DNA from: Adhaeribacter swui
GTDB lineage: Bacteria; Bacteroidota; Bacteroidia; Cytophagales; Hymenobacteraceae
DNA: 64,000 bases
Assembly (NCBI RefSeq): GCF_014217805.1
Contig: NZ_CP055156.1
Coordinates: 2,052,585-2,116,584 of the forward strand
Direction: 5' to 3'
A program made the translations under genes and the position numbers. Every line of letters starts with the position of its first letter. Within the stretch, counting starts at the first letter, position 1. Below, piece by piece: positions 1 through 64,000 of this stretch. Under the pieces are notes generated by a model. The model was not told the DNA's origin and ran no database searches. It saw only the letters and a list, made by a program, of their open reading frames with translations.

Positions 1-50
1 AGTCCGGCGAGGCAAAAATTTTAAAAAGCAACTACTTGTGTTAAGTAGTA

Positions 51-90
51 AAAGGGCTGATTGTTTTAAGAACAGTCAGCCCTTTTTATT
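51..90 (+). terminator. Intrinsic terminator of a gene left of the window
   Basis: The arms AAGGGCTGA and TCAGCCCTT pair across a loop of about 15 nt and a T-run follows. No gene precedes it inside the window, so it probably ends a transcript that starts to the left. Positions 91-160 hold nothing else that I recognise. Confidence 0.7.
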
Positions 91-160
91 TAAAAGCGGG
101 AAGTGGCAATTGAATGTTTAGATTCTACGTAAAAGCAGTAAAATTTAAAAACATTTACCA

Positions 161-592
161 ATGCTGCCAGAAGAGAACCTGCAACGATTTATATCGGCCC
201 AAGAATCCAGTTACCCGGTGGCCTTAGCCGAAATAAAACAAGGCCGGAAACAAAGCCATTGGATGTGGTATATTTTCCCGCAAATACAAGGACTGGGCTT
301 TAGCGAAACTTCCCGGTATTACGCCATCCAAAATATCCGCGAAGCCGAAGCGTATCTAAACCACCCGGTGCTGGGTAAACGCCTGGTGCAAATTTGTGAA
401 GCCTTGTTGCAACTGCCTAATAATAACGCCACCCGTATCTTCGGTAACCCCGACGATTTAAAGTTAAAATCTTCGATGACCTTATTTGCGGCGGTTAAAA
501 ACAGTCCACCGGTTTTTCAGGAAGTGCTGGATAAGTTCTTTCGGGGCGTACCGGATCAAAAAACCTTGCAATTGCTTGCCACGCCAGCCTAA
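161..592 (+). CDS. DUF1810 family protein
   Basis: This 143-residue soluble protein matches the DUF1810 (calpastatin-like) family. The recognisable family core is QSHWMWYIFPQIQGLG near residues 32-47, followed by the SRYYAI segment and the conserved AYLNHPVLG stretch. The length is normal for the family and there is no signal peptide or membrane segment. The function is not established, and no neighbour gives a clue because a terminator precedes it and 236 bp separate it from the next gene. The family call is firm; any biochemical role would be a guess. Confidence 0.85.
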   Translation: MLPEENLQRFISAQESSYPVALAEIKQGRKQSHWMWYIFPQIQGLGFSETSRYYAIQNIREAEAYLNHPVLGKRLVQICEALLQLPNNNATRIFGNPDDLKLKSSMTLFAAVKNSPPVFQEVLDKFFRGVPDQKTLQLLATPA

Positions 593-828
593 AATTTAAA
601 AATTTCACACCATTTCACCATCACCCGAAATAGTCGGTAACAGAAGGATGGCGATAATAAAATATAATTGCTTTTGATTGATTTACGATAGATTGTGTTT
701 TGGGGATGATCTTAAAATTTTTCCGGGAGTATATAAAAGTAAATAGATGGCACCGGATTAGAGCTATAAGCCGAATTTACCAGTAAACGGGATAGGTGCG
801 GGTGTTAATTTTAAAAATTTAAAAAACC

Positions 829-1899
829 ATGCAAAAACTGCCCATTACAGTTCAACGGTCACTGGAGCTTTTAGGTCTGTTTATCTTGGGCTGGCTGTTG
901 ATTATAGGCAAAGCTGTTATTACGCCCTTGCTCATGGCCTTTTTTATAAGCCTGGTTTTACTGCCCATTTACCGCTTTCTGCGCAAAAAACGTTTCCCCG
1001 AAGTATTGGCCATTGTTATTGGTATTTTGGCCTTGTTTATCGTGGTGGGAGTTATCGTTTTCTTTTTCTCTACCCAAGTCACCAACCTGTTATCAGATTT
1101 TCCTACCATCCGGAAAAACGTGAGCCAGCACCTGACTTCTTTAAGTGCCTGGATAAATGCCAAAACTGATTTTTCGCCCGACCAACAGGTTGAATTTATA
1201 AATGAGCAGAGCAACAAGCTGTTAAATTACGGCGGAAATGTATTAAAAGGGGCTGCCGGTTCAGTTACCTCGGTGCTTGTTTTTCTAGGCTTGCTGCCTA
1301 TTTATACTTTCCTGATTTTATTCTATAAAAATTTACTCCTGCAATTTGTTTTTATGTGGTTTCCGGCTAAAAACCAGGAACGGGTAAAAGAAGCTTTAAC
1401 AGAAATCGAACTTATTATTAAAAGTTATTTAATAGGCTTGCTCATTCAAATAACCTACATGACCGTGCTGGTGGGCGGGGCTTTGCTGTTGTTTGGCATA
1501 AAACACGCTTTTTTAATTGGCGTTATTTTCGCGTTGCTCAACTTAATTCCGTACATCGGGGCTTTATTTGGTAATATTATTGGCGTGCTGCTCACTTTAG
1601 CTTCCTCCCCGGATTTAGGACCGGTTTTTACGGTGCTGGCTGTAATTGCGGTGGCACAGTTTCTGGATAATAACATATTAATGCCCCGCATTGTAGGCGC
1701 CAAAGTTAAAATAAATGCCCTAATAGCCATTGTGGGGGTATTTATTGGGGGCGCCATTGCGGGCATTGTAGGCATGTTTTTGTCGTTGCCGATAATTGCT
1801 GTTTTAAAAATTATCTTCGACCGGACGGATAAATTTAAGCAATGGGGTGTTTTATTCGGCGACGAGCGGCCCGCTAAATCCCCGATGCGAAACTCCTGA
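829..1899 (+). CDS. AI-2E family transporter (permease)
   Basis: This 356-residue integral membrane protein belongs to the AI-2E transporter family (PerM/TqsA-like). Two or three hydrophobic helices at residues 12-85 are followed by an amphipathic soluble stretch (about 90-140) and then five or so further helices from 145 to 330, the usual arrangement of the family. The C-terminal GxxxG-rich segment (IVGVFIGGAIAGIVGMF) is also typical. Family members export small molecules, including AI-2 in E. coli TqsA, and some act in Na+/H+ exchange, so the substrate cannot be named. It appears to be a single-gene unit preceded by a TTTAAA-rich leader. Confidence 0.85.
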   Translation: MQKLPITVQRSLELLGLFILGWLLIIGKAVITPLLMAFFISLVLLPIYRFLRKKRFPEVLAIVIGILALFIVVGVIVFFFSTQVTNLLSDFPTIRKNVSQHLTSLSAWINAKTDFSPDQQVEFINEQSNKLLNYGGNVLKGAAGSVTSVLVFLGLLPIYTFLILFYKNLLLQFVFMWFPAKNQERVKEALTEIELIIKSYLIGLLIQITYMTVLVGGALLLFGIKHAFLIGVIFALLNLIPYIGALFGNIIGVLLTLASSPDLGPVFTVLAVIAVAQFLDNNILMPRIVGAKVKINALIAIVGVFIGGAIAGIVGMFLSLPIIAVLKIIFDRTDKFKQWGVLFGDERPAKSPMRNS

Positions 1900-1971
1900 G
1901 CCGGCGGGTAACAATTTTAAAAAGTAAAGAGTACATCTTGTTAAGTTGTACGTTTTAAAAAGCGAAGAAGC

Positions 1972-2337
1972 ATGGTAAAAACCGTTATGTTGGTAGATGA
2001 TAATATGATTAACAATTTCATCATGAAGCAGATTATTAGCAACGTAGATGAACAGTTAGAGGTGAAAGATTTTACCTCGCCCCAAGATGCCCTGCATAAC
2101 ATCGAAAAAGTAAATCCTTCGCTTATATTTCTGGATTTAAACATGCCGGTAATGAATGGCTGGCATTTTTTAGACAACATGGCCGCCCAGCAAATGGAAA
2201 CTTATAAAGTATACATTTTAACGTCTTCTACCAGCGAACTAGACCGGCAACGTTCCGGCAATTACCAAAATGTACTTGGGTTTTTAAATAAACCTTTAGA
2301 TCAGGAAATACTGGCCGCTATTCTGCAATCGGCTTAA
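1972..2337 (+). CDS. Single-domain response regulator (CheY-like receiver)
   Basis: The 121 residues form one receiver domain with no output domain. Visible features are the acidic pair D9-D10, the phosphoacceptor D55 in the context FLDLNMP, the switch residue T84 or S85 and the invariant K107 followed by P108. Such stand-alone receivers in Bacteroidota usually act by protein contact or in phosphorelays from hybrid kinases. No histidine kinase lies nearby, so the partner is unknown. The gene stands alone, 72 bp after the AI-2E transporter on the same strand, so co-transcription is possible. Confidence 0.9.
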   Translation: MVKTVMLVDDNMINNFIMKQIISNVDEQLEVKDFTSPQDALHNIEKVNPSLIFLDLNMPVMNGWHFLDNMAAQQMETYKVYILTSSTSELDRQRSGNYQNVLGFLNKPLDQEILAAILQSA

Positions 2338-2663
2338 AATATGCAAAGCCCCAATGCTGCATCAATTGCGGTAAATTGCCGCTAGTAGCTGCCGGAAAAT
2401 TAAAAATTTAAAAATTGGCGCTTAAAACCTGCGCTTACTCCTATAAAGCAGCCCGCCATTTAAGTTTCAGAAGAATGTACTTGTTCTCGCCGGGAGGTAA
2501 TTGAGAAGGTCAGCAAAGCAGGTTTTCTAGTTTATAGGGTAAAAAAAGAGGCAAAAAAGAAACACTGCTGTTATTTTAATTGGGTTAGACTAGCCAGAAG
2601 TGCGGGTTTTACTATCTTTAGCACGTTCCCCTGATGTAACAACTGCGGGCTTACGCTTAATTT
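2338..2663. other. Intergenic stretch with a possible promoter only
   Basis: These 326 bp contain no credible gene. A TATCTTTA box at 2613-2620 resembles the Bacteroidota -7 element TAnnTTTG and lies about 43 nt upstream of the next start codon. A TTTAAA-rich tract lies near 2398-2415. Nothing else is recognised. Confidence 0.4.
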
Positions 2664-3929
2664 ATGAAGATACTTGGGTTCTTGCTGGCTTTAATTTTTA
2701 TTAGCTACCGCAGCGTAGCCCAGGATCCTTTTGCCTTGTTTACGGAAGCCCGCGAAAAAGCCCGGCAGCAAAACTATCCGGCTTATTTAGCCGACCTGAA
2801 GAAAGTAAACGAACTGCTGCCTAATTACCCCGATTTTATGTACGAACTGGCCAAAGCGTACGCCCGCAACAACCAGGTAAACGAAGCCCTCGAACTTCTA
2901 AAACAAGTAAACTACTACCGCTTTCCGTTTGATTTCCGGCAGGAACCAGCTTTTAAAAATTTAGCGGAGAACCCAGCATTTATCGAATTGGTGCAGCAGG
3001 CCGCGGTGTTTTTAAAGCCCGTTCGTAAAAGTACCTTGTACCTGACCTTACCCGAGCCTGCCTTTATTCCGGAAGGAATAACTTACGATGGTAGCCGCCG
3101 AACTTTTTACGTGGGCAGCTACGCGCAGAACAAAATAATTCAGGTTAAAAAAGATGCTCCGGTGGTGCCTTTTACCGTGGCTGGTCAAGATGGTTTAGGT
3201 GGCGTGCTCGGTTTAAAAGCCAATGTTAAAAAGCAGGAACTCTGGGTTTGCCACAACACCGAAACTGGTACAGGCGGCGTTTATAAATACGACTTAACTA
3301 CCCGCAAAATTTTAAAAAAATACCTGTTGCCAGCCCCCGCTCCCGGCGAAGCACATACTTTTAACGACATAGCCTTGGCCCAGGATGGCACCGCCTTTGT
3401 AACCAACAGTAGCTTAGGCGCGGTGTACCAGATTACCCCGCAGCAAGACTCCCTGGTAAGAGTTGCCGAGATTGGCCGCCTGATTTACCCCAACGGGCTG
3501 GCGCTTTCTACCGACGAGCGGTATTTGTACGTAGCCAGTTTCAGCGGTATTTTAGTGTACGACCGGGTGGTAAAGGTACTGGCCAAGTTAGAAACCAATA
3601 ACCAACGCCGTACCGGCGGCATCGATGGCTTGTATTTTTATACCCAAAACGGGCTGGATTATTTAATCGGTATTCAGAATGCTTTTACGGTAAACGGCGA
3701 AAGTGCCGAACGGATTATTAAAATTACCCTCGACCCGACGTTAAAAACCATGACGGATTTCGAAATTCTAGAATCGTTAAATCCGCAGTTTAATACGCCT
3801 ACCACCGGTGCCATTGTGGGCGATGATTTTTACTACATTGCCAACAGCCAGGTTCAGAAAGTAAAACCCGGCGGCAAAATAGAAGGCACCGTAGTGCCGA
3901 GTAAAGTTTTTAAGCTTTCTTTGAAGTAA
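2664..3929 (+). CDS. Exported SMP-30/gluconolactonase-like beta-propeller protein
   Basis: The 421-residue protein starts with a Sec signal peptide (residues 1-19, ending SVAQ). Residues 25-90 look helical and TPR-like (NEALELLKQVNYY). From about residue 105 it becomes a six-bladed-propeller-type sequence like SMP-30/gluconolactonase/LRE proteins, with phrases such as EGITYDG, FNDIALAQDGTAFVTNS and YPNGLALSTDERYLYVAS. Proteins of this fold hydrolyse lactones or organophosphates, or bind ligands, with divalent metal. The substrate here is unknown. The combination of helical repeats and a propeller is unusual enough that I keep the name at fold level. Confidence 0.75.
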   Translation: MKILGFLLALIFISYRSVAQDPFALFTEAREKARQQNYPAYLADLKKVNELLPNYPDFMYELAKAYARNNQVNEALELLKQVNYYRFPFDFRQEPAFKNLAENPAFIELVQQAAVFLKPVRKSTLYLTLPEPAFIPEGITYDGSRRTFYVGSYAQNKIIQVKKDAPVVPFTVAGQDGLGGVLGLKANVKKQELWVCHNTETGTGGVYKYDLTTRKILKKYLLPAPAPGEAHTFNDIALAQDGTAFVTNSSLGAVYQITPQQDSLVRVAEIGRLIYPNGLALSTDERYLYVASFSGILVYDRVVKVLAKLETNNQRRTGGIDGLYFYTQNGLDYLIGIQNAFTVNGESAERIIKITLDPTLKTMTDFEILESLNPQFNTPTTGAIVGDDFYYIANSQVQKVKPGGKIEGTVVPSKVFKLSLK

Positions 3930-4029
3930 AATCCCAGAAGGATCCTGTTCGTACCAGTGCGTGTTGCCAGCAGGTTTTGTAGGTCCGGCTGGCTGAGGAT
4001 CTATAGTTTCTTACCAGTTAGTTCTTGTT

Positions 4030-4260
4030 CGCATAGCTGCGGTGTTAGCTTTATTTCTTAGTGAAGGTGTTTCATTGCTTGTGTATTTGTTCTTTTTGTC
4101 TTGACACAAAAAGAACCAAAAAAACGCAAGACGCTAAAAAATCGCTGAACAACGGAACAGTTTAGCGTCAAACCTTGCACCTGGCTAATGCTATCTGTTA
4201 CATTACTGGCTTGCAAATTTTTAAATTTTAAAATTCGGGTCATTCAGGAGGAACCTATTT
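4030..4260. repeat. Dispersed palindromic repeat, family R1, copy 1
   Basis: This copy contains a first hairpin, GTTCTTTTTGT / ACAAAAAGAAC (4089-4115), and a second stem, GACGCTAAA (4130-4138) with TTTAGCGTC (4161-4169), followed by TTGCACCTGGCT. Related copies lie at about 13650-13870 and 28770-28990. Copies 1 and 3 also share downstream sequence, including CATTCAGGAGGAA and ACTACGCAGCA. An apparent 61-codon frame across it has no protein-like character. Confidence 0.8.
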
Positions 4261-4454
4261 AACTACGCAGCAGAATTGTTTTAATTAGCAAAAAGCCCTT
4301 CAAAAGCTTTGTTAGAAAGTAAGGTAGTAACCTTCTAAACAAAACAACTATTTGCAAAAGCAACTTTGTTCGGGCTGCCTTTTCCACAAGCGCAAGTTTG
4401 AAAACTTACGCCAGCAATGTACCAGCTATGCGCCAGATAAAAGAATAAAGCCGT

Positions 4455-4500
4455 CCCAGTAAAAAGTCCCCCTTCGGAGGGGGTAGGGGGAGGACCAACC
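4455..4500. repeat. C/G-rich mini-palindrome with shared flank
   Basis: The sequence AGTCCCCCTTCGGAGGGGG folds into a short hairpin and is followed by TAGGGGGAGGACCAA. A near copy with the same flank lies at 29105-29142, after R1 copy 3, so the repeat unit covers some 500 bp in these two places. Similar palindromes lie near 16483, 17400, 25489, 29190, 34800 and 36395, mostly just after genes. Confidence 0.7.
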
Positions 4501-4542
4501 CCGCGAATATATTTTGGTAAATGGTGCCTGGTAAATGGCTAC

Positions 4543-6049
4543 TCAAATCAACCCATTTACAACGCGGGCAAATTTTTCGATGCCTTGGGTAATTTGAGCT
4601 TCGGTAAACGCGGAGTAGCCGAGTAACAAGCCCGGTTTTTTAAAATTTGTTAGGGTATAATCCGATAAAGGCGGGGCGATAATCCCTTCCTGGCGCAACA
4701 ACTCCGATACGGCTTTATCCGAAAGATGCTCGGGGAGCCAAACCAGGATGTGCATCCCGGATTCGTTCATGTCGGAGTAAGCAAGTTGAGGCGCGTACTG
4801 GCGCAGGCAAGCTAGTAAAGTGTCTTGCCGCTTTTTGTAGAGTATGCGCATGCGGCGTAAGTGCCGGGTAAAATGGCCTTCCTGGATAAACTCCGTTAAA
4901 ATAAGCTGCTCCAGAATAGGATGCTGCCGATCGAGCATGGCCTTGTGGTACCGGAAATGATTAGCCAAAGCTACGGTTGGTAAAACCAGGTAGGCAATGC
5001 GTAAAGCCGGAAATAAAACTTTACTGAACGTTCCCAGATAAATCACCCGTCCGCCTTTATCCATGCCCTGGAGCGACGCCAGCAGTTTGCCCGTGTAACG
5101 GAACTCGCTGTCGTAGTCGTCTTCAATCAGCCACATGTGGTTCTGGTTGGCCCAGGCCAGCAGCTCTAACCGTTTGCAAGCGGGCATGGTACCGCCTACC
5201 GGGTATTGGTGCGAAGGCGTTAAATAAGCCATACGGGCATTCGGGTAATGTTTTTTGGCGTAATCTAAATCTAACCCGTCGGGGGTAGTTACGGGTATGG
5301 GGCAGCACTTGCCGCCGGCATTCACCAGTGCGGCCCTAGCCCCGTGATAACCTGGATCTTCCAGCCAAAACTCGGCGCCGCGGGGCAGCAGTAATTGCCC
5401 GGTTATGTTTAAACCTTGCTGTGAGCCATTCACAATTATAATTTGTTCGGCGGTGCAGTTTACCGCCCGGTGCACCCGTAAATAATTGGCAATGGCTTCG
5501 CGGAGCGGTAAATAACCAGCGGCATCGTCGTAACCTAAATGCGACAAATTAAAATAACGCAGTACCTTATTGGCAATCTTGGACCAAACCGCAAATGGAA
5601 AATCTTCGAAAGAAGGAATGGCATTCTGGAAAGGTATTACGGTTTCGCGGGCGCTATTTCGCTGAATGAGCTCGGCCGGTAAGGGTAAAGGATATACATC
5701 AGCTTCCGTATTAATGTAAGACGCATTGTCCGATTTCGGCTCTTTTTTTAATTTTTTAGTTAAAAGCAAAGCATCGGGTAAGGTGTTCGCCACAAACGTG
5801 CCCGAGCCGGTGCGCCCTACCAAATAACCTTCCAGGGCTAGTTGCTCAAATGCCAGCAAAACAATATTCCGGGAAATGCCTAACTCTTCGCAAAACACCC
5901 GGCTGGCGGGCATTCTTTCACCGGCTTTGTAACCGGCCACTCAAAATGGCGCTCCGGATACTTTCGTAGAGTTGCTGGTGCATGGGCTGTTCTCCGTGGC
6001 GGCTTACTTTTATACCGGCCAAAGAAATCTGGTGGGCGTTTTTGCTCAT
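4543..6049 (-). pseudogene. MocR/PdxR-type GntR regulator with aminotransferase domain, frameshifted
   Basis: The long frame (4543-5940) encodes a fold-type I aminotransferase-like domain of the MocR family, with the pyridoxal-binding lysine in the segment GTFSKVLFPALR. Its GTG start gives a winged-helix cut off after the first turn. The missing start lies in another frame: ATG at 6049 begins MSKNAHQISLAG and continues with HQQLYESIRSAILSGRL, the normal first helix of a GntR domain, then hits a stop. Joining the two at about 5929 by ignoring one base gives SGRL-KAGERMPASR, the classical junction, and a protein of about 501 residues, normal for MocR. Either the gene is recently inactivated or the assembly has a one-base error. 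MocR proteins usually control vitamin B6 or amino-acid/GABA genes. Confidence 0.8.
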
Positions 6050-6050
6050 A

Positions 6051-6102
6051 AAATTGGCTCTATCATTTTTGCAGTATTTGGTACTTATTAGTGAGCCAAT
6101 TT
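6051..6102. promoter_or_regulatory. Spaced inverted repeat, candidate MocR operator
   Basis: AAATTGGCTC (6051-6060) is matched perfectly by GAGCCAATTT (6093-6102) with 32 bp between. It fills the short divergent region between the MocR-type gene (ATG at 6049) and the SH3b gene (6152). A spaced repeat abutting the regulator's own start codon suits autoregulation. The assignment is inference from position and symmetry only. Confidence 0.35.
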
Positions 6103-6151
6103 AAGAATAGTTTTGATGAAAAATAACAACCATCATTAAAACTAACATATC

Positions 6152-6469
6152 ATGAAAAAGCTCTTGATTACCGCGCTTATCATTATTCAGACTGGTTGGG
6201 TGCTGGCCCAAACCTACCCCACTATTTACGTGCGCCACCAAAACGCAAAACTTTACCAACAGCCCGCTTGCCGCGCCGAAGTAATTAGCTTGCTTCAATT
6301 AACCGACCAGGTGCAACTGGTGCGTAAGTTTAATGAACGCTGGCTGATTGTAAAAGTAAACGGCCAGCCGGGTTACGTAGAGCGCTGGAACGTAACCAAA
6401 AAACAAAGCCGGCAAAAAAACAAACCTTCCTCGAACCTGCCTTTGATAGTGGTGGAGCAGAAAAATTAA
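6152..6469 (+). CDS. Exported small SH3b-domain protein
   Basis: The 105-residue product has a signal peptide (residues 1-19, ending VLAQ). A bacterial SH3-like fold covers about residues 22-82, with the pattern IYVRHQNAKLYQQP, LLQLTDQVQLVRKFNERWLIVKVNGQPGYV. Such domains bind cell-wall or protein ligands in the periplasm. The basic tail (KKQSRQKNKPS) is probably disordered. It lies 32 bp upstream of a rhodanese gene on the same strand, so the two may be co-transcribed. The role is unknown. Confidence 0.7.
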   Translation: MKKLLITALIIIQTGWVLAQTYPTIYVRHQNAKLYQQPACRAEVISLLQLTDQVQLVRKFNERWLIVKVNGQPGYVERWNVTKKQSRQKNKPSSNLPLIVVEQKN

Positions 6470-6501
6470 AAAATTTAAAAAATCGCCTATTTAAAACAAC
6501 C

Positions 6502-6969
6502 ATGCAAACTTTACGCTATCCAGAAGTTACTCTAAGGCCCACAGGACGGGTGTCGCAGTATGCTCCCGGCGACACCCCGGCGGCTTTAGCTTTCTTTTAC
6601 CACAAGTTATGTTACGAATCAGACCCCTCGGATGTATACCACGACTGGCAGGATGGTATTCAGGATTTTGTAGTAATTGATGCCCGTTCCCGCGAAAGTT
6701 ATGCCGTAGAACACGTGCCCGGCGCCCGGAACATTCCGCATAAAGAAATGAACCACGAAACTACTGCTGTTTTACCCCACGATAAAATATTGGTAGTGTA
6801 CTGCGATGGCATTGGCTGTAACGCCAGCACCAAAGGTGCCGCTAAACTGGCCGCGTTAGGCTTTAAAACCAAAGAAATGATTGGTGGTCTGGATTGGTGG
6901 AAACGCGATGGTTATACCGTAGAAAATGGTCCTGGAAATACTGCCCCGCCAGTTTGTGGGTGCAATTAG
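6502..6969 (+). CDS. Rhodanese-like sulfurtransferase domain protein
   Basis: The 155-residue protein carries one rhodanese domain. The segment FVVIDARSRESYAVEHVPGARNIPHKEM (residues 56-83) is the characteristic N-terminal part. The active-site loop is CDGIGCNAS, with the likely persulfide-carrying Cys101, and GGLDWWKRDGY closes the domain. The active loop has the extra glycine-cysteine form rather than the common CxxGxRS. The C-terminus ends VCGCN, two further cysteines that might bind metal or relay sulfur. No signal peptide is seen, so it should be cytoplasmic. The sulfur acceptor is unknown. Confidence 0.85.
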   Translation: MQTLRYPEVTLRPTGRVSQYAPGDTPAALAFFYHKLCYESDPSDVYHDWQDGIQDFVVIDARSRESYAVEHVPGARNIPHKEMNHETTAVLPHDKILVVYCDGIGCNASTKGAAKLAALGFKTKEMIGGLDWWKRDGYTVENGPGNTAPPVCGCN

Positions 6970-7671
6970 CAGTTAACAACTGGATATCAGGTACTAAAAT
7001 CGGTTTACATTAAAACCTTAAAAAATTCTGAAAGGTGTACTCCAAGCACCTGTCAAATAGACACTGAACTATCTGTAAAAACAAACACCAGGGCTGTTGA
7101 TTATAGAAAAAGATCAGTACAACCGCCAGGTCTATAAAGCCCCACAACTATACCATTACAAAGCAGATTAAAGTATTAGCTAGCAATAGGAGCAAGTCTT
7201 TGGTTTTAATAAAAGCAACTTACTGAAGCATTACTTTAATACTTTGTACTTGTCCTTGGCTATCGGTGCACCGGATCAGGCAAAAGCCCTGGTATTTACT
7301 ATATTTTGGATAAGTTAAAATGGGCAGTTGGTTTTGGAAGAAGATTGAAGCAAAATTTAAAAATATGCTATTTTAACTATATCATCCAGAGTAAATTCTG
7401 CTTAAGTCGTTCATCCTATCTCCTCGATAACCTATCCGGTTGACGAACAAACTATAAAATTTTTCCTGTCAGAGTCTTTTCTAAAGTCTTAAATGAATTC
7501 CGGTATTAAGGCCAGGTATTTTTACTTGTAAAAGTCCGTACTTTCTGGTAAGTTAATCAGTATAAGTACTGGTCTTGCGTTTCTCTGTGCGAGTGGGTAA
7601 AATTCAGGAAAAAAAGTACACTGTTTAGCTATTCCGCCGGGTGTTTCGGTTTAAAGATTTAATAAAAGACT
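6970..7671. other. 700-bp intergenic region, no gene seen
   Basis: No open frame with protein character, tRNA or strong terminator was recognised on either strand. The base composition is AT-rich, and I see only weak local symmetry such as AGGTG/CACCT near 7032-7050. It may contain a decayed gene or an RNA that I cannot identify by eye. Confidence 0.4.
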
Positions 7672-8376
7672 ATGAAAGACGTTGTTCCATTCGACTGGAC
7701 CCGGATCTTTATCCACGATGAGTTGCCACTTGGCTTTTTGGGCGAGATAGCTTTCCGGAGTGCTTTAATGTATGTGTTTGTCTTAATTACGCTTCGGGTA
7801 ATGGGACGACGCGGCATTAAGCAGCTTTCTTTGTTTGAGTTTAGTATTATTCTGGCCTTAGGTTCCTCGGCCGGCGACCCCATGTTTTACGAGGATGTGC
7901 CTATTGGGCATGCTTTGGTGGTATTTGTAGTGGTTATTCTGTTGTATGTGTTCTTTAACTACTTAACCGAAAAAGTAGAACCCGTAGAAAGATGGCTGGA
8001 AGGTCGAGCGGTGTGCATTATTGAAGATGGCGTAATCAATCTGAGCAACTTTAAGAAACAAAATTTAACCTACCACGAACTCTTCGGCGAAATACGGCAG
8101 TACCAAGTAGAGCACCTGGGGCAGGTTAGAAAAGTATACCTGGAAGCTACCGGCGAAATAAGCACCTACTTTTTTACGGACGAGGAGGTAAAACCCGGCT
8201 TACCTATTTTCCCGGAATTGTTAACAACCGCTACCGATAAAATAGAACAGGAGGGAGAGTATGCCTGCCGATCTTGCGGTCAGGTACAAAAGTTGCCGCG
8301 TGGCGAACAGCAACCGTGTACCCGTTGCCAGCACAATCTCTGGCTGAAAGCTTGTAGCACCAAACGAATTACTTAG
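7672..8376 (+). CDS. DUF421 (YetF-like) membrane protein with C-terminal zinc ribbon
   Basis: The 234-residue protein has the DUF421 layout: transmembrane helices at about 27-45, 58-75 and 78-101, including the family signature MGRRGIKQLSLFEFSIILALGSSAGDP, then a soluble domain (about 110-195) containing LTYHELFGEIRQYQVEHLGQV. After residue 200 it adds CRSCG and CTRCQ, two CxxC pairs that look like a small zinc ribbon. Typical YetF/YdfR proteins end before this. YetF-like proteins are linked to spore or envelope functions in Bacillus, but the biochemical role is not established. Confidence 0.8.
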   Translation: MKDVVPFDWTRIFIHDELPLGFLGEIAFRSALMYVFVLITLRVMGRRGIKQLSLFEFSIILALGSSAGDPMFYEDVPIGHALVVFVVVILLYVFFNYLTEKVEPVERWLEGRAVCIIEDGVINLSNFKKQNLTYHELFGEIRQYQVEHLGQVRKVYLEATGEISTYFFTDEEVKPGLPIFPELLTTATDKIEQEGEYACRSCGQVQKLPRGEQQPCTRCQHNLWLKACSTKRIT

Positions 8377-8716
8377 TAGCTGCTTTTCAGGCAAGATTAA
8401 GCCAGTAAAATGCCTGTTTTTTAAAAAACGTTGTACCCGGCAATCCTGTTTACGGCTTTAAAAGTTGCTGGTAGATCAGTTTTGGGCGAGATTGAAAAAT
8501 AATTCATTTTATTTTATTTGTAACCCTAGCCTTTCCAAGCCGTTAAAGAAGATATAACCAACTTAAAAGAAGATTGGTAAATTCCAGACTGTAAAATTGC
8601 CGGTAACCGAGCTTCTGGTAGATTTTGGTTAATAAATCTGCTAGTAAAATCTGGTGCACCCATCGCAAGCTTCTGTTGGAAACCCAATTCGAATGGTAAG
8701 TTCGTTGTAATTAAAA

Positions 8717-8757
8717 GAAAGCCTCCCGTATGTTATTGCGGGAGGCTTTCCGTTTTT
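8717..8757 (+). terminator. Strong hairpin with T-run upstream of the GNAT gene
   Basis: The arms GAAAGCCTCCCG (8717-8728) and CGGGAGGCTTTC (8739-8750) are perfect and are followed by CGTTTTTAT. It lies 340 nt after the DUF421 stop but only about 30 nt before the next start codon. It could end a long 3' UTR or act as a leader terminator for the downstream gene. The 405 bp between the genes hold nothing else recognised. Confidence 0.75.
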
Positions 8758-8782
8758 ATAACCCTAACAGTAACAAAATAAA

Positions 8783-9055
8783 ATGGAAGTTATTCATGAT
8801 GCGGAAGATATGCGGTTTTACGCGGCTGTAAATGGCGAAGAAGCCGAGTTAACGTATACTTACCCCGAAGAAACAGTGCTGGATTTAGATTACACCTACG
8901 TTCCAGCCTCGGCGCGAAATCAAGGTTTATCCGACCATTTAGTGCGGGCGGCGCTGGATTTTGCCCGGGCGCAAAACTACCAGGTTATTCCTTCTTGCCC
9001 CGTTGTAGAGGCCTTTGTAAAACGCCATTCTGAGTACCAGGATTTACTTACCTGA
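8783..9055 (+). CDS. Small GNAT-fold N-acetyltransferase (YjdJ/NATD1-like)
   Basis: The 90-residue protein fits the short Gcn5-related family related to YjdJ and NATD1. The segments LDLDYTYVPASARNQGLSDHLVRAALDFARAQNYQVIPSCPVVEAFVKRHSEYQDL give the acetyl-CoA-binding loop (RNQGLSDHLV in place of Q/RxxGxG/A) and the characteristic C-terminal PxCP-V-xxFxxxHxEYxDL ending. The length is complete for this family. The substrate is not known. It appears to be a single-gene unit. Confidence 0.85.
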   Translation: MEVIHDAEDMRFYAAVNGEEAELTYTYPEETVLDLDYTYVPASARNQGLSDHLVRAALDFARAQNYQVIPSCPVVEAFVKRHSEYQDLLT

Positions 9056-9336
9056 TCAGGAGGGTAGCAGCCAGGTTTTGCTCTGCGGATGAATCGTAGA
9101 ATGCGTAAGCATACCGTTATAAGCAAGCTCTTTCGTAACAGGTTACGTTAGCTTCAAAACCGCATTTTCCCTTAATTTAGGAAAAAATCAACTTATTAAT
9201 TAGTGTAATTTCATAGAACTTTAAACATTTCTGGAACAAAAGTAAACCTCAGTTTGTATAATGGCTAACAGTGATAGATTTTATAACAATACTAATAGAT
9301 ACATTTAATTTTAATTAAAACGAATAAACAACTACA

Positions 9337-9873
9337 ATGGCAGCAACAAAATGGACGCTTGATCTTTCGCACAGTGAATTAGGATTCAAGATTAAGCATT
9401 TAATGATTTCGAACGTTACCGGTAAGTTTACCAAATTTAATGTAGCCGCCGAAACCGAAAACGATGATTTTTCGAATGCCAAACTGGTGGCCGATATAGA
9501 TGTAGCTTCGATTGATACCGCTAACCAGCAACGCGATGAGCACTTACGCAACGCCGACTTTTTTGGCACCGAAACCCACCCCACCATGAAGTTTGTTTCG
9601 ACGGAAGTAGAAAAAGTTGACGATGATACCTATAATCTTTATGGTAACTTAACGATTAAAGACATTACCAAGCCGGTGAAACTGTCGGTAGAACATAGCG
9701 GCATTGCCACCGACCCGTGGGGAAATGTGAAAGCGGGTTTCTCGATTAGCGGTAAAATTAACCGGAAAGATTGGGGTATTAATTACAATGCCGCCCTGGA
9801 AACAGGTGGCGTTATGCTAGGCGAAGAATTAAAATTACAAGGCGAAATACAATTAGTAAAACAAGCTTCTTAA
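9337..9873 (+). CDS. YceI family (lipid-binding-like) protein
   Basis: The 178 residues form one YceI domain, an elongated beta-barrel that binds polyisoprenoid-type lipids in studied members. Typical motifs are WTLDLSHSELGFKIKHLMISNVTGKF at the N-terminus, the DIDVASIDTANQQRDEHLRNADFFGTETHPTMKF block, and GFSISGKINRKDWGINYNAALETGGVMLGEELKL near the end. No signal peptide is visible, so unlike E. coli YceI it should be cytoplasmic. It is followed by a strong terminator and stands alone. Confidence 0.95.
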   Translation: MAATKWTLDLSHSELGFKIKHLMISNVTGKFTKFNVAAETENDDFSNAKLVADIDVASIDTANQQRDEHLRNADFFGTETHPTMKFVSTEVEKVDDDTYNLYGNLTIKDITKPVKLSVEHSGIATDPWGNVKAGFSISGKINRKDWGINYNAALETGGVMLGEELKLQGEIQLVKQAS

Positions 9874-9891
9874 CCAGTTTTTTAAAATTTT

Positions 9892-9930
9892 AAAAAAGGC
9901 TGCCCCAAAATCTGGAGCAGCCTTTTTCAT
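9892..9930 (+). terminator. Terminator after the YceI gene
   Basis: AAAAAGGCTGC (9893-9903) pairs with GCAGCCTTTTT (9917-9927). The symmetrical A and T runs would also serve the convergent GH5 gene ending at 9991. Confidence 0.85.
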
Positions 9931-9990
9931 TTCCTGAAAGCTGTAAGTTTTGATTTTACAACCGCGGGTTAGCAGTACAATATTTTGCAA

Positions 9991-11157
9991 CTACACTTTC
10001 TGCAGTAATTCCAGCATTTTGCGGTCGAGCTTTTGGCCGTACCAATCTTCGTAAGCTACATCAGTCCGGCCGGAGTTTAATACGCCAAAGTCGCCGTTAA
10101 ATTCCCACACAGCAAAGCCAATATCATTCTCCGATAAAATACCCAGTACATCGCCGAACCAAGCTAAGAATACGTCGTGCGGGGTTTTGTTCCAGGCGCC
10201 GCATTCGCCGCAGTGTACGCCCACGCCACTTTTTACCAGTTCAATCCAGGGGCGGTAAAACTCTTCCAGGATGGCGCGGCTTAAATATTTATCGCCTACC
10301 TGGCCGGGCCATTTGGGCTCGGGTAGGTTTTCGGGGTCTTTGTTGGCCCATGGCGCTTTGTAGTGGGAAATAATGCCCGGATTATAACCCCGACAGCTTT
10401 GCGCAATGTTTAAATCGGTTATTTCGGGGATAACGGTAGTGCCGGTGTTGTTGCCATCGGCTATTACCAGGTGTTTCTTGTTTTCCTGGCGGATAGCTTC
10501 CGAAGCCGCTTTGGCTACTTTGCGGTACGTTTCGCCGGGTACGGTGCTGCGCTGCGAGTGCTGGTCGTTCATGTCTTCGCGCATGCTAGGCTCGTTGAGC
10601 AAATCAAAGCTTATTTTTTTAGGCGACATGTTTTTGTACCGCTTGGCCCACATTTGCCAGTGAAAACAAAAGGCCTTTAAAGCTTCATCGTCGGTCCAGA
10701 GGTTGTAGGGTTCGTTAAAGCCGGCATTTACGCAGTAGCCCGGCGCCCGGTGTAAGTTTAAACTCACGTGCATTTTATATTTATGCGCCAACTGCACCAG
10801 GTTATCAATCTTATCAACCTGCTTTTCGTCTATTTTATAAACTTCTTCGGGCGTGATGTTGCGGCTGCGGTCGAAATTTAAATAATAAGGGTATGCCATA
10901 GGCACCCGCACAAAATCAAACCCCCAATCTTGCATCCACTTAAAATGCTCTTCGGGCGTAGGCTTTCGGGTACTGGCCGGATCCGGCGAAAAAAAGTCGA
11001 GCAGGTTAAAGCCTTTCCACTTGGGCAATTTATTCTTTTTGCGGGCGGTAGCTTCTAAGCCAGCCAAAGCGCTGGTGCCGGCTAAGCCCAAGCTTGCCGT
11101 AAGAATACCGGTTTTTTTAATAAAATCGCGCCGCGTGGTAAAGTTTTCATTTTGCAT
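9991..11157 (-). CDS. Exported glycoside hydrolase family 5 (cellulase-like)
   Basis: The 388-residue enzyme begins with a twin-arginine-type signal (TRRDFIKKTG at residues 8-17, hydrophobic to about 32). The GH5 barrel runs from about 45 to 385. The general acid/base is E189 in FDLLNEP and the nucleophile is probably E318 in VHCGECGAW, where GECG replaces the usual GEFG. His136 and Arg137 in NLHRAPG and H265 are conserved barrel residues. Family members cut beta-1,4-glucans or mannans; the substrate here cannot be fixed. It is monocistronic, convergent with the YceI gene. A Tat signal on a cofactor-free hydrolase is unusual but seen in Bacteroidota. Confidence 0.9.
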   Translation of the reverse strand: MQNENFTTRRDFIKKTGILTASLGLAGTSALAGLEATARKKNKLPKWKGFNLLDFFSPDPASTRKPTPEEHFKWMQDWGFDFVRVPMAYPYYLNFDRSRNITPEEVYKIDEKQVDKIDNLVQLAHKYKMHVSLNLHRAPGYCVNAGFNEPYNLWTDDEALKAFCFHWQMWAKRYKNMSPKKISFDLLNEPSMREDMNDQHSQRSTVPGETYRKVAKAASEAIRQENKKHLVIADGNNTGTTVIPEITDLNIAQSCRGYNPGIISHYKAPWANKDPENLPEPKWPGQVGDKYLSRAILEEFYRPWIELVKSGVGVHCGECGAWNKTPHDVFLAWFGDVLGILSENDIGFAVWEFNGDFGVLNSGRTDVAYEDWYGQKLDRKMLELLQKV

Positions 11158-11474
11158 CTGTTTCTGCTCCGGGTAAAGTTGATGTGTTTATTTCATCCGG
11201 AATTTACATTTTTGCAGCAAAACCCAGCGCATCCGGCAGCGCTATTTTTAAAATTTTCTTTGGTACAGACGGTAAAAGCAGGGTTACAGCTCGTAGCCAG
11301 TTACTAATAACTTTAATCGGAAAATCGGTTGAATAACTCTTGCGCTTTTTGCCGTTGAAAATGGGAAAAATTAAAAAAATGTACTCAAGCAAGTTGTTGA
11401 CATAAATAAGAATGACAGAGAAAACCGAAAGTTCTAACCCCAGGCCGTGAATTTTTGAAAATGCTGATAACCAG
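11158..11474. other. Intergenic region, no gene seen
   Basis: This 317-bp divergent region should hold the GH5 promoter on the minus strand. I could not pick out a clear TAnnTTTG element, and no credible gene is present. A 62-codon minus-strand frame here lacks family features. Confidence 0.35.
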
Positions 11475-11873
11475 ATGTTTTCACCTGACCGGCAATATGG
11501 AATTAAATATGGTACTTTAATAGAATTTGCTCAAGGTAGCCCACTAGCAGGAAAATGTTTCTTGGTTGATAATTGTGGCGGAGAGCATTTAATAAATGAA
11601 CTGTGTGGTGGACCTCCAATTTGGAATAATGAAGGAACCAAAGTAGCCATACCAGTTTGGAAACACACATTTCTAAAAGGAACAATTCAAAAAATCTTAA
11701 TCATAGATATTAATAATCAGGAGTGTACCTTATTTAGAAAGAAGTTTAGAGTACTTGATTTCAAATCCTTCAATAAAAATATCATTTATGGAGTTGATAG
11801 TCCGGTTCACAAGACTGTTGAAATTCATTTTGACTTGAATAAAGAAGAAGTTGAAGAAAAGTATAAAATTTAA
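11475..11873 (+). CDS. Hypothetical protein, AT-rich
   Basis: The 132-residue product is not recognised. It has no signal peptide or membrane segment. Hydrophobic beta-like stretches alternate with polar turns (GTKVAIPVWKHTF, QKILIIDINNQECTLF), which would suit a small beta-rich domain or a fragment of a propeller. The codon use is visibly richer in A and T than that of its neighbours, and it has a highly charged C-terminus (KEEVEEKYKI). This suggests a transferred or poorly conserved accessory gene. The start at 11475 is the first ATG in frame, and its upstream region has no clear RBS. Confidence 0.5.
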   Translation: MFSPDRQYGIKYGTLIEFAQGSPLAGKCFLVDNCGGEHLINELCGGPPIWNNEGTKVAIPVWKHTFLKGTIQKILIIDINNQECTLFRKKFRVLDFKSFNKNIIYGVDSPVHKTVEIHFDLNKEEVEEKYKI

Positions 11874-12025
11874 AATTACTTAAGCCAGCAAAATTTAAAG
11901 CGCATTCAAACGTGCCTTAGCCAAGTCCGTTAGAGTATTGTTGGGTAATTGCAGATACTCTACCGATAGACGATTTTGTTCCGGAAACTTAACTAAAAGC
12001 AGGCGCCAACTTAAAACTATCAATT

Positions 12026-12469
12026 ATGATTGCAGATTTTATTGCCATTTACGACCGGGATTTTAATCGACTTAAAAATGAGATTCAAGCGTTTACCCAC
12101 GAAGAAAATCTGTGGCGCATTACGGGGCAGGTAAAAAATACGGCCGGCAATTTAGCCTTGCACTTGGTTGGGAACCTGAAAACGTACATTGGGAAGAATT
12201 TGGGCAACTTTACGTACGTGCGCGACCGGGAGGTAGAGTTTTATTTAAAAAATGTACCGCAGGCACAGTTAATCGAGCAAATACAAGAAACCAAGCAAGT
12301 AGTAGTAGCCGCCCTGCAAAACTTAGATAATGCCCAGTTATCCGCAACTTACCCCGAAGAAACTTTAGGCTATCCCATGACCACCAACTTTTTCCTGATT
12401 CACTTGGCGGCGCATCTTTCTTACCATTTAGGCCAGATTAATTACTTGCGCCGGATACTGGAGGAGTAA
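12026..12469 (+). CDS. DinB family (four-helix bundle) protein
   Basis: The 147 residues form a DinB-type helical bundle of the kind seen in bacillithiol-linked S-transferases and DUF1572 proteins. Candidate metal-binding histidines are H46 (NLALHLVGNL) and H130/H134 in HLAAHLSYHLGQI near the C-terminus, the classic three-histidine pattern. The reaction and thiol are not known. It is a single-gene unit without a signal peptide. Confidence 0.85.
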   Translation: MIADFIAIYDRDFNRLKNEIQAFTHEENLWRITGQVKNTAGNLALHLVGNLKTYIGKNLGNFTYVRDREVEFYLKNVPQAQLIEQIQETKQVVVAALQNLDNAQLSATYPEETLGYPMTTNFFLIHLAAHLSYHLGQINYLRRILEE

Positions 12470-12671
12470 GGCTTTATTCTTTTGTTTTTTAAATTAATAA
12501 TTTTTAAAAATTAAATTGGTGAACAGCCCCGGTTCGTGCCGCTGAATTGTTTGGCTTTTAACTGGCGTAAAGTCAGATGCCTTATCTGATAGGTAGGCCC
12601 ATGTTTGAAAACTTGCGCCAGAGAATTTTTAAATAATTCTTTTTCCTAAATAAATCAACTGGTTTAAAAAC

Positions 12672-12700
12672 AAAAAGCCCCGGTGGTGTGGCCGGGGTTT
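12672..12700 (-). terminator. Terminator of the DUF4097 gene on the minus strand
   Basis: Read on the minus strand, CCCCGG and CCGGGG pair across a short loop and are followed by CTTTTTG. It lies about 20 nt after the stop codon at 12721. Confidence 0.75.
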
Positions 12701-12720
12701 CTGATTAGAGAAGTAAATGA

Positions 12721-13554
12721 TTACTTTACTTTCCGGATGTAAATATTGCCGTTAAAGTTTTTGAACATAAACTCCGGGCCGCCGCCATTTACCGAACCGT
12801 AGAGCCACTTATCGAGTTTCACGCTTTTGCCGCCACCTACTTTCATGAGTTCTTTATTGTCGGTATTTTTGTTAAAATTCATTTCAAAATCGCTGTAAAT
12901 TTCGCCGTTGTCGGCTTTCATTTTGGTCGAGAACTTTGCCGAAGCAGGTAAGGCTACGTCGATTTTGCCGTTCATGCTGCTGAAAGCCATGGGTACGTTA
13001 GGCGTGATCTTTTTTAAACTTACCTGCAAATCGCCGTTTAAAGTATTGGCTACTACCGAGCCGGACACATCGGTTAACCGGATATCGTCGTTTAAATTAC
13101 TGATTTCCAATTCGCCGTTTACGCCTTCCACAATAACTTTTCCGTTGTTCATGGCGCTTAGTTTCAGCGAAAAATCGCGGGGTACTTTTATGTCCAGGTC
13201 CATGTCGCGGTTAAATGCGTTGGCTCGTACTACCACGCGATTGTTGTCTTCGCTGGCTTCCAGGCCCAGGCTGTTGTTCGGAATCCGGCGCAAGCCATTC
13301 GCATCGGCATCGTTGTGGCGGCTCCGGCGGTCGTTGTCGTCATCGCCCCGGCCCGAGTACCTGATTATGACGTCTTTGCCCGAGTGGGCGCTTACCTTAA
13401 TGGAGCCATTCATTAAATCTACTTTCAAACTGCCTGGCTGACCGGGTTTGGTTAAATTTACGACTAAGCTTTTATTGTCGTTTTGAGCCGCGACAGGCTT
13501 GGGGGTTAGTATAATGGGTAAGGCAAAGGCTAGGATATAGAGTAAGCGTTTCAT
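12721..13554 (-). CDS. Exported DUF4097-type adhesin-like protein
   Basis: The 277-residue protein has a Sec signal peptide (residues 1-23, ending PVAAQ). The rest is a repeating beta-strand pattern of the DUF4097 type, with short repeats such as NLTKPGQPGSLKVDLMNGSIKVSAHSG and GELEISNLNDDIRLTDVSGSVVANTLNGDLQVSL that would build a right-handed beta-solenoid. Its ending (FKNFNGNIYIRKVK) matches the ending of the upstream paralogue at 14162-15025. It is the last gene of a probable sigma/anti-sigma unit, although a 600-bp repeat-rich gap separates it from the paralogue, so it may have its own promoter. The function is unknown. Confidence 0.8.
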   Translation of the reverse strand: MKRLLYILAFALPIILTPKPVAAQNDNKSLVVNLTKPGQPGSLKVDLMNGSIKVSAHSGKDVIIRYSGRGDDDNDRRSRHNDADANGLRRIPNNSLGLEASEDNNRVVVRANAFNRDMDLDIKVPRDFSLKLSAMNNGKVIVEGVNGELEISNLNDDIRLTDVSGSVVANTLNGDLQVSLKKITPNVPMAFSSMNGKIDVALPASAKFSTKMKADNGEIYSDFEMNFNKNTDNKELMKVGGGKSVKLDKWLYGSVNGGGPEFMFKNFNGNIYIRKVK

Positions 13555-13649
13555 GATGGTGGTAATTTAAATATTTTTTAAATTTTTAGTTTTTTAATTC
13601 TTATTGACATAGCTGCTGCCTTGCGTTGTAAAAGGTTTTATTCACATAG

Positions 13650-13870
13650 TACACTATGGCGCGGATTTACTTCCGTGACTTTCGAATTAGATTTGTTGGC
13701 ATAGCTACGGCTATTGCTTTGTTTGCTTAGTGAAGTTGTTTCATTGCTCAAGTCTTGTTCTTTTTGTGTCAAAACAAAAAGAACCAAAAAAACTCGACGA
13801 TTTTCAACTCGCTGCCGCTCAAACACAAAATCGTCGAGTTTTGCACCTGGCTCAAGCTGTTTGTTCTATA
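13650..13870. repeat. Dispersed palindromic repeat, family R1, copy 2
   Basis: This copy has the same outer frame as copies 1 and 3 (CATAGCTACGGC, GTTTCATTGCT, TTCTTTTTGT, AAAAAGAACC, TTGCACCTGGCT) but a different inner stem. AACTCGACGATTTT (13791-13804) pairs with AAAATCGTCGAGTT (13827-13840) without a mismatch over 14 bp. The loop keeps CTCGCTG and CGCTC, as in copy 3. Confidence 0.8.
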
Positions 13871-13927
13871 GCAACTAAGGGCTTTTTGTAATTTTATAAT
13901 TTTTAAATTTTCTGTTATCTCTACTAT

Positions 13928-14067
13928 CGCGAGCGTCTTCGCTCGTGATGATTATCGTCCGGCCTCTGGCCGATTGGAATTTGTTGCTGGGTGGCATTTA
14001 ATTTAAGTTTATCAGTTCGCCCGGCCAGAGGCCTCCCACATAGTAGCCACGAGCGAAGACGCTCGCG
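13928..14067. repeat. Long composite inverted repeat
   Basis: CGCGAGCGTCTTCGCTCGTG (13928-13947) is matched exactly by its reverse complement at 14048-14067, and an inner pair GGCCTCTGGCC / GGCCAGAGGCC (about 13961 and 14023) is nested within. The outer arm is itself a near-palindrome (GAGCG-TCTT-CGCTC). It lies between the two DUF4097 genes. A CAACTTT/CAACCT-type tract follows at 14095-14158. Confidence 0.8.
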
Positions 14068-14161
14068 CCAGCAAGAATTTTTAAAATTTATAGCAACTTT
14101 CAAACCTTTCAACCTTCCAACTTTTCAACTTTCCCACCTGCAACTTGCAACCTGCAACCCG

Positions 14162-15025
14162 TTATTTCCCCTGCCGCACGTAGACGTTGCCGTTGAGGGT
14201 TTCGAAGCTGAAGGTGGGGCCGCCTTTCCCGAGGCGCATGGCCTGGCGACTGTCTACTTTGTATACGGTGCCAGTACCTTTGTTTTTGGTGTTCTGCACG
14301 GTTTGCGCGGGTAAGGTTTTCAGGCCGTCGAAATCGCTGTAGAACTCGCCGTGCATGGTTTTAAAAGTAAAGTCGGCGGATAAGTTGGGTTTAAACACCA
14401 CGTTCAGCTTTCCGTTAATCGTCCGGAAATCGGAGTCACCGGTGGGGTTTTTGGTGTAGGTTACGTCTACGTTGCCGTTTACCGTGTTAGCCCGGGTAGT
14501 ACCTTCGATGTTGCTGATTTTAATCGGGCCATTAACGTTATTGGCTTTTACGGTGCCCTGGGTATTAGCTACCGTTACCTCGCCATCGTTAATAGTAGAT
14601 ACTTCCAGGTTGGTTTGGCGGGGTACTTTCACGATAATATTAAAGGCAAAATCATAATCTTCTTCCTTGTCGACGTTCATGCTGCGCATGCGGCCTTTGC
14701 GGCGGTAGATAAAAGGCGCTTCCAGGTAAACGTACACCGTGTCGCCGGAAGCTTCGGTTTTGAGTTGCACTTCGCGCATGCCTTTTTCGGCGTCAGCCTG
14801 GGTTTTAGCGGTAATGGTTTTTTCGGCGGTAAGCTCTACTTTGTCGCCGGTAGAGCCTTCCACTCTTACATCGCCCTGGATATTCTGAACGTAGAGCACG
14901 TGCGTACCAGTTGGGGTATTAAAGCTGACGCTGCGCGATATGTTTTCGGTTAATTTCTGGGCAAATGCATTCCCAGTTAGCCCGCTGTACGTGAGTACCG
15001 CCAGACTAAGTAACATCTTTTTCAT
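14162..15025 (-). CDS. Exported DUF4097-type protein
   Basis: The 287-residue protein starts with a signal peptide (residues 1-22, ending AFAQ). It is a beta-strand repeat protein like its neighbour, with VLYVQNIQGDVRVEGSTGDKVELTAEK, LEVSTINDGEVTVANTQGTVKANNVNGPIKISNIEGTTRANTVNGNVDV, and the shared end TFSFETLNGNVYVRQGK. Its start lies 12 bp after the stop of the HEAT-repeat anti-sigma-like gene, so co-transcription is very likely. In Bacteroidota such DUF4097 proteins commonly sit behind ECF sigma units; an envelope role is inferred. Confidence 0.85.
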   Translation of the reverse strand: MKKMLLSLAVLTYSGLTGNAFAQKLTENISRSVSFNTPTGTHVLYVQNIQGDVRVEGSTGDKVELTAEKTITAKTQADAEKGMREVQLKTEASGDTVYVYLEAPFIYRRKGRMRSMNVDKEEDYDFAFNIIVKVPRQTNLEVSTINDGEVTVANTQGTVKANNVNGPIKISNIEGTTRANTVNGNVDVTYTKNPTGDSDFRTINGKLNVVFKPNLSADFTFKTMHGEFYSDFDGLKTLPAQTVQNTKNKGTGTVYKVDSRQAMRLGKGGPTFSFETLNGNVYVRQGK

Positions 15026-15037
15026 AGGACTAATGGA

Positions 15038-15844
15038 TTAAATAAGTACGTTGATGGTTTGTTTTACTTTGGTCTGCACGGCCTGATTTAAATCTTTTTT
15101 GCGCAAAAGTTTTTGCAGTTCACCCACCGATTTTTTCTCCTGTAAGCTTAGCATAATATCGGCGAGGGCAATTTGCACCAGCGGCGAATCTTGCTGGCTG
15201 ATGGCGGCAATTAAGCCTTCGCGTACGGCGGGGTTGCTGGCGTGCTGGTACAAAGCTTCGATGGTGGCTAAGCGTACGTTCACGTTCGGGTCGTTATTTA
15301 AGGTTTGCAGCAAAGCCCGGATTACTTTCGCATCAGCCGTTTCCAAATCGCTGGTCAGGTTCACGGCTTTCAGGCGCTCCGTGGCCGATGATTGTTTAAG
15401 TAAGGTCAGCATCATTACTTCGCGCATGTTCTGTACCTCGCCGGTTAAGTGGCTCAGCTCTTTTTCGTAAGTTTTAGCGGGCGTCATCCGGAACCCAATG
15501 CCTATGCCAATCGCCAGTATTATTACCCCGAAAACCATTTGCCCGAACACTTGCGGTACGCTCCACTGTGCCAGCCAGCTCCCGAAAAAACCGCCTTTAG
15601 GGCTTTTCTGCGGATGTGCTTTTTTATAATCTGCCAGCATTTCCTGAAAATCAGCTTTCATGAAGGGGCTGGGGGCCAGCGTTGGTATATCGCCCAGCTG
15701 GCAATACAAATTTTTAAATTCCTGTATTTCGGAAGCTTTAATATGACCTTGTTCCAGGTAATCCTGCAATTCCGCTTCCTGCTGCAGGGTTAAAGTGCCC
15801 TCCAGGTGACCGGTTACTAAATCTATGTACTTCTCATCCATCAT
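15038..15844 (-). CDS. Anti-sigma-like membrane protein with HEAT repeats
   Basis: The 268-residue protein has an N-terminal cytoplasmic helical part (1-75) resembling anti-sigma domains (YIDLVTGHLEGTLTLQQEAELQDYL), one transmembrane helix at about 98-120 (VFGQMVFGVIILAIGIGIGF), and a C-terminal part of HEAT-like repeats from about 155 (DPNVNVRLATIEALYQHASNPAVREGLIAAI, SPLVQIALADIMLSL). There is no clear zinc-binding HxxxCxxC motif. Its start overlaps the stop of the sigma-factor gene by 4 bp (ATGA), indicating translational coupling. It probably holds the sigma factor at the membrane and senses the envelope through the HEAT region; this is inference. Confidence 0.8.
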   Translation of the reverse strand: MMDEKYIDLVTGHLEGTLTLQQEAELQDYLEQGHIKASEIQEFKNLYCQLGDIPTLAPSPFMKADFQEMLADYKKAHPQKSPKGGFFGSWLAQWSVPQVFGQMVFGVIILAIGIGIGFRMTPAKTYEKELSHLTGEVQNMREVMMLTLLKQSSATERLKAVNLTSDLETADAKVIRALLQTLNNDPNVNVRLATIEALYQHASNPAVREGLIAAISQQDSPLVQIALADIMLSLQEKKSVGELQKLLRKKDLNQAVQTKVKQTINVLI

Positions 15845-16401
15845 ATCTCTTGCCGCTCTAATTGGGTATAAATATTTTTTAAATCCTGCATCGCCCGAAA
15901 TACTTTTACTTTAACGGCTGCCTCGGAGCAGCACAGTATCTCGGCAATTTCTTTGTATTTTAAATCCTGGTACCGGCTCAAAATCAACACTTCTTTTTTA
16001 TCGTGACTTAGCTGGTTCAGGGCTTTTTGTAGTAATTGTATTTCCTCGTCTTTTTTGGTTTGCTCTTCTATATTGTATGAGTTGTGCAAACTGTTTTCTA
16101 CCGTAGTAAAATCATCCGAAAAACCTAAACGACTGTCTTTGCGGTAATGGTCGGCGTATACGTTGCGGGCTAAGTGGTACATCCAGGTGGTAAATTTACC
16201 GTCGCCGGTAAACGTGTGTTTGTACTTCAGCATCCGCATAAAAACGTTCTGCACTAAATCTTCGCTCACCATTTTGCTCGACGTAAACCGGTAAAAAAAG
16301 CTGTACAGCACCCGGTGGTACCGGTCAAACAGCAATCCCAGGCGGTCTACGTCTCCGGATTTTACTTTCAGCATTAAAGCGTTATCGGCAAGTGCGTCCA
16401 A
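15841..16401 (-). CDS. ECF RNA polymerase sigma factor
   Basis: The 186 residues comprise sigma region 2 (about 20-90: LFDRYHRVLYSFFYRF, SEDLVQNVFMRMLKY, FTTWMYHLARNVYADHYRK) and region 4 (about 120-180: LSHDKKEVLILSRYQDLKYKEIAEILCCSEAAVKVKVFRAMQDLK), the normal two-domain form. A charged linker joins the regions. It heads a minus-strand unit with the HEAT anti-sigma-like protein and two DUF4097 proteins. Target promoters are unknown, and the unit itself is the obvious candidate. Confidence 0.95.
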   Translation of the reverse strand: MDALADNALMLKVKSGDVDRLGLLFDRYHRVLYSFFYRFTSSKMVSEDLVQNVFMRMLKYKHTFTGDGKFTTWMYHLARNVYADHYRKDSRLGFSDDFTTVENSLHNSYNIEEQTKKDEEIQLLQKALNQLSHDKKEVLILSRYQDLKYKEIAEILCCSEAAVKVKVFRAMQDLKNIYTQLERQEI

Positions 16402-16482
16402 GCGAAACAGCGTTTTGTTTTTCAGATTCGGAAAGGGAAACTGCGGGTTTGGTGAATGGTTACAAAATATTTTTAAAATTTA

Positions 16483-16530
16483 CCCCTCCGCCTCCGGCAC
16501 CTCCCCTAAAAACAGGGGAGGAGATGCGGT
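16483..16530. repeat. C/G-rich mini-palindrome
   Basis: CCCCTCCGCCTCCGGCACCTCCCC is followed by TAAAAACAGGGGAGGAG, forming a short CCTCCCC/GGGGAGG hairpin. It belongs to the dispersed C/G-rich repeats listed for other intergenic regions and lies in the upstream region of the sigma-factor gene. Confidence 0.55.
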
Positions 16531-16697
16531 AGTTGTGGTATAACTAGCTTTATTACTAAATTGCTATCAATTTAATTTATAATTATCAGTTGTTTAGGTT
16601 CATTTGATACGGTGTTAAGTTAACAAAAGAAAAAAACTAATTGATTGATTTGCTCTGGCATAAAACTTTCTAGAAAGATTTAAAAAATTTTGAAAAT

Positions 16698-17066
16698 ATG
16701 CGGCAAGGGCAAATTCATTCGGTTGATTATTTATTGGAAAACAGGAGACAGTTGCGGCAAAATTTAACTTCGGCAGAAGCTAGGTTATGGCAAGCTTTGC
16801 GGGGGAGTAAATTGGCAGGTAGGAAATTTCGTCGACAACATAGTATCGAAGATTACATTGTCGATTTTTATTGTCCGACGGAAAAGTTAATTATTGAATT
16901 AGATGGGTTAATGCATAATCAAACAAGCATCAACTTAAACGACCAGGAACGAGACGCCCGGTTAAAGCAACTGGAGTTTATTGTTTTGAGGTTTGACAAC
17001 TCTGCTATAATAAAAGACTTAGGAAAAGTGTTGGCTACTATATCGTGTCATTTTCGAAAGGTGTAA
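16698..17066 (+). CDS. DUF559 (VSR-like) endonuclease-domain protein
   Basis: The 122-residue protein is a typical stand-alone DUF559 protein with a PD-(D/E)xK-like nuclease fold related to the very-short-patch repair endonuclease. Landmarks are the N-terminal RRQLRQNLTSAEARLWQALR (E27), KFRRQHSIEDYIVDFYCP (D56), and KLIIELDG (E67, D69), with a later VLRFDN strand. The catalytic residues appear complete. The biological target is unknown, and many Bacteroidota carry several copies. It stands alone. Confidence 0.9.
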   Translation: MRQGQIHSVDYLLENRRQLRQNLTSAEARLWQALRGSKLAGRKFRRQHSIEDYIVDFYCPTEKLIIELDGLMHNQTSINLNDQERDARLKQLEFIVLRFDNSAIIKDLGKVLATISCHFRKV

Positions 17067-17188
17067 ACACTTGCCTACTTTAATCAGCAAATAAGATTCT
17101 TCAGTTTCTGTTGTGCTTAGAGTTAGTGAAACGCTCTAAGTACATTTTGTGCGGCCAATCTCTGATTGGCATGTAAGCTCTAGTAAAC

Positions 17189-17254
17189 GCCAATCACCTT
17201 GGTTATGCGTAGAGACCGCTTACGCGGTCTCTACGCATAACCAAGGTGATTGGC
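17189..17254. repeat. Perfect 31-bp inverted repeat
   Basis: The arms 17189-17219 and 17224-17254 are exact reverse complements separated by four bases (TTAC), with ends GCCAATCACC and GGTGATTGGC. A related GCCAATC motif lies just upstream near 17155-17170. It has no T-run, so it is not an ordinary terminator. It lies between the DUF559 gene and the convergent GH1 gene. Confidence 0.9.
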
Positions 17255-17374
17255 TAGCTATAAATGCGAAAAAGGCATGGAAGTAAATCCGCGCCATAGT
17301 AGGTGGAACTCTCCGCCAAACCAATGAAAATTTTAAAAAAATTTAAGTTTTTGCGTCATTTTGCAACGCACGTA

Positions 17375-18823
17375 CTACAAAGCAAAAGCAGCATCTCCTC
17401 CCTTGTTTTTAGGGTAGGTCCCGAAGGGGGAGGGGTTCAAAAATTCCGTATACCACTTACCCGAAGCCTTTACTATCCGTTGCTGGGTTTCAAAATCGAC
17501 ATACACCAGGCCAAACCGGGGGTGGTAGCCTTCAGCCCATTCAAAATTATCCGTGAACGACCATACAAAATAACCGTCAACCTTTACGCCTTCTTGTTTG
17601 GCTTTGAGTACTTGCTTTAAATGTTCCTGAATGTAGTGTAACCGTTGCGTGTCGTTTACCTCGCCGTTAATCACTTGGTCGGGGAAAGCGGCGCCGTTTT
17701 CGGTAATGATTAATTTCTTGATCTGCGGGTACTGGTTGTACTTGTGCAGGATGTGGTAAATAGCGGGCGGGTACACTTCCCAGTTCATCACAGTAGAAGC
17801 TACCCCGCGCTTTTTAGGGGGCACCAAAGCTGCCTGCAGAAAAGGCGTGAAGAACGCGTACTTAACCATTTCGCGGGTATAATTCTGAATGCCGATAAAG
17901 TCAAATTCAAAAGGCAGCAAAGCCTCGTCGCCGGGGCGCATAAATTCCTGGATGCGGCGCAAATAAGGCACGTCGGCGATGGGATAACCTAAACCCAAGC
18001 CCGGTTCTATAAACAAACGGTTGAGAATAGCGTCTGCCCGGCGGGTAGCTCCGTGATCGCGGATGAGGGTGGGGCGGTACGGTTCCAGGTGGGAACAAGA
18101 ATACGTGGTGCCAATTTCGGCGTGCGGCAAAGCATTTTTTAAAATCCGGCCACCTTCGGCTTGGCAAAGCGCGGCGTGGTGAGTAGCCGCCAGAAAAGAT
18201 TTAATGCCGCGCCGACCAGGAGCGTGTACGCCTAAAAAATAACCAGCGCCTACAAAAACCATGGGTTCGTTCAGTACCATCCAGTATTTGATGCGGTCGC
18301 CGAATTGGCTGGCGCACAAATGAGCGTATTCCTGAAACCAGGAAACAATGTCGCGGTTAGTCCAGCCGCCACGGTATTCGAGTTCCTGCGGTAAATCCCA
18401 GTGGTAGAGGGTTACCCAGGGCTCAATGTTGCGTTCCAGGCAACCATCAATCAATCGGTTATAATAATCAATACCTTTTTGATTTACCTGACCGTGGCCT
18501 TTTGGCAAAATGCGCGACCAGGCCAGCGAAAACCTAAAGTTCGGGATATTCATCTGGTCCATGAGGCAAATATCTTCGCCGTAGCGATTGTAAAAGTCGC
18601 AGGAATGGTTGGCGTGGTGACCCGATTGAATTTTGCCTTTAATGCCCGAAAAAGTATCCCAGATAGAAGGCCCTTTGCCATCGGCGGTATGGGCGCCCTC
18701 AATCTGGTGCGCCGCCGTAGAAACACCCCATTGAAACGTTTCGCCGAAAGCTGCCCGGGTTAATGGTTGCTCGCTGGTTTGGGCCTTATCGGCAGTAGTA
18801 TTTTTTAAAAAAGTTTGCTGCAT
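17375..18823 (-). CDS. Glycoside hydrolase family 1 beta-glucosidase-like enzyme
   Basis: The 482-residue enzyme is a full GH1 barrel: FQWGVSTAAHQIEGA near residue 30, HWDLPQELE near 141, the acid/base E186 in VLNEPMV, the nucleophile E375 in IITENGAAF, and WSFTDNFEWAEGYHPRFGLVYVDF near 421. There is no signal peptide, so it should act in the cytoplasm on beta-glucosides or related disaccharides. The true domain ends near YTEFLN (462). The last 20 residues (NPSPFGTYPKNKGG...) are encoded by a C/G-rich intergenic repeat around 17398-17437, so the stop codon appears to have been replaced by repeat DNA. Confidence 0.95.
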   Translation of the reverse strand: MQQTFLKNTTADKAQTSEQPLTRAAFGETFQWGVSTAAHQIEGAHTADGKGPSIWDTFSGIKGKIQSGHHANHSCDFYNRYGEDICLMDQMNIPNFRFSLAWSRILPKGHGQVNQKGIDYYNRLIDGCLERNIEPWVTLYHWDLPQELEYRGGWTNRDIVSWFQEYAHLCASQFGDRIKYWMVLNEPMVFVGAGYFLGVHAPGRRGIKSFLAATHHAALCQAEGGRILKNALPHAEIGTTYSCSHLEPYRPTLIRDHGATRRADAILNRLFIEPGLGLGYPIADVPYLRRIQEFMRPGDEALLPFEFDFIGIQNYTREMVKYAFFTPFLQAALVPPKKRGVASTVMNWEVYPPAIYHILHKYNQYPQIKKLIITENGAAFPDQVINGEVNDTQRLHYIQEHLKQVLKAKQEGVKVDGYFVWSFTDNFEWAEGYHPRFGLVYVDFETQQRIVKASGKWYTEFLNPSPFGTYPKNKGGDAAFAL

Positions 18824-18914
18824 CTGGTTATTTACTCAAAACGCCGGAAGTAGGCTTCCAGCGTTTCCATTTTTTTAAATTTTTTAATTTTTGGTGTCAT
18901 CCTCACTAGCCTTC

Positions 18915-18989
18915 GCTGGTGCGGGCTTGCAGCTCGTACCATAATCTTCATTGGTATTTTAGTGATACGAGCTGCAAGCTCGCACCAGC
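18915..18989. repeat. Palindromic repeat family R2, copy 1
   Basis: GCTGGTGCGGGCTTGCAGCT at the left is mirrored by AGCTGCAAGCTCGCACCAGC at the right, with a variable AT-rich middle. Related copies lie at 30915-30991 and 34892-34975. It is in the 266-bp gap between the GH1 start and the glycosyltransferase stop. Confidence 0.85.
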
Positions 18990-19089
18990 AATTAGTTTTT
19001 AAATTTATATCGCCAGTCCGGAGACTGGCTTTTGTCTATCGATCCAAGTGACGCTGCGCTTAACTTTGGAACCATCCGTTTCTGAAATA

Positions 19090-20100
19090 CTAAACTACTG
19101 GCTGGTACTTATCCGCGGCGTGTTCCTGTAAAATCTGATCAATAATTTGTTCGGTTTCGTTCGGGTAATTTACCGGGATCACCGAGCCATTTTCGAGCCA
19201 CTCCTGAATAACCGGCAAGTGTTTGGTTTTAAGCGATGGAATAACCGGTACGCCCATTTTTTTTAAAGCCGCCGCGTTGCATTGTTGTTCATACTGACTT
19301 TTCATGGGAATGGCTAGCAGTTTCTTACCCAGGTATAAAGCTTCGGCGGGCGTTTCAAAACCAGCGCCGCACAATACGCCCGTGCTGGTAGCCATGCTTT
19401 TCACGAAAGCTTCGTTTTGAATCGGGTTTACCTGAATGTTTTTGTGCCGGAAAGGCGTTTTGTTATGCTTCGAGAACACCTGCCAATCCGTATTTTTAAA
19501 ATTTTTCAATTGGTCAATCAGCTTCCAGTCGTCGTAGGCGGGCAGGTAAACGGTAATATGCCCTAGGTTGTCCGGCGTAAGTTCGCGTACCTGCGACCGG
19601 ATAACCGGGGTAAAAATATTTTCGCCGAACCGGCCGAAATGGAAGCCGTAGTGGTGCGTGGCCGGCGCGTAATTTTTTAAAATAAACTTACCGAAAACAT
19701 CTTCTTTTTTGGGTTGCGGGGCTTGGGGCGCCAACACCGCGCTTTGGTGACTCAAGGCCACGCAAGGCTTCTTTCTAAAGTAACAAGCCCAGGCCGAGAC
19801 CGGCTCAAAATCGTTCAGTACTAAATCATACGACTCAATGGGCAACTGCCGCATTTGCTGGTAAAAGGCCCGGGAGTTTAGCTTGCCAAAGGTTTTTACA
19901 AAATCAACTCCGCCTTTTTTGCCGAAAATAAAGCTGAGGCCGCTAAACTGATGGTGTACCGGGTAAGGCAAAGATACATCGGCCTGGCAGCCGCTTACCA
20001 GAATATCAACTTCGCCGCGTTGTTGTAAAATGGGAATTATATCTAAAGCCCGGCTTAAATGACCATTGCCGGTACCCTGTACGGCGTATAATATTTTCAA
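19090..20100 (-). CDS. Glycosyltransferase family protein (GT-B-like, MurG-related)
   Basis: The 336-residue protein begins MKILYAVQGTGNGHLSRALDIIPIL, the glycine-rich N-terminal loop of GT-B enzymes related to MurG and monogalactosyldiacylglycerol synthase. The C-terminal nucleotide-sugar region contains GAGFETPAEALYLGKKLLAIPMKSQYEQQCNAAALKKMGV (about 250-290), like MJ1255-type proteins. There is no signal peptide. Its start overlaps the preceding LpxH-like gene by 4 bp, so both are translated together. That link suggests a lipid-sugar or envelope glycolipid step, but donor and acceptor cannot be read from the sequence. Confidence 0.8.
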   Translation of the reverse strand: MKILYAVQGTGNGHLSRALDIIPILQQRGEVDILVSGCQADVSLPYPVHHQFSGLSFIFGKKGGVDFVKTFGKLNSRAFYQQMRQLPIESYDLVLNDFEPVSAWACYFRKKPCVALSHQSAVLAPQAPQPKKEDVFGKFILKNYAPATHHYGFHFGRFGENIFTPVIRSQVRELTPDNLGHITVYLPAYDDWKLIDQLKNFKNTDWQVFSKHNKTPFRHKNIQVNPIQNEAFVKSMATSTGVLCGAGFETPAEALYLGKKLLAIPMKSQYEQQCNAAALKKMGVPVIPSLKTKHLPVIQEWLENGSVIPVNYPNETEQIIDQILQEHAADKYQPVV

Positions 20101-20951
20101 GCGCCTTTTAATTTAAATTCCTGCATTAAGTTTTGCATGAGTTCCGGGTAGTTTAATACTTCCGATGCCGTGTCGGGGAGTTCTTCCTGGTGCGCAAGAG
20201 TGGCATCGTCGTGGTAGCGGTACAAATGCCATTGGCCGCCGTAGTATTCCAGGGCGGTTAAGTTTTCAATCCAGTCGCCGGAGTTCAGGTAAGTAACCGA
20301 GCCGGCGGTAGTAGTTATAGATTTTATTTCCGGGTGGTGAATGTGGCCGCACACCACGTAATCGTAGCCATTGTCAATAGCAATATTAGCGGCCGTTTCT
20401 TCAAAATTGTTAATAAAAGCTACCGCACTCTTCACCCGGTTTTTAATGCTACGGGATAAGGATATTTTGTTGCCGTTGAGTTTCAGCGATAAAAAGTTAA
20501 CGAAGCGGTTAATCAGAATTAATAAATCGTAGCCCACGGCGCCCAGTTTGGCGAGCCAGCGGGAATGCTGCATAGTTACGTCGAACACGTCGCCGTGGAA
20601 AATCCAGGCTTGTTGCCCGTCGAGTTCGAGTAATAATTTGTTCTGGATAGTAAATGAACCCATTTTAAAGCCCACAAACTTGCGCAGCATTTCGTCGTGG
20701 TTGCCGGTAATGTACTGCACTTTCACGCCTTTGGCGATTAAACCCGTCAGGTACTTTACTACCTGCATGTGCGCCTTGGGCCAGTAACTTTTACTAAACT
20801 GCCAGATATCAATAATATCGCCGTTCAGGATAATCTTTTTAGGTTTAATGCTTTTCAGGTAACGCAAAAGTTCTTTGGCGTGGCAGCCGTAAGTGCCCAG
20901 GTGCACATCCGAAATAACCACCACGTCCACTTTTCTTTTTTTTACGCCCAT
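20097..20951 (-). CDS. LpxH-like metallophosphoesterase (UDP-2,3-diacylglucosamine hydrolase-like)
   Basis: The 284-residue protein has all calcineurin-type metal motifs: SDVHLG (D15, H17), NGDIIDIW (D45), TGNHDE (N84, H85), a later FHGDVFDV, and CGHIHHPE. The insertion with many basic and hydrophobic residues and the FKMGSFTIQNK region resemble LpxH-like UDP-diacylglucosamine diphosphatases. Proteins of this family annotated in Bacteroidota are often a second copy beside the true LpxH. Coupling to a glycosyltransferase supports action on a lipid-linked sugar at the inner membrane; the substrate is inferred. Confidence 0.8.
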   Translation of the reverse strand: MGVKKRKVDVVVISDVHLGTYGCHAKELLRYLKSIKPKKIILNGDIIDIWQFSKSYWPKAHMQVVKYLTGLIAKGVKVQYITGNHDEMLRKFVGFKMGSFTIQNKLLLELDGQQAWIFHGDVFDVTMQHSRWLAKLGAVGYDLLILINRFVNFLSLKLNGNKISLSRSIKNRVKSAVAFINNFEETAANIAIDNGYDYVVCGHIHHPEIKSITTTAGSVTYLNSGDWIENLTALEYYGGQWHLYRYHDDATLAHQEELPDTASEVLNYPELMQNLMQEFKLKGA

Positions 20952-22264
20952 AATAATCGGGTAAAAACCTTATGCGGTGGGAGTTTGGTCGGACTTTAAC
21001 GCCGAATAAAAAGAATGCAGCCGATACAAAACAAACTGATCTACTAATTGCCGGAATAAACGAGTGAATGCTTTCATAGTACTTCCGATTTTTAAATTTT
21101 AATCCTGAAACAGCGCCACCCGAAAACCAATGATTTAAACATATCAACCGGTACCTGGTAAGGCAACTATTTATCAATATCTAAAACTACGAAGCAGGTA
21201 TTAGCCTATTATTATCCCTAAGTTAAGTTTAGGTAAACAGCCGTAAAAACAGGAAATAAAATTAGTGTATTACTATTAACCCTCTTCCTATAAGATTAAG
21301 TGTAATTTTAGTATTTTGGTTTAAAATTTAACCACTTTCATTAATAAATGATTGAATTTTAAGAAATGCGGTCAAAATTTTAAGGTATAAAATTAATTTT
21401 ATTTGTTTTTTATGAAATTATGCCTTGAAATTAAAGGCATTATTCAGTTAATTGTCAAATATGATTAACTGAATATTTTTAAATTATTTTAAAAATCAGG
21501 ATAGAAACGGAAGGGTTTTCTGAAATATAATAAATGATGTTCTTTAAAATCTAAGTTTTGTAGCCGTTAGTTGGATGATTTGTAAATTTTTCAATGATAT
21601 TTTCACTTTAATTAATTATTTGTAACTATGCATAGTATCAAATCAATAATTAATAATAAAATATCTGATTGATTGAGAAGAAGTCTGGTAAAAGCTTAAC
21701 CGTCCGGCCAACGGTTATGTTTCCTACCTAATGGATGCAAATTCTTTTAATCTTTAAAAGGGAGATAATTTATGGCAAGACAAGTACTAATCCTGTTCTG
21801 GCCTGGTAGCCAGAAATAAAATTTAAAAAATAGTAGCTGCTTAAAACCCAAGTTGGTATTCGAAAGCAAATAGATTAAAATAAAATTTATCTGCTTCAAG
21901 AGCAATAACCGGGTTAAAATTTTAAAAATTTCAACATTTCTTTAGCTGCTATTTTCAAACAATAGAACCATTAACTAACAAGTTATCTGGTTCTTGCCAA
22001 AACCAGCAGTTTACTACTGTTTTGAATGATTCCGGGTCTGGAGTCTGTTCAATCCTATATTTTGCGCTTTACGTTTCCGGTTATTTTTCTATTCTCAGGC
22101 AGTATTTGTCCGGAGCCAGATAATTATTGCCTGTAGCAAAGTACTATAACCGGAGTTCTGATTTACGTTCTGACGTCTTTCGCAGGAAAGAGAGGCGCCT
22201 ATGGCGTGGCCGTTACATTACTTGTCTACACAAAAACAACACCTAATCATTAAAATTAAGATTT
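20952..22264. other. 1.3-kb AT-rich intergenic region upstream of susC
   Basis: I see no gene here; short frames lack protein character. The region has long AT tracts and a perfect inverted repeat ATTCAGTTAAT (21442-21452) / ATTAACTGAAT (21464-21474) with an 11-bp spacer, a possible operator. The susC promoter must be near the right end, but I found no clean TAnnTTTG element. Confidence 0.45.
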
Positions 22265-25200
22265 ATGAAGCGATTACTACTCTTATATGCTCTTGTTACC
22301 CTGGCATTGTCGCCGGTACTAGCGCAGCAACCGATTAAAGTCTCAGGAAAAATAGTAGATGCTGATTTACCCTTACCCGGAGTAACCGTGTTGGTAAAAG
22401 GTACTACCACCGGTACCGTTAGTAACGCAGAAGGAATGTATACTTTAGAATGCCCACCTACCAGCACCTTAGTGTTTTCCTTTATTGGGTACACTTCCCA
22501 GGAAATTGCCGTGGGTGGTAAAACCAGCATCAACGTAAGCCTGGCTACCGATGCTACCCAGTTAGGTGAAGTAGTAGTAACCGCTTTTGGTATTGAAAGA
22601 GAGAAAAAAGCTTTAGGCTATACCATACAAGAAGTGAGCGGTAGCAAACTGGCCGAAGTAAAAACATCTAACGTGGTAAATAATCTTTCGGGCCGAGTAG
22701 CTGGGGTGCAGGTAAATAGCAACGGCGGGCCAGGCAGCAGTTCAAATATCGTTATCCGGGGAATGGGTTCGGTAAGCCGAAATAACCAACCGCTAGTAGT
22801 AGTAGATGGCGTGCCTATTCAGCAAGCTAATACTTTAGGGGTTGACCCAGCAACCGGACAGCGAACCAGAAATGAAAGCCGCTTTGGGGGTGGTATTTCT
22901 GAAGTGAATCCGGAGAACATTGCCTCTATGTCTATCTTAAAAGGACCTAACGCAGCTGCGCTTTACGGTTCGCGGGCAGCTAATGGCGTTATATTAATTA
23001 CCACTAAAAACGGCGCGGGTACCAAAGGCATTGGGGTAGAAATTAGCTCCAGCGCTACTTTTGAACGGCCTTTAGTAAAGCCGAAATTTCAAAATACCTA
23101 TGGCGGAGGTAACGGTTACCGCACCTGGTTTAACAATGGTCGCAGCGGGGCAATTACTGACCCCCGGGAAATAGAGCAGTACCGGGCCGCTTATGGCCCT
23201 AATGCGCCGCTAAATGGCACCGAAGGTACTGACGAAAGCTGGGGGGCACCCATGGACGGCCGCTTGGTGCGTCAATGGTGGACCGGCGATGAGGTAGCCC
23301 CTTTAACGCCGCAACCCAATAACTGGGAAGAATACTGGGAAACCGGAAAAACGTTTTTTAATTCAGTTGCCCTGGTCGGAGGTAATGATAAAGGCAGCTT
23401 CCGCTTGTCAATAGGCCGTCTGGATCAAAAAGGAATTATGTTTAACAACGATTTTAAAAGAAACAATGTCAACCTGAATTCTTCTTATAATCTCACTTCT
23501 AAATTAAAGGTTACCACTAGTGCCGAATATATAAAATCAGGTTCTGATAACCGGTCTTTTCAGTCGAGCCAGGATTTTATCTGGGCGCACCGTTCGGTTT
23601 CCTGGGATCAGTTGAAGAACTGGCGCGATTACGTGGGTGTCCACAACCAGCTTCCGGGCGATAACCTGCCACCTAACTGGCAACATACCTTCTTTGTGAA
23701 TCCGTTTTACGAGCAGGAGTTTCTTACCTACGCGAATGATAAAGACAGGTTAAGAGGAAATATGTCTATATCGTATGACTTCAATGATAAATTTAGCTTA
23801 ATGGTAAGAAGCGGTACCGATTACTGGAGCGATACCCGCACCAATATTACCCGTTTCGAGCGCATTTCCGGGGGCAACTTCCGGGCTGGTCAGTTTAACG
23901 AAGAAGTGCTGCGCAGCCAGGAAACCAACCACGATGCGATGCTGACCTACAAGCAGGATTTCGGACCGGACTTCTCTTTTAATGGCCAGTTAGGCGGTAT
24001 TTACCGCAACAATTTCTACAAGCGTAACTTTACCCAAGTAGAGCAAATGGTAATCGATAAGCTCTATACACTCAACAACAACGCCAGCCCTAACACCAAT
24101 CAAAGCGAAACGCAGGAGTTTAATGTGCAAAGTCTTTTTGCCGCGGCGCAGTTTGGTTTCCGCAACTCGCTGTTCCTGGATGTAACCGGCCGTAACGATT
24201 GGTCTAGTACCTTACCCATTAACAAAAATTCTTTCTTTTACCCATCGGTATCGGTGAGTGCAGTAGTTACCGATTTATTAGGTATCAGCAGCAAAGCTTT
24301 GTCTTTTGCCAAAGTAAGAGCCAGCTGGGCCCAGGTAGGGAACGATGCTGATCCATACCAATTGTACCAGGTTTATGACGCTAAATCGCCCTGGAACGGC
24401 GCTATCCCGAGCTTCGGCGAAAGCACCGATATTAACAACGCTGGCCTGAAGCCCGAAATTACCACCGGCCAGGAAGTAGGCGCCGATATCCGGTTCTTAG
24501 GCGGTAAAATTGGCTTAGACGCTACGTATTACACCAAGAGCACCAAAGACCAGATTCTGGGGGTAGAAATATCCAAAGCTACCGGTTATAACCGCCGGTT
24601 CTTAAATGCCGGGGAAGTTACCAACAAAGGCGTGGAGTTAATGTTAACCGGTACCCCGGTACAATTAGGGAATGGTTTCCAGTGGGATATTTCGGTAAAC
24701 TATGCCCGCAACCGCAGCAAAGTAGTAGAGCTCGCTGAAGGTTTAACCACTTACACCCTGTATACCACCCGCGGACTTTCTACCGAAGCCCGGGTTGGTC
24801 AGCCTTACGGTACTTTCTACGGCACCGCGTTTTTACGCTCTCCCGATGGCCAAATTGTGTACGACAAAGAACGGGGTACGCCCTTAGTAGCACCGGGTCA
24901 GAAAGTACTAGGTAACATTCAACCCGACTGGATTGGTGGTCTTTCTAACTCGTTTTCTTACAAAGGTATTTCTTTAAGCGCTTTGATTGACGTAAAAAAA
25001 GGCGGCGATATTTTTGACGAAGGCACCGGTACTGCCCGCTGGACCGGCCAATACGCCGAAACCGCGGTAGGTCGTGAAGAAGGCGTAATAGGTAAAGGCG
25101 TGAAAAACGTTGGTACTGCTGATGCGCCGGTTTACGTGCCCAACGATGTAATCGCCGATGCCAAGTTATTCTATAGCTACAACAACCCGCGTACTTACCA

Positions 25201-25462
25201 CGAATCCGCGATTTTTGATGCCAGCTACGTGAAGTTACGCGAAGTAAGCTTAGGTTACCAACTGCCCACTTTCCTGACCAAAGCCATTCGTGCGCAATCT
25301 GCCCGTATCTCGTTTGTGGGTCGCAACATGGCTATCCTTTTCAAAAATACCCCGCACATCGATCCAGAAGTTGACTCTCAGGGTGGTAACGCGCAAGGCT
25401 TTACTTACGGCCAGTTACCTAACAGCCGCAGCTTCGGGATGAGCCTCGACGTGAAATTCTAA
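22265..25462 (+). CDS. SusC/RagA family TonB-dependent outer-membrane receptor
   Basis: The 1065-residue receptor has a signal peptide (residues 1-20, ending VLAQ), a carboxypeptidase-regulatory-like domain (about 25-100: VSGKIVDADLPLPGVTVLVKGTTTGTVSNAEGMYTL), a plug (about 105-230: GEVVVTAFGIEREKKALGYTIQEVSG, IVIRGMGSVSRNNQPLVVVDGVPI, NAAALYGSRAANGVILITTK), and a 22-strand barrel ending GMSLDVKF. This is the standard SusC layout and size. It imports oligomeric ligands with its SusD partner encoded 128 bp downstream. The genes that follow make amino acids or peptides a more likely ligand than glycans, which is inference. Confidence 0.95.
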   Translation: MKRLLLLYALVTLALSPVLAQQPIKVSGKIVDADLPLPGVTVLVKGTTTGTVSNAEGMYTLECPPTSTLVFSFIGYTSQEIAVGGKTSINVSLATDATQLGEVVVTAFGIEREKKALGYTIQEVSGSKLAEVKTSNVVNNLSGRVAGVQVNSNGGPGSSSNIVIRGMGSVSRNNQPLVVVDGVPIQQANTLGVDPATGQRTRNESRFGGGISEVNPENIASMSILKGPNAAALYGSRAANGVILITTKNGAGTKGIGVEISSSATFERPLVKPKFQNTYGGGNGYRTWFNNGRSGAITDPREIEQYRAAYGPNAPLNGTEGTDESWGAPMDGRLVRQWWTGDEVAPLTPQPNNWEEYWETGKTFFNSVALVGGNDKGSFRLSIGRLDQKGIMFNNDFKRNNVNLNSSYNLTSKLKVTTSAEYIKSGSDNRSFQSSQDFIWAHRSVSWDQLKNWRDYVGVHNQLPGDNLPPNWQHTFFVNPFYEQEFLTYANDKDRLRGNMSISYDFNDKFSLMVRSGTDYWSDTRTNITRFERISGGNFRAGQFNEEVLRSQETNHDAMLTYKQDFGPDFSFNGQLGGIYRNNFYKRNFTQVEQMVIDKLYTLNNNASPNTNQSETQEFNVQSLFAAAQFGFRNSLFLDVTGRNDWSSTLPINKNSFFYPSVSVSAVVTDLLGISSKALSFAKVRASWAQVGNDADPYQLYQVYDAKSPWNGAIPSFGESTDINNAGLKPEITTGQEVGADIRFLGGKIGLDATYYTKSTKDQILGVEISKATGYNRRFLNAGEVTNKGVELMLTGTPVQLGNGFQWDISVNYARNRSKVVELAEGLTTYTLYTTRGLSTEARVGQPYGTFYGTAFLRSPDGQIVYDKERGTPLVAPGQKVLGNIQPDWIGGLSNSFSYKGISLSALIDVKKGGDIFDEGTGTARWTGQYAETAVGREEGVIGKGVKNVGTADAPVYVPNDVIADAKLFYSYNNPRTYHESAIFDASYVKLREVSLGYQLPTFLTKAIRAQSARISFVGRNMAILFKNTPHIDPEVDSQGGNAQGFTYGQLPNSRSFGMSLDVKF

Positions 25463-25488
25463 TAGAGCTTTTATAAGGCCAGGAAAAG

Positions 25489-25521
25489 AAAAGTCCCCCT
25501 TGGGAGGGGGTAGGGGGAGGA
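25489..25521. repeat. C/G-rich mini-palindrome between susC and susD
   Basis: AGTCCCCCTTGGGAGGGGG folds into a hairpin and is followed by TAGGGGGAGGAT. It lies 26 nt after the susC stop and 70 nt before susD, and has no T-run. In this position it could stabilise the susC 3' end or attenuate read-through. Confidence 0.6.
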
Positions 25522-25590
25522 TAGAAACAGGGTACTTCCTGTTCTGTAAAAGTTAAGTCACTTATTTATTTCAAAAAAGATCTTATTGAT

Positions 25591-27060
25591 ATGAAAATAT
25601 ATTCCAAAATTAAAATAGCCACTTACGTGATAGCCGGAGCTTTTGTGGCGAGTGCCTGTACTAAAGACTTCGAATCCATGAACGTTAGTCCCAACAAACC
25701 CTCGGCGGTAAGTTCGGCGGTATTGCTGCCCAACGGCATTGAGTCGAGCGTGGACCGTTACTGGGGACACCGGGCCCGTTTTGAACGCATTAACCTGGAT
25801 GGCGGCATGTTGTGGGTGCAGTACCTGGCCCGTAATATTTACTCCGACGAAGGCGATAACTATAACATGAGCCCCGCTTATTACACCAATAACTGGAAGG
25901 GCTTTTACAACGACGCGCTGCAAAACTTTCAACGGATTATTATTCAGTCTGGCCCGGAAGGCACCGCACCTAATGCCAACTACGAAGGCGCTGCCTTGGT
26001 GATGCGTTCCTGGGTGTTTTCTTTACTAACCGATATTTACGGCGCTATTCCGTACACCGAAGCCCTGCAAGGTACCGCCGAAACACCCATTTACACGCCC
26101 AAATACGATTCGCAGGAAGCGGTATACGCCGGTTTACTGGAAGATTTAAAAATCGCCAACGAAAAGTTAACTATCGGTGGTCCGGCTATTTCGGGCGATA
26201 TTATGTTCGGGGGTAAAATTGACATGTGGAAAAAATTTGCCAATTCCCTGCGCTTAAAACTAGCCAACCGGCAAGCCGCTAAAAAACCAACCGAATCGCG
26301 GGCAATTATGGCCGAAATTTTAAGCGATCCGACTAAATACCCGATTTTTACTAGCAACACTGATTTTGCAGTACTTAAAAATGCTAACGGTTTACCCAGC
26401 AACAACGAATGGAACCAGGTAATGATTCAGGAAAGCCGCACAGACTGGAACCTGAGCAAAACCTTGGTAGATAAACTGCAAGCCCTGAACGATCCGCGCT
26501 TGGCGGTTTACGGCCAGCCGGTAAACAACCAATACATTGGCATCCCGAACGGTTTGCCCGATGCGATTGCGACCACGTACCTGGCTACCAGTGCTAAAAT
26601 TGGTACTTACTTTTTGCAAACAACTACCCCCAGCGTAATCATGAGTTACTCCGAGTTACTCTTTACCCTGGCCGAAGCTGCCGTTGATGGCGATATAGCC
26701 GGCGATGCCCAAATGTATTACGAACAAGCCATTGCGGCGTCGTTTGGTCAATACGGTTTAACCATGCCGGCTGATTACCTGACCACCGCCGGACCTGCTA
26801 CGAAAGAAAACATTCTGACTCAAAAGTGGATTGCCTTGTTTGGTCAGGGCATTGAGGCCTGGACCGAATACCGCCGCACCGGTTATCCGGTTCTGCCTAC
26901 CCCCGATACCCGGGCCATATTCCTGAACGATGGCGTATTACCTACCCGTTTGCAGTATCCATCTACCGAGTACTCGCTAAACAAATCGCAGTTAGATGCC
27001 GGCATTTCTTTAAACGGCGGTGCCGACGACAAAAAAACTAAAATGTGGTGGGCAGAATAG
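25591..27060 (+). CDS. SusD/RagB family surface lipoprotein
   Basis: The 489-residue protein has a lipoprotein signal (residues 1-23, ASACTK, with Cys23 as lipidation site). Its TPR-like helical core matches the SusD-like family, with NFQRIIIQSGPEG, GAALVMRSWVFSLLTDIYGAIPYTEALQG (about 118-160), the YDSQEAVYAGLLEDLKIANEKL segment, and SYSELLFTLAEAAVDGDIAGDAQMYYEQAI (about 350). It caps the SusC barrel at the cell surface and captures the ligand. The form with IPYTEALQG and TEYRRTGYPVL is the SusD_RagB variant often paired with amino-acid or peptide enzymes in my recollection. Confidence 0.95.
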   Translation: MKIYSKIKIATYVIAGAFVASACTKDFESMNVSPNKPSAVSSAVLLPNGIESSVDRYWGHRARFERINLDGGMLWVQYLARNIYSDEGDNYNMSPAYYTNNWKGFYNDALQNFQRIIIQSGPEGTAPNANYEGAALVMRSWVFSLLTDIYGAIPYTEALQGTAETPIYTPKYDSQEAVYAGLLEDLKIANEKLTIGGPAISGDIMFGGKIDMWKKFANSLRLKLANRQAAKKPTESRAIMAEILSDPTKYPIFTSNTDFAVLKNANGLPSNNEWNQVMIQESRTDWNLSKTLVDKLQALNDPRLAVYGQPVNNQYIGIPNGLPDAIATTYLATSAKIGTYFLQTTTPSVIMSYSELLFTLAEAAVDGDIAGDAQMYYEQAIAASFGQYGLTMPADYLTTAGPATKENILTQKWIALFGQGIEAWTEYRRTGYPVLPTPDTRAIFLNDGVLPTRLQYPSTEYSLNKSQLDAGISLNGGADDKKTKMWWAE

Positions 27061-27108
27061 TGCTCAGTGTGAAAAAATTTAAAAATCTAAATTCTAAGCG
27101 TATCAATC

Positions 27109-27549
27109 ATGAAAATAAAGCATCTAAATAAATTTTATACCCTGCTTTTTGCCTTAAGCTTTTTCTTAATGAGCTGCGAAAAAGAAGACGAACTGGTAGT
27201 AGACCGTGTGGTGTCTCCGGTTTTAGTTACCGTATCTGGTTCCAGCTTTTTGGCTACCGAGCCGGTAAAAGTAACCACGGGTATTTACGAACTGGATAAA
27301 AGCGGTATTCTGGATAACAAAGTAGGTATTGATACCATTCCGGTAACTGGTTTAGCTGTGAAGGTAATGCTGAATAACGCTGCCATCACCGAATTAACCA
27401 CCGACGCAGCGGGCCAGGTAAGTATGGAAAAAACCTGGGCCGAACTGGGATTGGCTGCTCCTACCCCGGGTAAATTTCTGGTATTGGAATGGTCGGGTTC
27501 GCACAAAGGACAAGCTTTTACGAAAACGAGCCGGGTAGTAGTAAAATAA
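27109..27549 (+). CDS. Small lipoprotein of the SusCD unit
   Basis: The 146-residue product carries a lipobox (FFLMSCEKEDE, Cys23). The remainder is beta-rich (VLVTVSGSSFLATEPVKVTTGIYELDKSGILDNK, GKFLVLEWSGSHKGQAFTKTSRVVVK) and could form one or two immunoglobulin-like sandwich domains. It follows susD by 48 bp and precedes the flavoenzyme by 21 bp on the same strand, so it is probably part of the same transcript. I do not recognise a family. A surface-exposed accessory binding role is a reasonable guess. Confidence 0.7.
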   Translation: MKIKHLNKFYTLLFALSFFLMSCEKEDELVVDRVVSPVLVTVSGSSFLATEPVKVTTGIYELDKSGILDNKVGIDTIPVTGLAVKVMLNNAAITELTTDAAGQVSMEKTWAELGLAAPTPGKFLVLEWSGSHKGQAFTKTSRVVVK

Positions 27550-27570
27550 ATTCCGAAACCGCTACCGCAT

Positions 27571-28695
27571 ATGCATAGAAGAGATTTTCTTTTAAAATCC
27601 GGCGCATTGGGGCTGGCCCTTGCCATGGGGGCTAGTTCCTGTGCACCAGGTAATAGTATTTACCGCGGTAGCGCAGCTAATGCGGGCTCCCGGCGCTTAC
27701 CCCGGGTTAAAATTTCCCTGGATCGGGTGGTAAAAGAAACCGTGGGTCTGCGGCCTTACCGTCTTTTGGGCCCACGGTTAGACGTAGAGATGCTCGGTAA
27801 TAAAACCATTGTGCACAATTACGGGCACGGCGGCAGTGGCTTCTCGCTGTCGTGGGGAACCGGCCAGATTGCCGCCAACAACGCTGCTGCTACTGGTAAA
27901 AAAGAAATTGCAGTAATTGGCTGCGGCATTGTGGGTTTAACAACTGCCCGTTTGCTGCAGGAAAGAGGAAAAACCGTAACCATTTACGCTAAGGAGCTGT
28001 GGCCCAAAATTACGTCCAGCATGGCTACCGGCACCTGGTCGCCGGCTCATTTGCTCTGCGAAGACGAACACATTACTCCGACGTTTAAAGCTACCTGGGA
28101 GCAAGCCTGCGCTTATTCGTTCCGGACGTACCAGAACCTGCTGGGTTTAGGCGATATCGTTACCTGGATCGATCATTTTATTATTGGTGGCCGCACGCAC
28201 AAAGAAGAGCCCAAGTTGCACATCAAAGGCCAATTGCCGGAACCAGTAGAATTAACCCGTCGGCAGCACCCGTTCCGGGCCCAGGAAGTGGTGAATCAAC
28301 CCAATATGGTTTTTAATATTCCCTCGTACCTGCGCCTGCTCACCGATGATTTTTTAAAATTCGGCGGCAAAATTCAGATACAGGAGTTTAAAACTTTGGA
28401 AGAAGTAGATGCGCTGTGGGAAGATTGCATCGTGAACTGTACCGGTTTAGGCGCCAAAACCTTATTTAACGACCAAAACTTAATGCCTATATCCGGCCAA
28501 TTGTCTTTCCTGATTCCGCAACCCGAAATTAATTACCGCTTAAGTACGCCTAATGGGTATATTATTCCTCGGAAAGATGGTTTGGTGCTGGGTGGTAATG
28601 CCATTCGCAATAACTGGAATACGACGCCTAATCCGGAACAAACAAAGATTGTAATTGCTGCATTGAATGATGCTATGATGGGAATGCGGAGCTAA
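27571..28695 (+). CDS. Exported D-amino-acid-oxidase-like FAD enzyme with permuted domain order
   Basis: The 374-residue protein has an RR-type export signal with a lipobox-like end (HRRDFLLKSG, Cys24). The DAO-type FAD loop GCGIVG lies at 117-122, NCTGLGA at 289-295, and YIIPRKDGLVLGGN at 330-343. The segment that normally ends a D-amino-acid oxidase, VGLRPYR followed by the signature VHNYGHGGSG...WG, is instead at residues 58-96, before the Rossmann fold. The C-terminus stops just after the GLVLGG strand, where that segment would be expected. This looks like a circular permutation. The expected reaction is oxidative deamination of a D-amino acid (or glycine/sarcosine-like amine) to an imine plus H2O2, outside the cytoplasm. 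Confidence 0.8.
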   Translation: MHRRDFLLKSGALGLALAMGASSCAPGNSIYRGSAANAGSRRLPRVKISLDRVVKETVGLRPYRLLGPRLDVEMLGNKTIVHNYGHGGSGFSLSWGTGQIAANNAAATGKKEIAVIGCGIVGLTTARLLQERGKTVTIYAKELWPKITSSMATGTWSPAHLLCEDEHITPTFKATWEQACAYSFRTYQNLLGLGDIVTWIDHFIIGGRTHKEEPKLHIKGQLPEPVELTRRQHPFRAQEVVNQPNMVFNIPSYLRLLTDDFLKFGGKIQIQEFKTLEEVDALWEDCIVNCTGLGAKTLFNDQNLMPISGQLSFLIPQPEINYRLSTPNGYIIPRKDGLVLGGNAIRNNWNTTPNPEQTKIVIAALNDAMMGMRS

Positions 28696-28769
28696 AGCTT
28701 TTTTGCCATAGCTGCGGCTGTTGTTTTCAATTCCTATGATGTGGATTTACTTCCGTGACTTGCTAATCG

Positions 28770-28990
28770 AGCAATAGATTCTCGTTCGCATAGCTACAGC
28801 AGTTGCTTTATTGTAAAGTGGAGTTGTTTCATAGCTGTGGTATTTGTTCTTTTTGTCTTGACACAAAAAGAACCAAAAAAGTCAAGACGCTAAAAACTCG
28901 CTGAACGCTCGAACAGTTTAGCGTCATTTTTTGCACTTGGCTAAAGTTATCTGTTGCATAGTAGGCTGGTAGAATTTTAAATTTTTTAAA
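28770..28990. repeat. Dispersed palindromic repeat, family R1, copy 3
   Basis: The first hairpin (TTCTTTTTGT/ACAAAAAGAA) is followed by the stem GACGCTAAA (28886-28894) and TTTAGCGTC (28917-28925), then TTGCACTTGGCT. Homology with copy 1 continues to about 29170, through CATTCAGGAGGAAACTATT and a C/G-rich mini-palindrome with ACCAAT(C)CC flank. The 685-bp gap 28696-29380 holds no gene. Confidence 0.8.
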
Positions 28991-29104
28991 ATTTTAAATT
29001 TTTGTCATTCAGGAGGAAACTATTTAGCTACGCAGCAAAGGATTTTCACTTAAGTAAAAGTCCTTTTTATGATACATGTAAACCTAGTCCATTGAAGCCG
29101 TTGT

Positions 29105-29235
29105 AGATAAAAGTCACCCTTCGGAGGGGATAGGGGAGGACCAATCCCCACGAATATTATTTAGTAAATGCTGCCTGGTAAATGTAAAAAAGCTCCCCGC
29201 CTTAGATAAGGAGGGGTTGGGGGTGGTTGATCCTC
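29105..29235. repeat. Two C/G-rich mini-palindromes
   Basis: AAGTCACCCTTCGGAGGGGATAGGGGAGGACCAA at 29107-29141 repeats the element at 4459. A second one, AGCTCCCCGCC with AAGGAGGGGTTGGGGGTGG, lies at about 29190-29226. Both are intergenic, before the class V enzyme gene. Confidence 0.6.
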
Positions 29236-29380
29236 TTCTCGTTAGATAACCAGTCGCAATTATCGCAAATTCTTTTTATCTTAATGCAAATAGCAGTTAA
29301 AATAACGTTTCAAGCCGCAGAAGTATAAAATAGATAAATTTTAACCGGTAAAACAAATCACCTATAACCCAATACTTATT

Positions 29381-30712
29381 ATGCCGAATAACTCCAATTC
29401 CAGAAGAAGCTTTGTTAAAAAAATAGGTGGTTTGGCTAGTTTGCTGACGGTTAGTCCGGCATTAGCGGCCTGGAAAAGCGAAACGGGTTTAGTGATTCCG
29501 GAAGTAGCCGCCGCCGAAGATGTAACGAAAGACGAAGATTACTGGGGTTTTATTCAGCAGGCCTACTCGGTTTCGCCGAACATTATCAACCTGAACAACG
29601 GGGGCGTAAGTCCGCAACCCATTGTGGTGCAGGATGCCTTGAACCAGTATAACCGCATGAGCAACGAGGCGCCCAGTTATTACATGTGGCGCACCTTAGA
29701 CGAAGCCCGCGAATCGGTGCGGATGAAATTAGCGGATTTAGGCGGTTGCTCGCCCGAAGAAATTGCCATTAACCGCAACGCCAGCGAAGCCTTGGAAACC
29801 ATTATTTTCGGCATAAACCTGCAGCGCGGCGACGAAGTGGTGCTAACCAAGCAAGATTACCCCAACGTGATTAACGCCTGGAAACAACGCGAAAAGCGCG
29901 ACGGCATTATTTTAAAATTTATCTCTCTGGATTTACCTATCGAGGATAATCAGCTTATTGTTTCTAAGTTTAAAGAAGCATTTACGCCCAAAACCAAAGC
30001 CGTCATGATTACCCACCTGATGAACTGGTCAGGGCAGATTTTACCGGCGGCCCTCATTAGCCGGGCGGCGAAAAAACATAATCCGGCTATTCAAGTGGTT
30101 ATTGATGGGGCGCATTCTTTTGCCCACATTAATTATAAAATTCCGGATTTGGAAGGCGATTACTACGGTACCAGTTTGCACAAATGGTTGTGTTCACCGT
30201 TTGGCACCGGCATGTTGTACGTAAAGCAAGCGAAAATTAAAGATTTGTGGCCGTTGCTGGCGCCCGAAGATCCGCAAAGCCCGGACATCCGCAAGTTCGA
30301 ACGGCTGGGTACCCGTTCTTTCCCGACCGAAATGGCCGTGGGGCACGCGATAAATTTTCATAATACCATTGGCAACGAACGTAAGCAAAAACGACTGCAT
30401 TTTTTAAAAAATTACTGGGTAGAGAAATGTATGAACGTGCCCGGCTTCTCTACGCAAACTTCCCTGAAACCAGAATTTTCGGGAGCGTTATGTACGTTTG
30501 CCTTAAAAGGCGTAGAGCCCAGCCAGGTAGCCAGCGAATTATTTAAACGGGCCCGCATTCATACGTCGGCTACGGTTTGGGAAAATATCAGCGGGGTGCG
30601 CATTACCCCGCACGTGTACACGCCTCTAAAAGATTTAGACCGGCTGGTAAATACCATTCACGCCATTGCCAAAGAAAACGTAACCGCCGCCAACCGCACC
30701 AGCACAAAATAA
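29381..30712 (+). CDS. Exported class V PLP-dependent aminotransferase-like enzyme
   Basis: The 443-residue enzyme has a twin-arginine-type signal (SRRSFVKKIGG, residues 8-18, hydrophobic to about 30). The class V core resembles isopenicillin-N epimerase and cysteine-desulfurase-like enzymes: NLNNGGVSPQP near 70, NRNASEALETIIFGINL at 131, the PLP-pairing aspartate D242 in VIDGAHSFAHI, and the Schiff-base lysine K268 in YYGTSLHKWLCSPFGTGMLYVK. Export of a folded PLP enzyme through Tat is consistent with cofactor loading in the cytoplasm. The substrate is probably an amino acid, with racemisation, transamination or lyase chemistry possible. It ends in a strong terminator. Confidence 0.85.
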   Translation: MPNNSNSRRSFVKKIGGLASLLTVSPALAAWKSETGLVIPEVAAAEDVTKDEDYWGFIQQAYSVSPNIINLNNGGVSPQPIVVQDALNQYNRMSNEAPSYYMWRTLDEARESVRMKLADLGGCSPEEIAINRNASEALETIIFGINLQRGDEVVLTKQDYPNVINAWKQREKRDGIILKFISLDLPIEDNQLIVSKFKEAFTPKTKAVMITHLMNWSGQILPAALISRAAKKHNPAIQVVIDGAHSFAHINYKIPDLEGDYYGTSLHKWLCSPFGTGMLYVKQAKIKDLWPLLAPEDPQSPDIRKFERLGTRSFPTEMAVGHAINFHNTIGNERKQKRLHFLKNYWVEKCMNVPGFSTQTSLKPEFSGALCTFALKGVEPSQVASELFKRARIHTSATVWENISGVRITPHVYTPLKDLDRLVNTIHAIAKENVTAANRTSTK

Positions 30713-30755
30713 GTTTTTGCAACGCAATTACCGCGGCGTAACTTCATGAAATTTA

Positions 30756-30816
30756 AAAACCGGCCTGCTTTTCTTCCTAACCAAAATGGTAACGAAGAAG
30801 AGCAGGCCGGTTTTTG
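30756..30816 (+). terminator. Terminator after the class V aminotransferase gene
   Basis: AAAACCGGCCTGCT (from 30756) pairs with AGCAGGCCGGTTTT (from 30801), with further pairing of TTTTCTTC and GAAGAAGA inside, and a T-run follows. Confidence 0.9.
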
Positions 30817-30914
30817 TTACTAAATAAAACAACCAGCAGCCGTGTTGAGAAAGGGGTTACTAATTCTAAATATCTCAAAGTCTCTTTCCAGACTGATTTT
30901 TTTAAATTCTTAAC

Positions 30915-30991
30915 GCTAGTGCGAGCTTGTAGCTCGTATCTTATTTTTTATCAAGATATTTCGCTGGTATGAGCTGCAAGCTCGCACCAGC
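30915..30991. repeat. Palindromic repeat family R2, copy 2
   Basis: GCTAGTGCGAGCTTGTAGCT at the left is mirrored by AGCTGCAAGCTCGCACCAGC at the right, around an AT-rich loop. One pair is lost (A for G in GCTAGT) and one is wobble-like compared with copies 1 and 3. Confidence 0.8.
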
Positions 30992-31202
30992 GAAATATCT
31001 TTTGACCGAATTATCTAAAAATTTGGCCCATCATTAAGGATGCCTGTAATTGTTTATTAGTCATCAGTCTCGCTGCGCTAAGGCTGGTGCCAGTTAAAAT
31101 GGTTCTCAGTTAAAAAAGTTATAATTACTTCTTCGCTGTCTATTATCTTTTGTCCTTTGTCTGTCGTCCATCGTCTGTGTACCATGGACTATCGACTAAC
31201 CT

Positions 31203-31673
31203 CTAATGCATCGCGGCGATTACCGAAATTTCTACGTTAGCGTTGCTGGGTAAACTGGATACCTGCACCGTTTCGCGGGCAGGTGGTTCTACGGTGAAGT
31301 ACTTGCCGTATACCTCATTCACTTTCGCGAACTGGCCCATGTCTTTTAAGTAAATAGTAGCTTTTACGACGTGCCGGAAATCCATGCCGGCTCCTTTTAA
31401 GATGGCCTGTAAATTTTTAAGCACCTGGTCGGTTTCGGCTTCAAAACTTTGCGAAGCTAACTGGCGGGTTTGCGGATTTACCCCCACTTGGCCGGCAACA
31501 AACAAAAAGCCATCTACCAAAACCCCCTGACTATAAGGCCCAACGGGTAAAGGAGCCTGATCGGTTTTAATTATCTTTTTTGCGGGTTGATTGGGGTTGC
31601 TGGAAGTCTGCCCGAAACTGGCCGTGGCTGATAGAAAAACAGCAGCACCGAATAGGAAAAAACACTTTTTCAT
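31203..31673 (-). CDS. Exported RidA (YjgF) family imine/enamine deaminase
   Basis: The 156-residue protein has a Sec signal peptide (residues 1-21, ending SFGQ) before a complete RidA fold. Landmarks are APLPVGPYSQGVLVDGFLFVAGQVGVNP and the conserved arginine in PPARETVQVSSLPSNANVEISVIAAMH, which binds the substrate carboxylate. RidA hydrolyses 2-imino and 2-enamino acids released by PLP enzymes and amino-acid oxidases. Most RidA proteins are cytoplasmic; here the signal places it with the exported oxidases and aminotransferases encoded on either side. It is the only minus-strand gene in this block and is convergent with the class V gene. Confidence 0.9.
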   Translation of the reverse strand: MKKCFFLFGAAVFLSATASFGQTSSNPNQPAKKIIKTDQAPLPVGPYSQGVLVDGFLFVAGQVGVNPQTRQLASQSFEAETDQVLKNLQAILKGAGMDFRHVVKATIYLKDMGQFAKVNEVYGKYFTVEPPARETVQVSSLPSNANVEISVIAAMH

Positions 31674-31810
31674 GGATAAATCAGGTTAAAACGCAACAGA
31701 TGTATGAGAAAAGTAAAAGAATCAAGCATTTTTTTAGCTTTTAAACCAGTTTGTACAATTTAAATTAGATAACATGCCGGCGAAAATCAAAGGCTTTATT
31801 AAAAACAGTT

Positions 31811-31876
31811 TAAATTTTAAGGGTGCCAAGTAAAAAATAAATGTTTTTTGTTGAAACAAGTGTAAATTTTAAGGGT
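31811..31876 (+). repeat. Direct repeat upstream of the amine oxidase gene
   Basis: TAAATTTTAAGGGT occurs at about 31811-31824 and again at about 31863-31876, 52 bp apart, in the divergent region between ridA-like and amine oxidase genes. It could bind a regulator, but nothing else supports it. Confidence 0.35.
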
Positions 31877-31967
31877 ATCTTGAAATTTATAATTGTTTTT
31901 TCGGCAATATACTATAAAATTTTTACCTTTAGATATGGAGTTTTAGTAAAATTTAAATAGAATTAAT

Positions 31968-33557
31968 TTGAAACATCTATCCCGAAGAGCTTTTTTGAGT
32001 AAGAGCGCGTTACTCGCCGGAAGTGCTTACCCGGCCATGATGGCATTAGGTTTATTGCCCGGTGCTCCGGCCCACGCTTTTAATTTATCCGGTGATGGTA
32101 AAGGCAAACACGTCCTGATTTTGGGCGGTGGTTTAGCTGGCATGACGGCCGCTTACGAGTTAAATAAATTAGGTTACCGCACTACCATTCTGGAGGCCCG
32201 TACCCGGGCCGGTGGTCGGGTGTTCAGTGTCCGGAAAGGATCTACGAACCAGGAAGGGGATGGTCCGGTGCAAACCGCTAATTTCGATAACGGTCTGTAT
32301 TATAATGCCGGTCCTTCGCGGATTCCGCACCACCACCAGCTTACCATGCATTATTGCAAAGAGTTAGGCGTGCCACTGGAAGTATATAATAACGTAAACG
32401 AAGGAACGTATTATTTCAGCGAAGGAAAGGGACCTTTATCGAACAAAAAAGTACGTGCCCGCGAAATTCACAACGACATGCGCGGCTACATGACCGAGCT
32501 GCTCGCTAAAGCCCTGGACCAGGATAAGCTGGATTTAGCTTTAAATAAAGAAGACGCCGCCAAAGTACTGGAATACCTCCGCGCCGAAGGTGGCCTCGAT
32601 ATTGATAAACTATACAAAGCTTCGGCCCGCCGAGGCTACCTGGAAGCGCCGGGTGCCGGCGAAAAATCGGGAAAAGTAGGTGATCCGCACAAGCTGGCCG
32701 ATATTATTCAGTCGGGTTTACTGGACCCGGACTTTTATAACGTAGCCGAATACACCTACGAACTGCAAATGACTATGTTCCAGGCCGTAGGTGGCATGGA
32801 TAATATCGCCAAAGCCCTGGAGAAAAAAGTAGCAGGTTCACTGAAATTGGGAGCCGAGGTAAAAACCGTGCAAAATATACCTGCCGGCGTAAAGGTTATT
32901 TATAAAGATAAACAAGGCGAACACGAGTTAACCGGCGATATCTGTATTTGTACTTTGCCGTTACCAGTGCTCAGCAACATCGACCATAACTTTGCTTCGG
33001 ATGTGAGCCGCGCCATTGATTTTGTGCCTTATATCCAAACCGGTAAAATAGGCTTGCAGTTTAAACGCCGCTTCTGGGAAGAAGACGAGCAGATTTACGG
33101 CGGCATTACCCACACCAACAACGAGCTTACCCAGATTTTTTATCCGTCTTACGACTACTTAAGCAAGAAAGGCATTCTGTTGGGGTATTATAACTTTAAC
33201 GAGAAAGCTAAAATGGTCGGCGATATGTCCATGGCCGATCGGGAAAAGCTGGCCCTGGAAAAAGGCAGCCTTATTCATCCGCAGTATAAGCAAGAATTTG
33301 AAACCTCGTTTTCGGTAAGCTGGCACAAAACCAAATACAACATGGGCGGCTGGGCCGTGTACAACAGCGACGCCCGCAAAACCTTATATCCGGCGTTGCT
33401 CAAACCCGACCAAAACGTGTACTTCGCCGGCGAACACACCACCTACTTAACCGCCTGGATGGCCGGTGCTTTTGAATCGGCCCGCAGCGTGGTAGCTTCT
33501 ATTCACTCCCGGTTAGCGGAGCAACGGGTACAATATCCGGTTACTTCCAAAGGCTAA
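31968..33557 (+). CDS. Exported flavin amine oxidase, L-amino-acid-oxidase-like
   Basis: The 529-residue enzyme begins at a TTG codon with a twin-arginine signal (LSRRAFLSKSALLAG). The FAD motif ILGGGLAGMTAAYELNKLGYRTTILEARTRAGGRV spans 51-84, and the C-terminal flavin motif is VYFAGEHTTYLTAWMAGAFESA. The block NAGPSRIPHHH (113-123) contains Arg118 at the place where L-amino-acid oxidases hold the substrate carboxylate (as in GPMR of snake-venom enzymes), so an amino acid is more likely than a simple amine. Products would be a 2-imino acid and H2O2. It is 65 bp before the aminotransferase gene, so the two are probably co-transcribed. Confidence 0.85.
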   Translation: MKHLSRRAFLSKSALLAGSAYPAMMALGLLPGAPAHAFNLSGDGKGKHVLILGGGLAGMTAAYELNKLGYRTTILEARTRAGGRVFSVRKGSTNQEGDGPVQTANFDNGLYYNAGPSRIPHHHQLTMHYCKELGVPLEVYNNVNEGTYYFSEGKGPLSNKKVRAREIHNDMRGYMTELLAKALDQDKLDLALNKEDAAKVLEYLRAEGGLDIDKLYKASARRGYLEAPGAGEKSGKVGDPHKLADIIQSGLLDPDFYNVAEYTYELQMTMFQAVGGMDNIAKALEKKVAGSLKLGAEVKTVQNIPAGVKVIYKDKQGEHELTGDICICTLPLPVLSNIDHNFASDVSRAIDFVPYIQTGKIGLQFKRRFWEEDEQIYGGITHTNNELTQIFYPSYDYLSKKGILLGYYNFNEKAKMVGDMSMADREKLALEKGSLIHPQYKQEFETSFSVSWHKTKYNMGGWAVYNSDARKTLYPALLKPDQNVYFAGEHTTYLTAWMAGAFESARSVVASIHSRLAEQRVQYPVTSKG

Positions 33558-33621
33558 AATCATCTCTCACGCAAAAATAAACTTTCACCTTTAATTTACA
33601 CTTATACGCACTTTTACTCTC

Positions 33622-34788
33622 ATGGAAAAATCAATGAACAGACGTAACTGGTTGAAGTCCAGTGCTCTTTTAGCCGGAGGTTTCACCTTCTTTTCCGGCT
33701 CGTTAAACCAGCTGGTAGCTAAGCCGGCGGCCCGTACCCTCGAGAAGAAAATTACAGAAGAAAGTATTATTCTGGGTGCTCCGGCCGAACTCAAAGCCCG
33801 CCTGAGCTCCAACGAAAATCCTTTTGGTCCTTCCGAGAAGGCGAAAAAAGCCGCCATGGATGCCCTGAATACCAGTTACCAATACCCCATGAAATACACC
33901 CGGGAGCTGGCTCAGAAAATTGCGGATTACGAAGGTGTAAAATTAGAAAACATTTTAATGGATGCCGGTTCCGGACCTTTGTTGTTAGCGGCCGCCATGT
34001 ACTACAGTAAAAAAAGCGGTTCTAATATTGTTTCCGGCGATCCCACCTACGCCAGCTTACCCCGCGACGCCGAAGATTTTAATACTACCTGGAACAAAGT
34101 ACCTTTAACTGCCGACTATAAGTTAGACCTGGATGCCATGGAGAAGCGGGTAGATGCCAGCACTTCGCTCATGTACATCTGTAACCCCAACAACCCGACC
34201 GGTACCGTGGTAGACTCGGCAAAGCTCCGGGCTTTTTGCGGTCGCGTTTCGCAAAAAGTACCCGTATTTATCGACGAGGCCTACATTGATTACTTGCCCG
34301 ATCCGCAAGCTGCCTCAATGATGGATTGCGTGAAAAAAGGCCAGAACGTTATTATCGCCCGTACTTTCTCCAAACTTTACGGTTTTGCCGGTCTGCGGGT
34401 AGGTTACATCATTGCCCAACCTGATGTTATTAAGGAATTAAGTAAATATGGCGCCGGCGGTATGAGCATTTCGGCCCCATCGGTGCAGGCGGCTTTAGTG
34501 GCTTACCAAGATAAAGCTTTCTTGCAGGATGCTTTAAAGAAAACGTTGGCTTCTAAGAACTTTTTGTACGATGTGCTGAAGAAAGAAGGCTACGAATACA
34601 TTCCGTCGTCGAGCAACTTTGTGATGTTCCCGCTGAAAATGGAAGGCGATAAATTTGTTGCCGAACTCATGAAACGTGGCGTGAGCGTGCGTAACTGGAA
34701 ATTTAGTAACCAGGAATGGTGCCGCATCAGCATTGGCCGCATGGACGAAATGCAAGCTTTCGCCGATGCCTTCCGCCAGATATCGTAG
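33622..34788 (+). CDS. Exported HisC-like class I/II aminotransferase
   Basis: The 388-residue enzyme has a twin-arginine signal (MNRRNWLKSSALLAGG, residues 5-20). The fold-type I core shows SSNENPFGPS (62-71), YICNPNNPTG (185-194), FIDEAYIDY (217-224) and the PLP lysine K251 in TFSKLYGFAGLRVGY, and ends WCRISIGRMDEM. This is the histidinol-phosphate aminotransferase family, but an exported copy next to an L-amino-acid-oxidase-like gene is unlikely to serve histidine synthesis. It probably acts on aromatic or similar amino acids. A second ATG five codons in (M5) could be the real start. Confidence 0.9.
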   Translation: MEKSMNRRNWLKSSALLAGGFTFFSGSLNQLVAKPAARTLEKKITEESIILGAPAELKARLSSNENPFGPSEKAKKAAMDALNTSYQYPMKYTRELAQKIADYEGVKLENILMDAGSGPLLLAAAMYYSKKSGSNIVSGDPTYASLPRDAEDFNTTWNKVPLTADYKLDLDAMEKRVDASTSLMYICNPNNPTGTVVDSAKLRAFCGRVSQKVPVFIDEAYIDYLPDPQAASMMDCVKKGQNVIIARTFSKLYGFAGLRVGYIIAQPDVIKELSKYGAGGMSISAPSVQAALVAYQDKAFLQDALKKTLASKNFLYDVLKKEGYEYIPSSSNFVMFPLKMEGDKFVAELMKRGVSVRNWKFSNQEWCRISIGRMDEMQAFADAFRQIS

Positions 34789-34799
34789 GAACACCTCAA

Positions 34800-34832
34800 C
34801 CCCCGGCCCCTTCTCCTCCAGGAGAAGGGGAG
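34800..34832. repeat. C/G-rich palindrome at the aminotransferase 3' end
   Basis: CCCCTTCTCCT and AGGAGAAGGGG pair around a two-base centre at about 34808-34831, immediately after the stop codon. It is like other C/G-rich gene-end palindromes in this window and could act as a transcript 3' end. Confidence 0.6.
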
Positions 34833-34891
34833 TTTGAACCTGTTTTTTTAAATTTTACTAGGATTCAGGTTCTGAATTTACAATAAACCCC

Positions 34892-34975
34892 GCTGGTGCG
34901 AGCTTGTAGCTCGTACCTTATTTCTAGGAAAAATCCTGAAGTGATTATAGGTACGAGCTACAAGCTCGCACCAGC
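34892..34975. repeat. Palindromic repeat family R2, copy 3
   Basis: GCTGGTGCGAGCTTGTAGCT (34892-34911) is mirrored exactly by AGCTACAAGCTCGCACCAGC (34956-34975). Compared with copy 1, the pair GCAGCT/AGCTGC is changed to GTAGCT/AGCTAC on both arms. No gene lies in the 388-bp gap. Confidence 0.9.
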
Positions 34976-35176
34976 GGTTGGTTATTAGTATGCTAGCTCA
35001 ACAATTTGAACTACTGAATCTAACCCGGCCCGAAAACCGGGCAAAATACCTGAAACAAAAACAAAACAATATCAAAGCTGCCTATTGCCGAAAGTGCTTG
35101 CTAAGTATTTAGATCAGCTTTTGGCACAAAGGCAAGCTTAAATTTTAAAAAATCTTTCATTTTAACATTTACAATT

Positions 35177-36172
35177 ATGCGTAAAATATTCTTATCGTTT
35201 GTACTAATTGGTAATATGTACGTGGCGCACGCGCAGAGCAATGGCACCTCGCGGCCTTTAACCATGGCCGAATACCAGAAAGCCAAAACTTTTGCCGTAA
35301 AAGATCTGGATAACGATACCTACGTTAAAATTGAAAATACTTACATTCTGGACCGGTACGAAGGTCGTAAACCCTACTTTATTACCGGCGACGATGGCTT
35401 GAAAAAACGCATGGATTTGTACCGTTTGGTAAGCAAAGAAGGTATGCAGGAACTCGGTACCATGATTTTCTACACCAACGAAAAAGGCAAATTATATAAA
35501 GCACTACTACCTAACTTTACCACTGACGGTAAGGTGTGGGAAAACTACTTTGAAGACATTCACGCGATTGATAAAGAAGAAAAAAACTTTGTGTTGAAGT
35601 TATCTTACGTGCTGTCGAAAGAGTTGGCGTTTCAGCAATACAAAGCTTTAAACCAGGGCAAAGATTTAAAAGCCGAATCGGCTACCTACGGCAATGACAT
35701 TTGCTTTCCCGGCGACCAACTGGTGGCCATGGCCGATGGCAAGCAAAAATTACTGAAAGAAGTAAAAGCCGGCGACCAAGTATTAACCATTGATCCGGCT
35801 ACGAAAAAATCAACCACGGTACTGGTAAAAGAACTGGTTTCGCACGAAGCGAAAAACTACGCTATCACCCGTTTACTGGTAGCGAGCGCTTCGGAAAAAA
35901 CGAGTAAACTGGGTAAAGAAGTTAACTTAAGCAGCAAAGTGCTGGAAGCAACCCCGAACCACCCGATGCAAACCCGCGACGGCAAACGCAAAATGGGCGA
36001 AATAAACCTGGGCGAAGAAGTATTGTGCTACAACAGCAAAACCGGTAAATACGAACCATTCACGGTATTAAACAAGGCCGAATACGCGGGTGGCGTGCAA
36101 AAAGTGTATAACATTGAAGCCGCCGCCGGCACTACCTTTATGATGAACGACGTAATGGTGCTGCAAAAGTAG
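35177..36172 (+). CDS. Exported protein with C-terminal Hint (hedgehog/intein) domain
   Basis: The 331-residue protein has a signal peptide (1-20, ending AHAQ) and an N-terminal region (22-170) not recognised. The Hint domain starts at C176 in ICFPGDQLVAMADGKQKLLKEVKAGDQVLTIDPATKK, with block B at EATPNHPMQTRDGKRKMGEINLGEEVLCYN (H262), and ends in VYNIEAAAGTTFMMNDVMVLQK without the His-Asn that allows splicing. It should therefore form an N-terminal thioester and could cleave itself or attach its N-part to a nucleophile, as Hedgehog and BIL domains do. It follows the amino-acid enzymes by 388 bp and ends in a terminator-like hairpin. The function is unknown. Confidence 0.85.
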   Translation: MRKIFLSFVLIGNMYVAHAQSNGTSRPLTMAEYQKAKTFAVKDLDNDTYVKIENTYILDRYEGRKPYFITGDDGLKKRMDLYRLVSKEGMQELGTMIFYTNEKGKLYKALLPNFTTDGKVWENYFEDIHAIDKEEKNFVLKLSYVLSKELAFQQYKALNQGKDLKAESATYGNDICFPGDQLVAMADGKQKLLKEVKAGDQVLTIDPATKKSTTVLVKELVSHEAKNYAITRLLVASASEKTSKLGKEVNLSSKVLEATPNHPMQTRDGKRKMGEINLGEEVLCYNSKTGKYEPFTVLNKAEYAGGVQKVYNIEAAAGTTFMMNDVMVLQK

Positions 36173-36204
36173 TTACCACTACCTGGGATTTTAGATTTAG
36201 CAAC

Positions 36205-36255
36205 AGCCAGTTCCGGTAAAATGGAGCTGGCTATTTCTGTTGTTTTTCTTTTTAG
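36205..36255 (+). terminator. Probable terminator after the Hint gene
   Basis: AGCCAGTTCC (36205-36214) pairs with GGAGCTGGCT (36223-36232) with one wobble, followed by ATTTCTGTTGTTTTTCTTTTT. A C/G-rich motif (CCCTCC...GGAGGGGTAGGG) lies at about 36396-36424. The rest of the 425-bp gap to 36598 holds nothing recognised. Confidence 0.6.
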
Positions 36256-36597
36256 TACGAGGTAAAATTTAAAAATCAGAAGAAGTTTTTTCGATCCTCT
36301 TCAACTAAACTACTCTCTGCTGGCTTGTTCTAAACTTATATATGGGAGTCAAGAATCAAATTAAATGATACCTACTAAATAAGCCGGGTAAAGGCTTCCC
36401 TCCTACGATTAGGAGGGGTAGGGTTGTTTGTTATCTTGGCAAAAGCAGCCAAGGCAGACACTAACAATTGCCATTATCAAATTTGGGTTTTTTCTACACT
36501 ATCGCAAAGAGCCGTGCCGCCGTTTGTGTCTTCACAAACGGCTAGAACAGCCTATTTGCAAAAAGCTAACTAATAACAGGACTCTGGCAATTTCTGC

Positions 36598-37023
36598 CTA
36601 GCTCTTCCGGAGCTGGCCGTACAAATAATCCAGTAACAGCCAGCAAAAACAGATGACGCCAGCCAGAGTTAATTGAGGAATGTAGCCAAACTGGTTCAAA
36701 TCCAATACTTCTTTTATGCTAGAATCGAACGCTTGCCCGAAACCAAAGTCCAGCGTTGGTCCCAAAACCAGTACACTTAAAGCCAGCACCAGTAAAACCA
36801 TACTGCTCAAAGTAATTCCGATCCAACGCCAAACCTTAGCTGGTAGCAATGGCTCATATATTTTGTCCCTTTGTGCTTGGGTTTGCACGTCTATTTGCGC
36901 CATAACCTGGCCGGTAAAATCTGCTTTCAACTCTGGCAACGGAGTAGCTTGGGTGATTAGCTGTTGCGTAAGTAAATCGCGGTTTACTTCTATTACTTTT
37001 TTCATCCGATTATTTCCTTCCAT
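36598..37023 (-). CDS. Small membrane protein, partner of ECF sigma factor
   Basis: The 141-residue protein has a cytoplasmic N-terminal half (1-60, with LPELKADFTGQVMAQIDVQTQ) and two transmembrane helices at about 66-88 (WRWIGITLSSMVLLVLALSVLVLG) and 114-135 (LTLAGVICFCWLLLDYLYGQL). It overlaps the end of the sigma-factor gene by 22 bp. Position and topology fit an anti-sigma factor, although no zinc-binding motif is present. The assignment rests on context. Confidence 0.65.
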   Translation of the reverse strand: MEGNNRMKKVIEVNRDLLTQQLITQATPLPELKADFTGQVMAQIDVQTQAQRDKIYEPLLPAKVWRWIGITLSSMVLLVLALSVLVLGPTLDFGFGQAFDSSIKEVLDLNQFGYIPQLTLAGVICFCWLLLDYLYGQLRKS

Positions 37024-37580
37024 TCTTGCTTTAACAGGCCTTGCAGGTAACTGTACATTTTCTGCCGCGCCCGGAACAGTTTTACTTTAATATTGGCCTT
37101 CGTTAAGTTGGTAATTTCTTTAATTTCTTCCACCGATTTTTCGTGTAAGTAAAACAAGGTCAGCAGCAGGTTTTCGTCGGGTGGTAATTGGGCTAGTGCC
37201 AGCTCCAGGTACTTGGTTTGTTCCGCGGCCTGCAGGTTTAGCAACTGGTAACCGGTTTGTTCCAGGCTGGTTTCGGTGAGTTCGGCATCTTCCAGGGATA
37301 TGGCAAAAAATACTTTACGGCGGGTTTTAGAGATAGCGGTATTATACACAATGCGGTACAACCACGTCGAAAATTTAGCCTCGGCTTTAAAGCCCGGTAA
37401 AGCCCGGTAGGCTTTCACAAATGCATCTTGCGCAATTTCTTCAGCGTCCTGCGCATTGCCGGTGATTTTGTAGGCAATAGTGGCCGCCAAATGTTTGTAC
37501 TTATCTACCAAAACGGCATACGCCGCCGTATTCCCGCGAAGCACTTGCTGTATGTAGTAAATATCAGGCTGCTTTTCCAT
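37002..37580 (-). CDS. ECF RNA polymerase sigma factor
   Basis: The 192-residue protein has region 2 (about 15-90: YAVLVDKYKHLAATIAYKITGNAQDAEEIAQDAFVKAYRALPGFKAEAKFSTWLYRIVYNTAISKTRRK) and region 4 (about 130-180: LPPDENLLLTLFYLHEKSVEEIKEITNLTKANIKVKLFRARQKMYSYLQ). It is a canonical ECF sigma of the RpoE/SigW type. The downstream membrane partner and the divergently encoded DUF6249 protein are commonly found with it in Bacteroidota. It may control its own unit. Confidence 0.95.
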   Translation of the reverse strand: MEKQPDIYYIQQVLRGNTAAYAVLVDKYKHLAATIAYKITGNAQDAEEIAQDAFVKAYRALPGFKAEAKFSTWLYRIVYNTAISKTRRKVFFAISLEDAELTETSLEQTGYQLLNLQAAEQTKYLELALAQLPPDENLLLTLFYLHEKSVEEIKEITNLTKANIKVKLFRARQKMYSYLQGLLKQEWKEIIG

Positions 37581-37608
37581 GTGTGCGGGTTAGACGCTGC
37601 TACTTTAG

Positions 37609-37818
37609 AAGCGGTTACAGGTAAGTGGTAGGTCTTAGGTTTTAAGTAATAAGTAATAAGTAAAGGGTCAAATCTAATTTTTAGAAATTTGTATTTTTTG
37701 TTTAGATGCTTATAATTAAAATGAACTCCTTGGGTGTGAATGCAATTCCCGGACAATTTAAATGAACATAAAACTTATAACTTTTAACTTAAAACCTACC
37801 ACATACTTGTAACCGCCA
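37609..37818. repeat. Spaced inverted repeat between sigma factor and DUF6249 gene
   Basis: GCGGTTACAGGTAAGTGGTAGG at about 37609-37630 with TTAGGTTTTAAG is matched by CTTAAAACCTACCAC (37787-37801) and CTTGTAACCGCC (37807-37818). The arms are imperfect and about 30 bp long, separated by about 150 bp, with AAGTAATAAGTAA repeats in between. Its role is unknown. Confidence 0.55.
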
Positions 37819-37865
37819 GTTATTGCAAGGCGTCCAAGGAGCATAAAACTTAAAATTTTAAAATT

Positions 37866-38201
37866 ATGCAAAACTTGTTCGGCCCCGTGCTCATCGTCAT
37901 CGTCGCCATTTTGTTTTTCGGCACTATCTTCGGTATTTGCTATTTGTATTTTACTTCCCGTACCCGTGAGCGGTTGGCTTTGGTAGAACGAGGCTTGGAT
38001 CCCAACTTTTTCCGGCCGCGCCGCACTGCTCTCAAGTACGGGATGCTTATTTTCTCGGTAGTGCTGGGTATGACCATTGGCGATATGATTCCGTTTCGTT
38101 ACGCCATTGGGGTGCCACTAGGCGTGATGCTCGGGGGATTAAGCTTGATTTTGTATTACTTTATTATTGATAAAAGGCTAGGTAACCGCGATGAAGCCTG
38201 A
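37866..38201 (+). CDS. DUF6249 family small membrane protein
   Basis: The 111-residue protein has three hydrophobic helices (about 5-28, 60-77, 82-100) and the family-like stretch YFTSRTRERLALVERGLDPNFF after the first helix. Proteins of this type often lie next to ECF sigma factor genes in Bacteroidota. The function is unknown. It ends with a small hairpin, 38209-38232. Confidence 0.75.
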   Translation: MQNLFGPVLIVIVAILFFGTIFGICYLYFTSRTRERLALVERGLDPNFFRPRRTALKYGMLIFSVVLGMTIGDMIPFRYAIGVPLGVMLGGLSLILYYFIIDKRLGNRDEA

Positions 38202-38208
38202 AAATTAA

Positions 38209-38236
38209 AAAGACGCATTTGTGTGCGTCTTTAGAG
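38209..38236 (+). terminator. Terminator after the DUF6249 gene
   Basis: AAAGACGCA (38209-38217) pairs with TGCGTCTTT (38224-38232). It lies 8 nt after the stop codon; the T-run is short. Confidence 0.7.
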
Positions 38237-38434
38237 TAGATTATTTACAATAGGAGCTTACGAAAGAACCAAAGTCGAAGTCGTTTGTGAAGACACAAAC
38301 GACGGCACCAGAATACAACAATCGACGGTACCCAACTTGAAACTACGGCGCTGAACTTTAAACTGGCTGTTGGCAGTGTCCTCACTGCCAACATTTGCAA
38401 AAGCGCTAACTAAACTAAATCTAGCATCTAAATT

Positions 38435-39409
38435 CTACCTGCCTACAATCTGATCCATTACCCAGGCGGTGCGAGCGGCGGTAACTCCTGTACTGGGGCA
38501 TTCGCCTTGTCCGGTTAATTGCTCCACAATGGTTTGAATGAACGGCTGCTGAATATGCGTAGGGGGCGGTAAATCAAACTTTTTAATTCCTTCTGTGGTT
38601 TCCAGTTGCACCGGTACTTTATCAAAAGCAGCAAACGTAATTTTGCCTTTACTACCAATTATTTCCATGCGGTCGGTGCGTTGGTTATCGGCTACGGTGA
38701 AGCACCAGGTGCAACTGCCTAATACGCCCGATGCAAAACGAAACTGCGCCGTTACAATATCTTCCGCCGGATATTGATCAGCTTGATTAGCCGTTTGCCC
38801 TGAAGCCGATGCAATCGGGCCTAAAATATAATCCAGAATATCTAATTGATGCGGAGCCAAATCAAAGAATAATCCTCCACCGGCAATTTCGGGTTGCACG
38901 CGCCAGGGTAAATTATCTTTTTCTAAATTATTCTGTAAAGGATGATATAGTTGAATGTTCACGAATCGCACCTCACCAATGGCTCCAGTATCTACTAATT
39001 CTTTTACTTTTAAAAAAGAAGGCAAACGTCGCCGGTAAAACGCCACAAATAAAGGTAATTGCACTTTTTCGCAAGCCGCAATCATTTCCTGGCATTCGGC
39101 ATAGGTGCGAGCCATGGGTTTTTCTACGTAAACGGGTTTGCCTGCCGCCGCTACCTGCAACGTATAATCGCGGTGCGAGTCGGGCGGGGTGGCAATGTAA
39201 ACGGCATCTACTTCGGGGTCGTTAATAAGGGCGGTAGCATCGGCGTACCACTTGGGTACGTGGTGCCGACGGGCATAATCTTCGGCTTTAGCGGCATCGC
39301 GGCGCATTACTGCTACCAGTTGCGAATTTGGTATTTTATTAAAAGCAGGTCCACTTTTTACTTCAGTTACGTCGCCGCAGCCAATTATTCCCCAACGAAT
39401 GGTTTGCAT
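38435..39409 (-). CDS. Gfo/Idh/MocA family NAD(P)-dependent oxidoreductase
   Basis: The 324-residue enzyme has an N-terminal Rossmann fold (IRWGIIGCGDVTEVKSGPAF, glycines at 9 and 11), the family lysine in YVEKPMARTYAECQ (K97 region), and the C-terminal alpha/beta domain with GGGLFFDLAPHQLDILDYILGP, where the histidine is the usual catalytic residue. The substrate is probably a sugar or inositol derivative. The gene is single and is separated from mazF by 37 bp on the same strand. No pathway partner is adjacent, although a gluconokinase lies 2.7 kb away. Confidence 0.9.
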   Translation of the reverse strand: MQTIRWGIIGCGDVTEVKSGPAFNKIPNSQLVAVMRRDAAKAEDYARRHHVPKWYADATALINDPEVDAVYIATPPDSHRDYTLQVAAAGKPVYVEKPMARTYAECQEMIAACEKVQLPLFVAFYRRRLPSFLKVKELVDTGAIGEVRFVNIQLYHPLQNNLEKDNLPWRVQPEIAGGGLFFDLAPHQLDILDYILGPIASASGQTANQADQYPAEDIVTAQFRFASGVLGSCTWCFTVADNQRTDRMEIIGSKGKITFAAFDKVPVQLETTEGIKKFDLPPPTHIQQPFIQTIVEQLTGQGECPSTGVTAARTAWVMDQIVGR

Positions 39410-39445
39410 AGTTTCTTAAGTGTTGTGTTATCGCGTAGGTTGATT

Positions 39446-39769
39446 TTAGTCAACAAAGGTTTCTTTAATTATTCTTTTGCAGGTCGCTGCCTCGGTGGTA
39501 CTCAGGCGGCCTAAAACTTTTATTATCCGGGTTTTATCAATTGTTCTGATCTGATCTATTACTACCCAGCCAGTTTGGTTATTATGATTTACTTTAATCC
39601 GGGTGGGATAACTATGGCTTTTGGTGGTCATGGGAGCAATAACTACTGTCCGGAGATTATGATTCATTTCATTAGGTGATATAACTGCGCAAGGTCTGGT
39701 TTTTTGAATTTCGCTGCCGATAGTAGGGTCTAAGTTCACCAGCACTATCTCGTACTGGTTTATTTCCAT
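39446..39769 (-). CDS. mazF: MazF/PemK family endoribonuclease toxin
   Basis: The 107 residues form a CcdB/PemK barrel: INQYEIVLVNLDPTIGSEIQKTRPCAVISPNEMNHNLRTVVIAPMTTK is the typical N-terminal part with the catalytic arginine in KTRPC, and WVVIDQIRTIDKTRIIKVLGRLS ends the core. The toxin cuts mRNA at short sites when its partner is degraded. Its start overlaps the end of mazE by 10 bp, the usual toxin-antitoxin coupling. The cognate sequence of cleavage cannot be read. Confidence 0.9.
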   Translation of the reverse strand: MEINQYEIVLVNLDPTIGSEIQKTRPCAVISPNEMNHNLRTVVIAPMTTKSHSYPTRIKVNHNNQTGWVVIDQIRTIDKTRIIKVLGRLSTTEAATCKRIIKETFVD

Positions 39770-40005
39770 TCGTCAAAGTTTTCTTCCTCAAATACATCGT
39801 TCAGCAGAAGTTGATCGTCTCCGTTTTCATGCATTTTTTGGAAAGCTTTCTCCCAGCCCTTTCGGGGCTGCTCTACTGGTTTCAGAATAATCTGCCCTTC
39901 TTCTAGAATTAGTTCTACTTTGTCCTTGATGTTGTATTTGTCCAGGATAGACTTAGTTAAGCGAAGCCCTTTCGAATTTCCTATTTGAATAATTGCTACT
40001 TCCAT
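39760..40005 (-). CDS. mazE: MazE family antitoxin (AbrB/SpoVT fold)
   Basis: The 81-residue protein has the swapped-hairpin DNA-binding domain at the N-terminus (VAIIQIGNSKGLRLTKSILDKYNIKDKVELILEEGQIILKPVEQ) and an acidic C-terminal tail (LLNDVFEEENFDEWK) that would wrap the toxin. It precedes and overlaps mazF and should repress their common promoter. Size and order are canonical. Confidence 0.9.
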   Translation of the reverse strand: MEVAIIQIGNSKGLRLTKSILDKYNIKDKVELILEEGQIILKPVEQPRKGWEKAFQKMHENGDDQLLLNDVFEEENFDEWK

Positions 40006-40108
40006 TTATGTTAATAATGTAATTACAAAGTTATTACAGTAACGCGTGCTTTTTATACAAAGTTCTGTAGCAGGTTTACAAATAGATCATAATTCAATTT
40101 TTAGAATG

Positions 40109-40501
40109 TTACTCGTCTTCCCATTCTTCTTCGCGCACATTCTTCAGAAACTGTTCTTCAATTTCTGCTTTATCTATTTCCTGAGGCAGGAAAGTAAGTA
40201 CGTTTTGCTCAAACTTTTTACGGGCATGTTGCTGAAATACTTGAAACATCGTCCAAAGCATTAATCGGCCTTCCGCATCTTCTTCGGCAATGTGTGCTTC
40301 CAAAGCATTCCACTGATTACTTAGTTGTTTGGAATAGAAGTAGTCACTATTATCCGTTACTTTTTTTAAATTTTTAAATTTTCGTTCGGGCTGGATAATG
40401 TATCCATCCGAAAAATCGATGGTATCGCCCCACAAGGGTAGTATCCGGTCGTAGATTTCTTCAAAAAGCATAGGCTTTCGGGTAAAATTTAAAAAACACA
40501 A
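40109..40501 (-). CDS. Hypothetical acidic protein
   Basis: The 130-residue product is not recognised. It is soluble, with an acidic end (LKNVREEEWEDE) and a helical middle (NQWNALEAHIAEEDAEGRLMLWTMFQVFQQHARKKFEQNVL). M11 is an alternative start giving MLFEEIYDRILPLWGD. It lies between mazE and the nucleoside permease, all on the minus strand, with 103 and 58 bp gaps. Nothing indicates a function. Confidence 0.65.
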   Translation of the reverse strand: MCFLNFTRKPMLFEEIYDRILPLWGDTIDFSDGYIIQPERKFKNLKKVTDNSDYFYSKQLSNQWNALEAHIAEEDAEGRLMLWTMFQVFQQHARKKFEQNVLTFLPQEIDKAEIEEQFLKNVREEEWEDE

Positions 40502-40559
40502 TTATCTTGATAGACTAGCCTTTTTACAGGCCACAGGAGGTAAAAGTAAACAAATAATA

Positions 40560-41783
40560 TTAATGCACCGCAGCGGCCACTTGTTTGCGGTCGGCTTGCT
40601 TTTCACGGAAGAACAGAGCAAATAACACAAATACCACAGCGGCAATGGCAGCCGGTACCAGCCAGATTTCCTGCCAGTAATGTTCGGTGGGGGAGATGGT
40701 GTAGTTCTTGGCCACGTAACCCGATAGTTTAGTGCCGATCCACATGCCAATACCGTAAGTAGCCATGGTAATCATGCCTTGGGCCGAACTTTTAATTTTT
40801 TCGCCGGCTTTGTGGTCGGTGTAAATCTGGCCGGTTACAAAAAAGAAATCGAAGCATACGCCGTGTAAAATAATCCCGCCGAATAACATCCACATCTGGT
40901 TTGTGCTGCCAAAACCGAACAACAAAAACCGGAGTACCCAGGAAAGCATGCCGATTAAAATCATGTATTTTACTCCGAACCGCCGGAAGAAAAAGGGAAT
41001 GGCCAGAATAAAAAGCGCTTCGGAGATTTGCCCGAAAGTCATGTTACGGGTGGCGTGCTCCATGCCCGATTCTACCAGAAATTGGTTGGTTTGGCTGTAG
41101 TAAAACGAAAGCGGAATGCAGATTAAAATGGAAGCCAGAAAGAAAACCAGGAAAGGCCGGTTTTTTAATAAAACAAATGCTTCGGTGCCCACAATATCGG
41201 AAGTACGTACCGTAGCCGCTTTGGCTTTGGGAGGAGTGTTCGGTAAAAGAATACTCAGAATCGCCAGCGCCACCGAAGCTACCGCCGCCATCTTAAAAGT
41301 AAAAGCAAGATCGGCGGGGGCCACGTGAAATACCTGGTCGATGAGCCAGCCGGTGGCAATCCAGCCAATGGTGCCCCACACCCGCACTGCGGCAAATTGC
41401 TTACCAGGTTCAGCCATTTGGTTAAACGAAATAGCATTTACGAGCGCCAGGGTGGGCGCGTATAAAAGCGAATACAATAAAATAAACCAGTAAAAAACTG
41501 CCGGGTCCTGGATGGTGGTGAGGTAATACAAAACGGCGGCACCCAGTAAATGCAATACCCCGAGCAGCCGTTGCGCGGCAAAAAATCGGTCGGCAATCAT
41601 GCCCACGAAAAATGGCGAAATAATGGTAGCAATCGACATGGCACTGTAGGCATCGCCAATAGCAACGCCGTCGGCCTGCAACGCATTGGCCAGGTAGGTG
41701 CCCATGGTTACGTACCAGGCGCCCCAAATAAAAAATTGCAGAAACATCATGGCAGAAAGCTGCCCGCGCACCCATCCGTTCAT
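40560..41783 (-). CDS. NupG-type nucleoside:H+ symporter (MFS)
   Basis: The 407-residue integral membrane protein has twelve hydrophobic helices in two halves and starts RGQLSAMMFLQFFIWGAWYVTMGTYL, the hallmark of the nucleoside:H+ symporter family (NupG/XapB). Other conserved segments are SPFFVGMIADRFFAAQRLLGVLHLLGA, RVWGTIGWIATGW, and the C-terminal GVCFDFFFVTGQIYTDHKAGEKIKSSAQGMI. In Bacteroidota such permeases often take up nucleosides or related sugars. It is divergent from gluconokinase. Confidence 0.9.
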   Translation of the reverse strand: MNGWVRGQLSAMMFLQFFIWGAWYVTMGTYLANALQADGVAIGDAYSAMSIATIISPFFVGMIADRFFAAQRLLGVLHLLGAAVLYYLTTIQDPAVFYWFILLYSLLYAPTLALVNAISFNQMAEPGKQFAAVRVWGTIGWIATGWLIDQVFHVAPADLAFTFKMAAVASVALAILSILLPNTPPKAKAATVRTSDIVGTEAFVLLKNRPFLVFFLASILICIPLSFYYSQTNQFLVESGMEHATRNMTFGQISEALFILAIPFFFRRFGVKYMILIGMLSWVLRFLLFGFGSTNQMWMLFGGIILHGVCFDFFFVTGQIYTDHKAGEKIKSSAQGMITMATYGIGMWIGTKLSGYVAKNYTISPTEHYWQEIWLVPAAIAAVVFVLFALFFREKQADRKQVAAAVH

Positions 41784-41844
41784 AGGCTTAACAAAATTAT
41801 CTGAAAAACAACTTACTAGTATTCCGGGAGCAAAGCAAGAGGTG

Positions 41845-41868
41845 GTGGTAAGTAAAATATATTACCAC
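41845..41868. promoter_or_regulatory. Inverted repeat, candidate operator of permease/gluconokinase region
   Basis: GTGGTAA (41845-41851) and TTACCAC (41862-41868) are perfect arms with a 10-bp spacer, about 60 bp before the permease start on the minus strand. The 367-bp divergent region 41784-42150 should hold both promoters. No regulator gene is adjacent. Confidence 0.35.
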
Positions 41869-42150
41869 GTTATTATTCCGGATATGAAAAGTAAAATTGT
41901 ATTTTCGTTTTTGCTCCCGCTCCGTTAAGCTAGCGCTGAACCAAGTTATTGGGTTTGAATTTTACGTGCAGGGCAGGCAAATTTTTAAAAATTTGTTAAG
42001 CGCCCTTTGCCTGTAAAAGGTATTAAGAGCTTTACAAGCGGGGGCTGTAGTTTTGGTAAAAATTTACCCATTATAATTTAAAACTTACAACTTAGTTGTG
42101 GGTAATAACTCCGATATTTCGGATTCATTACTCGCGAACCAACCGGACCT

Positions 42151-43683
42151 ATGCATTACATCATCGGCGTTGATATTGGCACTACCAGCACAAAAACCGT
42201 AGCTTTTAATCTGCAAGGCCAGGTGCTGGCCGACCATTCCGTAGAATACCCCTTACTAACGCCGCAACCCGCTTACAGCGAACAAAACCCCGACGAGGTA
42301 TTGCAAGCGGTCCGCGATACCATTAAAACGGTAGTATCGGCTATGCGCCAGACGGGCTTTACGGTAGCCGGCTTAGCGGGTATTAGTTTTAGCAGCGCCA
42401 TGCACAGCCTCATTGCCCTGGACGAGGCCGGCAATTTGCTTACCAACAGCATTACCTGGGCCGACACCCGCAGCAACGACCATGCCGCCCAGATTAAAAA
42501 CAGCGCACTCGGGCATAATATTTACCGCCGCACCGGTACACCCATCCATCCCATGTCACCGTTGTGTAAACTGGTTTGGTTGCAGGCCGAGCAGCCCGAA
42601 CTAGCTAAAAAAGCGCACAAGTTTATTTCGATAAAAGAATACGTTTTCTTCCGGCTTTTCGGCCAGTACCTCGTTGATTACTCCATTGCCTCCGCCACTG
42701 GTTTATTCGATATTTTTACTTTGCAGTGGTTTGGCCCAGCATTGCAACTAGCCGGTATTACCGAAGCCAATTTATCGGAGCCCCAACCCGGCACGCACGT
42801 GGTACGGGGCCTCTCGCCGGAAGAAGCCAAAAATCTGGGCGTTGACCCGCAGGTGCCGTTTATTTTGGGCGGCAGCGATGGCTGTTTAGCTAATCTGGGT
42901 AGCAGCGCCATTCGGCCCGGAAGTGCCGCGCTTACTATTGGAACCAGCGGCGCTATCCGGGTAATTTCCGCCGATCCCGCCACCGACTCCCAGGAACGGA
43001 TTTTTAGTTATATTCTTACCCCGGAGCACTACGTGTTGGGCGGACCGGTTAGCAATGGCGCCATCTTGCTGCGCTGGTTCCGCGATCAGTTTGGCTTACC
43101 CGAAACGCAACTGGCCCAGGATTTATCGTCGGATGCCTACGAATTGCTCTTGCAAAAAGCGGCCAGTATACCGGCCGGATCGGAGGGTTTATTGTTTTTA
43201 CCTTACCTGCTCGGGGAACGGGCGCCCATCTGGGATGCGAATGCCCGGGGCGTGTACTTCGGCTTAAACGTAACGCATACCCGGGCGCACATGCTGCGCG
43301 CTTTGCTCGAAGGCATTTTGTTTGGTTTGTACAGCGTGGCTACCGCTTTAATGCAGGTTACCGGTTCTATCGATGTAATTTACGCCAACGGTGGTTTTGC
43401 CAAAGGCGATATTTGGGTGCAAATGCTGGCCGATATATTTAACCAGGAAATTCGCGTAACCGAAAGCGTAGAAAGTTCGGCTTTGGGTGCCGCTATTATG
43501 GGCATGCTGACTTTAAAAATAATCCCGGATTTTGAAGGTGTGGAAAAGCTGGTACCCGTAGCTCGTACCTACCAACCCCGGGAGGAAAATCACGCTATTT
43601 ACCAGAAACTCTACGCCATTTACGAAGGATTATATCCGAAGTTAAAACAAGATTTTGCGGCCATTACGGCCTTGCAGAAATAG
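42151..43683 (+). CDS. FGGY-family gluconokinase-like sugar kinase
   Basis: The 510-residue kinase has the two-lobed FGGY structure: IIGVDIGTTSTKTVAFNLQG at the N-terminus (phosphate-1), AGISFSSAMHSLIALDE and TWADTRS in lobe I, GGSDGCLANLGSSAI and LTIGTSGAIRV (about 240-275), and ANGGFAKGDIWVQMLADIFNQEI (about 414-438) in lobe II. The HPMSPLCKLVWL segment is typical of gluconokinases. The product would phosphorylate gluconate to 6-phosphogluconate with ATP. A xylulokinase role cannot be excluded. The MOSC gene follows 49 bp later on the same strand. Confidence 0.9.
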   Translation: MHYIIGVDIGTTSTKTVAFNLQGQVLADHSVEYPLLTPQPAYSEQNPDEVLQAVRDTIKTVVSAMRQTGFTVAGLAGISFSSAMHSLIALDEAGNLLTNSITWADTRSNDHAAQIKNSALGHNIYRRTGTPIHPMSPLCKLVWLQAEQPELAKKAHKFISIKEYVFFRLFGQYLVDYSIASATGLFDIFTLQWFGPALQLAGITEANLSEPQPGTHVVRGLSPEEAKNLGVDPQVPFILGGSDGCLANLGSSAIRPGSAALTIGTSGAIRVISADPATDSQERIFSYILTPEHYVLGGPVSNGAILLRWFRDQFGLPETQLAQDLSSDAYELLLQKAASIPAGSEGLLFLPYLLGERAPIWDANARGVYFGLNVTHTRAHMLRALLEGILFGLYSVATALMQVTGSIDVIYANGGFAKGDIWVQMLADIFNQEIRVTESVESSALGAAIMGMLTLKIIPDFEGVEKLVPVARTYQPREENHAIYQKLYAIYEGLYPKLKQDFAAITALQK

Positions 43684-43732
43684 GAAAATTTAAAAAATCA
43701 AGCAGTCCAGGTTTAAAGCCTAGTAAAAAGAC

Positions 43733-44236
43733 ATGGCATTTTTTAATTCTAAAGATTCTTCGCTGGGTACATTAATCCGCACCTTACCGCAAACCGGCAC
43801 GCTTACCTGGATTGGTGTCCGGCCAGCCCGTTCTGCCCCGCTGCAAGCCTTAGAAACCGTAGAAGCTATTACGGATAAAAATTTAGCCGGCGATCATTAC
43901 AGTGGTAAACCGGGCAGCAAGCGGCAGGTTACATTGATTCAAGCAGAACATATTGCGGCAGTAGCTTCTATGCTCCATCGCTCCGAAATAGATCCGGGTT
44001 TGCTCCGGCGGAATTTAGTGGTGCAAGGCATCAATTTACTGGCGCTCAAAGATCAGCAATTCTGGGTAGGCGACGTGTTGCTGCAAGTCACGGGTTTGTG
44101 CCATCCGTGTTCCCGTATGGAGGCTAACCTGGGGCCAGGGGGCTATAATGCTATGCGCGGCCACGGCGGTTTAACCGCGCGCATTTTGCAAGGTGGTTTT
44201 TTGCATGTTGGTGATGTGGTTCGGATTGATTTGTAA
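43733..44236 (+). CDS. MOSC-domain protein
   Basis: The 167-residue protein has a single MOSC domain: LTWIGVRPARSAP, DKNLAGDHYSGKPGSKRQVTLIQAEHI (44-75), LLRRNLVVQGINLLALKDQQFWVGDVLLQVTGLCHPCSRME and GHGGLTARIL near the end. C123 and C126 are in the LCHPC motif, where the conserved cysteine is expected to bind the sulfur or molybdenum-pterin ligand. MOSC proteins deliver sulfur or work with the molybdenum cofactor. It is complete at family length. Confidence 0.9.
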   Translation: MAFFNSKDSSLGTLIRTLPQTGTLTWIGVRPARSAPLQALETVEAITDKNLAGDHYSGKPGSKRQVTLIQAEHIAAVASMLHRSEIDPGLLRRNLVVQGINLLALKDQQFWVGDVLLQVTGLCHPCSRMEANLGPGGYNAMRGHGGLTARILQGGFLHVGDVVRIDL

Positions 44237-44297
44237 TCAGATGCTTCTATAGTATTAAAATGCTATTTGGATTAGGAAATTAGCTCGGTTAAAACTT

Positions 44298-44870
44298 CTT
44301 CTTTGGAGCCTTTACAAGTCTCCAGACGCAGGTGCTATCGAGTTTGAACAGTAACCCGTTTGCCTCATGGCCGGCGGGCCTCGTTTGGTTCTTCCGGGCT
44401 GGTCTAAGCTTGTTTTCCTCCTGACGTCGGAATGCTTCGCACCACAATCTTAGAAGGCCCTCCACAGCCAAACTGGTGTCAGTCGCAAGTAGCTACTGCC
44501 TATCTTTTAAAATATGTTAAAATAAAGTAGGAGCAAGTGTTCAGCGCAGGTGAGGAGACAGCAAAGCAGAAAGACGCGGAAGTAACTTCCGCTCCATAAG
44601 TATCTTTAATACTTGATCGATGTTCTTTTTCTAATTTCTACCTGTTCCATCAGAAAAGCCGTGGCTAAGCGCCTCTGACACCAGTTTGGCTGTTGAGCAC
44701 CTGCTAGGATTCCGGTTTTGCGCAGCAAAATTCCGCAGCGGAGCGAGGAAAGGAAGGCTAGCCCGTGCGAGAGAGCCAAACGAGGCCCGCCGGCCACGAG
44801 GCAAAACTTGAAGCTAACAAATTAGATAGCACCAGTGAATGGAGGCTTGAAAAGGCTCCAAAGAACTACT
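44298..44870. repeat. Two diverged copies of a ~190-bp element in inverted orientation
   Basis: The left copy (about 44298-44492) and the reverse complement of the right copy (about 44665-44870) share TTCTTTGGAGCC, GGTGCTATC, TGCCTC.TGGCCGGCGGG, CCTCGTTTGG and CAGCCAAACTGGTGTCAG in the same order, with diverged sequence between. The two point toward each other around a 170-bp centre. Weak frames of about 60 codons across the copies look like shadows. The whole interval 44237-45060 has no gene. Confidence 0.85.
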
Positions 44871-45066
44871 TCAAGTATATTCTTATAAACTTTAAAATAG
44901 GTAACTAAAAGTTCACATTAAAGCTGTTTAGTATTCTAAAATCAAATCATTAAAGGTATCAACTACAAGCGAGTAGTATTTTGTGGAGCTATCCCGTTTT
45001 GGTGGTGGAGACACCCCAAAGGCGAATGTTGCCTCTACTTTTAATAAATGCTAAACAGCTTCATGA

Positions 45067-45112
45067 TAAAAAAACGGCTCCAGTTCAAATGAACCGGAGC
45101 CGTTTTTTAAAT
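45067..45112. terminator. Bidirectional terminator of the DUF2911 gene
   Basis: AAAACGGCTCC (45071-45081) pairs with GGAGCCGTTTT (45096-45106), and A and T runs flank both sides. It lies 15-60 nt after the DUF2911 stop on the minus strand. Confidence 0.85.
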
Positions 45113-45127
45113 TTTTTAAAATTCTAA

Positions 45128-45682
45128 TTAAGCCGAAGCACCCGCAGTTTTAATTTTAACCGGCACCTCTACGTTTTCCCATTTCATGGTAATTACGCCG
45201 GCATTTTTACCTTTTGGCGTTACTTCAAATTTCAGGTTTTCGGTTAAGGCTTTGCTGGCAACGGGTTTTACTTTTACGCGCAGCGCGTCCTGGGCTTCGT
45301 CGTATTTAAAAGCGCCCCATTGCTCGGCGGTTTTATTAAAAATAACGGTCCATTCGGTTTGGTTCGGGATGGTAAACAACGCGTAAGTGCCGGCTTTTAA
45401 AGCTTGTCCTTCAATCATCACGTCTTTATCAAAAGTAATGGTAGTAGCTTCATTGGCGCCGGTACGCCATACTTTGCCGTAAGGTTCTTTCTCGCCAATC
45501 ATTTTGCGGCCTTTTAACGCCGGAGAACTGTAGTTAATGGTAACCTGAGCGGCGCCTATTTTACCGGAGGCCGTAGCGGGTGGACTGGGCCGTTTGGCTT
45601 TATCATCCTGACCAAAGGCAAGGGTAGTAACGGCTAAAAATAAACACAGTAATAAATTTGCTCTTAATTGTTTCATTAACAT
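45128..45682 (-). CDS. Exported DUF2911 family protein
   Basis: The 184-residue protein has a signal peptide (residues 1-24, ending AFGQ) and one DUF2911 domain. Family motifs are VTINYSSPALKGRKMIGEKEPYGKVWRTGANEATTITFDKDVMIEGQALKAGTYALFTIPNQTEWTVIFNK and QWGAFKYDEAQDALRVKVKP. DUF2911 proteins are periplasmic or outer-membrane associated in Bacteroidota and have no known activity. It stands alone. Confidence 0.9.
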   Translation of the reverse strand: MLMKQLRANLLLCLFLAVTTLAFGQDDKAKRPSPPATASGKIGAAQVTINYSSPALKGRKMIGEKEPYGKVWRTGANEATTITFDKDVMIEGQALKAGTYALFTIPNQTEWTVIFNKTAEQWGAFKYDEAQDALRVKVKPVASKALTENLKFEVTPKGKNAGVITMKWENVEVPVKIKTAGASA

Positions 45683-46060
45683 AGTTTTAGTTAGTTAAAG
45701 TGAATTATATTAGAATACGCTAAAATGCAATAATTCGCTGACTTTATCAAGATTAACGCCGATACTTTGCGCTTATTGCCGCCGCGGGTAAGGAGTAATG
45801 TCTGCTTGAGGTGTAATACCAATATTACTGAAGCAAGGCTTATCTAAACTATTCACCCGGCGGTAGCGTCAGCAAGGTTTACAAATGCGGCGGCCTCTAA
45901 GGAAAAAAGAATAAACTACTGATCTATATTGATTTAAGCGCCAACAAGTTTTTTAAATTATAGCGTTTGTTCTAGTTGAATTTCCGGAAACCAATTGAGA
46001 TATCGGTGTAAGTCCGGGAGTTTTCTGTAATTTTAAATTTTAAATTAAACGCTGCATTCG
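45683..46060. other. Divergent intergenic region, nothing identified
   Basis: These 378 bp between DUF2911 and DUF486 genes should contain two promoters, but I could not identify clean elements. No open frame or hairpin of note was seen. Confidence 0.35.
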
Positions 46061-46432
46061 TTGAAAGGATTTTACACCATCGCGCTCTTATTGCTATCCA
46101 ACGTATTTATGACGTTTGCCTGGTACGGGCACTTGCAATTTAAAAAAATAAGCTGGCTGCAGCAGGTGGGCTTAGTGGGCGTAATTTTAATTAGCTGGGG
46201 ATTAGCCCTTTTTGAGTACGTTTTTCAGGTGCCGGCCAACAAAATCGGTTTCGAGGAAAACGGTGGACCTTTTTCGATGTTCGAACTCAAGATAATTCAG
46301 GAAGTAGTGTCGCTGGTGGTTTTTACGCTGGTAACAGTTTTTATCTTCCGGACGGACAAGCTGGCCTGGAACCACGCCGTTGGTTTTCTTTTTATGGTGC
46401 TGGCAGTTTACTTTATTTTTAAAAAATGGTGA
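46061..46432 (+). CDS. DMT family protein (DUF486)
   Basis: The 123-residue protein has four transmembrane helices (about 4-24, 31-50, 76-95, 102-120) with the DUF486 sequence FMTFAWYGHLQFKK and SWGLALFEYVFQVPANKIGFEENGGPFSMFELKIIQEVVSLVVFTLVTVFIF. It starts at a TTG codon; an ATG at codon 15 or so of the frame would leave out the first helix. The family resembles half-size drug/metabolite transporters, with no known substrate. Confidence 0.9.
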   Translation: MKGFYTIALLLLSNVFMTFAWYGHLQFKKISWLQQVGLVGVILISWGLALFEYVFQVPANKIGFEENGGPFSMFELKIIQEVVSLVVFTLVTVFIFRTDKLAWNHAVGFLFMVLAVYFIFKKW

Positions 46433-46493
46433 AGCAAGTACCACACTTTCGGCTTTCATCGTTACAACACTAAAATTATTCCGGATATAAAGC

Positions 46494-47489
46494 ATGGAAT
46501 TTGAATCACAGGTTTCGTATCAAGAGCGAATCCAGGAACATCAGAAAAAAATTAAACAAGTATTTGCCGAAGTTGGTAAAGTAGTGGTGGGCCAGCAATA
46601 CATGGTAAACCGCTTGTTAATCGGATTATTTACCGGCGGTCATATATTATTAGAAGGCGTGCCTGGTTTGGCTAAAACGCTCACCATTAATACCCTCAGT
46701 CGGGTTTTGCACTTAAACTTTCAGCGCATTCAGTTTACCCCCGATTTGTTACCGTCCGATTTAATCGGGACCATGATTTATAACCAGAATTCGTCGGCGT
46801 TTGAAGTTAAAAAAGGACCTATTTTCGCGAATTTAATTTTGGCCGATGAGGTAAACCGGTCGCCTGCCAAGGTACAATCGGCGCTGCTCGAAGCTATGCA
46901 GGAAAAGCAGGTAACCATTGGCGATTACACCTATAAGTTGGATTTACCTTTTCTGGTGCTGGCTACGCAAAACCCCGTAGAGCACGAAGGTACTTACCCG
47001 CTACCCGAAGCCCAGGTAGACCGTTTTATGATGAAGGTGTATGTAAATTATTTAAAAAAATCGGATGAGCTGGAGGTAATGCGCCGCATGGCCAATATGT
47101 CGTTTGCCGGGGTGGTAAATACCATCTTAACCAAAGAAGATATCTTTGCCATCCGCAACGAAATAAACCAGGTGCAGATTTCGGAAGTGCTCGAAAAGTA
47201 CATTATTGAGTTGGTGTTTGCCACGCGGCGGCCGGCCGAGTACGACCTGAACGAGTTTGCCGATTACATCCAGTTCGGGGTGTCGCCGCGGGCCAGTATT
47301 GCTTTGAACCTGGCCGCCAAAGCCGTGGCATTTTTCGACGAACGCGATTACGTGTTACCCGAAGACATTAAAGAAGTAGCCTCCGACGTGCTCAATCACC
47401 GCATTATTTTAAATTACGAAGCCGAAGCCGACGATATTAAAACCAAAGATTTTATCGAAGCCATTCTGCGCAAAGTGCCCATCAGTTAG
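46494..47489 (+). CDS. MoxR family AAA+ ATPase
   Basis: The 331-residue ATPase has Walker A at about residue 52 (LLEGVPGLAKT), Walker B and the following helix in NLILADEVNRSPAKVQSALLEAMQEKQVTIG, and sensor 1 in LVLATQNPVEHEGTYPLPEAQVDRFMMK. It is normal length. MoxR proteins act as chaperones for membrane or metal-centre assembly and usually precede a DUF58 gene; here a terminator follows directly, so the gene stands alone. It starts 61 bp after DUF486. Confidence 0.95.
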   Translation: MEFESQVSYQERIQEHQKKIKQVFAEVGKVVVGQQYMVNRLLIGLFTGGHILLEGVPGLAKTLTINTLSRVLHLNFQRIQFTPDLLPSDLIGTMIYNQNSSAFEVKKGPIFANLILADEVNRSPAKVQSALLEAMQEKQVTIGDYTYKLDLPFLVLATQNPVEHEGTYPLPEAQVDRFMMKVYVNYLKKSDELEVMRRMANMSFAGVVNTILTKEDIFAIRNEINQVQISEVLEKYIIELVFATRRPAEYDLNEFADYIQFGVSPRASIALNLAAKAVAFFDERDYVLPEDIKEVASDVLNHRIILNYEAEADDIKTKDFIEAILRKVPIS

Positions 47490-47517
47490 TATTTTAGATA
47501 TTTAAAAAATTAAAAAT

Positions 47518-47555
47518 GCCGGTATAGTTGTGCGCAGCAGCTTACCGGCTTTTTG
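47518..47555 (+). terminator. Terminator after the MoxR gene
   Basis: GCCGGTA (47518-47524) pairs with TACCGGC (47543-47549), followed by TTTTT. Confidence 0.75.
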
Positions 47556-47747
47556 CATCAATAGCGCCAGTGTATAGTTTTAGTGAGAATATAAGGTTAA
47601 CTGCCTATCATAGTAATCCTGTCATAATAATTATAAAGCAGTACCGAGGTCCTCTCGTTATAGGCATTTAACTAAATTTAAAGAACTGCCAAATTCTGCC
47701 CCAATAGAGCAAACTTGTTAGTAAGGAGTAAGATTTCGGTTATAAAA

Positions 47748-47773
47748 TTGAAAAATTAGGACTCAACTATTTG
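47748..47773 (+). promoter_or_regulatory. Candidate arsR promoter
   Basis: TTG at 47748-47750 and CTATTTG at 47767-47773 are separated by about 17 bp, approximating the Bacteroidota TTG/TAnnTTTG arrangement. The -7-like box touches the operator palindrome, so bound repressor would block the start site. Confidence 0.4.
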
Positions 47774-47822
47774 CTTATCTAATTGTTTCATCGTAATATT
47801 ACGATGAAACAATTAGATAAGC
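47773..47822. promoter_or_regulatory. Perfect 50-bp palindrome, ArsR operator candidate
   Basis: Two 25-nt arms, 47773-47797 and 47798-47822, are exact reverse complements with no spacer; the centre reads TTTCATCGTAATATTACGAT and continues symmetrically. It ends one base before the arsR start codon. The centre resembles known ArsR/SmtB boxes. A related half-site, TTCATCGTAATA, occurs at 48622-48633 before arsM. Confidence 0.8.
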
Positions 47823-47823
47823 T

Positions 47824-48153
47824 ATGGGCGTTACTAAAACCCAAAACTTTACGGAGGCGCAGAATCAGTTAGCCAACTTAGCGAAAGCCTTAGGCCATCC
47901 TGCCCGCATTGCTATACTGGAAGTGATATTGAAACGCCAATCCTGCATTTGTACCCATATTGTAGACGAACTGCCCTTGGCCCAAGCTACCGTTTCTCAA
48001 CACTTAAAAGAACTTAAAGCGGTAGGGCTAATAAAAGGCGAAATAGAAGGAACCAGCGTTTGTTACTGCATTAATGAACCTGTATGGGAGCAATCCCGGG
48101 ATATGTTACTGAATTTGTTTACGGTTCCACTTTCTGGTCCTAAATGCTGCTAA
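47824..48153 (+). CDS. arsR: ArsR-family arsenic-responsive repressor
   Basis: The 109-residue winged-helix protein has [19 protein letters not shown], a recognition helix [27 protein letters not shown] and strong metalloid-binding candidates: C41 and C43 in the segment [10 protein letters not shown] at helix alpha-3, C80 and C82, and C108-C109 at the very end. The C41xC43 pair occupies the place of the ELCVCDL site in classical ArsR. Its start codon directly follows the palindrome, so it is almost certainly autorepressed. It overlaps the next gene by 10 bp. Confidence 0.92.
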
Positions 48154-48608
48154 GTAGTAAGAATATGAACGCCATAGAAACTATCCAATTAGCCAAAACC
48201 GTCGATCGGCCAGCAATCATCCAATTGTTGAATTCACTCCAATTACCAACAGTAGATTTACCGCTGGTGCTGGATAGTTTTGTGGTTGCTAAGCAGCAGG
48301 AAACCTTGCTAGGGAGTTGTGGGCTGGAGCTATATGGAACCTTAGCTCTTTTGCGATCTTTAGCCGTAGCGCTTCATCATCAAGATCAGGGTTTAGGAGC
48401 TGCTCTTTTACAAGCTACTCTGGATTTAGCTAAAACAAGAGGAATAAAAGGAGTGTACTTAATTACGAATACTGCTGCCAACTTTTTTGAAAAAAGAGGA
48501 TTTGCTCCCGTAGAACGTTCCCGCGTGCCCTTAGCTATTCAACAAACAGCTCAATTTGGTTCTGTGTGCCCTTCATCTGCTACTGTCATGTGCCGATCAA
48601 TTTTTTAA
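48144..48608 (+). CDS. arsN2: GNAT acetyltransferase of the ArsN2 type
   Basis: The 154-residue GNAT protein begins inside arsR (10-bp overlap); an ATG eight codons in ([11 protein letters not shown]) is a good alternative start. Signature segments are [100 protein letters not shown], including the acetyl-CoA loop [10 protein letters not shown]. This is the pattern of the ArsN2 family found in arsenic operons; ArsN1 relatives acetylate arsinothricin, and the substrate of ArsN2 is not established. Confidence 0.85.
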
Positions 48609-48621
48609 ATTTTTGCTTTGA

Positions 48622-48633
48622 TTCATCGTAATA
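48622..48633 (+). promoter_or_regulatory. ArsR half-site upstream of arsM
   Basis: TTCATCGTAATA repeats half of the 50-bp arsR palindrome in the same orientation, 28 bp before the arsM start. It may give ArsR independent control of arsM. Confidence 0.45.
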
Positions 48634-48661
48634 AAACAATAAACCGATAAATATAAAAATC

Positions 48662-49498
48662 ATGCAAACCGCTGAAGAACTAAAACAAATTGTAAAAGAA
48701 AAGTACGGCGAAATAGCGCTGCAAAGTAAGACTCAAAACGAAAGCTCCTGCTGCGGCGCTACCAGTTGCGGGGTTACCGACCTTACTATTATGGCCGAAG
48801 ATTATTCCCATCTTTCCGGCTACCAAGCCACAGCAGATTTAGGCTTAGGCTGCGGTTTACCCACCGAGTACGCACGCCTGAAAGAAGGAGATACCGTACT
48901 CGACTTAGGTTCGGGAGCTGGTAACGACTGTTTTGTGGCTCGCTCCATAGTGGGGGAAACCGGCAAAGTAATCGGCGTAGATATGACCGAAGCCATGATA
49001 CAAAAAGCCAAAGAGAACGCGCAGAAACTAGGTTTTGCAAACGTGGAATTTCGCTTAGGCGAGATTGAAGATTTGCCTTTAGCCGCTAATCGGGTAGATG
49101 TAGTGGTGAGTAATTGCGTGCTGAACCTGGTACCCAGCAAAGCCCAGGCTTTTAAAGAAACATTCCGGGTTTTAAAACCAGGTGGCCATTTTAGTATCTC
49201 GGATGTGGTGTTAGAAGGCGAACTGCCCGCTGGTTTACAAAAAGCCGCAGAAATGTACGCTGGCTGTGTATCCGGAGCTATGCAGCAGGGCGACTACCTG
49301 GGTATTATTAAAAAAGTAGGTTTCGAAAACGTGCAGGTACAGAAAAAAAGGCTGATTAACCTACCGGATGATTTATTAGGGAATTATCTATCTGCTGCTG
49401 AATTAGAAGCTTACAAAGCTAGTGGAACCGGCATATACAGCATTACCGTATATGCCGAAAAGCCTGCTACTGCCTGCTGCGAACCAGGTTGTTGTTAG
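48662..49498 (+). CDS. arsM: Arsenite S-adenosylmethionine methyltransferase
   Basis: The 278-residue enzyme has the S-adenosylmethionine loop VLDLGSGAGNDC (79-90) and the three cysteines expected to hold As(III): C64 (GLGCGLPTEYA), C152 (VSNCVLNLVPS) and C202 (MYAGCVSGAM), matching the conserved triad of ArsM. Additional Cys pairs occur at N-terminal C30-C31 and C-terminal CCEPGCC. ArsM makes mono-, di- and trimethylated arsenic. It is the third gene of the arsenic unit; a possible ArsR half-site precedes it. Confidence 0.95.
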   Translation: MQTAEELKQIVKEKYGEIALQSKTQNESSCCGATSCGVTDLTIMAEDYSHLSGYQATADLGLGCGLPTEYARLKEGDTVLDLGSGAGNDCFVARSIVGETGKVIGVDMTEAMIQKAKENAQKLGFANVEFRLGEIEDLPLAANRVDVVVSNCVLNLVPSKAQAFKETFRVLKPGGHFSISDVVLEGELPAGLQKAAEMYAGCVSGAMQQGDYLGIIKKVGFENVQVQKKRLINLPDDLLGNYLSAAELEAYKASGTGIYSITVYAEKPATACCEPGCC

Positions 49499-49547
49499 TT
49501 TTAATTTAAAGTGATTTTTTAAATTTTTAAAATTTATAGCTACTTAC

Positions 49548-49964
49548 GTGAAAAACATCCTGGTTCTTTGCACCGGCAATTCGTGCCGCAGCCAATTGGC
49601 CGAAGGTTATTTGCGGCATTTTGCCCAAGCTCGGGCAAATATTTACAGCGCGGGTATCCAGACTCACGGAGTTAATCCCAGAGCCATTGCCACCATGGCC
49701 GAAGATGGGTTAGATATATCCCAGCATACTTCTAACCACATCAACGAGTACCAAGGCATACCTTTTGACTACGTTATTACCGTTTGCGACCATGCCCAAG
49801 AAAATTGTCCGTTTTTCCCAGCGGCAGCCGCACGGTTTCACCAAAACTTCACGGACCCCGCTAAGGTTACTGGTACCGAAACCGAAATACAGGCTGCCTT
49901 TACCCAGGTACGCGATCAGATTAAAGCGTATTGCCACCAGTTTGTTGCCGCTAACCTGTCCTAA
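49548..49964 (+). CDS. arsC: Thioredoxin-type arsenate reductase
   Basis: The 138-residue protein starts at GTG. The low-molecular-weight phosphatase loop CTGNSCR contains C8 and R14, and the resolving cysteines C80 and C87 lie in TVCDHAQENCPFF, matching the Cys10/Cys82/Cys89 relay of S. aureus pI258-type ArsC. It reduces arsenate to arsenite with thioredoxin. It follows arsM by 49 bp, and a bidirectional terminator comes 5 nt after its stop codon. No arsenite pump follows. Confidence 0.92.
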   Translation: MKNILVLCTGNSCRSQLAEGYLRHFAQARANIYSAGIQTHGVNPRAIATMAEDGLDISQHTSNHINEYQGIPFDYVITVCDHAQENCPFFPAAAARFHQNFTDPAKVTGTETEIQAAFTQVRDQIKAYCHQFVAANLS

Positions 49965-49967
49965 AAT

Positions 49968-50000
49968 AAAAAAGCCTGCCGATTCTGGCAGGCTTTAGAT
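49968..50000. terminator. Bidirectional terminator between arsC and the lipoprotein gene
   Basis: AAAGCCTGCC (49971-49980) pairs with GGCAGGCTTT (49987-49996). The strong T-run is on the minus strand, so it also ends the convergent gene that stops at 50092. Confidence 0.8.
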
Positions 50001-50091
50001 TGTTAAAGCAGGAGACTAAGCTGCTTTAACACAAGATGGTAGCATCATATTCTCACCCATTCTGATGCTCCATCATATTTTTAAAAATTTA

Positions 50092-51516
50092 TTAATACTC
50101 TACTTCGTTAGCGTTCCAGTTAGTCCAGCCGGCAGTCCAGTCGGTGGTACCAAAAGCACCGATGTACGTAGCACTTTCAAAGAAAGAATCCAGGCCAGTA
50201 GTAGCACCACCCGTTAATAAAGCAGAGCCAGCAGCTGGTAAAAAGTTTGGTGCCGATTGGCTAAAGGCGTTTGGTAAACCCAAGGTGGCGTAATCCGCAA
50301 TAATGCTGTTGTTATTACCGGTAGCGTTAAAGAAGCCAGAGATATCGAATGTACTGGCCGGTTTATTAGGGGTTACCGTGGCATCGCCGGCGTAAACCGC
50401 TAAAGCTTTAGAACCGGAACCCGCAATAACTACATTTTTAATTTTTAAAGAACCACTGGTTGCGTTGGCTTCGGTAGTGGAGCTGTTACCACTTTGGTCG
50501 TCTAATAACAAACCGGTGGGCCAACCAGCTACTAAAGTGTTGTACACCGAAATGCTGCTGTTACGGCGAATGTGCATGCCCCGCTTAAAGTTAGAATTAA
50601 AGGCAGATGCATCAGGGGTGGCTTTAGGACCAAACAAAGATACGTTAGAGAAAATAGCGCTGGTTTTAGGGGTGGCATTAGAACCTTGAGCATCGTTATC
50701 TGATTCAAAACCGTTAGAACCGGAAACATCAGCTACGTTTGGATCGCTTAAACCTACCAGAAATTGTAATTTGCCGGAAAAACCGTTATCAGTGTCAAAC
50801 ATATCATCCACGGTTTTGTAAGCAATCAAGTGCTTGGCATTTACCGTACCGCCAAACCACTCAAAGGCATCGTCGCCGCAATGCGACACTTGGATGTAAT
50901 CGATAGTAGTGCCGGAACCTACGCCACCCATGGTTAAACCGTTAATTTCATTGTCGGGCTGAAAAGCTACCCCGCCAAACTCGATACGCACGTATTTTAA
51001 AATACCAGAGTTATCGGCTGCTTCGGTACCACCAAAATCCCGGTCAACACCGCCTTCAATGCGGCCATTGTTGTTAGGTAAGTTAATAGGCGCTTTTCCC
51101 AAAACAATAATTCCGCCCCAGTCGCCGGCAGCGCGGTTGCCTTTAGCTTGAGCCGAAGTAAATACAATAGGTTTTTGTGCTGTACCTTCGGCCATAATTT
51201 TACCACCCCGCTCAATTACCAGAGTACCTTTAGACGCTTTTTCGCCCATAATAACGGTGCCAGGCTCAATAGTTAAGGTGGCGCCGTTCATCACGTAAAC
51301 AAAGCCTTTTAATAAGTACTTTTTATTAGCAGCAAAAGTAAAATTCTGATCCGTAGATCCTTCTACCGTAGCAACACCGTTGGATTCAGTTACTTTAAAT
51401 TCGGTTTTAGGGGTGTTCCCGTTACCGCCTGAATTCGAACCACTATCGTCGTCGGAACAGGCAAAGGAGAATATCGCCAGAATGGCTAATAAGGTCCAAT
51501 TTTGAAATTTCTTCAT
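50092..51516 (-). CDS. Surface lipoprotein with parallel beta-helix-like repeats
   Basis: The 474-residue protein has a lipoprotein signal (residues 1-20, SFACSDDDSGS, Cys20) and a glycine-serine-rich linker. The rest resembles Bacteroidota proteins of the right-handed beta-helix type: LLKGFVYVMNGATLTIEPGTVIMGEKASKGTLVIERGGKIMAEGTAQKPIVFTSAQ, NEINGLTMGGVGSGTTIDYIQVSHCGDDAFEWFGGTVNAKHLIAY, and the end TDWTAGWTNWNANEVEY. Its start lies 53 bp downstream of the TonB receptor stop, so they form one unit. It is often mislabelled a multidrug transporter; it has no membrane helices. A ligand-binding role beside the receptor is inferred. Confidence 0.85.
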   Translation of the reverse strand: MKKFQNWTLLAILAIFSFACSDDDSGSNSGGNGNTPKTEFKVTESNGVATVEGSTDQNFTFAANKKYLLKGFVYVMNGATLTIEPGTVIMGEKASKGTLVIERGGKIMAEGTAQKPIVFTSAQAKGNRAAGDWGGIIVLGKAPINLPNNNGRIEGGVDRDFGGTEAADNSGILKYVRIEFGGVAFQPDNEINGLTMGGVGSGTTIDYIQVSHCGDDAFEWFGGTVNAKHLIAYKTVDDMFDTDNGFSGKLQFLVGLSDPNVADVSGSNGFESDNDAQGSNATPKTSAIFSNVSLFGPKATPDASAFNSNFKRGMHIRRNSSISVYNTLVAGWPTGLLLDDQSGNSSTTEANATSGSLKIKNVVIAGSGSKALAVYAGDATVTPNKPASTFDISGFFNATGNNNSIIADYATLGLPNAFSQSAPNFLPAAGSALLTGGATTGLDSFFESATYIGAFGTTDWTAGWTNWNANEVEY

Positions 51517-51569
51517 GATTTTAGAGAAATGAGAATTAAATATTAAGTTGGTTGTGCTTGAGTAAGAAA

Positions 51570-54368
51570 TTATAGTTTGTAAGAGATACCAAACGTAGCG
51601 TATTGCCCGCGGCGGTACTCATAAATAGTCTCGTCGATTTTGTTGATTTTAGAGTTAATGTCAGAATCCTGGATAAAGCGGTAACGTTGGTTCAATAAGT
51701 CCTGAACGCCCGCCCGGATTTCGAAGCGCTCGCCGATACCTTTGGTAATGGTTAGGTCGATGGCATTGCGGGGCATTTCGTAAATAGTGGGGTTTTGAGC
51801 ATTACCCACAATAAAGATGCGGCGGCCGATTACGTTGTAAAGTAAATTTACCTGCCATTTCCGGTCATCGTCCTGGTAATAAACTCCCGTGTTGATAATG
51901 TAAGGCGATTGTCCCATCATAGGCCGTTCTTTATCCTGAACGGTAGCTAAATCACCTAAACTTACCTGACTTTTTATGTAGCTGGCATTTAAAACCAACG
52001 ACAGGTTCTGCACAAATTTAGAAGCTGAAAGGTCTAGCAACGATTTCCGGATTTCGGTTTCAACCCCGTAACTGGTAGAATGATCGGCGTTACCAAAGGT
52101 ATAGGAGTTAGCAGAAGGCGTATTCAGGAAAGTATTCTCAATCGGATTTTTAAAATATTTATAAAAAGCGCCGAACGATATAATCTCCGTTGGGTTTGGA
52201 TAAAACTCGTAACGAACATCGGAGTTGTAAATGGTAGCAGTTTTCAGGTCTGGATTACCGGTAATTTCAAAGTTGGTGTTGAAATCATAGTAAGTGAATG
52301 GGGCCAGTTCGCGGAACTCCGGACGGTTTACGCTTAAGCTGGAGCTCCAGCGGAGCAATGATTTTTGTGTTAAATTATAGGTTAAATTAACGGAGGGCAG
52401 TACCCGGGTGATTGGGTTATTTACCTCTACCGGCGCGCCACCTAAACGACGGCTGTGCAATTGCTGGCGGTTGAATTCGGCCCGTACCCCACCCGAAATA
52501 TTAAATTTAACGCCCAAAGGAATGGTAATGCCGGCATAACCAGCTGTGAGTAAATTAGAAGCGGTATAGTGATCGCTCGGGCTGGTACCTTCACGCAGAA
52601 TTAAGTTACTGTTATTGATGTTTTCCTGAGAGAATATTTGATCCAAGGGCTGGTAAACCAAACCAGGATTATAAGTAGAACCAGGTGCATACGACATGTA
52701 CCGGGCGTTAAAGTCACGGTCTTTGTACTCGGTGTAAAATCCAAACCGCAGTTTAGGCGCATTTTCAATTTCGCCGGATAAGGAATCGGGTTGGCCGAAC
52801 AAGTGCTCGTACTGGCCACTGGTCATGTAAATATTTTCGTGGAGCTTAGAATAAAAGCGGCTGGCATCGCGTAAGCTGGGTACGTTCGGGATTAAAATGG
52901 CGAAAGGATCATCAGAACCCGCTTCGCGCTGCGTGCGTACCCGCCGAAAATCTGGTTCGTTGCGGTTCGTGTAAGAGTAGCCAGCGGTCCAGCTAAAGGT
53001 ATTTTTTAAATCTGGTAAGGTATGCGTGCCCTGTAATTGGCCGGAGTAAATGGTACGGCTTTCGTAGCGGAGTGCGTAGTTTTTCTGCTCTTGTACGCCA
53101 TTGGTCTGGTCGGTGCCACTCCGCTCGGTTACCTGACTGCTACCTAATTGGTTAAACAGGTTTCTAAATTCTAAGCGGTTACGCTCATTAAACCGAACCC
53201 CCCAGTTGTGCAGTACGCCCAACCGCACATTAGAATTTGATTGCTGATCTTGGTAGCTGTAATTTAAAGGGCTGTTTTGGGTACTTTGGTTGAAATCCTG
53301 GTAATCGTTCCGTAGAGCATTAAAATACTGGCGGGTATTGGAGTAAGAAAGTGACGTAATGTTACTGATTTTTACATCGCCTATATCCATGCGACGGGTA
53401 AGCCCCAGCGACATCCGTAAATCGGGTAAGGCTTTTGCCCGGTTGGGCAGCCAAGTGTTGGGCAGGTCGCGGGCGGCATTAGCAACTTCTGTATTGTTTG
53501 CATTGTTCAGGTTCTCCGGAAATGAATTGGAAAGGGCGCGCGTTCCATCGTCAAAACCTAAGAAATCGGTTTTACCGCCGTTGTAAGAAGCAAAATTTTT
53601 AAAAGTAGTATTGTTCCGGAACGACGAGGATATATTAATAGTAGTGCTGTTTTGGTCGGAGAAGTTTTTGGTGTATACTTTAATAACCCCGCCGCCAAAT
53701 TCACCGGGCAGTTCCGGCGAACCACCTTTAAAGATTAAAATCCGGTCGATAACGTTGGTTGGTAAAATATCGAATGAGAATGCCCGGGTATCTGATTCGG
53801 TACTGGGCGTTAAGGCATCGTTGAGCATAACGGTATTGTAGCGCTCACTTAAACCCCGCACGTAAATGTAACGGTCGTTCATGATGGTTACCCCCGGAAT
53901 CCGTTTTACCGTTTCAGCCGCATCCCGGTCCAGCGATTTAGTAATTTGTTCGCCGGAAACCCCGCTTACCACTACTTCGCTTTGTTTTAACTCTTTAATT
54001 AAGGTAATATCTGTGTTGGTTTGCTTGGTACCCGTAATGGTTACCCCACCGAGTTGCGTAGTAGCCTCTTCAATGGATATATTTAAGGTAGTGGTTTTGC
54101 CCGCGGTAACCTGAACACTTTCAAAGTTTTGGGGCTTGTACGATACGTAAGAAGCAGTAATCTTATAAACGCCAGGTTCCAGTTGAATGGAGTAGTTACC
54201 TTCCAGGTCGGTGGTAGATCCTTTGTTAGAACCGGTAATAAAAACTACGGCTCCGATGATTGGTTCGCCGGTTTTTTTGTCTTTTACTTTTCCGGCTAAG
54301 GTGCCCTGCTGGGCAAACGCAAAAATACTGGTACTCAATAAAGTGAGTAGTAATAAAAATTTTTTCAT
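51570..54368 (-). CDS. TonB-dependent receptor with carboxypeptidase-regulatory-like domain
   Basis: The 932-residue receptor has a signal peptide (1-19, ending FAQQ), a CarboxypepD-regulatory-like domain (22-100: TLAGKVKDKKTGEPIIGAVVFITGSNKGSTTDLEGNYSIQLEPGVYKI), a plug (105-240: IKELKQSEVVVSGVSGEQITKSLDRDAAETVKRIPGVTIMNDRYIYVRGLSERYNTVMLNDALTPST, KVYTKNF) and a barrel that ends YATFGISYKL. It is not the SusC type, as no SusD follows. The likely co-transcribed beta-helix lipoprotein is downstream. Ligand and regulation are unknown, but phased repeats upstream suggest control by a PhoB/OmpR-type regulator. Confidence 0.92.
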   Translation of the reverse strand: MKKFLLLLTLLSTSIFAFAQQGTLAGKVKDKKTGEPIIGAVVFITGSNKGSTTDLEGNYSIQLEPGVYKITASYVSYKPQNFESVQVTAGKTTTLNISIEEATTQLGGVTITGTKQTNTDITLIKELKQSEVVVSGVSGEQITKSLDRDAAETVKRIPGVTIMNDRYIYVRGLSERYNTVMLNDALTPSTESDTRAFSFDILPTNVIDRILIFKGGSPELPGEFGGGVIKVYTKNFSDQNSTTINISSSFRNNTTFKNFASYNGGKTDFLGFDDGTRALSNSFPENLNNANNTEVANAARDLPNTWLPNRAKALPDLRMSLGLTRRMDIGDVKISNITSLSYSNTRQYFNALRNDYQDFNQSTQNSPLNYSYQDQQSNSNVRLGVLHNWGVRFNERNRLEFRNLFNQLGSSQVTERSGTDQTNGVQEQKNYALRYESRTIYSGQLQGTHTLPDLKNTFSWTAGYSYTNRNEPDFRRVRTQREAGSDDPFAILIPNVPSLRDASRFYSKLHENIYMTSGQYEHLFGQPDSLSGEIENAPKLRFGFYTEYKDRDFNARYMSYAPGSTYNPGLVYQPLDQIFSQENINNSNLILREGTSPSDHYTASNLLTAGYAGITIPLGVKFNISGGVRAEFNRQQLHSRRLGGAPVEVNNPITRVLPSVNLTYNLTQKSLLRWSSSLSVNRPEFRELAPFTYYDFNTNFEITGNPDLKTATIYNSDVRYEFYPNPTEIISFGAFYKYFKNPIENTFLNTPSANSYTFGNADHSTSYGVETEIRKSLLDLSASKFVQNLSLVLNASYIKSQVSLGDLATVQDKERPMMGQSPYIINTGVYYQDDDRKWQVNLLYNVIGRRIFIVGNAQNPTIYEMPRNAIDLTITKGIGERFEIRAGVQDLLNQRYRFIQDSDINSKINKIDETIYEYRRGQYATFGISYKL

Positions 54369-54409
54369 AAATAAACTTGAATGGGATAGTGCGTTATTAG
54401 TCTCGGCGG

Positions 54410-54500
54410 CAAAAGTATCCTGATCAGTTTATTTTAAAATTACCGGTACGTTATGTTATTGTTATGTTCCGGAGTGGTATGTTATCTTACTGTTAAGTTG
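54410..54500 (-). promoter_or_regulatory. TonB receptor promoter with phased direct repeats (PhoB-like)
   Basis: On the minus strand a perfect TACTTTTG -7 box lies at 54417-54410, about 45 nt before the start codon, with no good -33 box. Upstream are four copies of an AACATAAC-like word: plus-strand GTTATGTT at 54450 and 54461, and GTTATCTT / GTTAAGTT at 54481 and 54492. Each pair is spaced 11 nt and the pairs 31 nt apart. This is the geometry of PhoB/OmpR sites. Confidence 0.5.
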
Positions 54501-54636
54501 CTATGTTTCAGGGTTTGGGTAGATAATACCTAAATAGCAATTTTTTAAAAAAGTGCTTTACAACGGCGTTACAAGGGATTTCGAGCAAATAGGAGTAATA
54601 TTCCTTATTTTATTATCATTCCCGATTTTTCTATTG

Positions 54637-54644
54637 TAAATTTG
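54637..54644 (+). promoter_or_regulatory. -7 promoter element of the ccm operon
   Basis: TAAATTTG fits TAnnTTTG exactly. It lies 18 nt before the TTG start of ccmB, so the leader would be about 10 nt. A clear -33 element is not evident. Confidence 0.5.
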
Positions 54645-54661
54645 CCCGAAAATATTACGAG

Positions 54662-55327
54662 TTGTTTAAAGAAGTAGCCTACTTAGTACAAAAAGACTTT
54701 TTGCTGGAGTTGCGGCAAAAATATGCGTTTAATGGCATGTTGTTGTACGTGGGGAGCACCGTTTTTGTCTGTTACTTAAGTTTCCGGTTGCGGTTTGCCA
54801 ATTTAGAAGTGCCCGTCTGGAATGCGTTGTTCTGGATAATTTTATTGTTTACCTCGGTAAATGCCATTGCTAAAAGCTTTATTCAGGAAAACCGGGGGCG
54901 CTTGCTGTATTACTATTCCCTGGTAAGTCCGCAAGGAATAATTTTGGCGAAGATCGTGTACAACACGATTCTTATGCTGGTTTTGGCGCTAATTTGTTAC
55001 GGGTTTTACGCGGTTGTATTGGGTAACCCGGTGCAGGATGATGCTTTGTTTCTGCTAACTATTCTGTTGGGAGCTTTGGGCTTTTCTACTTCCCTTACCA
55101 TGATTTCGAGCATTGCGGCTAAAGCATCGAATAGCAGCACCTTAATGGCGGTGTTAAGCTTTCCGGTAATTATCCCCATGCTTTTAATGCTGATGAAATT
55201 ATCTAAAAACGCGATTGATGGCCTGGATCGCTCGGTGAGCGTTGATGAATTGTTAACCTTACTGGCCATTAACCTGATTGTGGTAAGTGTGTCGTATATT
55301 TTATTCCCGTACTTATGGCGCAGTTAA
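54662..55327 (+). CDS. ccmB: Heme exporter permease CcmB
   Basis: The 221-residue membrane protein has six hydrophobic helices. Family marks are EVAYLVQKDFLLELRQKYAFNGMLLYVGSTVFVCYLSF, FWIILLFTSVNAIAKSFIQENRGRLLYYYSLVSPQGIILAKIVYN, and LSFPVIIPMLLMLMKLS. CcmB and CcmC are the membrane parts of the ABC complex that loads heme on CcmE. It starts at TTG. Its ATPase gene ccmA is not in this cluster and is presumably elsewhere. Confidence 0.9.
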   Translation: MFKEVAYLVQKDFLLELRQKYAFNGMLLYVGSTVFVCYLSFRLRFANLEVPVWNALFWIILLFTSVNAIAKSFIQENRGRLLYYYSLVSPQGIILAKIVYNTILMLVLALICYGFYAVVLGNPVQDDALFLLTILLGALGFSTSLTMISSIAAKASNSSTLMAVLSFPVIIPMLLMLMKLSKNAIDGLDRSVSVDELLTLLAINLIVVSVSYILFPYLWRS

Positions 55328-55486
55328 GCCATTTGTAAAGAAATGTTATTTTTAAGTAGCTAAAATTTAAAAATTTAAAAAAATCACTTAACGGACTAAG
55401 TAAAATAATTTGATTTTAAATTAAATAAAATGCCAAAAGTGTTTGTTATCTTATAAGAAGTAAAATTCTGGTTTATCTGTAATCCA

Positions 55487-56155
55487 ATGAAATTAACCTG
55501 GTGGAAAGTATTAACGGTAGTGCTGTTGTTGTACACAATAGTAGCCGGTTTGTTAAACAAGGTGCCGCATCTGGCCATCCTCAACGAAACCATTCGCAAC
55601 ATTTACTTTCACGTACCCATGTGGTTCGGGATGATTATTATTTTAACGGTTTCGGTTATTTACTCCATTAAGTACCTGCGCAAGCCTACCGTGGAAAACG
55701 ACATTATTGCGGAATCGGCGGCTAAAATTGGGGTTTTGCTGGGCGTGCTGGGTATTATTACCGGTATGGAATGGGCGCGTTTTACCTGGGGTGAGTATTG
55801 GAGTAACGATCCCAAACAAAATGCTTCGGCCATTGGCTTGCTGATTTACTTTGCCTACTTGGTATTGCGCAGTTCTTTTGCCGAGCAGCAGCAGCGGGCG
55901 CGTATTAGTGCGGTATATAATATTTTTGCTTTTGCGGCGCTTATTCCGCTACTCTTTATTTTGCCCCGCTTAACCGATTCGCTGCACCCTGGTAATGGCG
56001 GCAATCCAGGTTTTAGCTCTTACGATTTAGATAATAACATGCGGATGGTTTTTTATCCGGCCGTAATTGCTTGGACTTTGCTGGGCGTATGGATGGTAAA
56101 CGTAAAATCGCGTTTGGAATTACTTCAATACAAATTACATGAACAACATGCTTAA
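55487..56155 (+). CDS. ccmC: Heme handling protein CcmC
   Basis: The 222-residue protein has six helices and the heme-binding tryptophan-rich segment FTWGEYWSNDPKQ (about 105-117), with conserved histidines in ETIRNIYFHVPMWFGM and SLHPGNGG. CcmC places heme on CcmE. It overlaps the next gene by 17 bp and is separated from ccmB by 159 bp. Confidence 0.92.
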   Translation: MKLTWWKVLTVVLLLYTIVAGLLNKVPHLAILNETIRNIYFHVPMWFGMIIILTVSVIYSIKYLRKPTVENDIIAESAAKIGVLLGVLGIITGMEWARFTWGEYWSNDPKQNASAIGLLIYFAYLVLRSSFAEQQQRARISAVYNIFAFAALIPLLFILPRLTDSLHPGNGGNPGFSSYDLDNNMRMVFYPAVIAWTLLGVWMVNVKSRLELLQYKLHEQHA

Positions 56156-56411
56156 GTACTTATTTATATTTATAATGCTGCTGGCGGCGGTGCCGGCGGC
56201 TAACACCCTGGCTCAAACTACCGCTAATACAACGGTACAAGCTGCCGATGCCGGTAGTACCTCTGAAGTAGAAATGGCAGATGCATTACGTCGCGATGGC
56301 AAGATTTACGTGGTGGTAGCCGTTATAGTTACGGTATTAGCCGGGTTGATATTATATTTGATTCGGTTGGACCGCAAAGTAAGCAATCTGGAACAACAAC
56401 TGAAAAGCTGA
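56139..56411 (+). CDS. CcmD-like small membrane protein
   Basis: The 90-residue protein has a possible signal-like helix (residues 5-25) and a membrane helix near 55-75 (KIYVVVAVIVTVLAGLILYLIRLDRKVSNLEQQLKS) followed by a charged tail. This matches CcmD-type proteins, which help release loaded CcmE. CcmD sequences are short and poorly conserved, so the call rests on length, helix, and position between ccmC and ccmE. Confidence 0.75.
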   Translation: MNNMLKYLFIFIMLLAAVPAANTLAQTTANTTVQAADAGSTSEVEMADALRRDGKIYVVVAVIVTVLAGLILYLIRLDRKVSNLEQQLKS

Positions 56412-56496
56412 TAGAAATCATCTGGCTGCTGGAATTTTATAGGAGTAATTACGTGTTAAAAATGAGAAAATTGCTTTCTCGCATTTAAATAAACAA

Positions 56497-56919
56497 ATGA
56501 AAAAGTCGCATATTACTGGAATTGCTATTATTGCTTTAGCTATAGGTATCATTATTTCGTCGGCGGGTGATGCCAGCATGTACGTATCGTTTAAAGAAGC
56601 CCGCGAGTTAGCTGCCGAAGGCAAAACGAGTAAAGTACACGTGGTAGGCCGCTTAAAGAAAGATGCGCAAGGCCACATCGTAGGGATGAACTACAACCCC
56701 GTTATGGACCCCAACTATTTTACTTTTGTGCTGGTAGATACGCTGCAAAACGAACAAAAAGTAGTTTATTTTCAACCTAAACCGCAGGATTTTGAGCGCT
56801 CGGAGCAAGTAGTAATAATGGGTAATATGCAGAAAGATGCCTTTGTGGCCGATAAAATTTTACTCAAGTGTCCGTCTAAATACGTCGAAAAAGAAATTAA
56901 ACAAACAGCAAGCCTGTAA
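56497..56919 (+). CDS. ccmE: Cytochrome c maturation protein CcmE, CxxxY variant
   Basis: The 140-residue periplasmic heme chaperone has an N-terminal membrane anchor (5-22) and an OB-fold beta barrel (30-120: VHVVGRLKKDAQGHIVGMN, FTFVLVDTLQNEQKVVYFQPKP, VVIMGNMQKDAFVADKILLKC). The heme-binding position in the usual HxxxY motif is a cysteine: C125 and Y129 in CPSKY. This CxxxY form is known from archaea and some bacteria. It precedes ccmF. Confidence 0.9.
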   Translation: MKKSHITGIAIIALAIGIIISSAGDASMYVSFKEARELAAEGKTSKVHVVGRLKKDAQGHIVGMNYNPVMDPNYFTFVLVDTLQNEQKVVYFQPKPQDFERSEQVVIMGNMQKDAFVADKILLKCPSKYVEKEIKQTASL

Positions 56920-57069
56920 ATGGGTTTAAAAGTTGGAAGGTTTTAAAGTTTAAAGGTTGTTCCGAACATCCCTTAAAATCTATTAAAGTAAACTCATAAT
57001 TCAACCTTCTAACTTTTCCATCTTTTAACTTTTCAACTTTAAAACCTTTCAACCTTTAACTAACAAGAA

Positions 57070-59661
57070 GTGATAAATACGTTCATTGGGGATCTGGGGC
57101 ATGCGAGTGTGATTGTAGCTTTTGTAGCAGCTATCGTGGCAGCTCTGGCCTATTTTATGGCGGCGAAAGGCAGACCGCTCGGCGAAACGGATATTAATTG
57201 GCGCAACCTGGGTAGGGGCGCTTTTTACGTACATACCATTGCGGTATTAAGTATCATTATTAGCTTGTTTAATATTATTTATAATCATCGTTATGAATAC
57301 TATTACGCCTGGAGCCACTCGTCTAATTACCTGCCTACCCACTTCATGATTTCGTGTTTCTGGGAAGGTCAGGAAGGAAGCTTTTTACTCTGGATTTTCT
57401 GGCATACGCTGCTGGGTTTAGCCATTATCTGGTTTAATAAAAAATGGGAAGCGCCTACTATGGCGGTTTTTGCTTTTGTGCAGCTTTTCCTGACCTCCAT
57501 GATTTTGGGCGTAGTTATCGGAGATTTAAAAATTGGTTCGTCGCCGTTTATTCTCTTGCGCGATTTCATGACCGATGCGCCGGTATTTAAATTAAACCCG
57601 AACTTTATTCCGAAGGATGGTACTGGTTTAAACCCGTTGCTGCAGAACTACTGGATGGTAATTCACCCGCCAACCTTGTTCCTGGGCTTTGCTATTACTT
57701 TGGTACCTTTTGCTTTTGCCATTGCCGGCCTTTGGAAAAAAGATTACATTACCTGGATTAAACCGGCTCTGCCTTGGAACTTGTTCGGAGGTTTAGTATT
57801 GGGCGTGGGTATTATGATGGGCGCTTACTGGGCCTACGAAACCTTGAACTTTGGCGGTTACTGGAACTGGGACCCCGTTGAAAATGCGGTTTACATTCCG
57901 TGGCTGGTGCTCATTGCTGGTTTGCATACCATGGTAGTTTACAAGCGTAGCAAGCACGCATTGCGTACTTCGTTTGTTCTGGTAATTACTACCTTTTTGC
58001 TTGTATTATACGCTACCTTCTTAACCCGCAGCGGTATTCTGGGTAATGCCTCAGTACACTCTTTTACCGATTTAGGTTTATCTGGTCAGTTATTTGCCTA
58101 TTTAGCGGCTTTTGTGGTATTGGCGGTGCTTTTATTAGTTCGCCATTGGAAAGCCATTCCGGCTACCGAAAAAGAATTAACTACTTACAACAGCGAATTT
58201 TGGGTGTTTATTGGGGTGGTAGTTTTATGCTTAGGCGCTTTCCAGGTGTTGGTAACTACTTCCATCCCGGTATATAATTCTTTCCTGGGCTTTATTGGTA
58301 TTAAATCCAATATGGCTTTGCCGGCCGATCAGATTGCACACTATACCAAATTCCAGTTATGGATGGGGGTTGGTATCGCGTTGTTGTCGGGCTTAGCTCA
58401 GTTGCTTTGGTGGCAAAAGAACGATAAGTCTAAAGTGGCGAATGCTTTAGCCGTGCCGCTTATTTTAACTTTCCTTTTTGTGAGTTTGGTGTACATGCTC
58501 GGCAAAATTAACCTGATCCCGAAAGTAGATACCCTCTCTTATTTTGTGCTGTTGTTTGTTACGCTGTTTGCTATTTTCGCTAACCTGAGCATGGTACTTA
58601 CGCTTATCCGGCGCAAAGTAAATTTATCGGGAGGGGCTGTTTCGCACATTGGCGTGGCATTAATGTTATTTGGTATTTTATTCTCGTCGGGGTACTCCAA
58701 CATTATCTCGCAAAATACCTCAGGCTTGTTATACTCCCGCGATTTCCCGGATGATATTAACCGCGATAACGTGTTGCTGTTCCGGAACGATAAAGTAAAA
58801 ATGGGCCCTTACGATGTGGCTTACCGGGGTCGTTATTTCGAAGTAAAAGATTTTCCAGAATACGTAAATAAGCAGTTGCTACATCAATTAGATGATATAC
58901 ATAAAGCTATTGCCCGGGCCGATATTAAGTATAAAGACAAGATATACTTTAAAACCGGCGACACCGTAGATATTTATCCGGAGAATACATATTACCAGGT
59001 AGAATTTAAAAACCGGGAAACAGATAAAACTTTTACCTTGTACCCCCGGGCGCAGGTAAACCCCGAAATGGGCTTTATTGCTTCGCCGGCGATTAAGATG
59101 TTTGCGGATAAAGATTTATATACCCACGTGCGGGTGGCGGCTTCGGAAGAAGATAAACAATGGAGCGAGCTGAAAGAACAGGATTTAGCTATTGGCGATA
59201 CCTTGTACCTGAATGATTACTTTGCGGTATTAAAAAATATTGAACCTACCCGCGAGGTAAAAGGAGTAGAGCTAACAGCGAACGATGTAGCCGTACAAGC
59301 TGATTTTATTATTTCGGGCGAAGACAAAGACTACCACGCGCATCCGGTATTTGTAATTAAAGACAACCTAGTGGGCCGCATTCCGGACGAGGTAGAAGAT
59401 CTGGGATTACGTTTAACCTTCGTGAACATTGATACTAAAAATAACAAGTTTAAAATTGGCGTAAATACTACCCAGAAAGACTATGTTATTTTGGCTGCCG
59501 TAGAAAAACCATTCATCAATATTCTCTGGATCGGAACCCTTGTTATGTCTATTGGCATGGGGATGGCTATTATAAAACGCTACAAAGAAGCAAAAGTAGT
59601 AGCCAACCCGGAAACCGGCAGCTCTAAGAAGCGGGTAGTGCGTAATAAGCAATTAGCTTAA
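57070..59661 (+). CDS. ccmF: Cytochrome c heme lyase component CcmF
   Basis: The 863-residue integral membrane protein starts at GTG. The N-terminal two-thirds hold about fourteen helices including the tryptophan-rich heme site NFGGYWNWDPVENAVYIPWLVLIAGLH (about 255-282). Other CcmF marks are FWEGQEGSFLLWIFWHTLLGL and TFLTRSGILGNASVHSFTDLGLSGQLF. A large soluble domain follows at about 560-820. It attaches heme to apocytochrome c. No ccmG or ccmH gene lies nearby. Confidence 0.95.
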   Translation: MINTFIGDLGHASVIVAFVAAIVAALAYFMAAKGRPLGETDINWRNLGRGAFYVHTIAVLSIIISLFNIIYNHRYEYYYAWSHSSNYLPTHFMISCFWEGQEGSFLLWIFWHTLLGLAIIWFNKKWEAPTMAVFAFVQLFLTSMILGVVIGDLKIGSSPFILLRDFMTDAPVFKLNPNFIPKDGTGLNPLLQNYWMVIHPPTLFLGFAITLVPFAFAIAGLWKKDYITWIKPALPWNLFGGLVLGVGIMMGAYWAYETLNFGGYWNWDPVENAVYIPWLVLIAGLHTMVVYKRSKHALRTSFVLVITTFLLVLYATFLTRSGILGNASVHSFTDLGLSGQLFAYLAAFVVLAVLLLVRHWKAIPATEKELTTYNSEFWVFIGVVVLCLGAFQVLVTTSIPVYNSFLGFIGIKSNMALPADQIAHYTKFQLWMGVGIALLSGLAQLLWWQKNDKSKVANALAVPLILTFLFVSLVYMLGKINLIPKVDTLSYFVLLFVTLFAIFANLSMVLTLIRRKVNLSGGAVSHIGVALMLFGILFSSGYSNIISQNTSGLLYSRDFPDDINRDNVLLFRNDKVKMGPYDVAYRGRYFEVKDFPEYVNKQLLHQLDDIHKAIARADIKYKDKIYFKTGDTVDIYPENTYYQVEFKNRETDKTFTLYPRAQVNPEMGFIASPAIKMFADKDLYTHVRVAASEEDKQWSELKEQDLAIGDTLYLNDYFAVLKNIEPTREVKGVELTANDVAVQADFIISGEDKDYHAHPVFVIKDNLVGRIPDEVEDLGLRLTFVNIDTKNNKFKIGVNTTQKDYVILAAVEKPFINILWIGTLVMSIGMGMAIIKRYKEAKVVANPETGSSKKRVVRNKQLA

Positions 59662-59691
59662 GCAAAATTTAAAAAATTTTATAGATTTACA

Positions 59692-59725
59692 GAAAAGCGG
59701 AGTTATCTCCGCTTTTTTATTTTTA
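59692..59725 (+). terminator. Terminator after ccmF
   Basis: GAAAAGCGGAG (59692-59702) pairs with CTCCGCTTTTTT (59707-59718) around TTAT, followed by ATTTTT. Confidence 0.9.
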
Positions 59726-59742
59726 CGTGATTAATTTAAGTT

Positions 59743-60549
59743 ATGGCATCTCCGTTATCTGTTGCATTAATCGGGGCCGGCAATGTGGCCTGGCATTTAG
59801 GGCGGGCTCTTGAGCAAGCTGGCAACCATGTTGTTCTGGTATATAGCCGTACGTTGGTTAAAGCCGAGTTCCTTTCTGAAACTTTATTGCATGCGCACCC
59901 TACCCAAAACCCTGATTTTAGTTTAGTAGCCGCTGATGTGTTTATTATAGCCCTGAAAGATGATGTGGTAGTTGAATTTTTAAAAAAAGCTGTTTTCCCC
60001 AGGAGCAGTTTGGTGGTACATACTTCCGGAAGTTTGCCTTTAACTATTTTTGAACAGCATGCAGCTATTCGTGGTGGTGTTTTTTATCCGGTGCAAACTT
60101 TTAGCAGGGCAGTGGCTATGGATTTAAAACAAACCCCTATTGGCATTGAGGCCAGTACGCCGGATGATGTTTCTCTATTAAAAAATTTGGCTTTCAGTAT
60201 TAGTGAAAAGGTATTTGATTTACCAAGCGATGCTCGTAAAGTAATTCATTTAGCGGCGGTATTTGCGTGTAATTTCACGAATCATTTATTGGGTATTAGC
60301 CACGACTTATTAACCCAGCAACAGCTTAACTTTACCGTTTTACAGCCTTTAGTAACTGAAACCATTCAGAAAGCTTTTGCGCACGCGCCTTTTCAGGTGC
60401 AAACGGGGCCAGCGGTGCGCTTTGATCAAAAAATAATAGAACAACACCAGCAATTACTCCAGGATAAACCAGACTATGCCGAAGTTTACGCTTTATTAAC
60501 GGAGCATATCCAGAAAAAGGCACAGGAAATAGCCAAGTTAGATCAGTAA
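59743..60549 (+). CDS. DUF2520 (Rossmann-like) oxidoreductase-family protein
   Basis: The 268-residue protein has an N-terminal dinucleotide fold (LIGAGNVAWHLGRALEQAGNHVVLVYSR, 8-36) and the DUF2520 C-terminal helical domain (HLAAVFACNFTNHLLGISHDLL, LQPLVTETIQKAF, ALTGPAVRFD-like QTGPAVRFD). It resembles ketopantoate/pyrroline carboxylate reductase relatives, with conserved HTSGSLPLTIFEQH and FYPVQTFS. Pathway and substrate are unknown. It is followed by KdsC-like phosphatase and may form a loose cluster. Confidence 0.85.
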   Translation: MASPLSVALIGAGNVAWHLGRALEQAGNHVVLVYSRTLVKAEFLSETLLHAHPTQNPDFSLVAADVFIIALKDDVVVEFLKKAVFPRSSLVVHTSGSLPLTIFEQHAAIRGGVFYPVQTFSRAVAMDLKQTPIGIEASTPDDVSLLKNLAFSISEKVFDLPSDARKVIHLAAVFACNFTNHLLGISHDLLTQQQLNFTVLQPLVTETIQKAFAHAPFQVQTGPAVRFDQKIIEQHQQLLQDKPDYAEVYALLTEHIQKKAQEIAKLDQ

Positions 60550-60733
60550 CAAGATTTAATTTTGTTTTCAGAAAGCAGCCTGAATTGCTAAAAGATTATA
60601 GTGGTTTCAAGCAGCACGGCACAAAACTTTCAAGCTATTCCTGGTAACTTACAGTTTTTAAGTAGTAGATCATCCGGAGATAGGAACCGGATCCTGCTCA
60701 AATTTTAAAATTTTTAAAAATTCGTCTTTTCTC

Positions 60734-61300
60734 ATGCCTAATTTTCGCGATTTTGTCCGGGCAGTTCCGTCAGAAAAACCAATGGAGCACGAACAAACCA
60801 CTTTTATGAACAAACAACTAGCTTTTTCTGATATCAAAGCTTTTATTTTTGATGTAGATGGGGTATTAACCGATGGCACCATGCTGTGTTTTGCTAATGG
60901 CGAGCAGGTACGGGCCTTTAACATAAAAGATGGTTTTGCCATTCGGCACGCTATTAAAAAAGGATATGTTATAGCTATCATTTCGGGCCGCAAAGAAGAG
61001 GGCGTTTACAAGCGCTTGCAGTCGTTGGATGTGCAGCATATTTACCTGGGCGTAGACAATAAAGACGAGGTATTTCAAGCTTTTTTACAAGAGCAGAACT
61101 TGCGACCGGAGCAAGTAGCGTACATGGGCGACGATGTGCCTGATATTGCTGTAATGCAACAATGCGGGTTAGCGGCTTGCCCCGCCGATGCCGCTACGGA
61201 TGTACTGGATATCTGTCACTATGTGTCTGAATCTCTGGGTGGCAAAGGCGCCGTACGTGATTTAATTGAAATGATAATGAAGACACATAGTAAATGGTGA
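60734..61300 (+). CDS. KdsC-like HAD phosphatase
   Basis: The frame encodes 188 residues; M25 (60806) is the likelier start, giving 164 residues and beginning MNKQLAFSDIKAF. The HAD motif I is FIFDVDGVLTDGTM (catalytic D followed by D), motif II is IISGRKE, and GDDVPDIAVMQQCGLAACPADA near the end holds motif IV. This is the C0 HAD subgroup of KdsC (3-deoxy-D-manno-octulosonate 8-phosphate phosphatase). It would act in KDO synthesis for lipopolysaccharide. Confidence 0.9.
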   Translation: MPNFRDFVRAVPSEKPMEHEQTTFMNKQLAFSDIKAFIFDVDGVLTDGTMLCFANGEQVRAFNIKDGFAIRHAIKKGYVIAIISGRKEEGVYKRLQSLDVQHIYLGVDNKDEVFQAFLQEQNLRPEQVAYMGDDVPDIAVMQQCGLAACPADAATDVLDICHYVSESLGGKGAVRDLIEMIMKTHSKW

Positions 61301-61346
61301 ATTATTAAAAATATTAGAATAATTATTTATTTAAAGGGTTTAAAAC

Positions 61347-61376
61347 TTGCGATTTTGTAAAATACTTTTATCTTTA
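61347..61376 (+). promoter_or_regulatory. Candidate promoter of the cold-shock gene
   Basis: TTG at 61347-61349 and TATCTTTA at 61369-61376 are 19 bp apart, the Bacteroidota -33/-7 spacing, although the last base is A rather than G. The leader before the start at 61410 would be about 27 nt. Confidence 0.5.
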
Positions 61377-61409
61377 CGAAATCATTTAATTCAAATTCTT
61401 TAAATTTTT

Positions 61410-61604
61410 ATGAAAACAGGAACAGTAAAATTCTTTAATGAATCCAAAGGTTACGGATTTATTACTGATGATCTAAGCAAAGAAGACTTCTTTGTCCACG
61501 TAACCGGATTAAGCGGTGGTCAGATTCAGCAGAACGATAAAGTTGAGTTTGATACGCAAGAGGGCAAAAAAGGTGTAAATGCGGTAAACGTGAAAAAAGT
61601 ATAA
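61410..61604 (+). CDS. Cold-shock protein (CspA family)
   Basis: The 64-residue protein is a single S1-like OB fold with RNP1 KGYGFITDD (residues 13-21) and RNP2 DFFVHVTG (residues 26-33). It has the conserved start MKTGTVKFFNESKGYGF. Such proteins bind single-stranded RNA and DNA and help translation, either constitutively or in the cold. It is monocistronic with its own promoter and terminator. Confidence 0.95.
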   Translation: MKTGTVKFFNESKGYGFITDDLSKEDFFVHVTGLSGGQIQQNDKVEFDTQEGKKGVNAVNVKKV

Positions 61605-61633
61605 CAAGATATTTAGGTATCCTGGTAAATTTT

Positions 61634-61665
61634 AAAAGCCTCTTCCAGTAAGAGGCTTTTTTTAT
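61634..61665 (+). terminator. Terminator after the cold-shock gene
   Basis: AAAAGCCTCTT (61634-61644) pairs with AAGAGGCTTTT (61650-61660), followed by more T. Confidence 0.9.
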
Positions 61666-61729
61666 GTGGGTCAGTTTTGCGTACTTTGTTATAACTTAGT
61701 TTTATTAACTGTATAACCGGTTTTGGCGC

Positions 61730-62584
61730 TTGAAAACTATTCTTAGACTTATCCGGTTTACAAATTTGCTTATGGTGGCTTTTTGCCAGTTACTGGTAAG
61801 GGCCTGTTTGCTGTTGCCCCACCAATCCTGGTCGCAAATTGTGTTTGATGCGCCTTTTGCATTACTGGTTTTTTCTACCCTCTGTATTGCCGCCGCCGGG
61901 TACATCATCAACGATTATTACGATATTAAAATTGATGCTATTAACAAGCCCAAAAGGGTAGTGGTAGGTAAATTCGTGAACCGGCGCAAAGCCATGCTGG
62001 CGCATTTGCTTTTATCGGGGCTGGGCGTATTTATTGGCTTTGAGTTAAGTTTACCTATTGGCTTTATTCATTTGGGCTCGACTTTGTTGTTATGGGGTTA
62101 TTCGGCCCGTTTAAAGCAAACTTTTTTAATCGGCAACATTACTATTGCCCTGCTTTCGGCCACCATGGTATTGGTAGTAGCAGTTTTTGAAAATGCTGAT
62201 AATAAAGCCGTATGGGCCTACGGGGCTTTTGTGTTTTTAATTACCATCGTGCGGGAAATTATTAAAGACATGGAAGACCTAAAAGGCGATGCTACTTTTG
62301 ATTGCCGTACTTTACCTATTGTGGTGGGTATCCCCGGCGCCAAGTGGTTTCTGTATTTTTTTATTCTGGCTTTTGCCATTACTTTACTTTCGGGCGTTAT
62401 TTACCGGGTGCAGGCTGTGTACTTTACAGCGTACATTTTGTTGCTGGTGATTTTTCCTATGGGTTATTTAACCTACCGCATCTACCGGGCCGACCGTAAA
62501 AAAGATTTTACCTACCTAAGCAGGGTCGTAAAATGGATTATGCTATCAGGCATGCTATCCATGTTTTTGTTCCGGTATACTTGA
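61730..62584 (+). CDS. UbiA family prenyltransferase (geranylgeranylglycerol-phosphate geranylgeranyltransferase-like)
   Basis: The 284-residue membrane enzyme starts at TTG. It has eight or nine helices and two aspartate-rich motifs, NDYYDIKIDAINKPKR (residues 60-75) and REIIKDMEDLKGD (about 175-187), the Mg-diphosphate binding sites of UbiA prenyltransferases. In Bacteroidota such proteins are labelled geranylgeranylglycerol-phosphate geranylgeranyltransferase. The acceptor is uncertain. Confidence 0.85.
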   Translation: MKTILRLIRFTNLLMVAFCQLLVRACLLLPHQSWSQIVFDAPFALLVFSTLCIAAAGYIINDYYDIKIDAINKPKRVVVGKFVNRRKAMLAHLLLSGLGVFIGFELSLPIGFIHLGSTLLLWGYSARLKQTFLIGNITIALLSATMVLVVAVFENADNKAVWAYGAFVFLITIVREIIKDMEDLKGDATFDCRTLPIVVGIPGAKWFLYFFILAFAITLLSGVIYRVQAVYFTAYILLLVIFPMGYLTYRIYRADRKKDFTYLSRVVKWIMLSGMLSMFLFRYT

Positions 62585-63075
62585 TAGGCGATGGACCATA
62601 GTCCATGGATCATGGGTTTATTTGTTACATGCTAGGATTGTTAAAATTTAAAAACTTTTCAACCTTCCAACTTTCTAACCTTTCAACCTGCAACCTATAA
62701 CTAAACCGCCGGATTGCGGTAAGCGAAGTGGGCGAAACGGGAGTGCTTACGCCCGCCAAAAGAGAATTTTTTAAAATCGCGCCGGAACAACATACCTGTA
62801 GTTTAAAACAGAGTGGTTTTAAATATAAAAATACTTATGGTAGAAAATAGGTGTGGGTTAAGATGTTATTGGTAATGCTATTCTATAGCCTCTGATAAGA
62901 GCAGCTTTTCGGTAGACGGCGGTCCAGAATACCAAATTTTTAAAATTTTTAAATTTTATCTGGCTTAAGGGCGTTTGTTTAACAAGAGCGGAGGGAAGCA
63001 GGATATAAAATTTACTTTTGCTTTCTGAACTACCTGAATATTCAGCTATATTTGCGGCGTTAAAAACAACTTGGT
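62585..63075. other. Intergenic region with pyrimidine tract and palindrome fragments
   Basis: This 491-bp region holds a palindromic fragment (ATGGACCATAGTCCATGGAT near 62590), a CAACCTT/CAACTTT-type tract (about 62655-62698), and GGCG/CGCC-rich sequence (62703-62765). A perfect TATATTTG box lies at 63047-63054, directly before purN. No gene was found. Confidence 0.5.
63047..63054 (+). promoter_or_regulatory. -7 promoter element of purN
   Basis: TATATTTG fits TAnnTTTG exactly, 21 nt before the TTG start. A TTTC at about 63022 lies 21 bp upstream, in the -33 position. Confidence 0.55.
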
Positions 63076-63657
63076 TTGGCTGATAACAAAAAGCATATTG
63101 TACTTTTCGCCTCTGGATCCGGCAGTAATGCCCAGCAGATTATGGCGTACTTTCAAAACCACCCACAAATTAAGGTGGTGGCATTATTCTCGAACAAGGC
63201 CGATGCCTACGCTCTACAAAGAGCCGAAAATTTTAAAATTCCGGCTTTCTCGTTTACCCGCGAAGAATATAAAAACGGGGCTTTGCTACAGCAAGTGCAG
63301 TCTTTTAAACCGGACTTGTTGGTTTTAGCGGGTTTTCTGTGGCTCATTCCGCTGGATTTTCTGCAAGCCTTTCCTAATAAAATCATTAACATTCATCCGG
63401 CCTTATTGCCCAAATACGGCGGTAAAGGCATGCACGGTTTGCACGTGCACCAGGCAGTAATTGAAGCTCAGGAGAAAGAGTCGGGTATTACCATTCATTA
63501 CGTAAACGAGCATTACGACCAGGGCACCAGCATTTACCAACATACCTGTCCGGTTAACCCCGACGACACTCCCGAACAATTAGCCGCCCGGGTACTGGAA
63601 CTCGAACATACGTATCTACCCAAAGTAATTGAAGAATTGCTGTTATCTAGTTCATAG
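63076..63657 (+). CDS. purN: Phosphoribosylglycinamide formyltransferase
   Basis: The 193-residue enzyme starts at TTG (frame LADNKKHIVLFASGSGSNAQQ). Marks of the family are GSGSNAQQIMAYF (phosphate loop), the folate region AGFLWLIPLDFLQAFPNKIINIHPALLPKYGGKGMHGLHVHQAV with its catalytic His, and EKESGITIHYVNEHYDQGTSIYQHT. It transfers the formyl group from 10-formyl-tetrahydrofolate to GAR in purine synthesis. It precedes purH. Confidence 0.95.
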   Translation: MADNKKHIVLFASGSGSNAQQIMAYFQNHPQIKVVALFSNKADAYALQRAENFKIPAFSFTREEYKNGALLQQVQSFKPDLLVLAGFLWLIPLDFLQAFPNKIINIHPALLPKYGGKGMHGLHVHQAVIEAQEKESGITIHYVNEHYDQGTSIYQHTCPVNPDDTPEQLAARVLELEHTYLPKVIEELLLSSS

Positions 63658-63754
63658 TCGATGGACCTTAGACGACAGTCCACAAACCATAGATTAAATG
63701 GGTAGATTGTTAAATGGTTCAATGGTGCAATTGTAGAACTGTCAGGAGAATGTA

Positions 63755-63855
63755 AAACCTAAAATAACTTACAACCTGCAACCTGTAACTTGCAACCCTT
63801 TAACTTTACAACCCTTAAACCAACTTGTAACCTGCAACCTGTAACCTGCAACTAT
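63755..63855. repeat. CAACCTG-type pyrimidine repeat tract
   Basis: The tract repeats CAACCTG, TAACTTG, CAACCC and AACTTTA units about every 7-9 nt up to the purH start. Similar tracts lie at 14095-14158, 57001-57060 and 62655-62698. Those at 57001 and here directly precede a start codon. Confidence 0.7.
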
Positions 63856-63861
63856 ATAAAA

Positions 63862-64000
63862 ATGAAAAAAATAAAATCAGCTTTAATTTCGGTTTATTAT
63901 AAAGATAAACTGGAGCCGCTTGTAGCTTTGTTAAACAAGTATAATGTACAGTTGTATTCAACGGGTGGTACGCAAACGTTCCTGGAAGGGCAGGGTGCCC
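63862..64000 (+). CDS. purH: Bifunctional AICAR transformylase/IMP cyclohydrolase, N-terminal part
   Basis: The frame starts at ATG and runs off the right edge after 46 codons. MKKIKSALISVYYKDKLEPLVALLNKYNVQLYSTGGTQTFLE is the typical N-terminal MGS-like fold of PurH, with the STGGT motif. It follows purN, as in many purine clusters. The domain for AICAR transformylase lies beyond the window. Confidence 0.9.
   Translation, partial: MKKIKSALISVYYKDKLEPLVALLNKYNVQLYSTGGTQTFLEGQGA

Follow-up and report, generated by a model that had tools for sequence, protein, structure and literature searches.

A D-amino-acid oxidase homologue of circularly permuted sequence in a conserved Cytophagales gene cluster putatively devoted to amino-acid oxidation in the cell envelope

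Analysis of a 64,000-nucleotide stretch of Adhaeribacter swui DNA (the window) revealed a real and conserved gene cluster, shared by a group of bacteria from soil and water, in which a homologue of D-amino-acid and D-aspartate oxidases (DAO) is, as judged from its sequence, circularly permuted. The cluster probably represents a Cytophagales cell-envelope module for the oxidative deamination of amino acids or of peptide-borne amino groups. The initial annotation had recognized a set of eight genes at 22265-34788, all of which were found (Table 1), although the block is better extended to a Hint-domain gene that had been left unnamed. The same annotation described a D-amino-acid-oxidase-like flavoenzyme, a homology that held, but the circular permutation was overlooked.

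Table 1. Features of the cluster, with positions in the window
Feature	Position	Strand	Basis
SusC/RagA-family TonB-dependent outer-membrane transporter	22265..25462	+	TIGR04056 663.5 bits, cut-off 368
SusD-like lipoprotein partner (PF12771, SusD-like_2)	25591..27060	+	E 5e-98
Small lipoprotein, usual third member of the SusCD triad	27109..27549	+	in 20/20 SusD loci examined
Circularly permuted, Tat-type, possibly lipid-anchored D-amino-acid/D-aspartate oxidase homologue (DAO)	27571..28695	+	sequence alignments, AlphaFold2, Foldseek
Predicted Tat signal of DAO, ending at Cys24 (possible lipobox)	27571..27642	+	sequence
DAO residues 54-108, counterpart of the ordinary DAO C-terminal end (VGLRPYR...HNYGHGGSGFSLSWG), here N-terminal	27730..27894	+	
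DAO residues 109-374, counterpart of the ordinary DAO N-terminal ~265 residues (GCGIVGL FAD motif onward)	27895..28692	+	
Tat-type class V PLP enzyme, PvdN/SufS-like	29381..30712	+	Aminotran_5 E 2.5e-37
RidA, Sec-type signal peptide	31203..31673	-	TIGR00004 162.3 bits, cut-off 106.25
Tat-type L-amino-acid oxidase (LAAO)	31968..33557	+	2jae E 3.9e-102 over residues 39-519
Tat-type HisC-like aminotransferase	33622..34788	+	PRK09105 271 bits; 3ly1 E 3.4e-47
Secreted protein, C-terminal Hint (hedgehog/intein) domain	35177..36172	+	PF01079 35.2 bits

D-amino-acid oxidase (DAAO) is a textbook flavoenzyme and a drug and biosensor target, and its family is known mainly from inside cells. Behind its signal, DAO begins with some 70 residues that correspond to the C-terminal end of D-amino-acid/D-aspartate oxidases (GLRP...HNYGHGG); the FAD-binding part, N-terminal in those enzymes, comes next. 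Residues 109-363 align with residues 11-265 of human D-aspartate oxidase (DASPO, 6rkf), and residues 54-102 with its residues 280-331; the Pfam DAO profile is divided likewise, its positions 291-352 matching the part at residues 54-108 and its positions 2-295 the part at residues 109-374. Both halves are homologous to DAAO/DASPO in sequence alignment, and the canonical order, with the FAD motif N-terminal and GLRP/HNYGHGG C-terminal, is not that of the window protein. When L142, a DAAO of canonical arrangement encoded within the same bacterial order, was compared with native DAO, two swapped pieces were obtained, and a single piece was obtained with re-ordered DAO. The swapped order was present in all of the best 80 of 226 relatives from a scan (Bacteroidota, Verrucomicrobiota, and Gammaproteobacteria), which were selected for likeness to the permuted profile. 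The open reading frame looks short at its C-terminus, as in a broken or truncated gene, but the missing end sits at the N-terminus. A fusion or partial duplication is opposed by the lack of a second HxYGHG in 45 aligned rows, 12 of which look alike at their C-terminal ends. Assignment as the glycine oxidase ThiO was also rejected (63 bits, cut-off 250.8). The AlphaFold2 model of DAO is of high confidence (pLDDT 88.2, pTM 0.85) and retrieved only DAAO/DASPO entries at PDB ranks 1-33 in Foldseek, in agreement with a DAAO fold.

Full-length DAO (E<=1e-20) occurred in only 2 of 395 genomes (G000 and G046) sampled evenly across the class; a second partial match in that sample (L141) gave no ORF under the ORF filter, and the match at a further locus (L161) begins at query residue 40 and lies on a very long branch. 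Literature searches based on titles and abstract openings found no circularly permuted DAAO, and a search of titles for a Tat-exported DAAO gave nothing useful. A natural permuted DAAO family with the same motifs would reveal which fold connection is dispensable, extend the family by an exported class from bacteria, and provide a scaffold whose free termini lie at new positions.

Export was judged by eye and with a crude hydropathy rule (threshold 1.8). The signal motifs read from the sequences were MHRRDFLLK... with Cys24 in DAO, NSRRSFVKK in the class V enzyme, LSRRAFLSK (TTG start) in LAAO, and MNRRNWLK in the HisC-like enzyme, while that of RidA reads as Sec-type (MKKCFFLFGAAVFLSATASFGQ). 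Four of the five enzymes passed the rule, and the class V enzyme fell narrowly below it (1.79 vs 1.8). These readings bore out the earlier proposal of export-type signals on all five enzymes, four of them twin-arginine, RidA included; the nearest RidA paralogue encoded in this genome (L001, 128 aa) lacks an N-terminal extension. In DAO, R3, R4, and C24 were invariant in nine aligned rows; among the best 80 of 226 relatives, 79 have the twin Arg and 74 have a Cys somewhere in residues 1-60. Pfam TAT_signal matched DAO weakly (E 0.039), and TatC is encoded in the genome.

The RidA protein passes the curated cut-off of the RidA subfamily (Table 1), and its sequence has the catalytic arginine, in PPARETVQV. 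The catalytic arginine is important in Rid proteins, imines made by LAAO are hydrolysed by RidA, and Rid genes cluster with those of FAD amine oxidases (PMC4433059). Among the loci of the best 80 of 226 relatives, 28 had RidA within 350 bp of the permuted DAO, in several unlike arrangements. In 20 loci RidA was upstream and on the opposite strand, and in one it was upstream and in the same orientation; in the seven Larkinella loci, which have another RidA subfamily, it was downstream and in the same orientation. This recurrence supported the imine-scavenging idea; together with the published precedents given below, it lends weight to the suggestion of the initial annotation that an exported RidA fits the chemistry of imines. 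The crude signal rule was passed by 26 of 31 RidA proteins and by 23 of the 28 DAO-adjacent ones, so that all five misses (L068, L100, L110, L112, and L115) were among the latter; four of them look like wrong start choices, and L068 was below the hydropathy threshold. No RidA match was found in the stretch examined at 29 Dyadobacter loci with DAO. Recurring pairs of RidA and an exported oxidase make extracytoplasmic imine protection testable in bacteria.

LAAO showed near full-length homology to the solved LAAO 2jae, as expected of an L-amino-acid oxidase. Among 20 LAAO loci picked by hand from 51 genomes, mostly one per genus, a HisC-like gene was in the stretch in 18, adjacent in 15, and a Hint gene was near LAAO in 17. 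The HisC-like enzyme scored 271 bits with PRK09105, 258.5 with hisC (TIGR01141, cut-off 276.55), and 212.8 with PtaA (NF051461, cut-off 500), all below the models' own cut-offs, and it was accordingly placed in neither the HisC nor the PtaA family. Its gene shared the stretch with SusC, SusD, and the lipoprotein, itself without a match in domain and family model searches, in 18 of 20 SusD loci picked from 80 genomes, two of which overlap (L181 and L158). Since 18 of these 20 loci were picked for LAAO being absent or elsewhere, the presence of LAAO in 2/20 is no estimate of linkage. LAAO was <10 kb from a close SusD in eight genomes (G000, G006, G018, G040, G473, G495, G523, and G748) and apart from it in many others. 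The coupling to SusCD proposed at the outset thus stands through the HisC-SusCD-lipoprotein association and these eight genomes.

The Hint-domain protein, overlooked at first, is a regular LAAO neighbour. Its predicted fold matched inteins and hedgehog 1at0 in Foldseek, the 50 listed of 60 matches all being inteins or other Hint-type domains. Hint motifs comprise Cys1 and a block-B TxxH, and C176 (Cys1), T259, and H262 (TxxH within ATxNHP) were invariant in 28 rows, as expected of a Hint domain. Protein-splicing inteins end in a C-terminal His-Asn. This pair was absent from the window protein and from every row complete at the C-terminus, 32 of the 33 (L054 is truncated, and one locus was entered twice, as L158 and L181), suggesting that protein splicing is unlikely. 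The N-terminal domain matched no family, as the only models found in the family searches were of Hint type. The Hint-LAAO neighbourhood is a recurring association.

The full gene order was kept in six of seven other genomes of the source genus. In the seventh (G001), no DAO match was obtained genome-wide, and the contig ends 1.9 kb beyond RidA; in G006, both LAAO and HisC carry frame breaks, reflecting decay or sequencing error. Parts of the set recur across the order, and the complete set at one place was seen only in the source genus. One locus (L161 in G487) had LAAO, HisC, Hint, the class V enzyme, and the permuted DAO in the 20 kb examined, without a SusC, SusD, or RidA match there. The class V enzyme occurred in 122 of 390 genomes of the order; where both were listed, it was near LAAO only in G000, G006, and G487, and it lay 157-184 bp from DAO in L105, L120, and L129. 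Since it mostly lies apart from these genes in the rest of the order, we did not retain it as a core member. Random proximity, which the initial annotation had named as a finding that would speak against the cluster, was therefore contradicted for most pairs, the gene set being truly conserved, but not for the class V enzyme. The gaps without a listed ORF at 28696-29380 and 30713-31202, together with the minus-strand RidA, argue against a single operon.

Judging by the protein families, we propose that the SusCD pair would carry its substrates, peptides or amino compounds, into the periplasm, where LAAO and the permuted, possibly lipid-anchored DAO, both presumably Tat-exported in a folded state with FAD, may oxidize L- and D-stereoisomers with O2 to imino acids and H2O2. 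The exported RidA would hydrolyse the imines, yielding 2-oxo acids and NH3 and so shielding the neighbouring PLP enzymes, and the two Tat-type PLP enzymes might transaminate or otherwise process products or substrates. A more far-reaching version, which we hold as a long shot, is that a single-origin natural permutation gave rise to a lipid-anchored cell-envelope DAO in at least three phyla, and that this enzyme belongs to a module dedicated to amino-acid oxidation outside the cytoplasm, alongside RidA and LAAO, both exported, and a secreted protein that cleaves itself in Hedgehog fashion; amines of the module might then resolve the Hint thioester and so become linked to the N-terminal domain.

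The reading that competes best, though we consider it unlikely, is tailoring instead of catabolism, in which a specific peptide, either siderophore-like or a signal, has residues modified in the periplasm by the exported PLP enzymes and oxidases and is then imported through SusCD. Such a role is suggested by the alignment of the class V enzyme with PvdN (5i90) over residues 6-424 of 443, signal region included, by the match of the HisC-like enzyme to the PtaA model, and by precedent: Pseudomonas PvdN and PtaA are described, in the available part of the source, as Tat-exported periplasmic PLP enzymes that modify the glutamyl residue of pyoverdine, a peptide substrate (PMC6206403). However, the class V enzyme reached only 146.9 bits against the PvdN cut-off of 650 (NF051467) and was not assigned to that family, the PtaA score is likewise below its cut-off, no peptide synthetase is among the genes annotated at the locus, and the closeness of LAAO to 2jae suits free amino acids. 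It is a good deal less likely that the permuted protein keeps the fold but is no amino-acid oxidase, serving instead in binding or another flavin reaction. Its Tyr330, which we take to be the counterpart of Tyr228 of human DAAO, is Ser in two relatives (L013 and L014), and its sequential TMq to DAAO/DASPO was just 0.51-0.60, low values that are no strong argument against a DAAO role, because the swapped part is necessarily missed by a sequential alignment. The FAD-motif glycines, Arg61 of GLRP, and most of HNYGHGG were invariant or nearly so over 45 aligned rows, and the RidA neighbours fit an imine product. Amino-acid oxidases produce H2O2, and the exported oxidases could serve to make it from amino acids against competitors, as a weapon or defence; no catalase family match was found in the block, as initially noted, and the two catalases elsewhere in the genome have no export signal by eye. 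We regard this as very unlikely, for RidA, the two PLP enzymes, and SusCD would be unneeded and yet are recurring neighbours. Finally, the ORF-less gaps and the opposite-strand RidA might speak for unrelated exported proteins having become neighbours by chance, but this is extremely improbable given the genus-wide order and the recurrence of the HisC-LAAO-Hint, SusCD-lipoprotein-HisC, and DAO-RidA groupings in other families.

The proposed oxidation module can be compared with several known systems. Human DASPO (6rkf) and DAAO (2du8) share both halves, the FAD motif, the GLRP Arg, and HNYGHGG with the window DAO, which differs in its swapped halves and in bearing, at its new N-terminus, a Tat-type signal and Cys24; the solved relatives in the alignments have the ordinary order. 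The structure 2jae, which we take to be the LAAO of Rhodococcus opacus, is similar to the window LAAO over nearly its full length, the Tat-type signal and the recurring HisC/Hint neighbours being on the window side. Hedgehog/intein-like domains have Cys1, ATxNHP (TxxH), and the Hint fold in common with the window protein, which in contrast is without the C-terminal His-Asn and has its own N-terminal domain and an LAAO neighbour. As far as the source describes them, PvdN and PtaA are Tat-exported PLP enzymes whose models are matched, below the family cut-offs, by the window PLP enzymes. In the lao-cccA-ridA operon of Gluconacetobacter diazotrophicus, as covered in the available part of the report, an LAAO with a Tat signal is clustered with RidA and a periplasmic pairing was proposed (PMC5053998); a cytochrome c gene is found on that side, and SusCD, PLP enzymes, and DAO on the window side. 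In Chlamydomonas, the periplasmic LAO1 with LAO2/RIDA serves, according to the portion of the paper available, in nitrogen scavenging outside the cytoplasm (PMC10805672); it resembles the window locus in placing LAAO and RidA outside the cytoplasm and differs in being a eukaryotic system for L-amino acids, with the importer and PLP enzymes on the window side.

Sequence comparisons indicate that the D-amino-acid/D-aspartate oxidase homologue of the window (DAO) is circularly permuted. D-aspartate and D-amino-acid oxidases (DASPO and DAAO) among the PDB sequences matched it in two pieces whose order was swapped: residues 109-363 aligned to residues 11-265 of human D-aspartate oxidase (6rkf; i-Evalue 2.9e-13), and residues 54-102 to residues 280-331 (2.5e-6), the same two matches improving to 7.9e-21 and 1.9e-9 with a profile of 45 DAO relatives. 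The N-terminal 111 residues alone matched positions 291-352 of Pfam DAO, and the remainder alone positions 2-295. Native DAO scored 109.5 bits against this family in two stretches, whereas DAO with its parts put in the ordinary order scored 116 bits in one stretch, 2-352 of 353. As a natural control, we used L142, a canonical-order DAAO of 313 residues from another Cytophagales genome, with its FAD motif at residue 8 and HNYGHGG at residue 285. It matched native DAO as a swapped pair of segments scoring 21.9 and 78.0 bits (102.1 overall) and re-ordered DAO in a single piece (105.3 bits, 106.0 overall). No second copy of the HxYGHG motif was found across the 45 aligned rows. In an AlphaFold2 model from these rows (pLDDT 88.2, pTM 0.85), helix 87-106, which may be read as the former C-terminal helix, is followed by a short loop and then by strand 112-116 immediately ahead of the FAD motif. 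Foldseek ranks 1-33 of this model against the PDB were all DAAO or DASPO entries, including 4qfc, the visible part of whose title stops before the enzyme name; their TMq of 0.51-0.60 is expected, because one part of DAO is not alignable in sequence order.

The permuted DAO is a family and no accident. In a collection of 84,980 species, 226 relatives were confirmed, and the best 80 of these were kept; as they were selected by likeness to the permuted profile, they show breadth and not a ratio of permuted to ordinary enzymes. They come from Adhaeribacter, Rhodocytophaga, Runella, Dyadobacter, Larkinella, Emticicia, Chryseolinea, several Cyclobacteriaceae and a Saprospiraceae MAG and, outside Bacteroidota, from Pelagicoccus (Verrucomicrobiota) and Dyella/Frateuria (Gammaproteobacteria). 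HxYGHG lies ahead of the FAD motif in all 80, twin Arg is present in 79/80 (the exception, L108, has an over-extended ORF call), and a Cys occurs in the first 60 residues of 74/80. A single origin of the permutation is the simplest reading, since the breakpoints are common to the relatives. The rows from Verrucomicrobiota and Gammaproteobacteria came together in the tree as a single group of five (branch 0.78, support 100/99). The MAG locus L065 is labelled Thalassovita, yet it has SusCD neighbours and grouped with Flexithrix; it carries two permuted DAO genes in tandem, after which comes a SusCD-lipoprotein triad in convergent orientation. Of 395 genomes sampled evenly across the class Bacteroidia, four matched DAO at E<=1e-20, two with full-length permuted proteins (G000 and G046) and two partially (G183 and G284), the G183 protein being canonical in order. 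D-amino-acid oxidation by the permuted DAO is likely.

All eight genes that the initial annotation had placed at 22265-34788 were found there.

Features of the window
Feature	Position	Strand	Family or content
SusC	within 22265-34788		TIGR04056
SusD	within 22265-34788		SusD-like_2
Small lipoprotein	within 22265-34788		none assigned
DAO homologue	27571-28695		Pfam DAO
Class V PLP enzyme	within 22265-34788		Aminotran_5
RidA	within 22265-34788	minus	Ribonuc_L-PSP/RidA
LAAO (L-amino-acid-oxidase homologue)	31968-33557		Amino_oxidase
HisC-like aminotransferase	within 22265-34788		Aminotran_1_2
Hint protein	35177-36172		secreted; N-terminal domain without family, and Hint domain (Pfam, 35.2 bits)
Inverted repeat, three copies	18921-18983; 30921-30985; 34898-34969		GCGAGCTTGTAGCTCGTA opposite its complement
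863-aa protein	57070-59661		cytochrome c assembly domain

By reading of the N-termini, DAO, class V, LAAO and HisC have twin-arginine signals and RidA a Sec-type signal; a crude rule accepted four of the five, class V missing by 0.01. TatC is encoded in the genome, as are five RidA-family genes; one paralogue (L001, 128 aa) is without an N-terminal extension. A second exported-looking RidA-family protein of this genome (L004, C3:5465392-5465700) has the twin-arginine signal MNTTPRRSILKK. The inverted repeat, with six matches to GCGAGCTTGTAGCTCGTA at up to two mismatches versus none in 100 shuffles, is REP-like.

RidA lay less than 350 bp from the permuted DAO in 28/80 loci of the best 80 of 226 relatives, or 28/51 without the 29 Dyadobacter loci, near whose permuted DAO no RidA match was found; in three Adhaeribacter loci the distance was 1.6-8.4 kb. 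RidA was upstream on the opposite strand in 20/28 (one a weak match, E 1e-5, in Pelagicoccus L135), upstream on the same strand in 1/28, and downstream on the same strand, from a different RidA subfamily, in seven Larkinella loci. The crude signal-peptide rule passed 26/31 RidA. In Pelagicoccus L135 and L137, a 437-441-aa RidA-containing protein (437 aa in L135; in L137, picked up by only one search), secreted judging by its N-terminus, is encoded divergently from the permuted DAO. PMC4433059 describes hydrolysis by RidA of imines from LAAO and clustering of Rid genes with FAD amine oxidases. The suggestion that an exported RidA fits oxidase imine chemistry gained support from the pairing of RidA with the permuted DAO, which, being repeated and built in differing ways, supports a putative link between exported oxidase and imine hydrolysis.

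Conservation of the locus was borne out within the genus, where six of seven other genomes (G002-G007) keep the whole order SusC-SusD-lipoprotein-DAO-class V-RidA(-)-LAAO-HisC-Hint. In G002, about 7 kb separates class V from RidA (L048, 9478-16298), and class V is matched a second time, partially, at 12929-13093; in G006, LAAO and HisC are each split between frames (L053, 6402-9217), reflecting either decay or sequencing error; in G007, Hint reads short. The seventh, G001, has RidA, LAAO, HisC and Hint close to where a contig stops, and it gave no match to DAO.

Beyond the genus, the full set falls into recurring pieces. LAAO occurred at E<=1e-100 in 51/390 genomes of the order Cytophagales; among 20 such loci, 18 contained HisC (15 of them in adjacent position), 17 Hint, four SusD (one a 43% relative), and one (L161) both permuted DAO and class V. 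Close SusD relatives occurred in 80/390 genomes; in a set of 20 of these loci, most of them chosen because LAAO was missing or lay elsewhere, the lipoprotein was present in 20, HisC in 18, Hint in six (one partial) and LAAO in two. LAAO lay within 10 kb of close SusD in G000, G006, G018, G040, G473, G495, G523 and G748, and apart from it in others, e.g., G484, G625, G637, G669, G730 and G737. Class V, found in 122/390 genomes, was near LAAO, where both were listed, only in G000, G006 and G487; it lay 157-184 bp from DAO in L105, L120 and L129. Within the genome that holds the window, a single paralogue of HisC (27% identity) reaches E<=1e-20, and no paralogue of Hint reaches E<=1e-5, so that, there at least, these neighbours do not come from large gene families.

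The Hint protein, a recurring LAAO neighbour across the order, matched inteins and hedgehog 1at0 in Foldseek (model pLDDT 81.4, pTM only 0.48). Cys176, Thr259, His262 and Pro263 show no variation across 28 rows, and the His-Asn pair is absent from the rows reaching the C-terminus. In hedgehog, the N-terminal domain is released through a thioester; by analogy, that of the Hint protein could be released likewise.

No published description of a circularly permuted DAAO was found in search listings of the open-licence literature, which leaves most subscription journals outside and is thus no proof of absence. For extracytoplasmic LAAO with RidA, precedents have been described: LAO1 with LAO2/RIDA in Chlamydomonas (PMC10805672) and a lao-cccA-ridA operon with a Tat-type LAAO in G. 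diazotrophicus (PMC5053998). As the LAAO of the window closely resembles 2jae, an LAAO of solved structure, L-amino-acid oxidation is a fair inference. Both PLP enzymes, although they fall short of the family cut-offs, resemble PvdN and PtaA, which PMC6206403 presents as Tat-exported PLP enzymes active in the periplasm.
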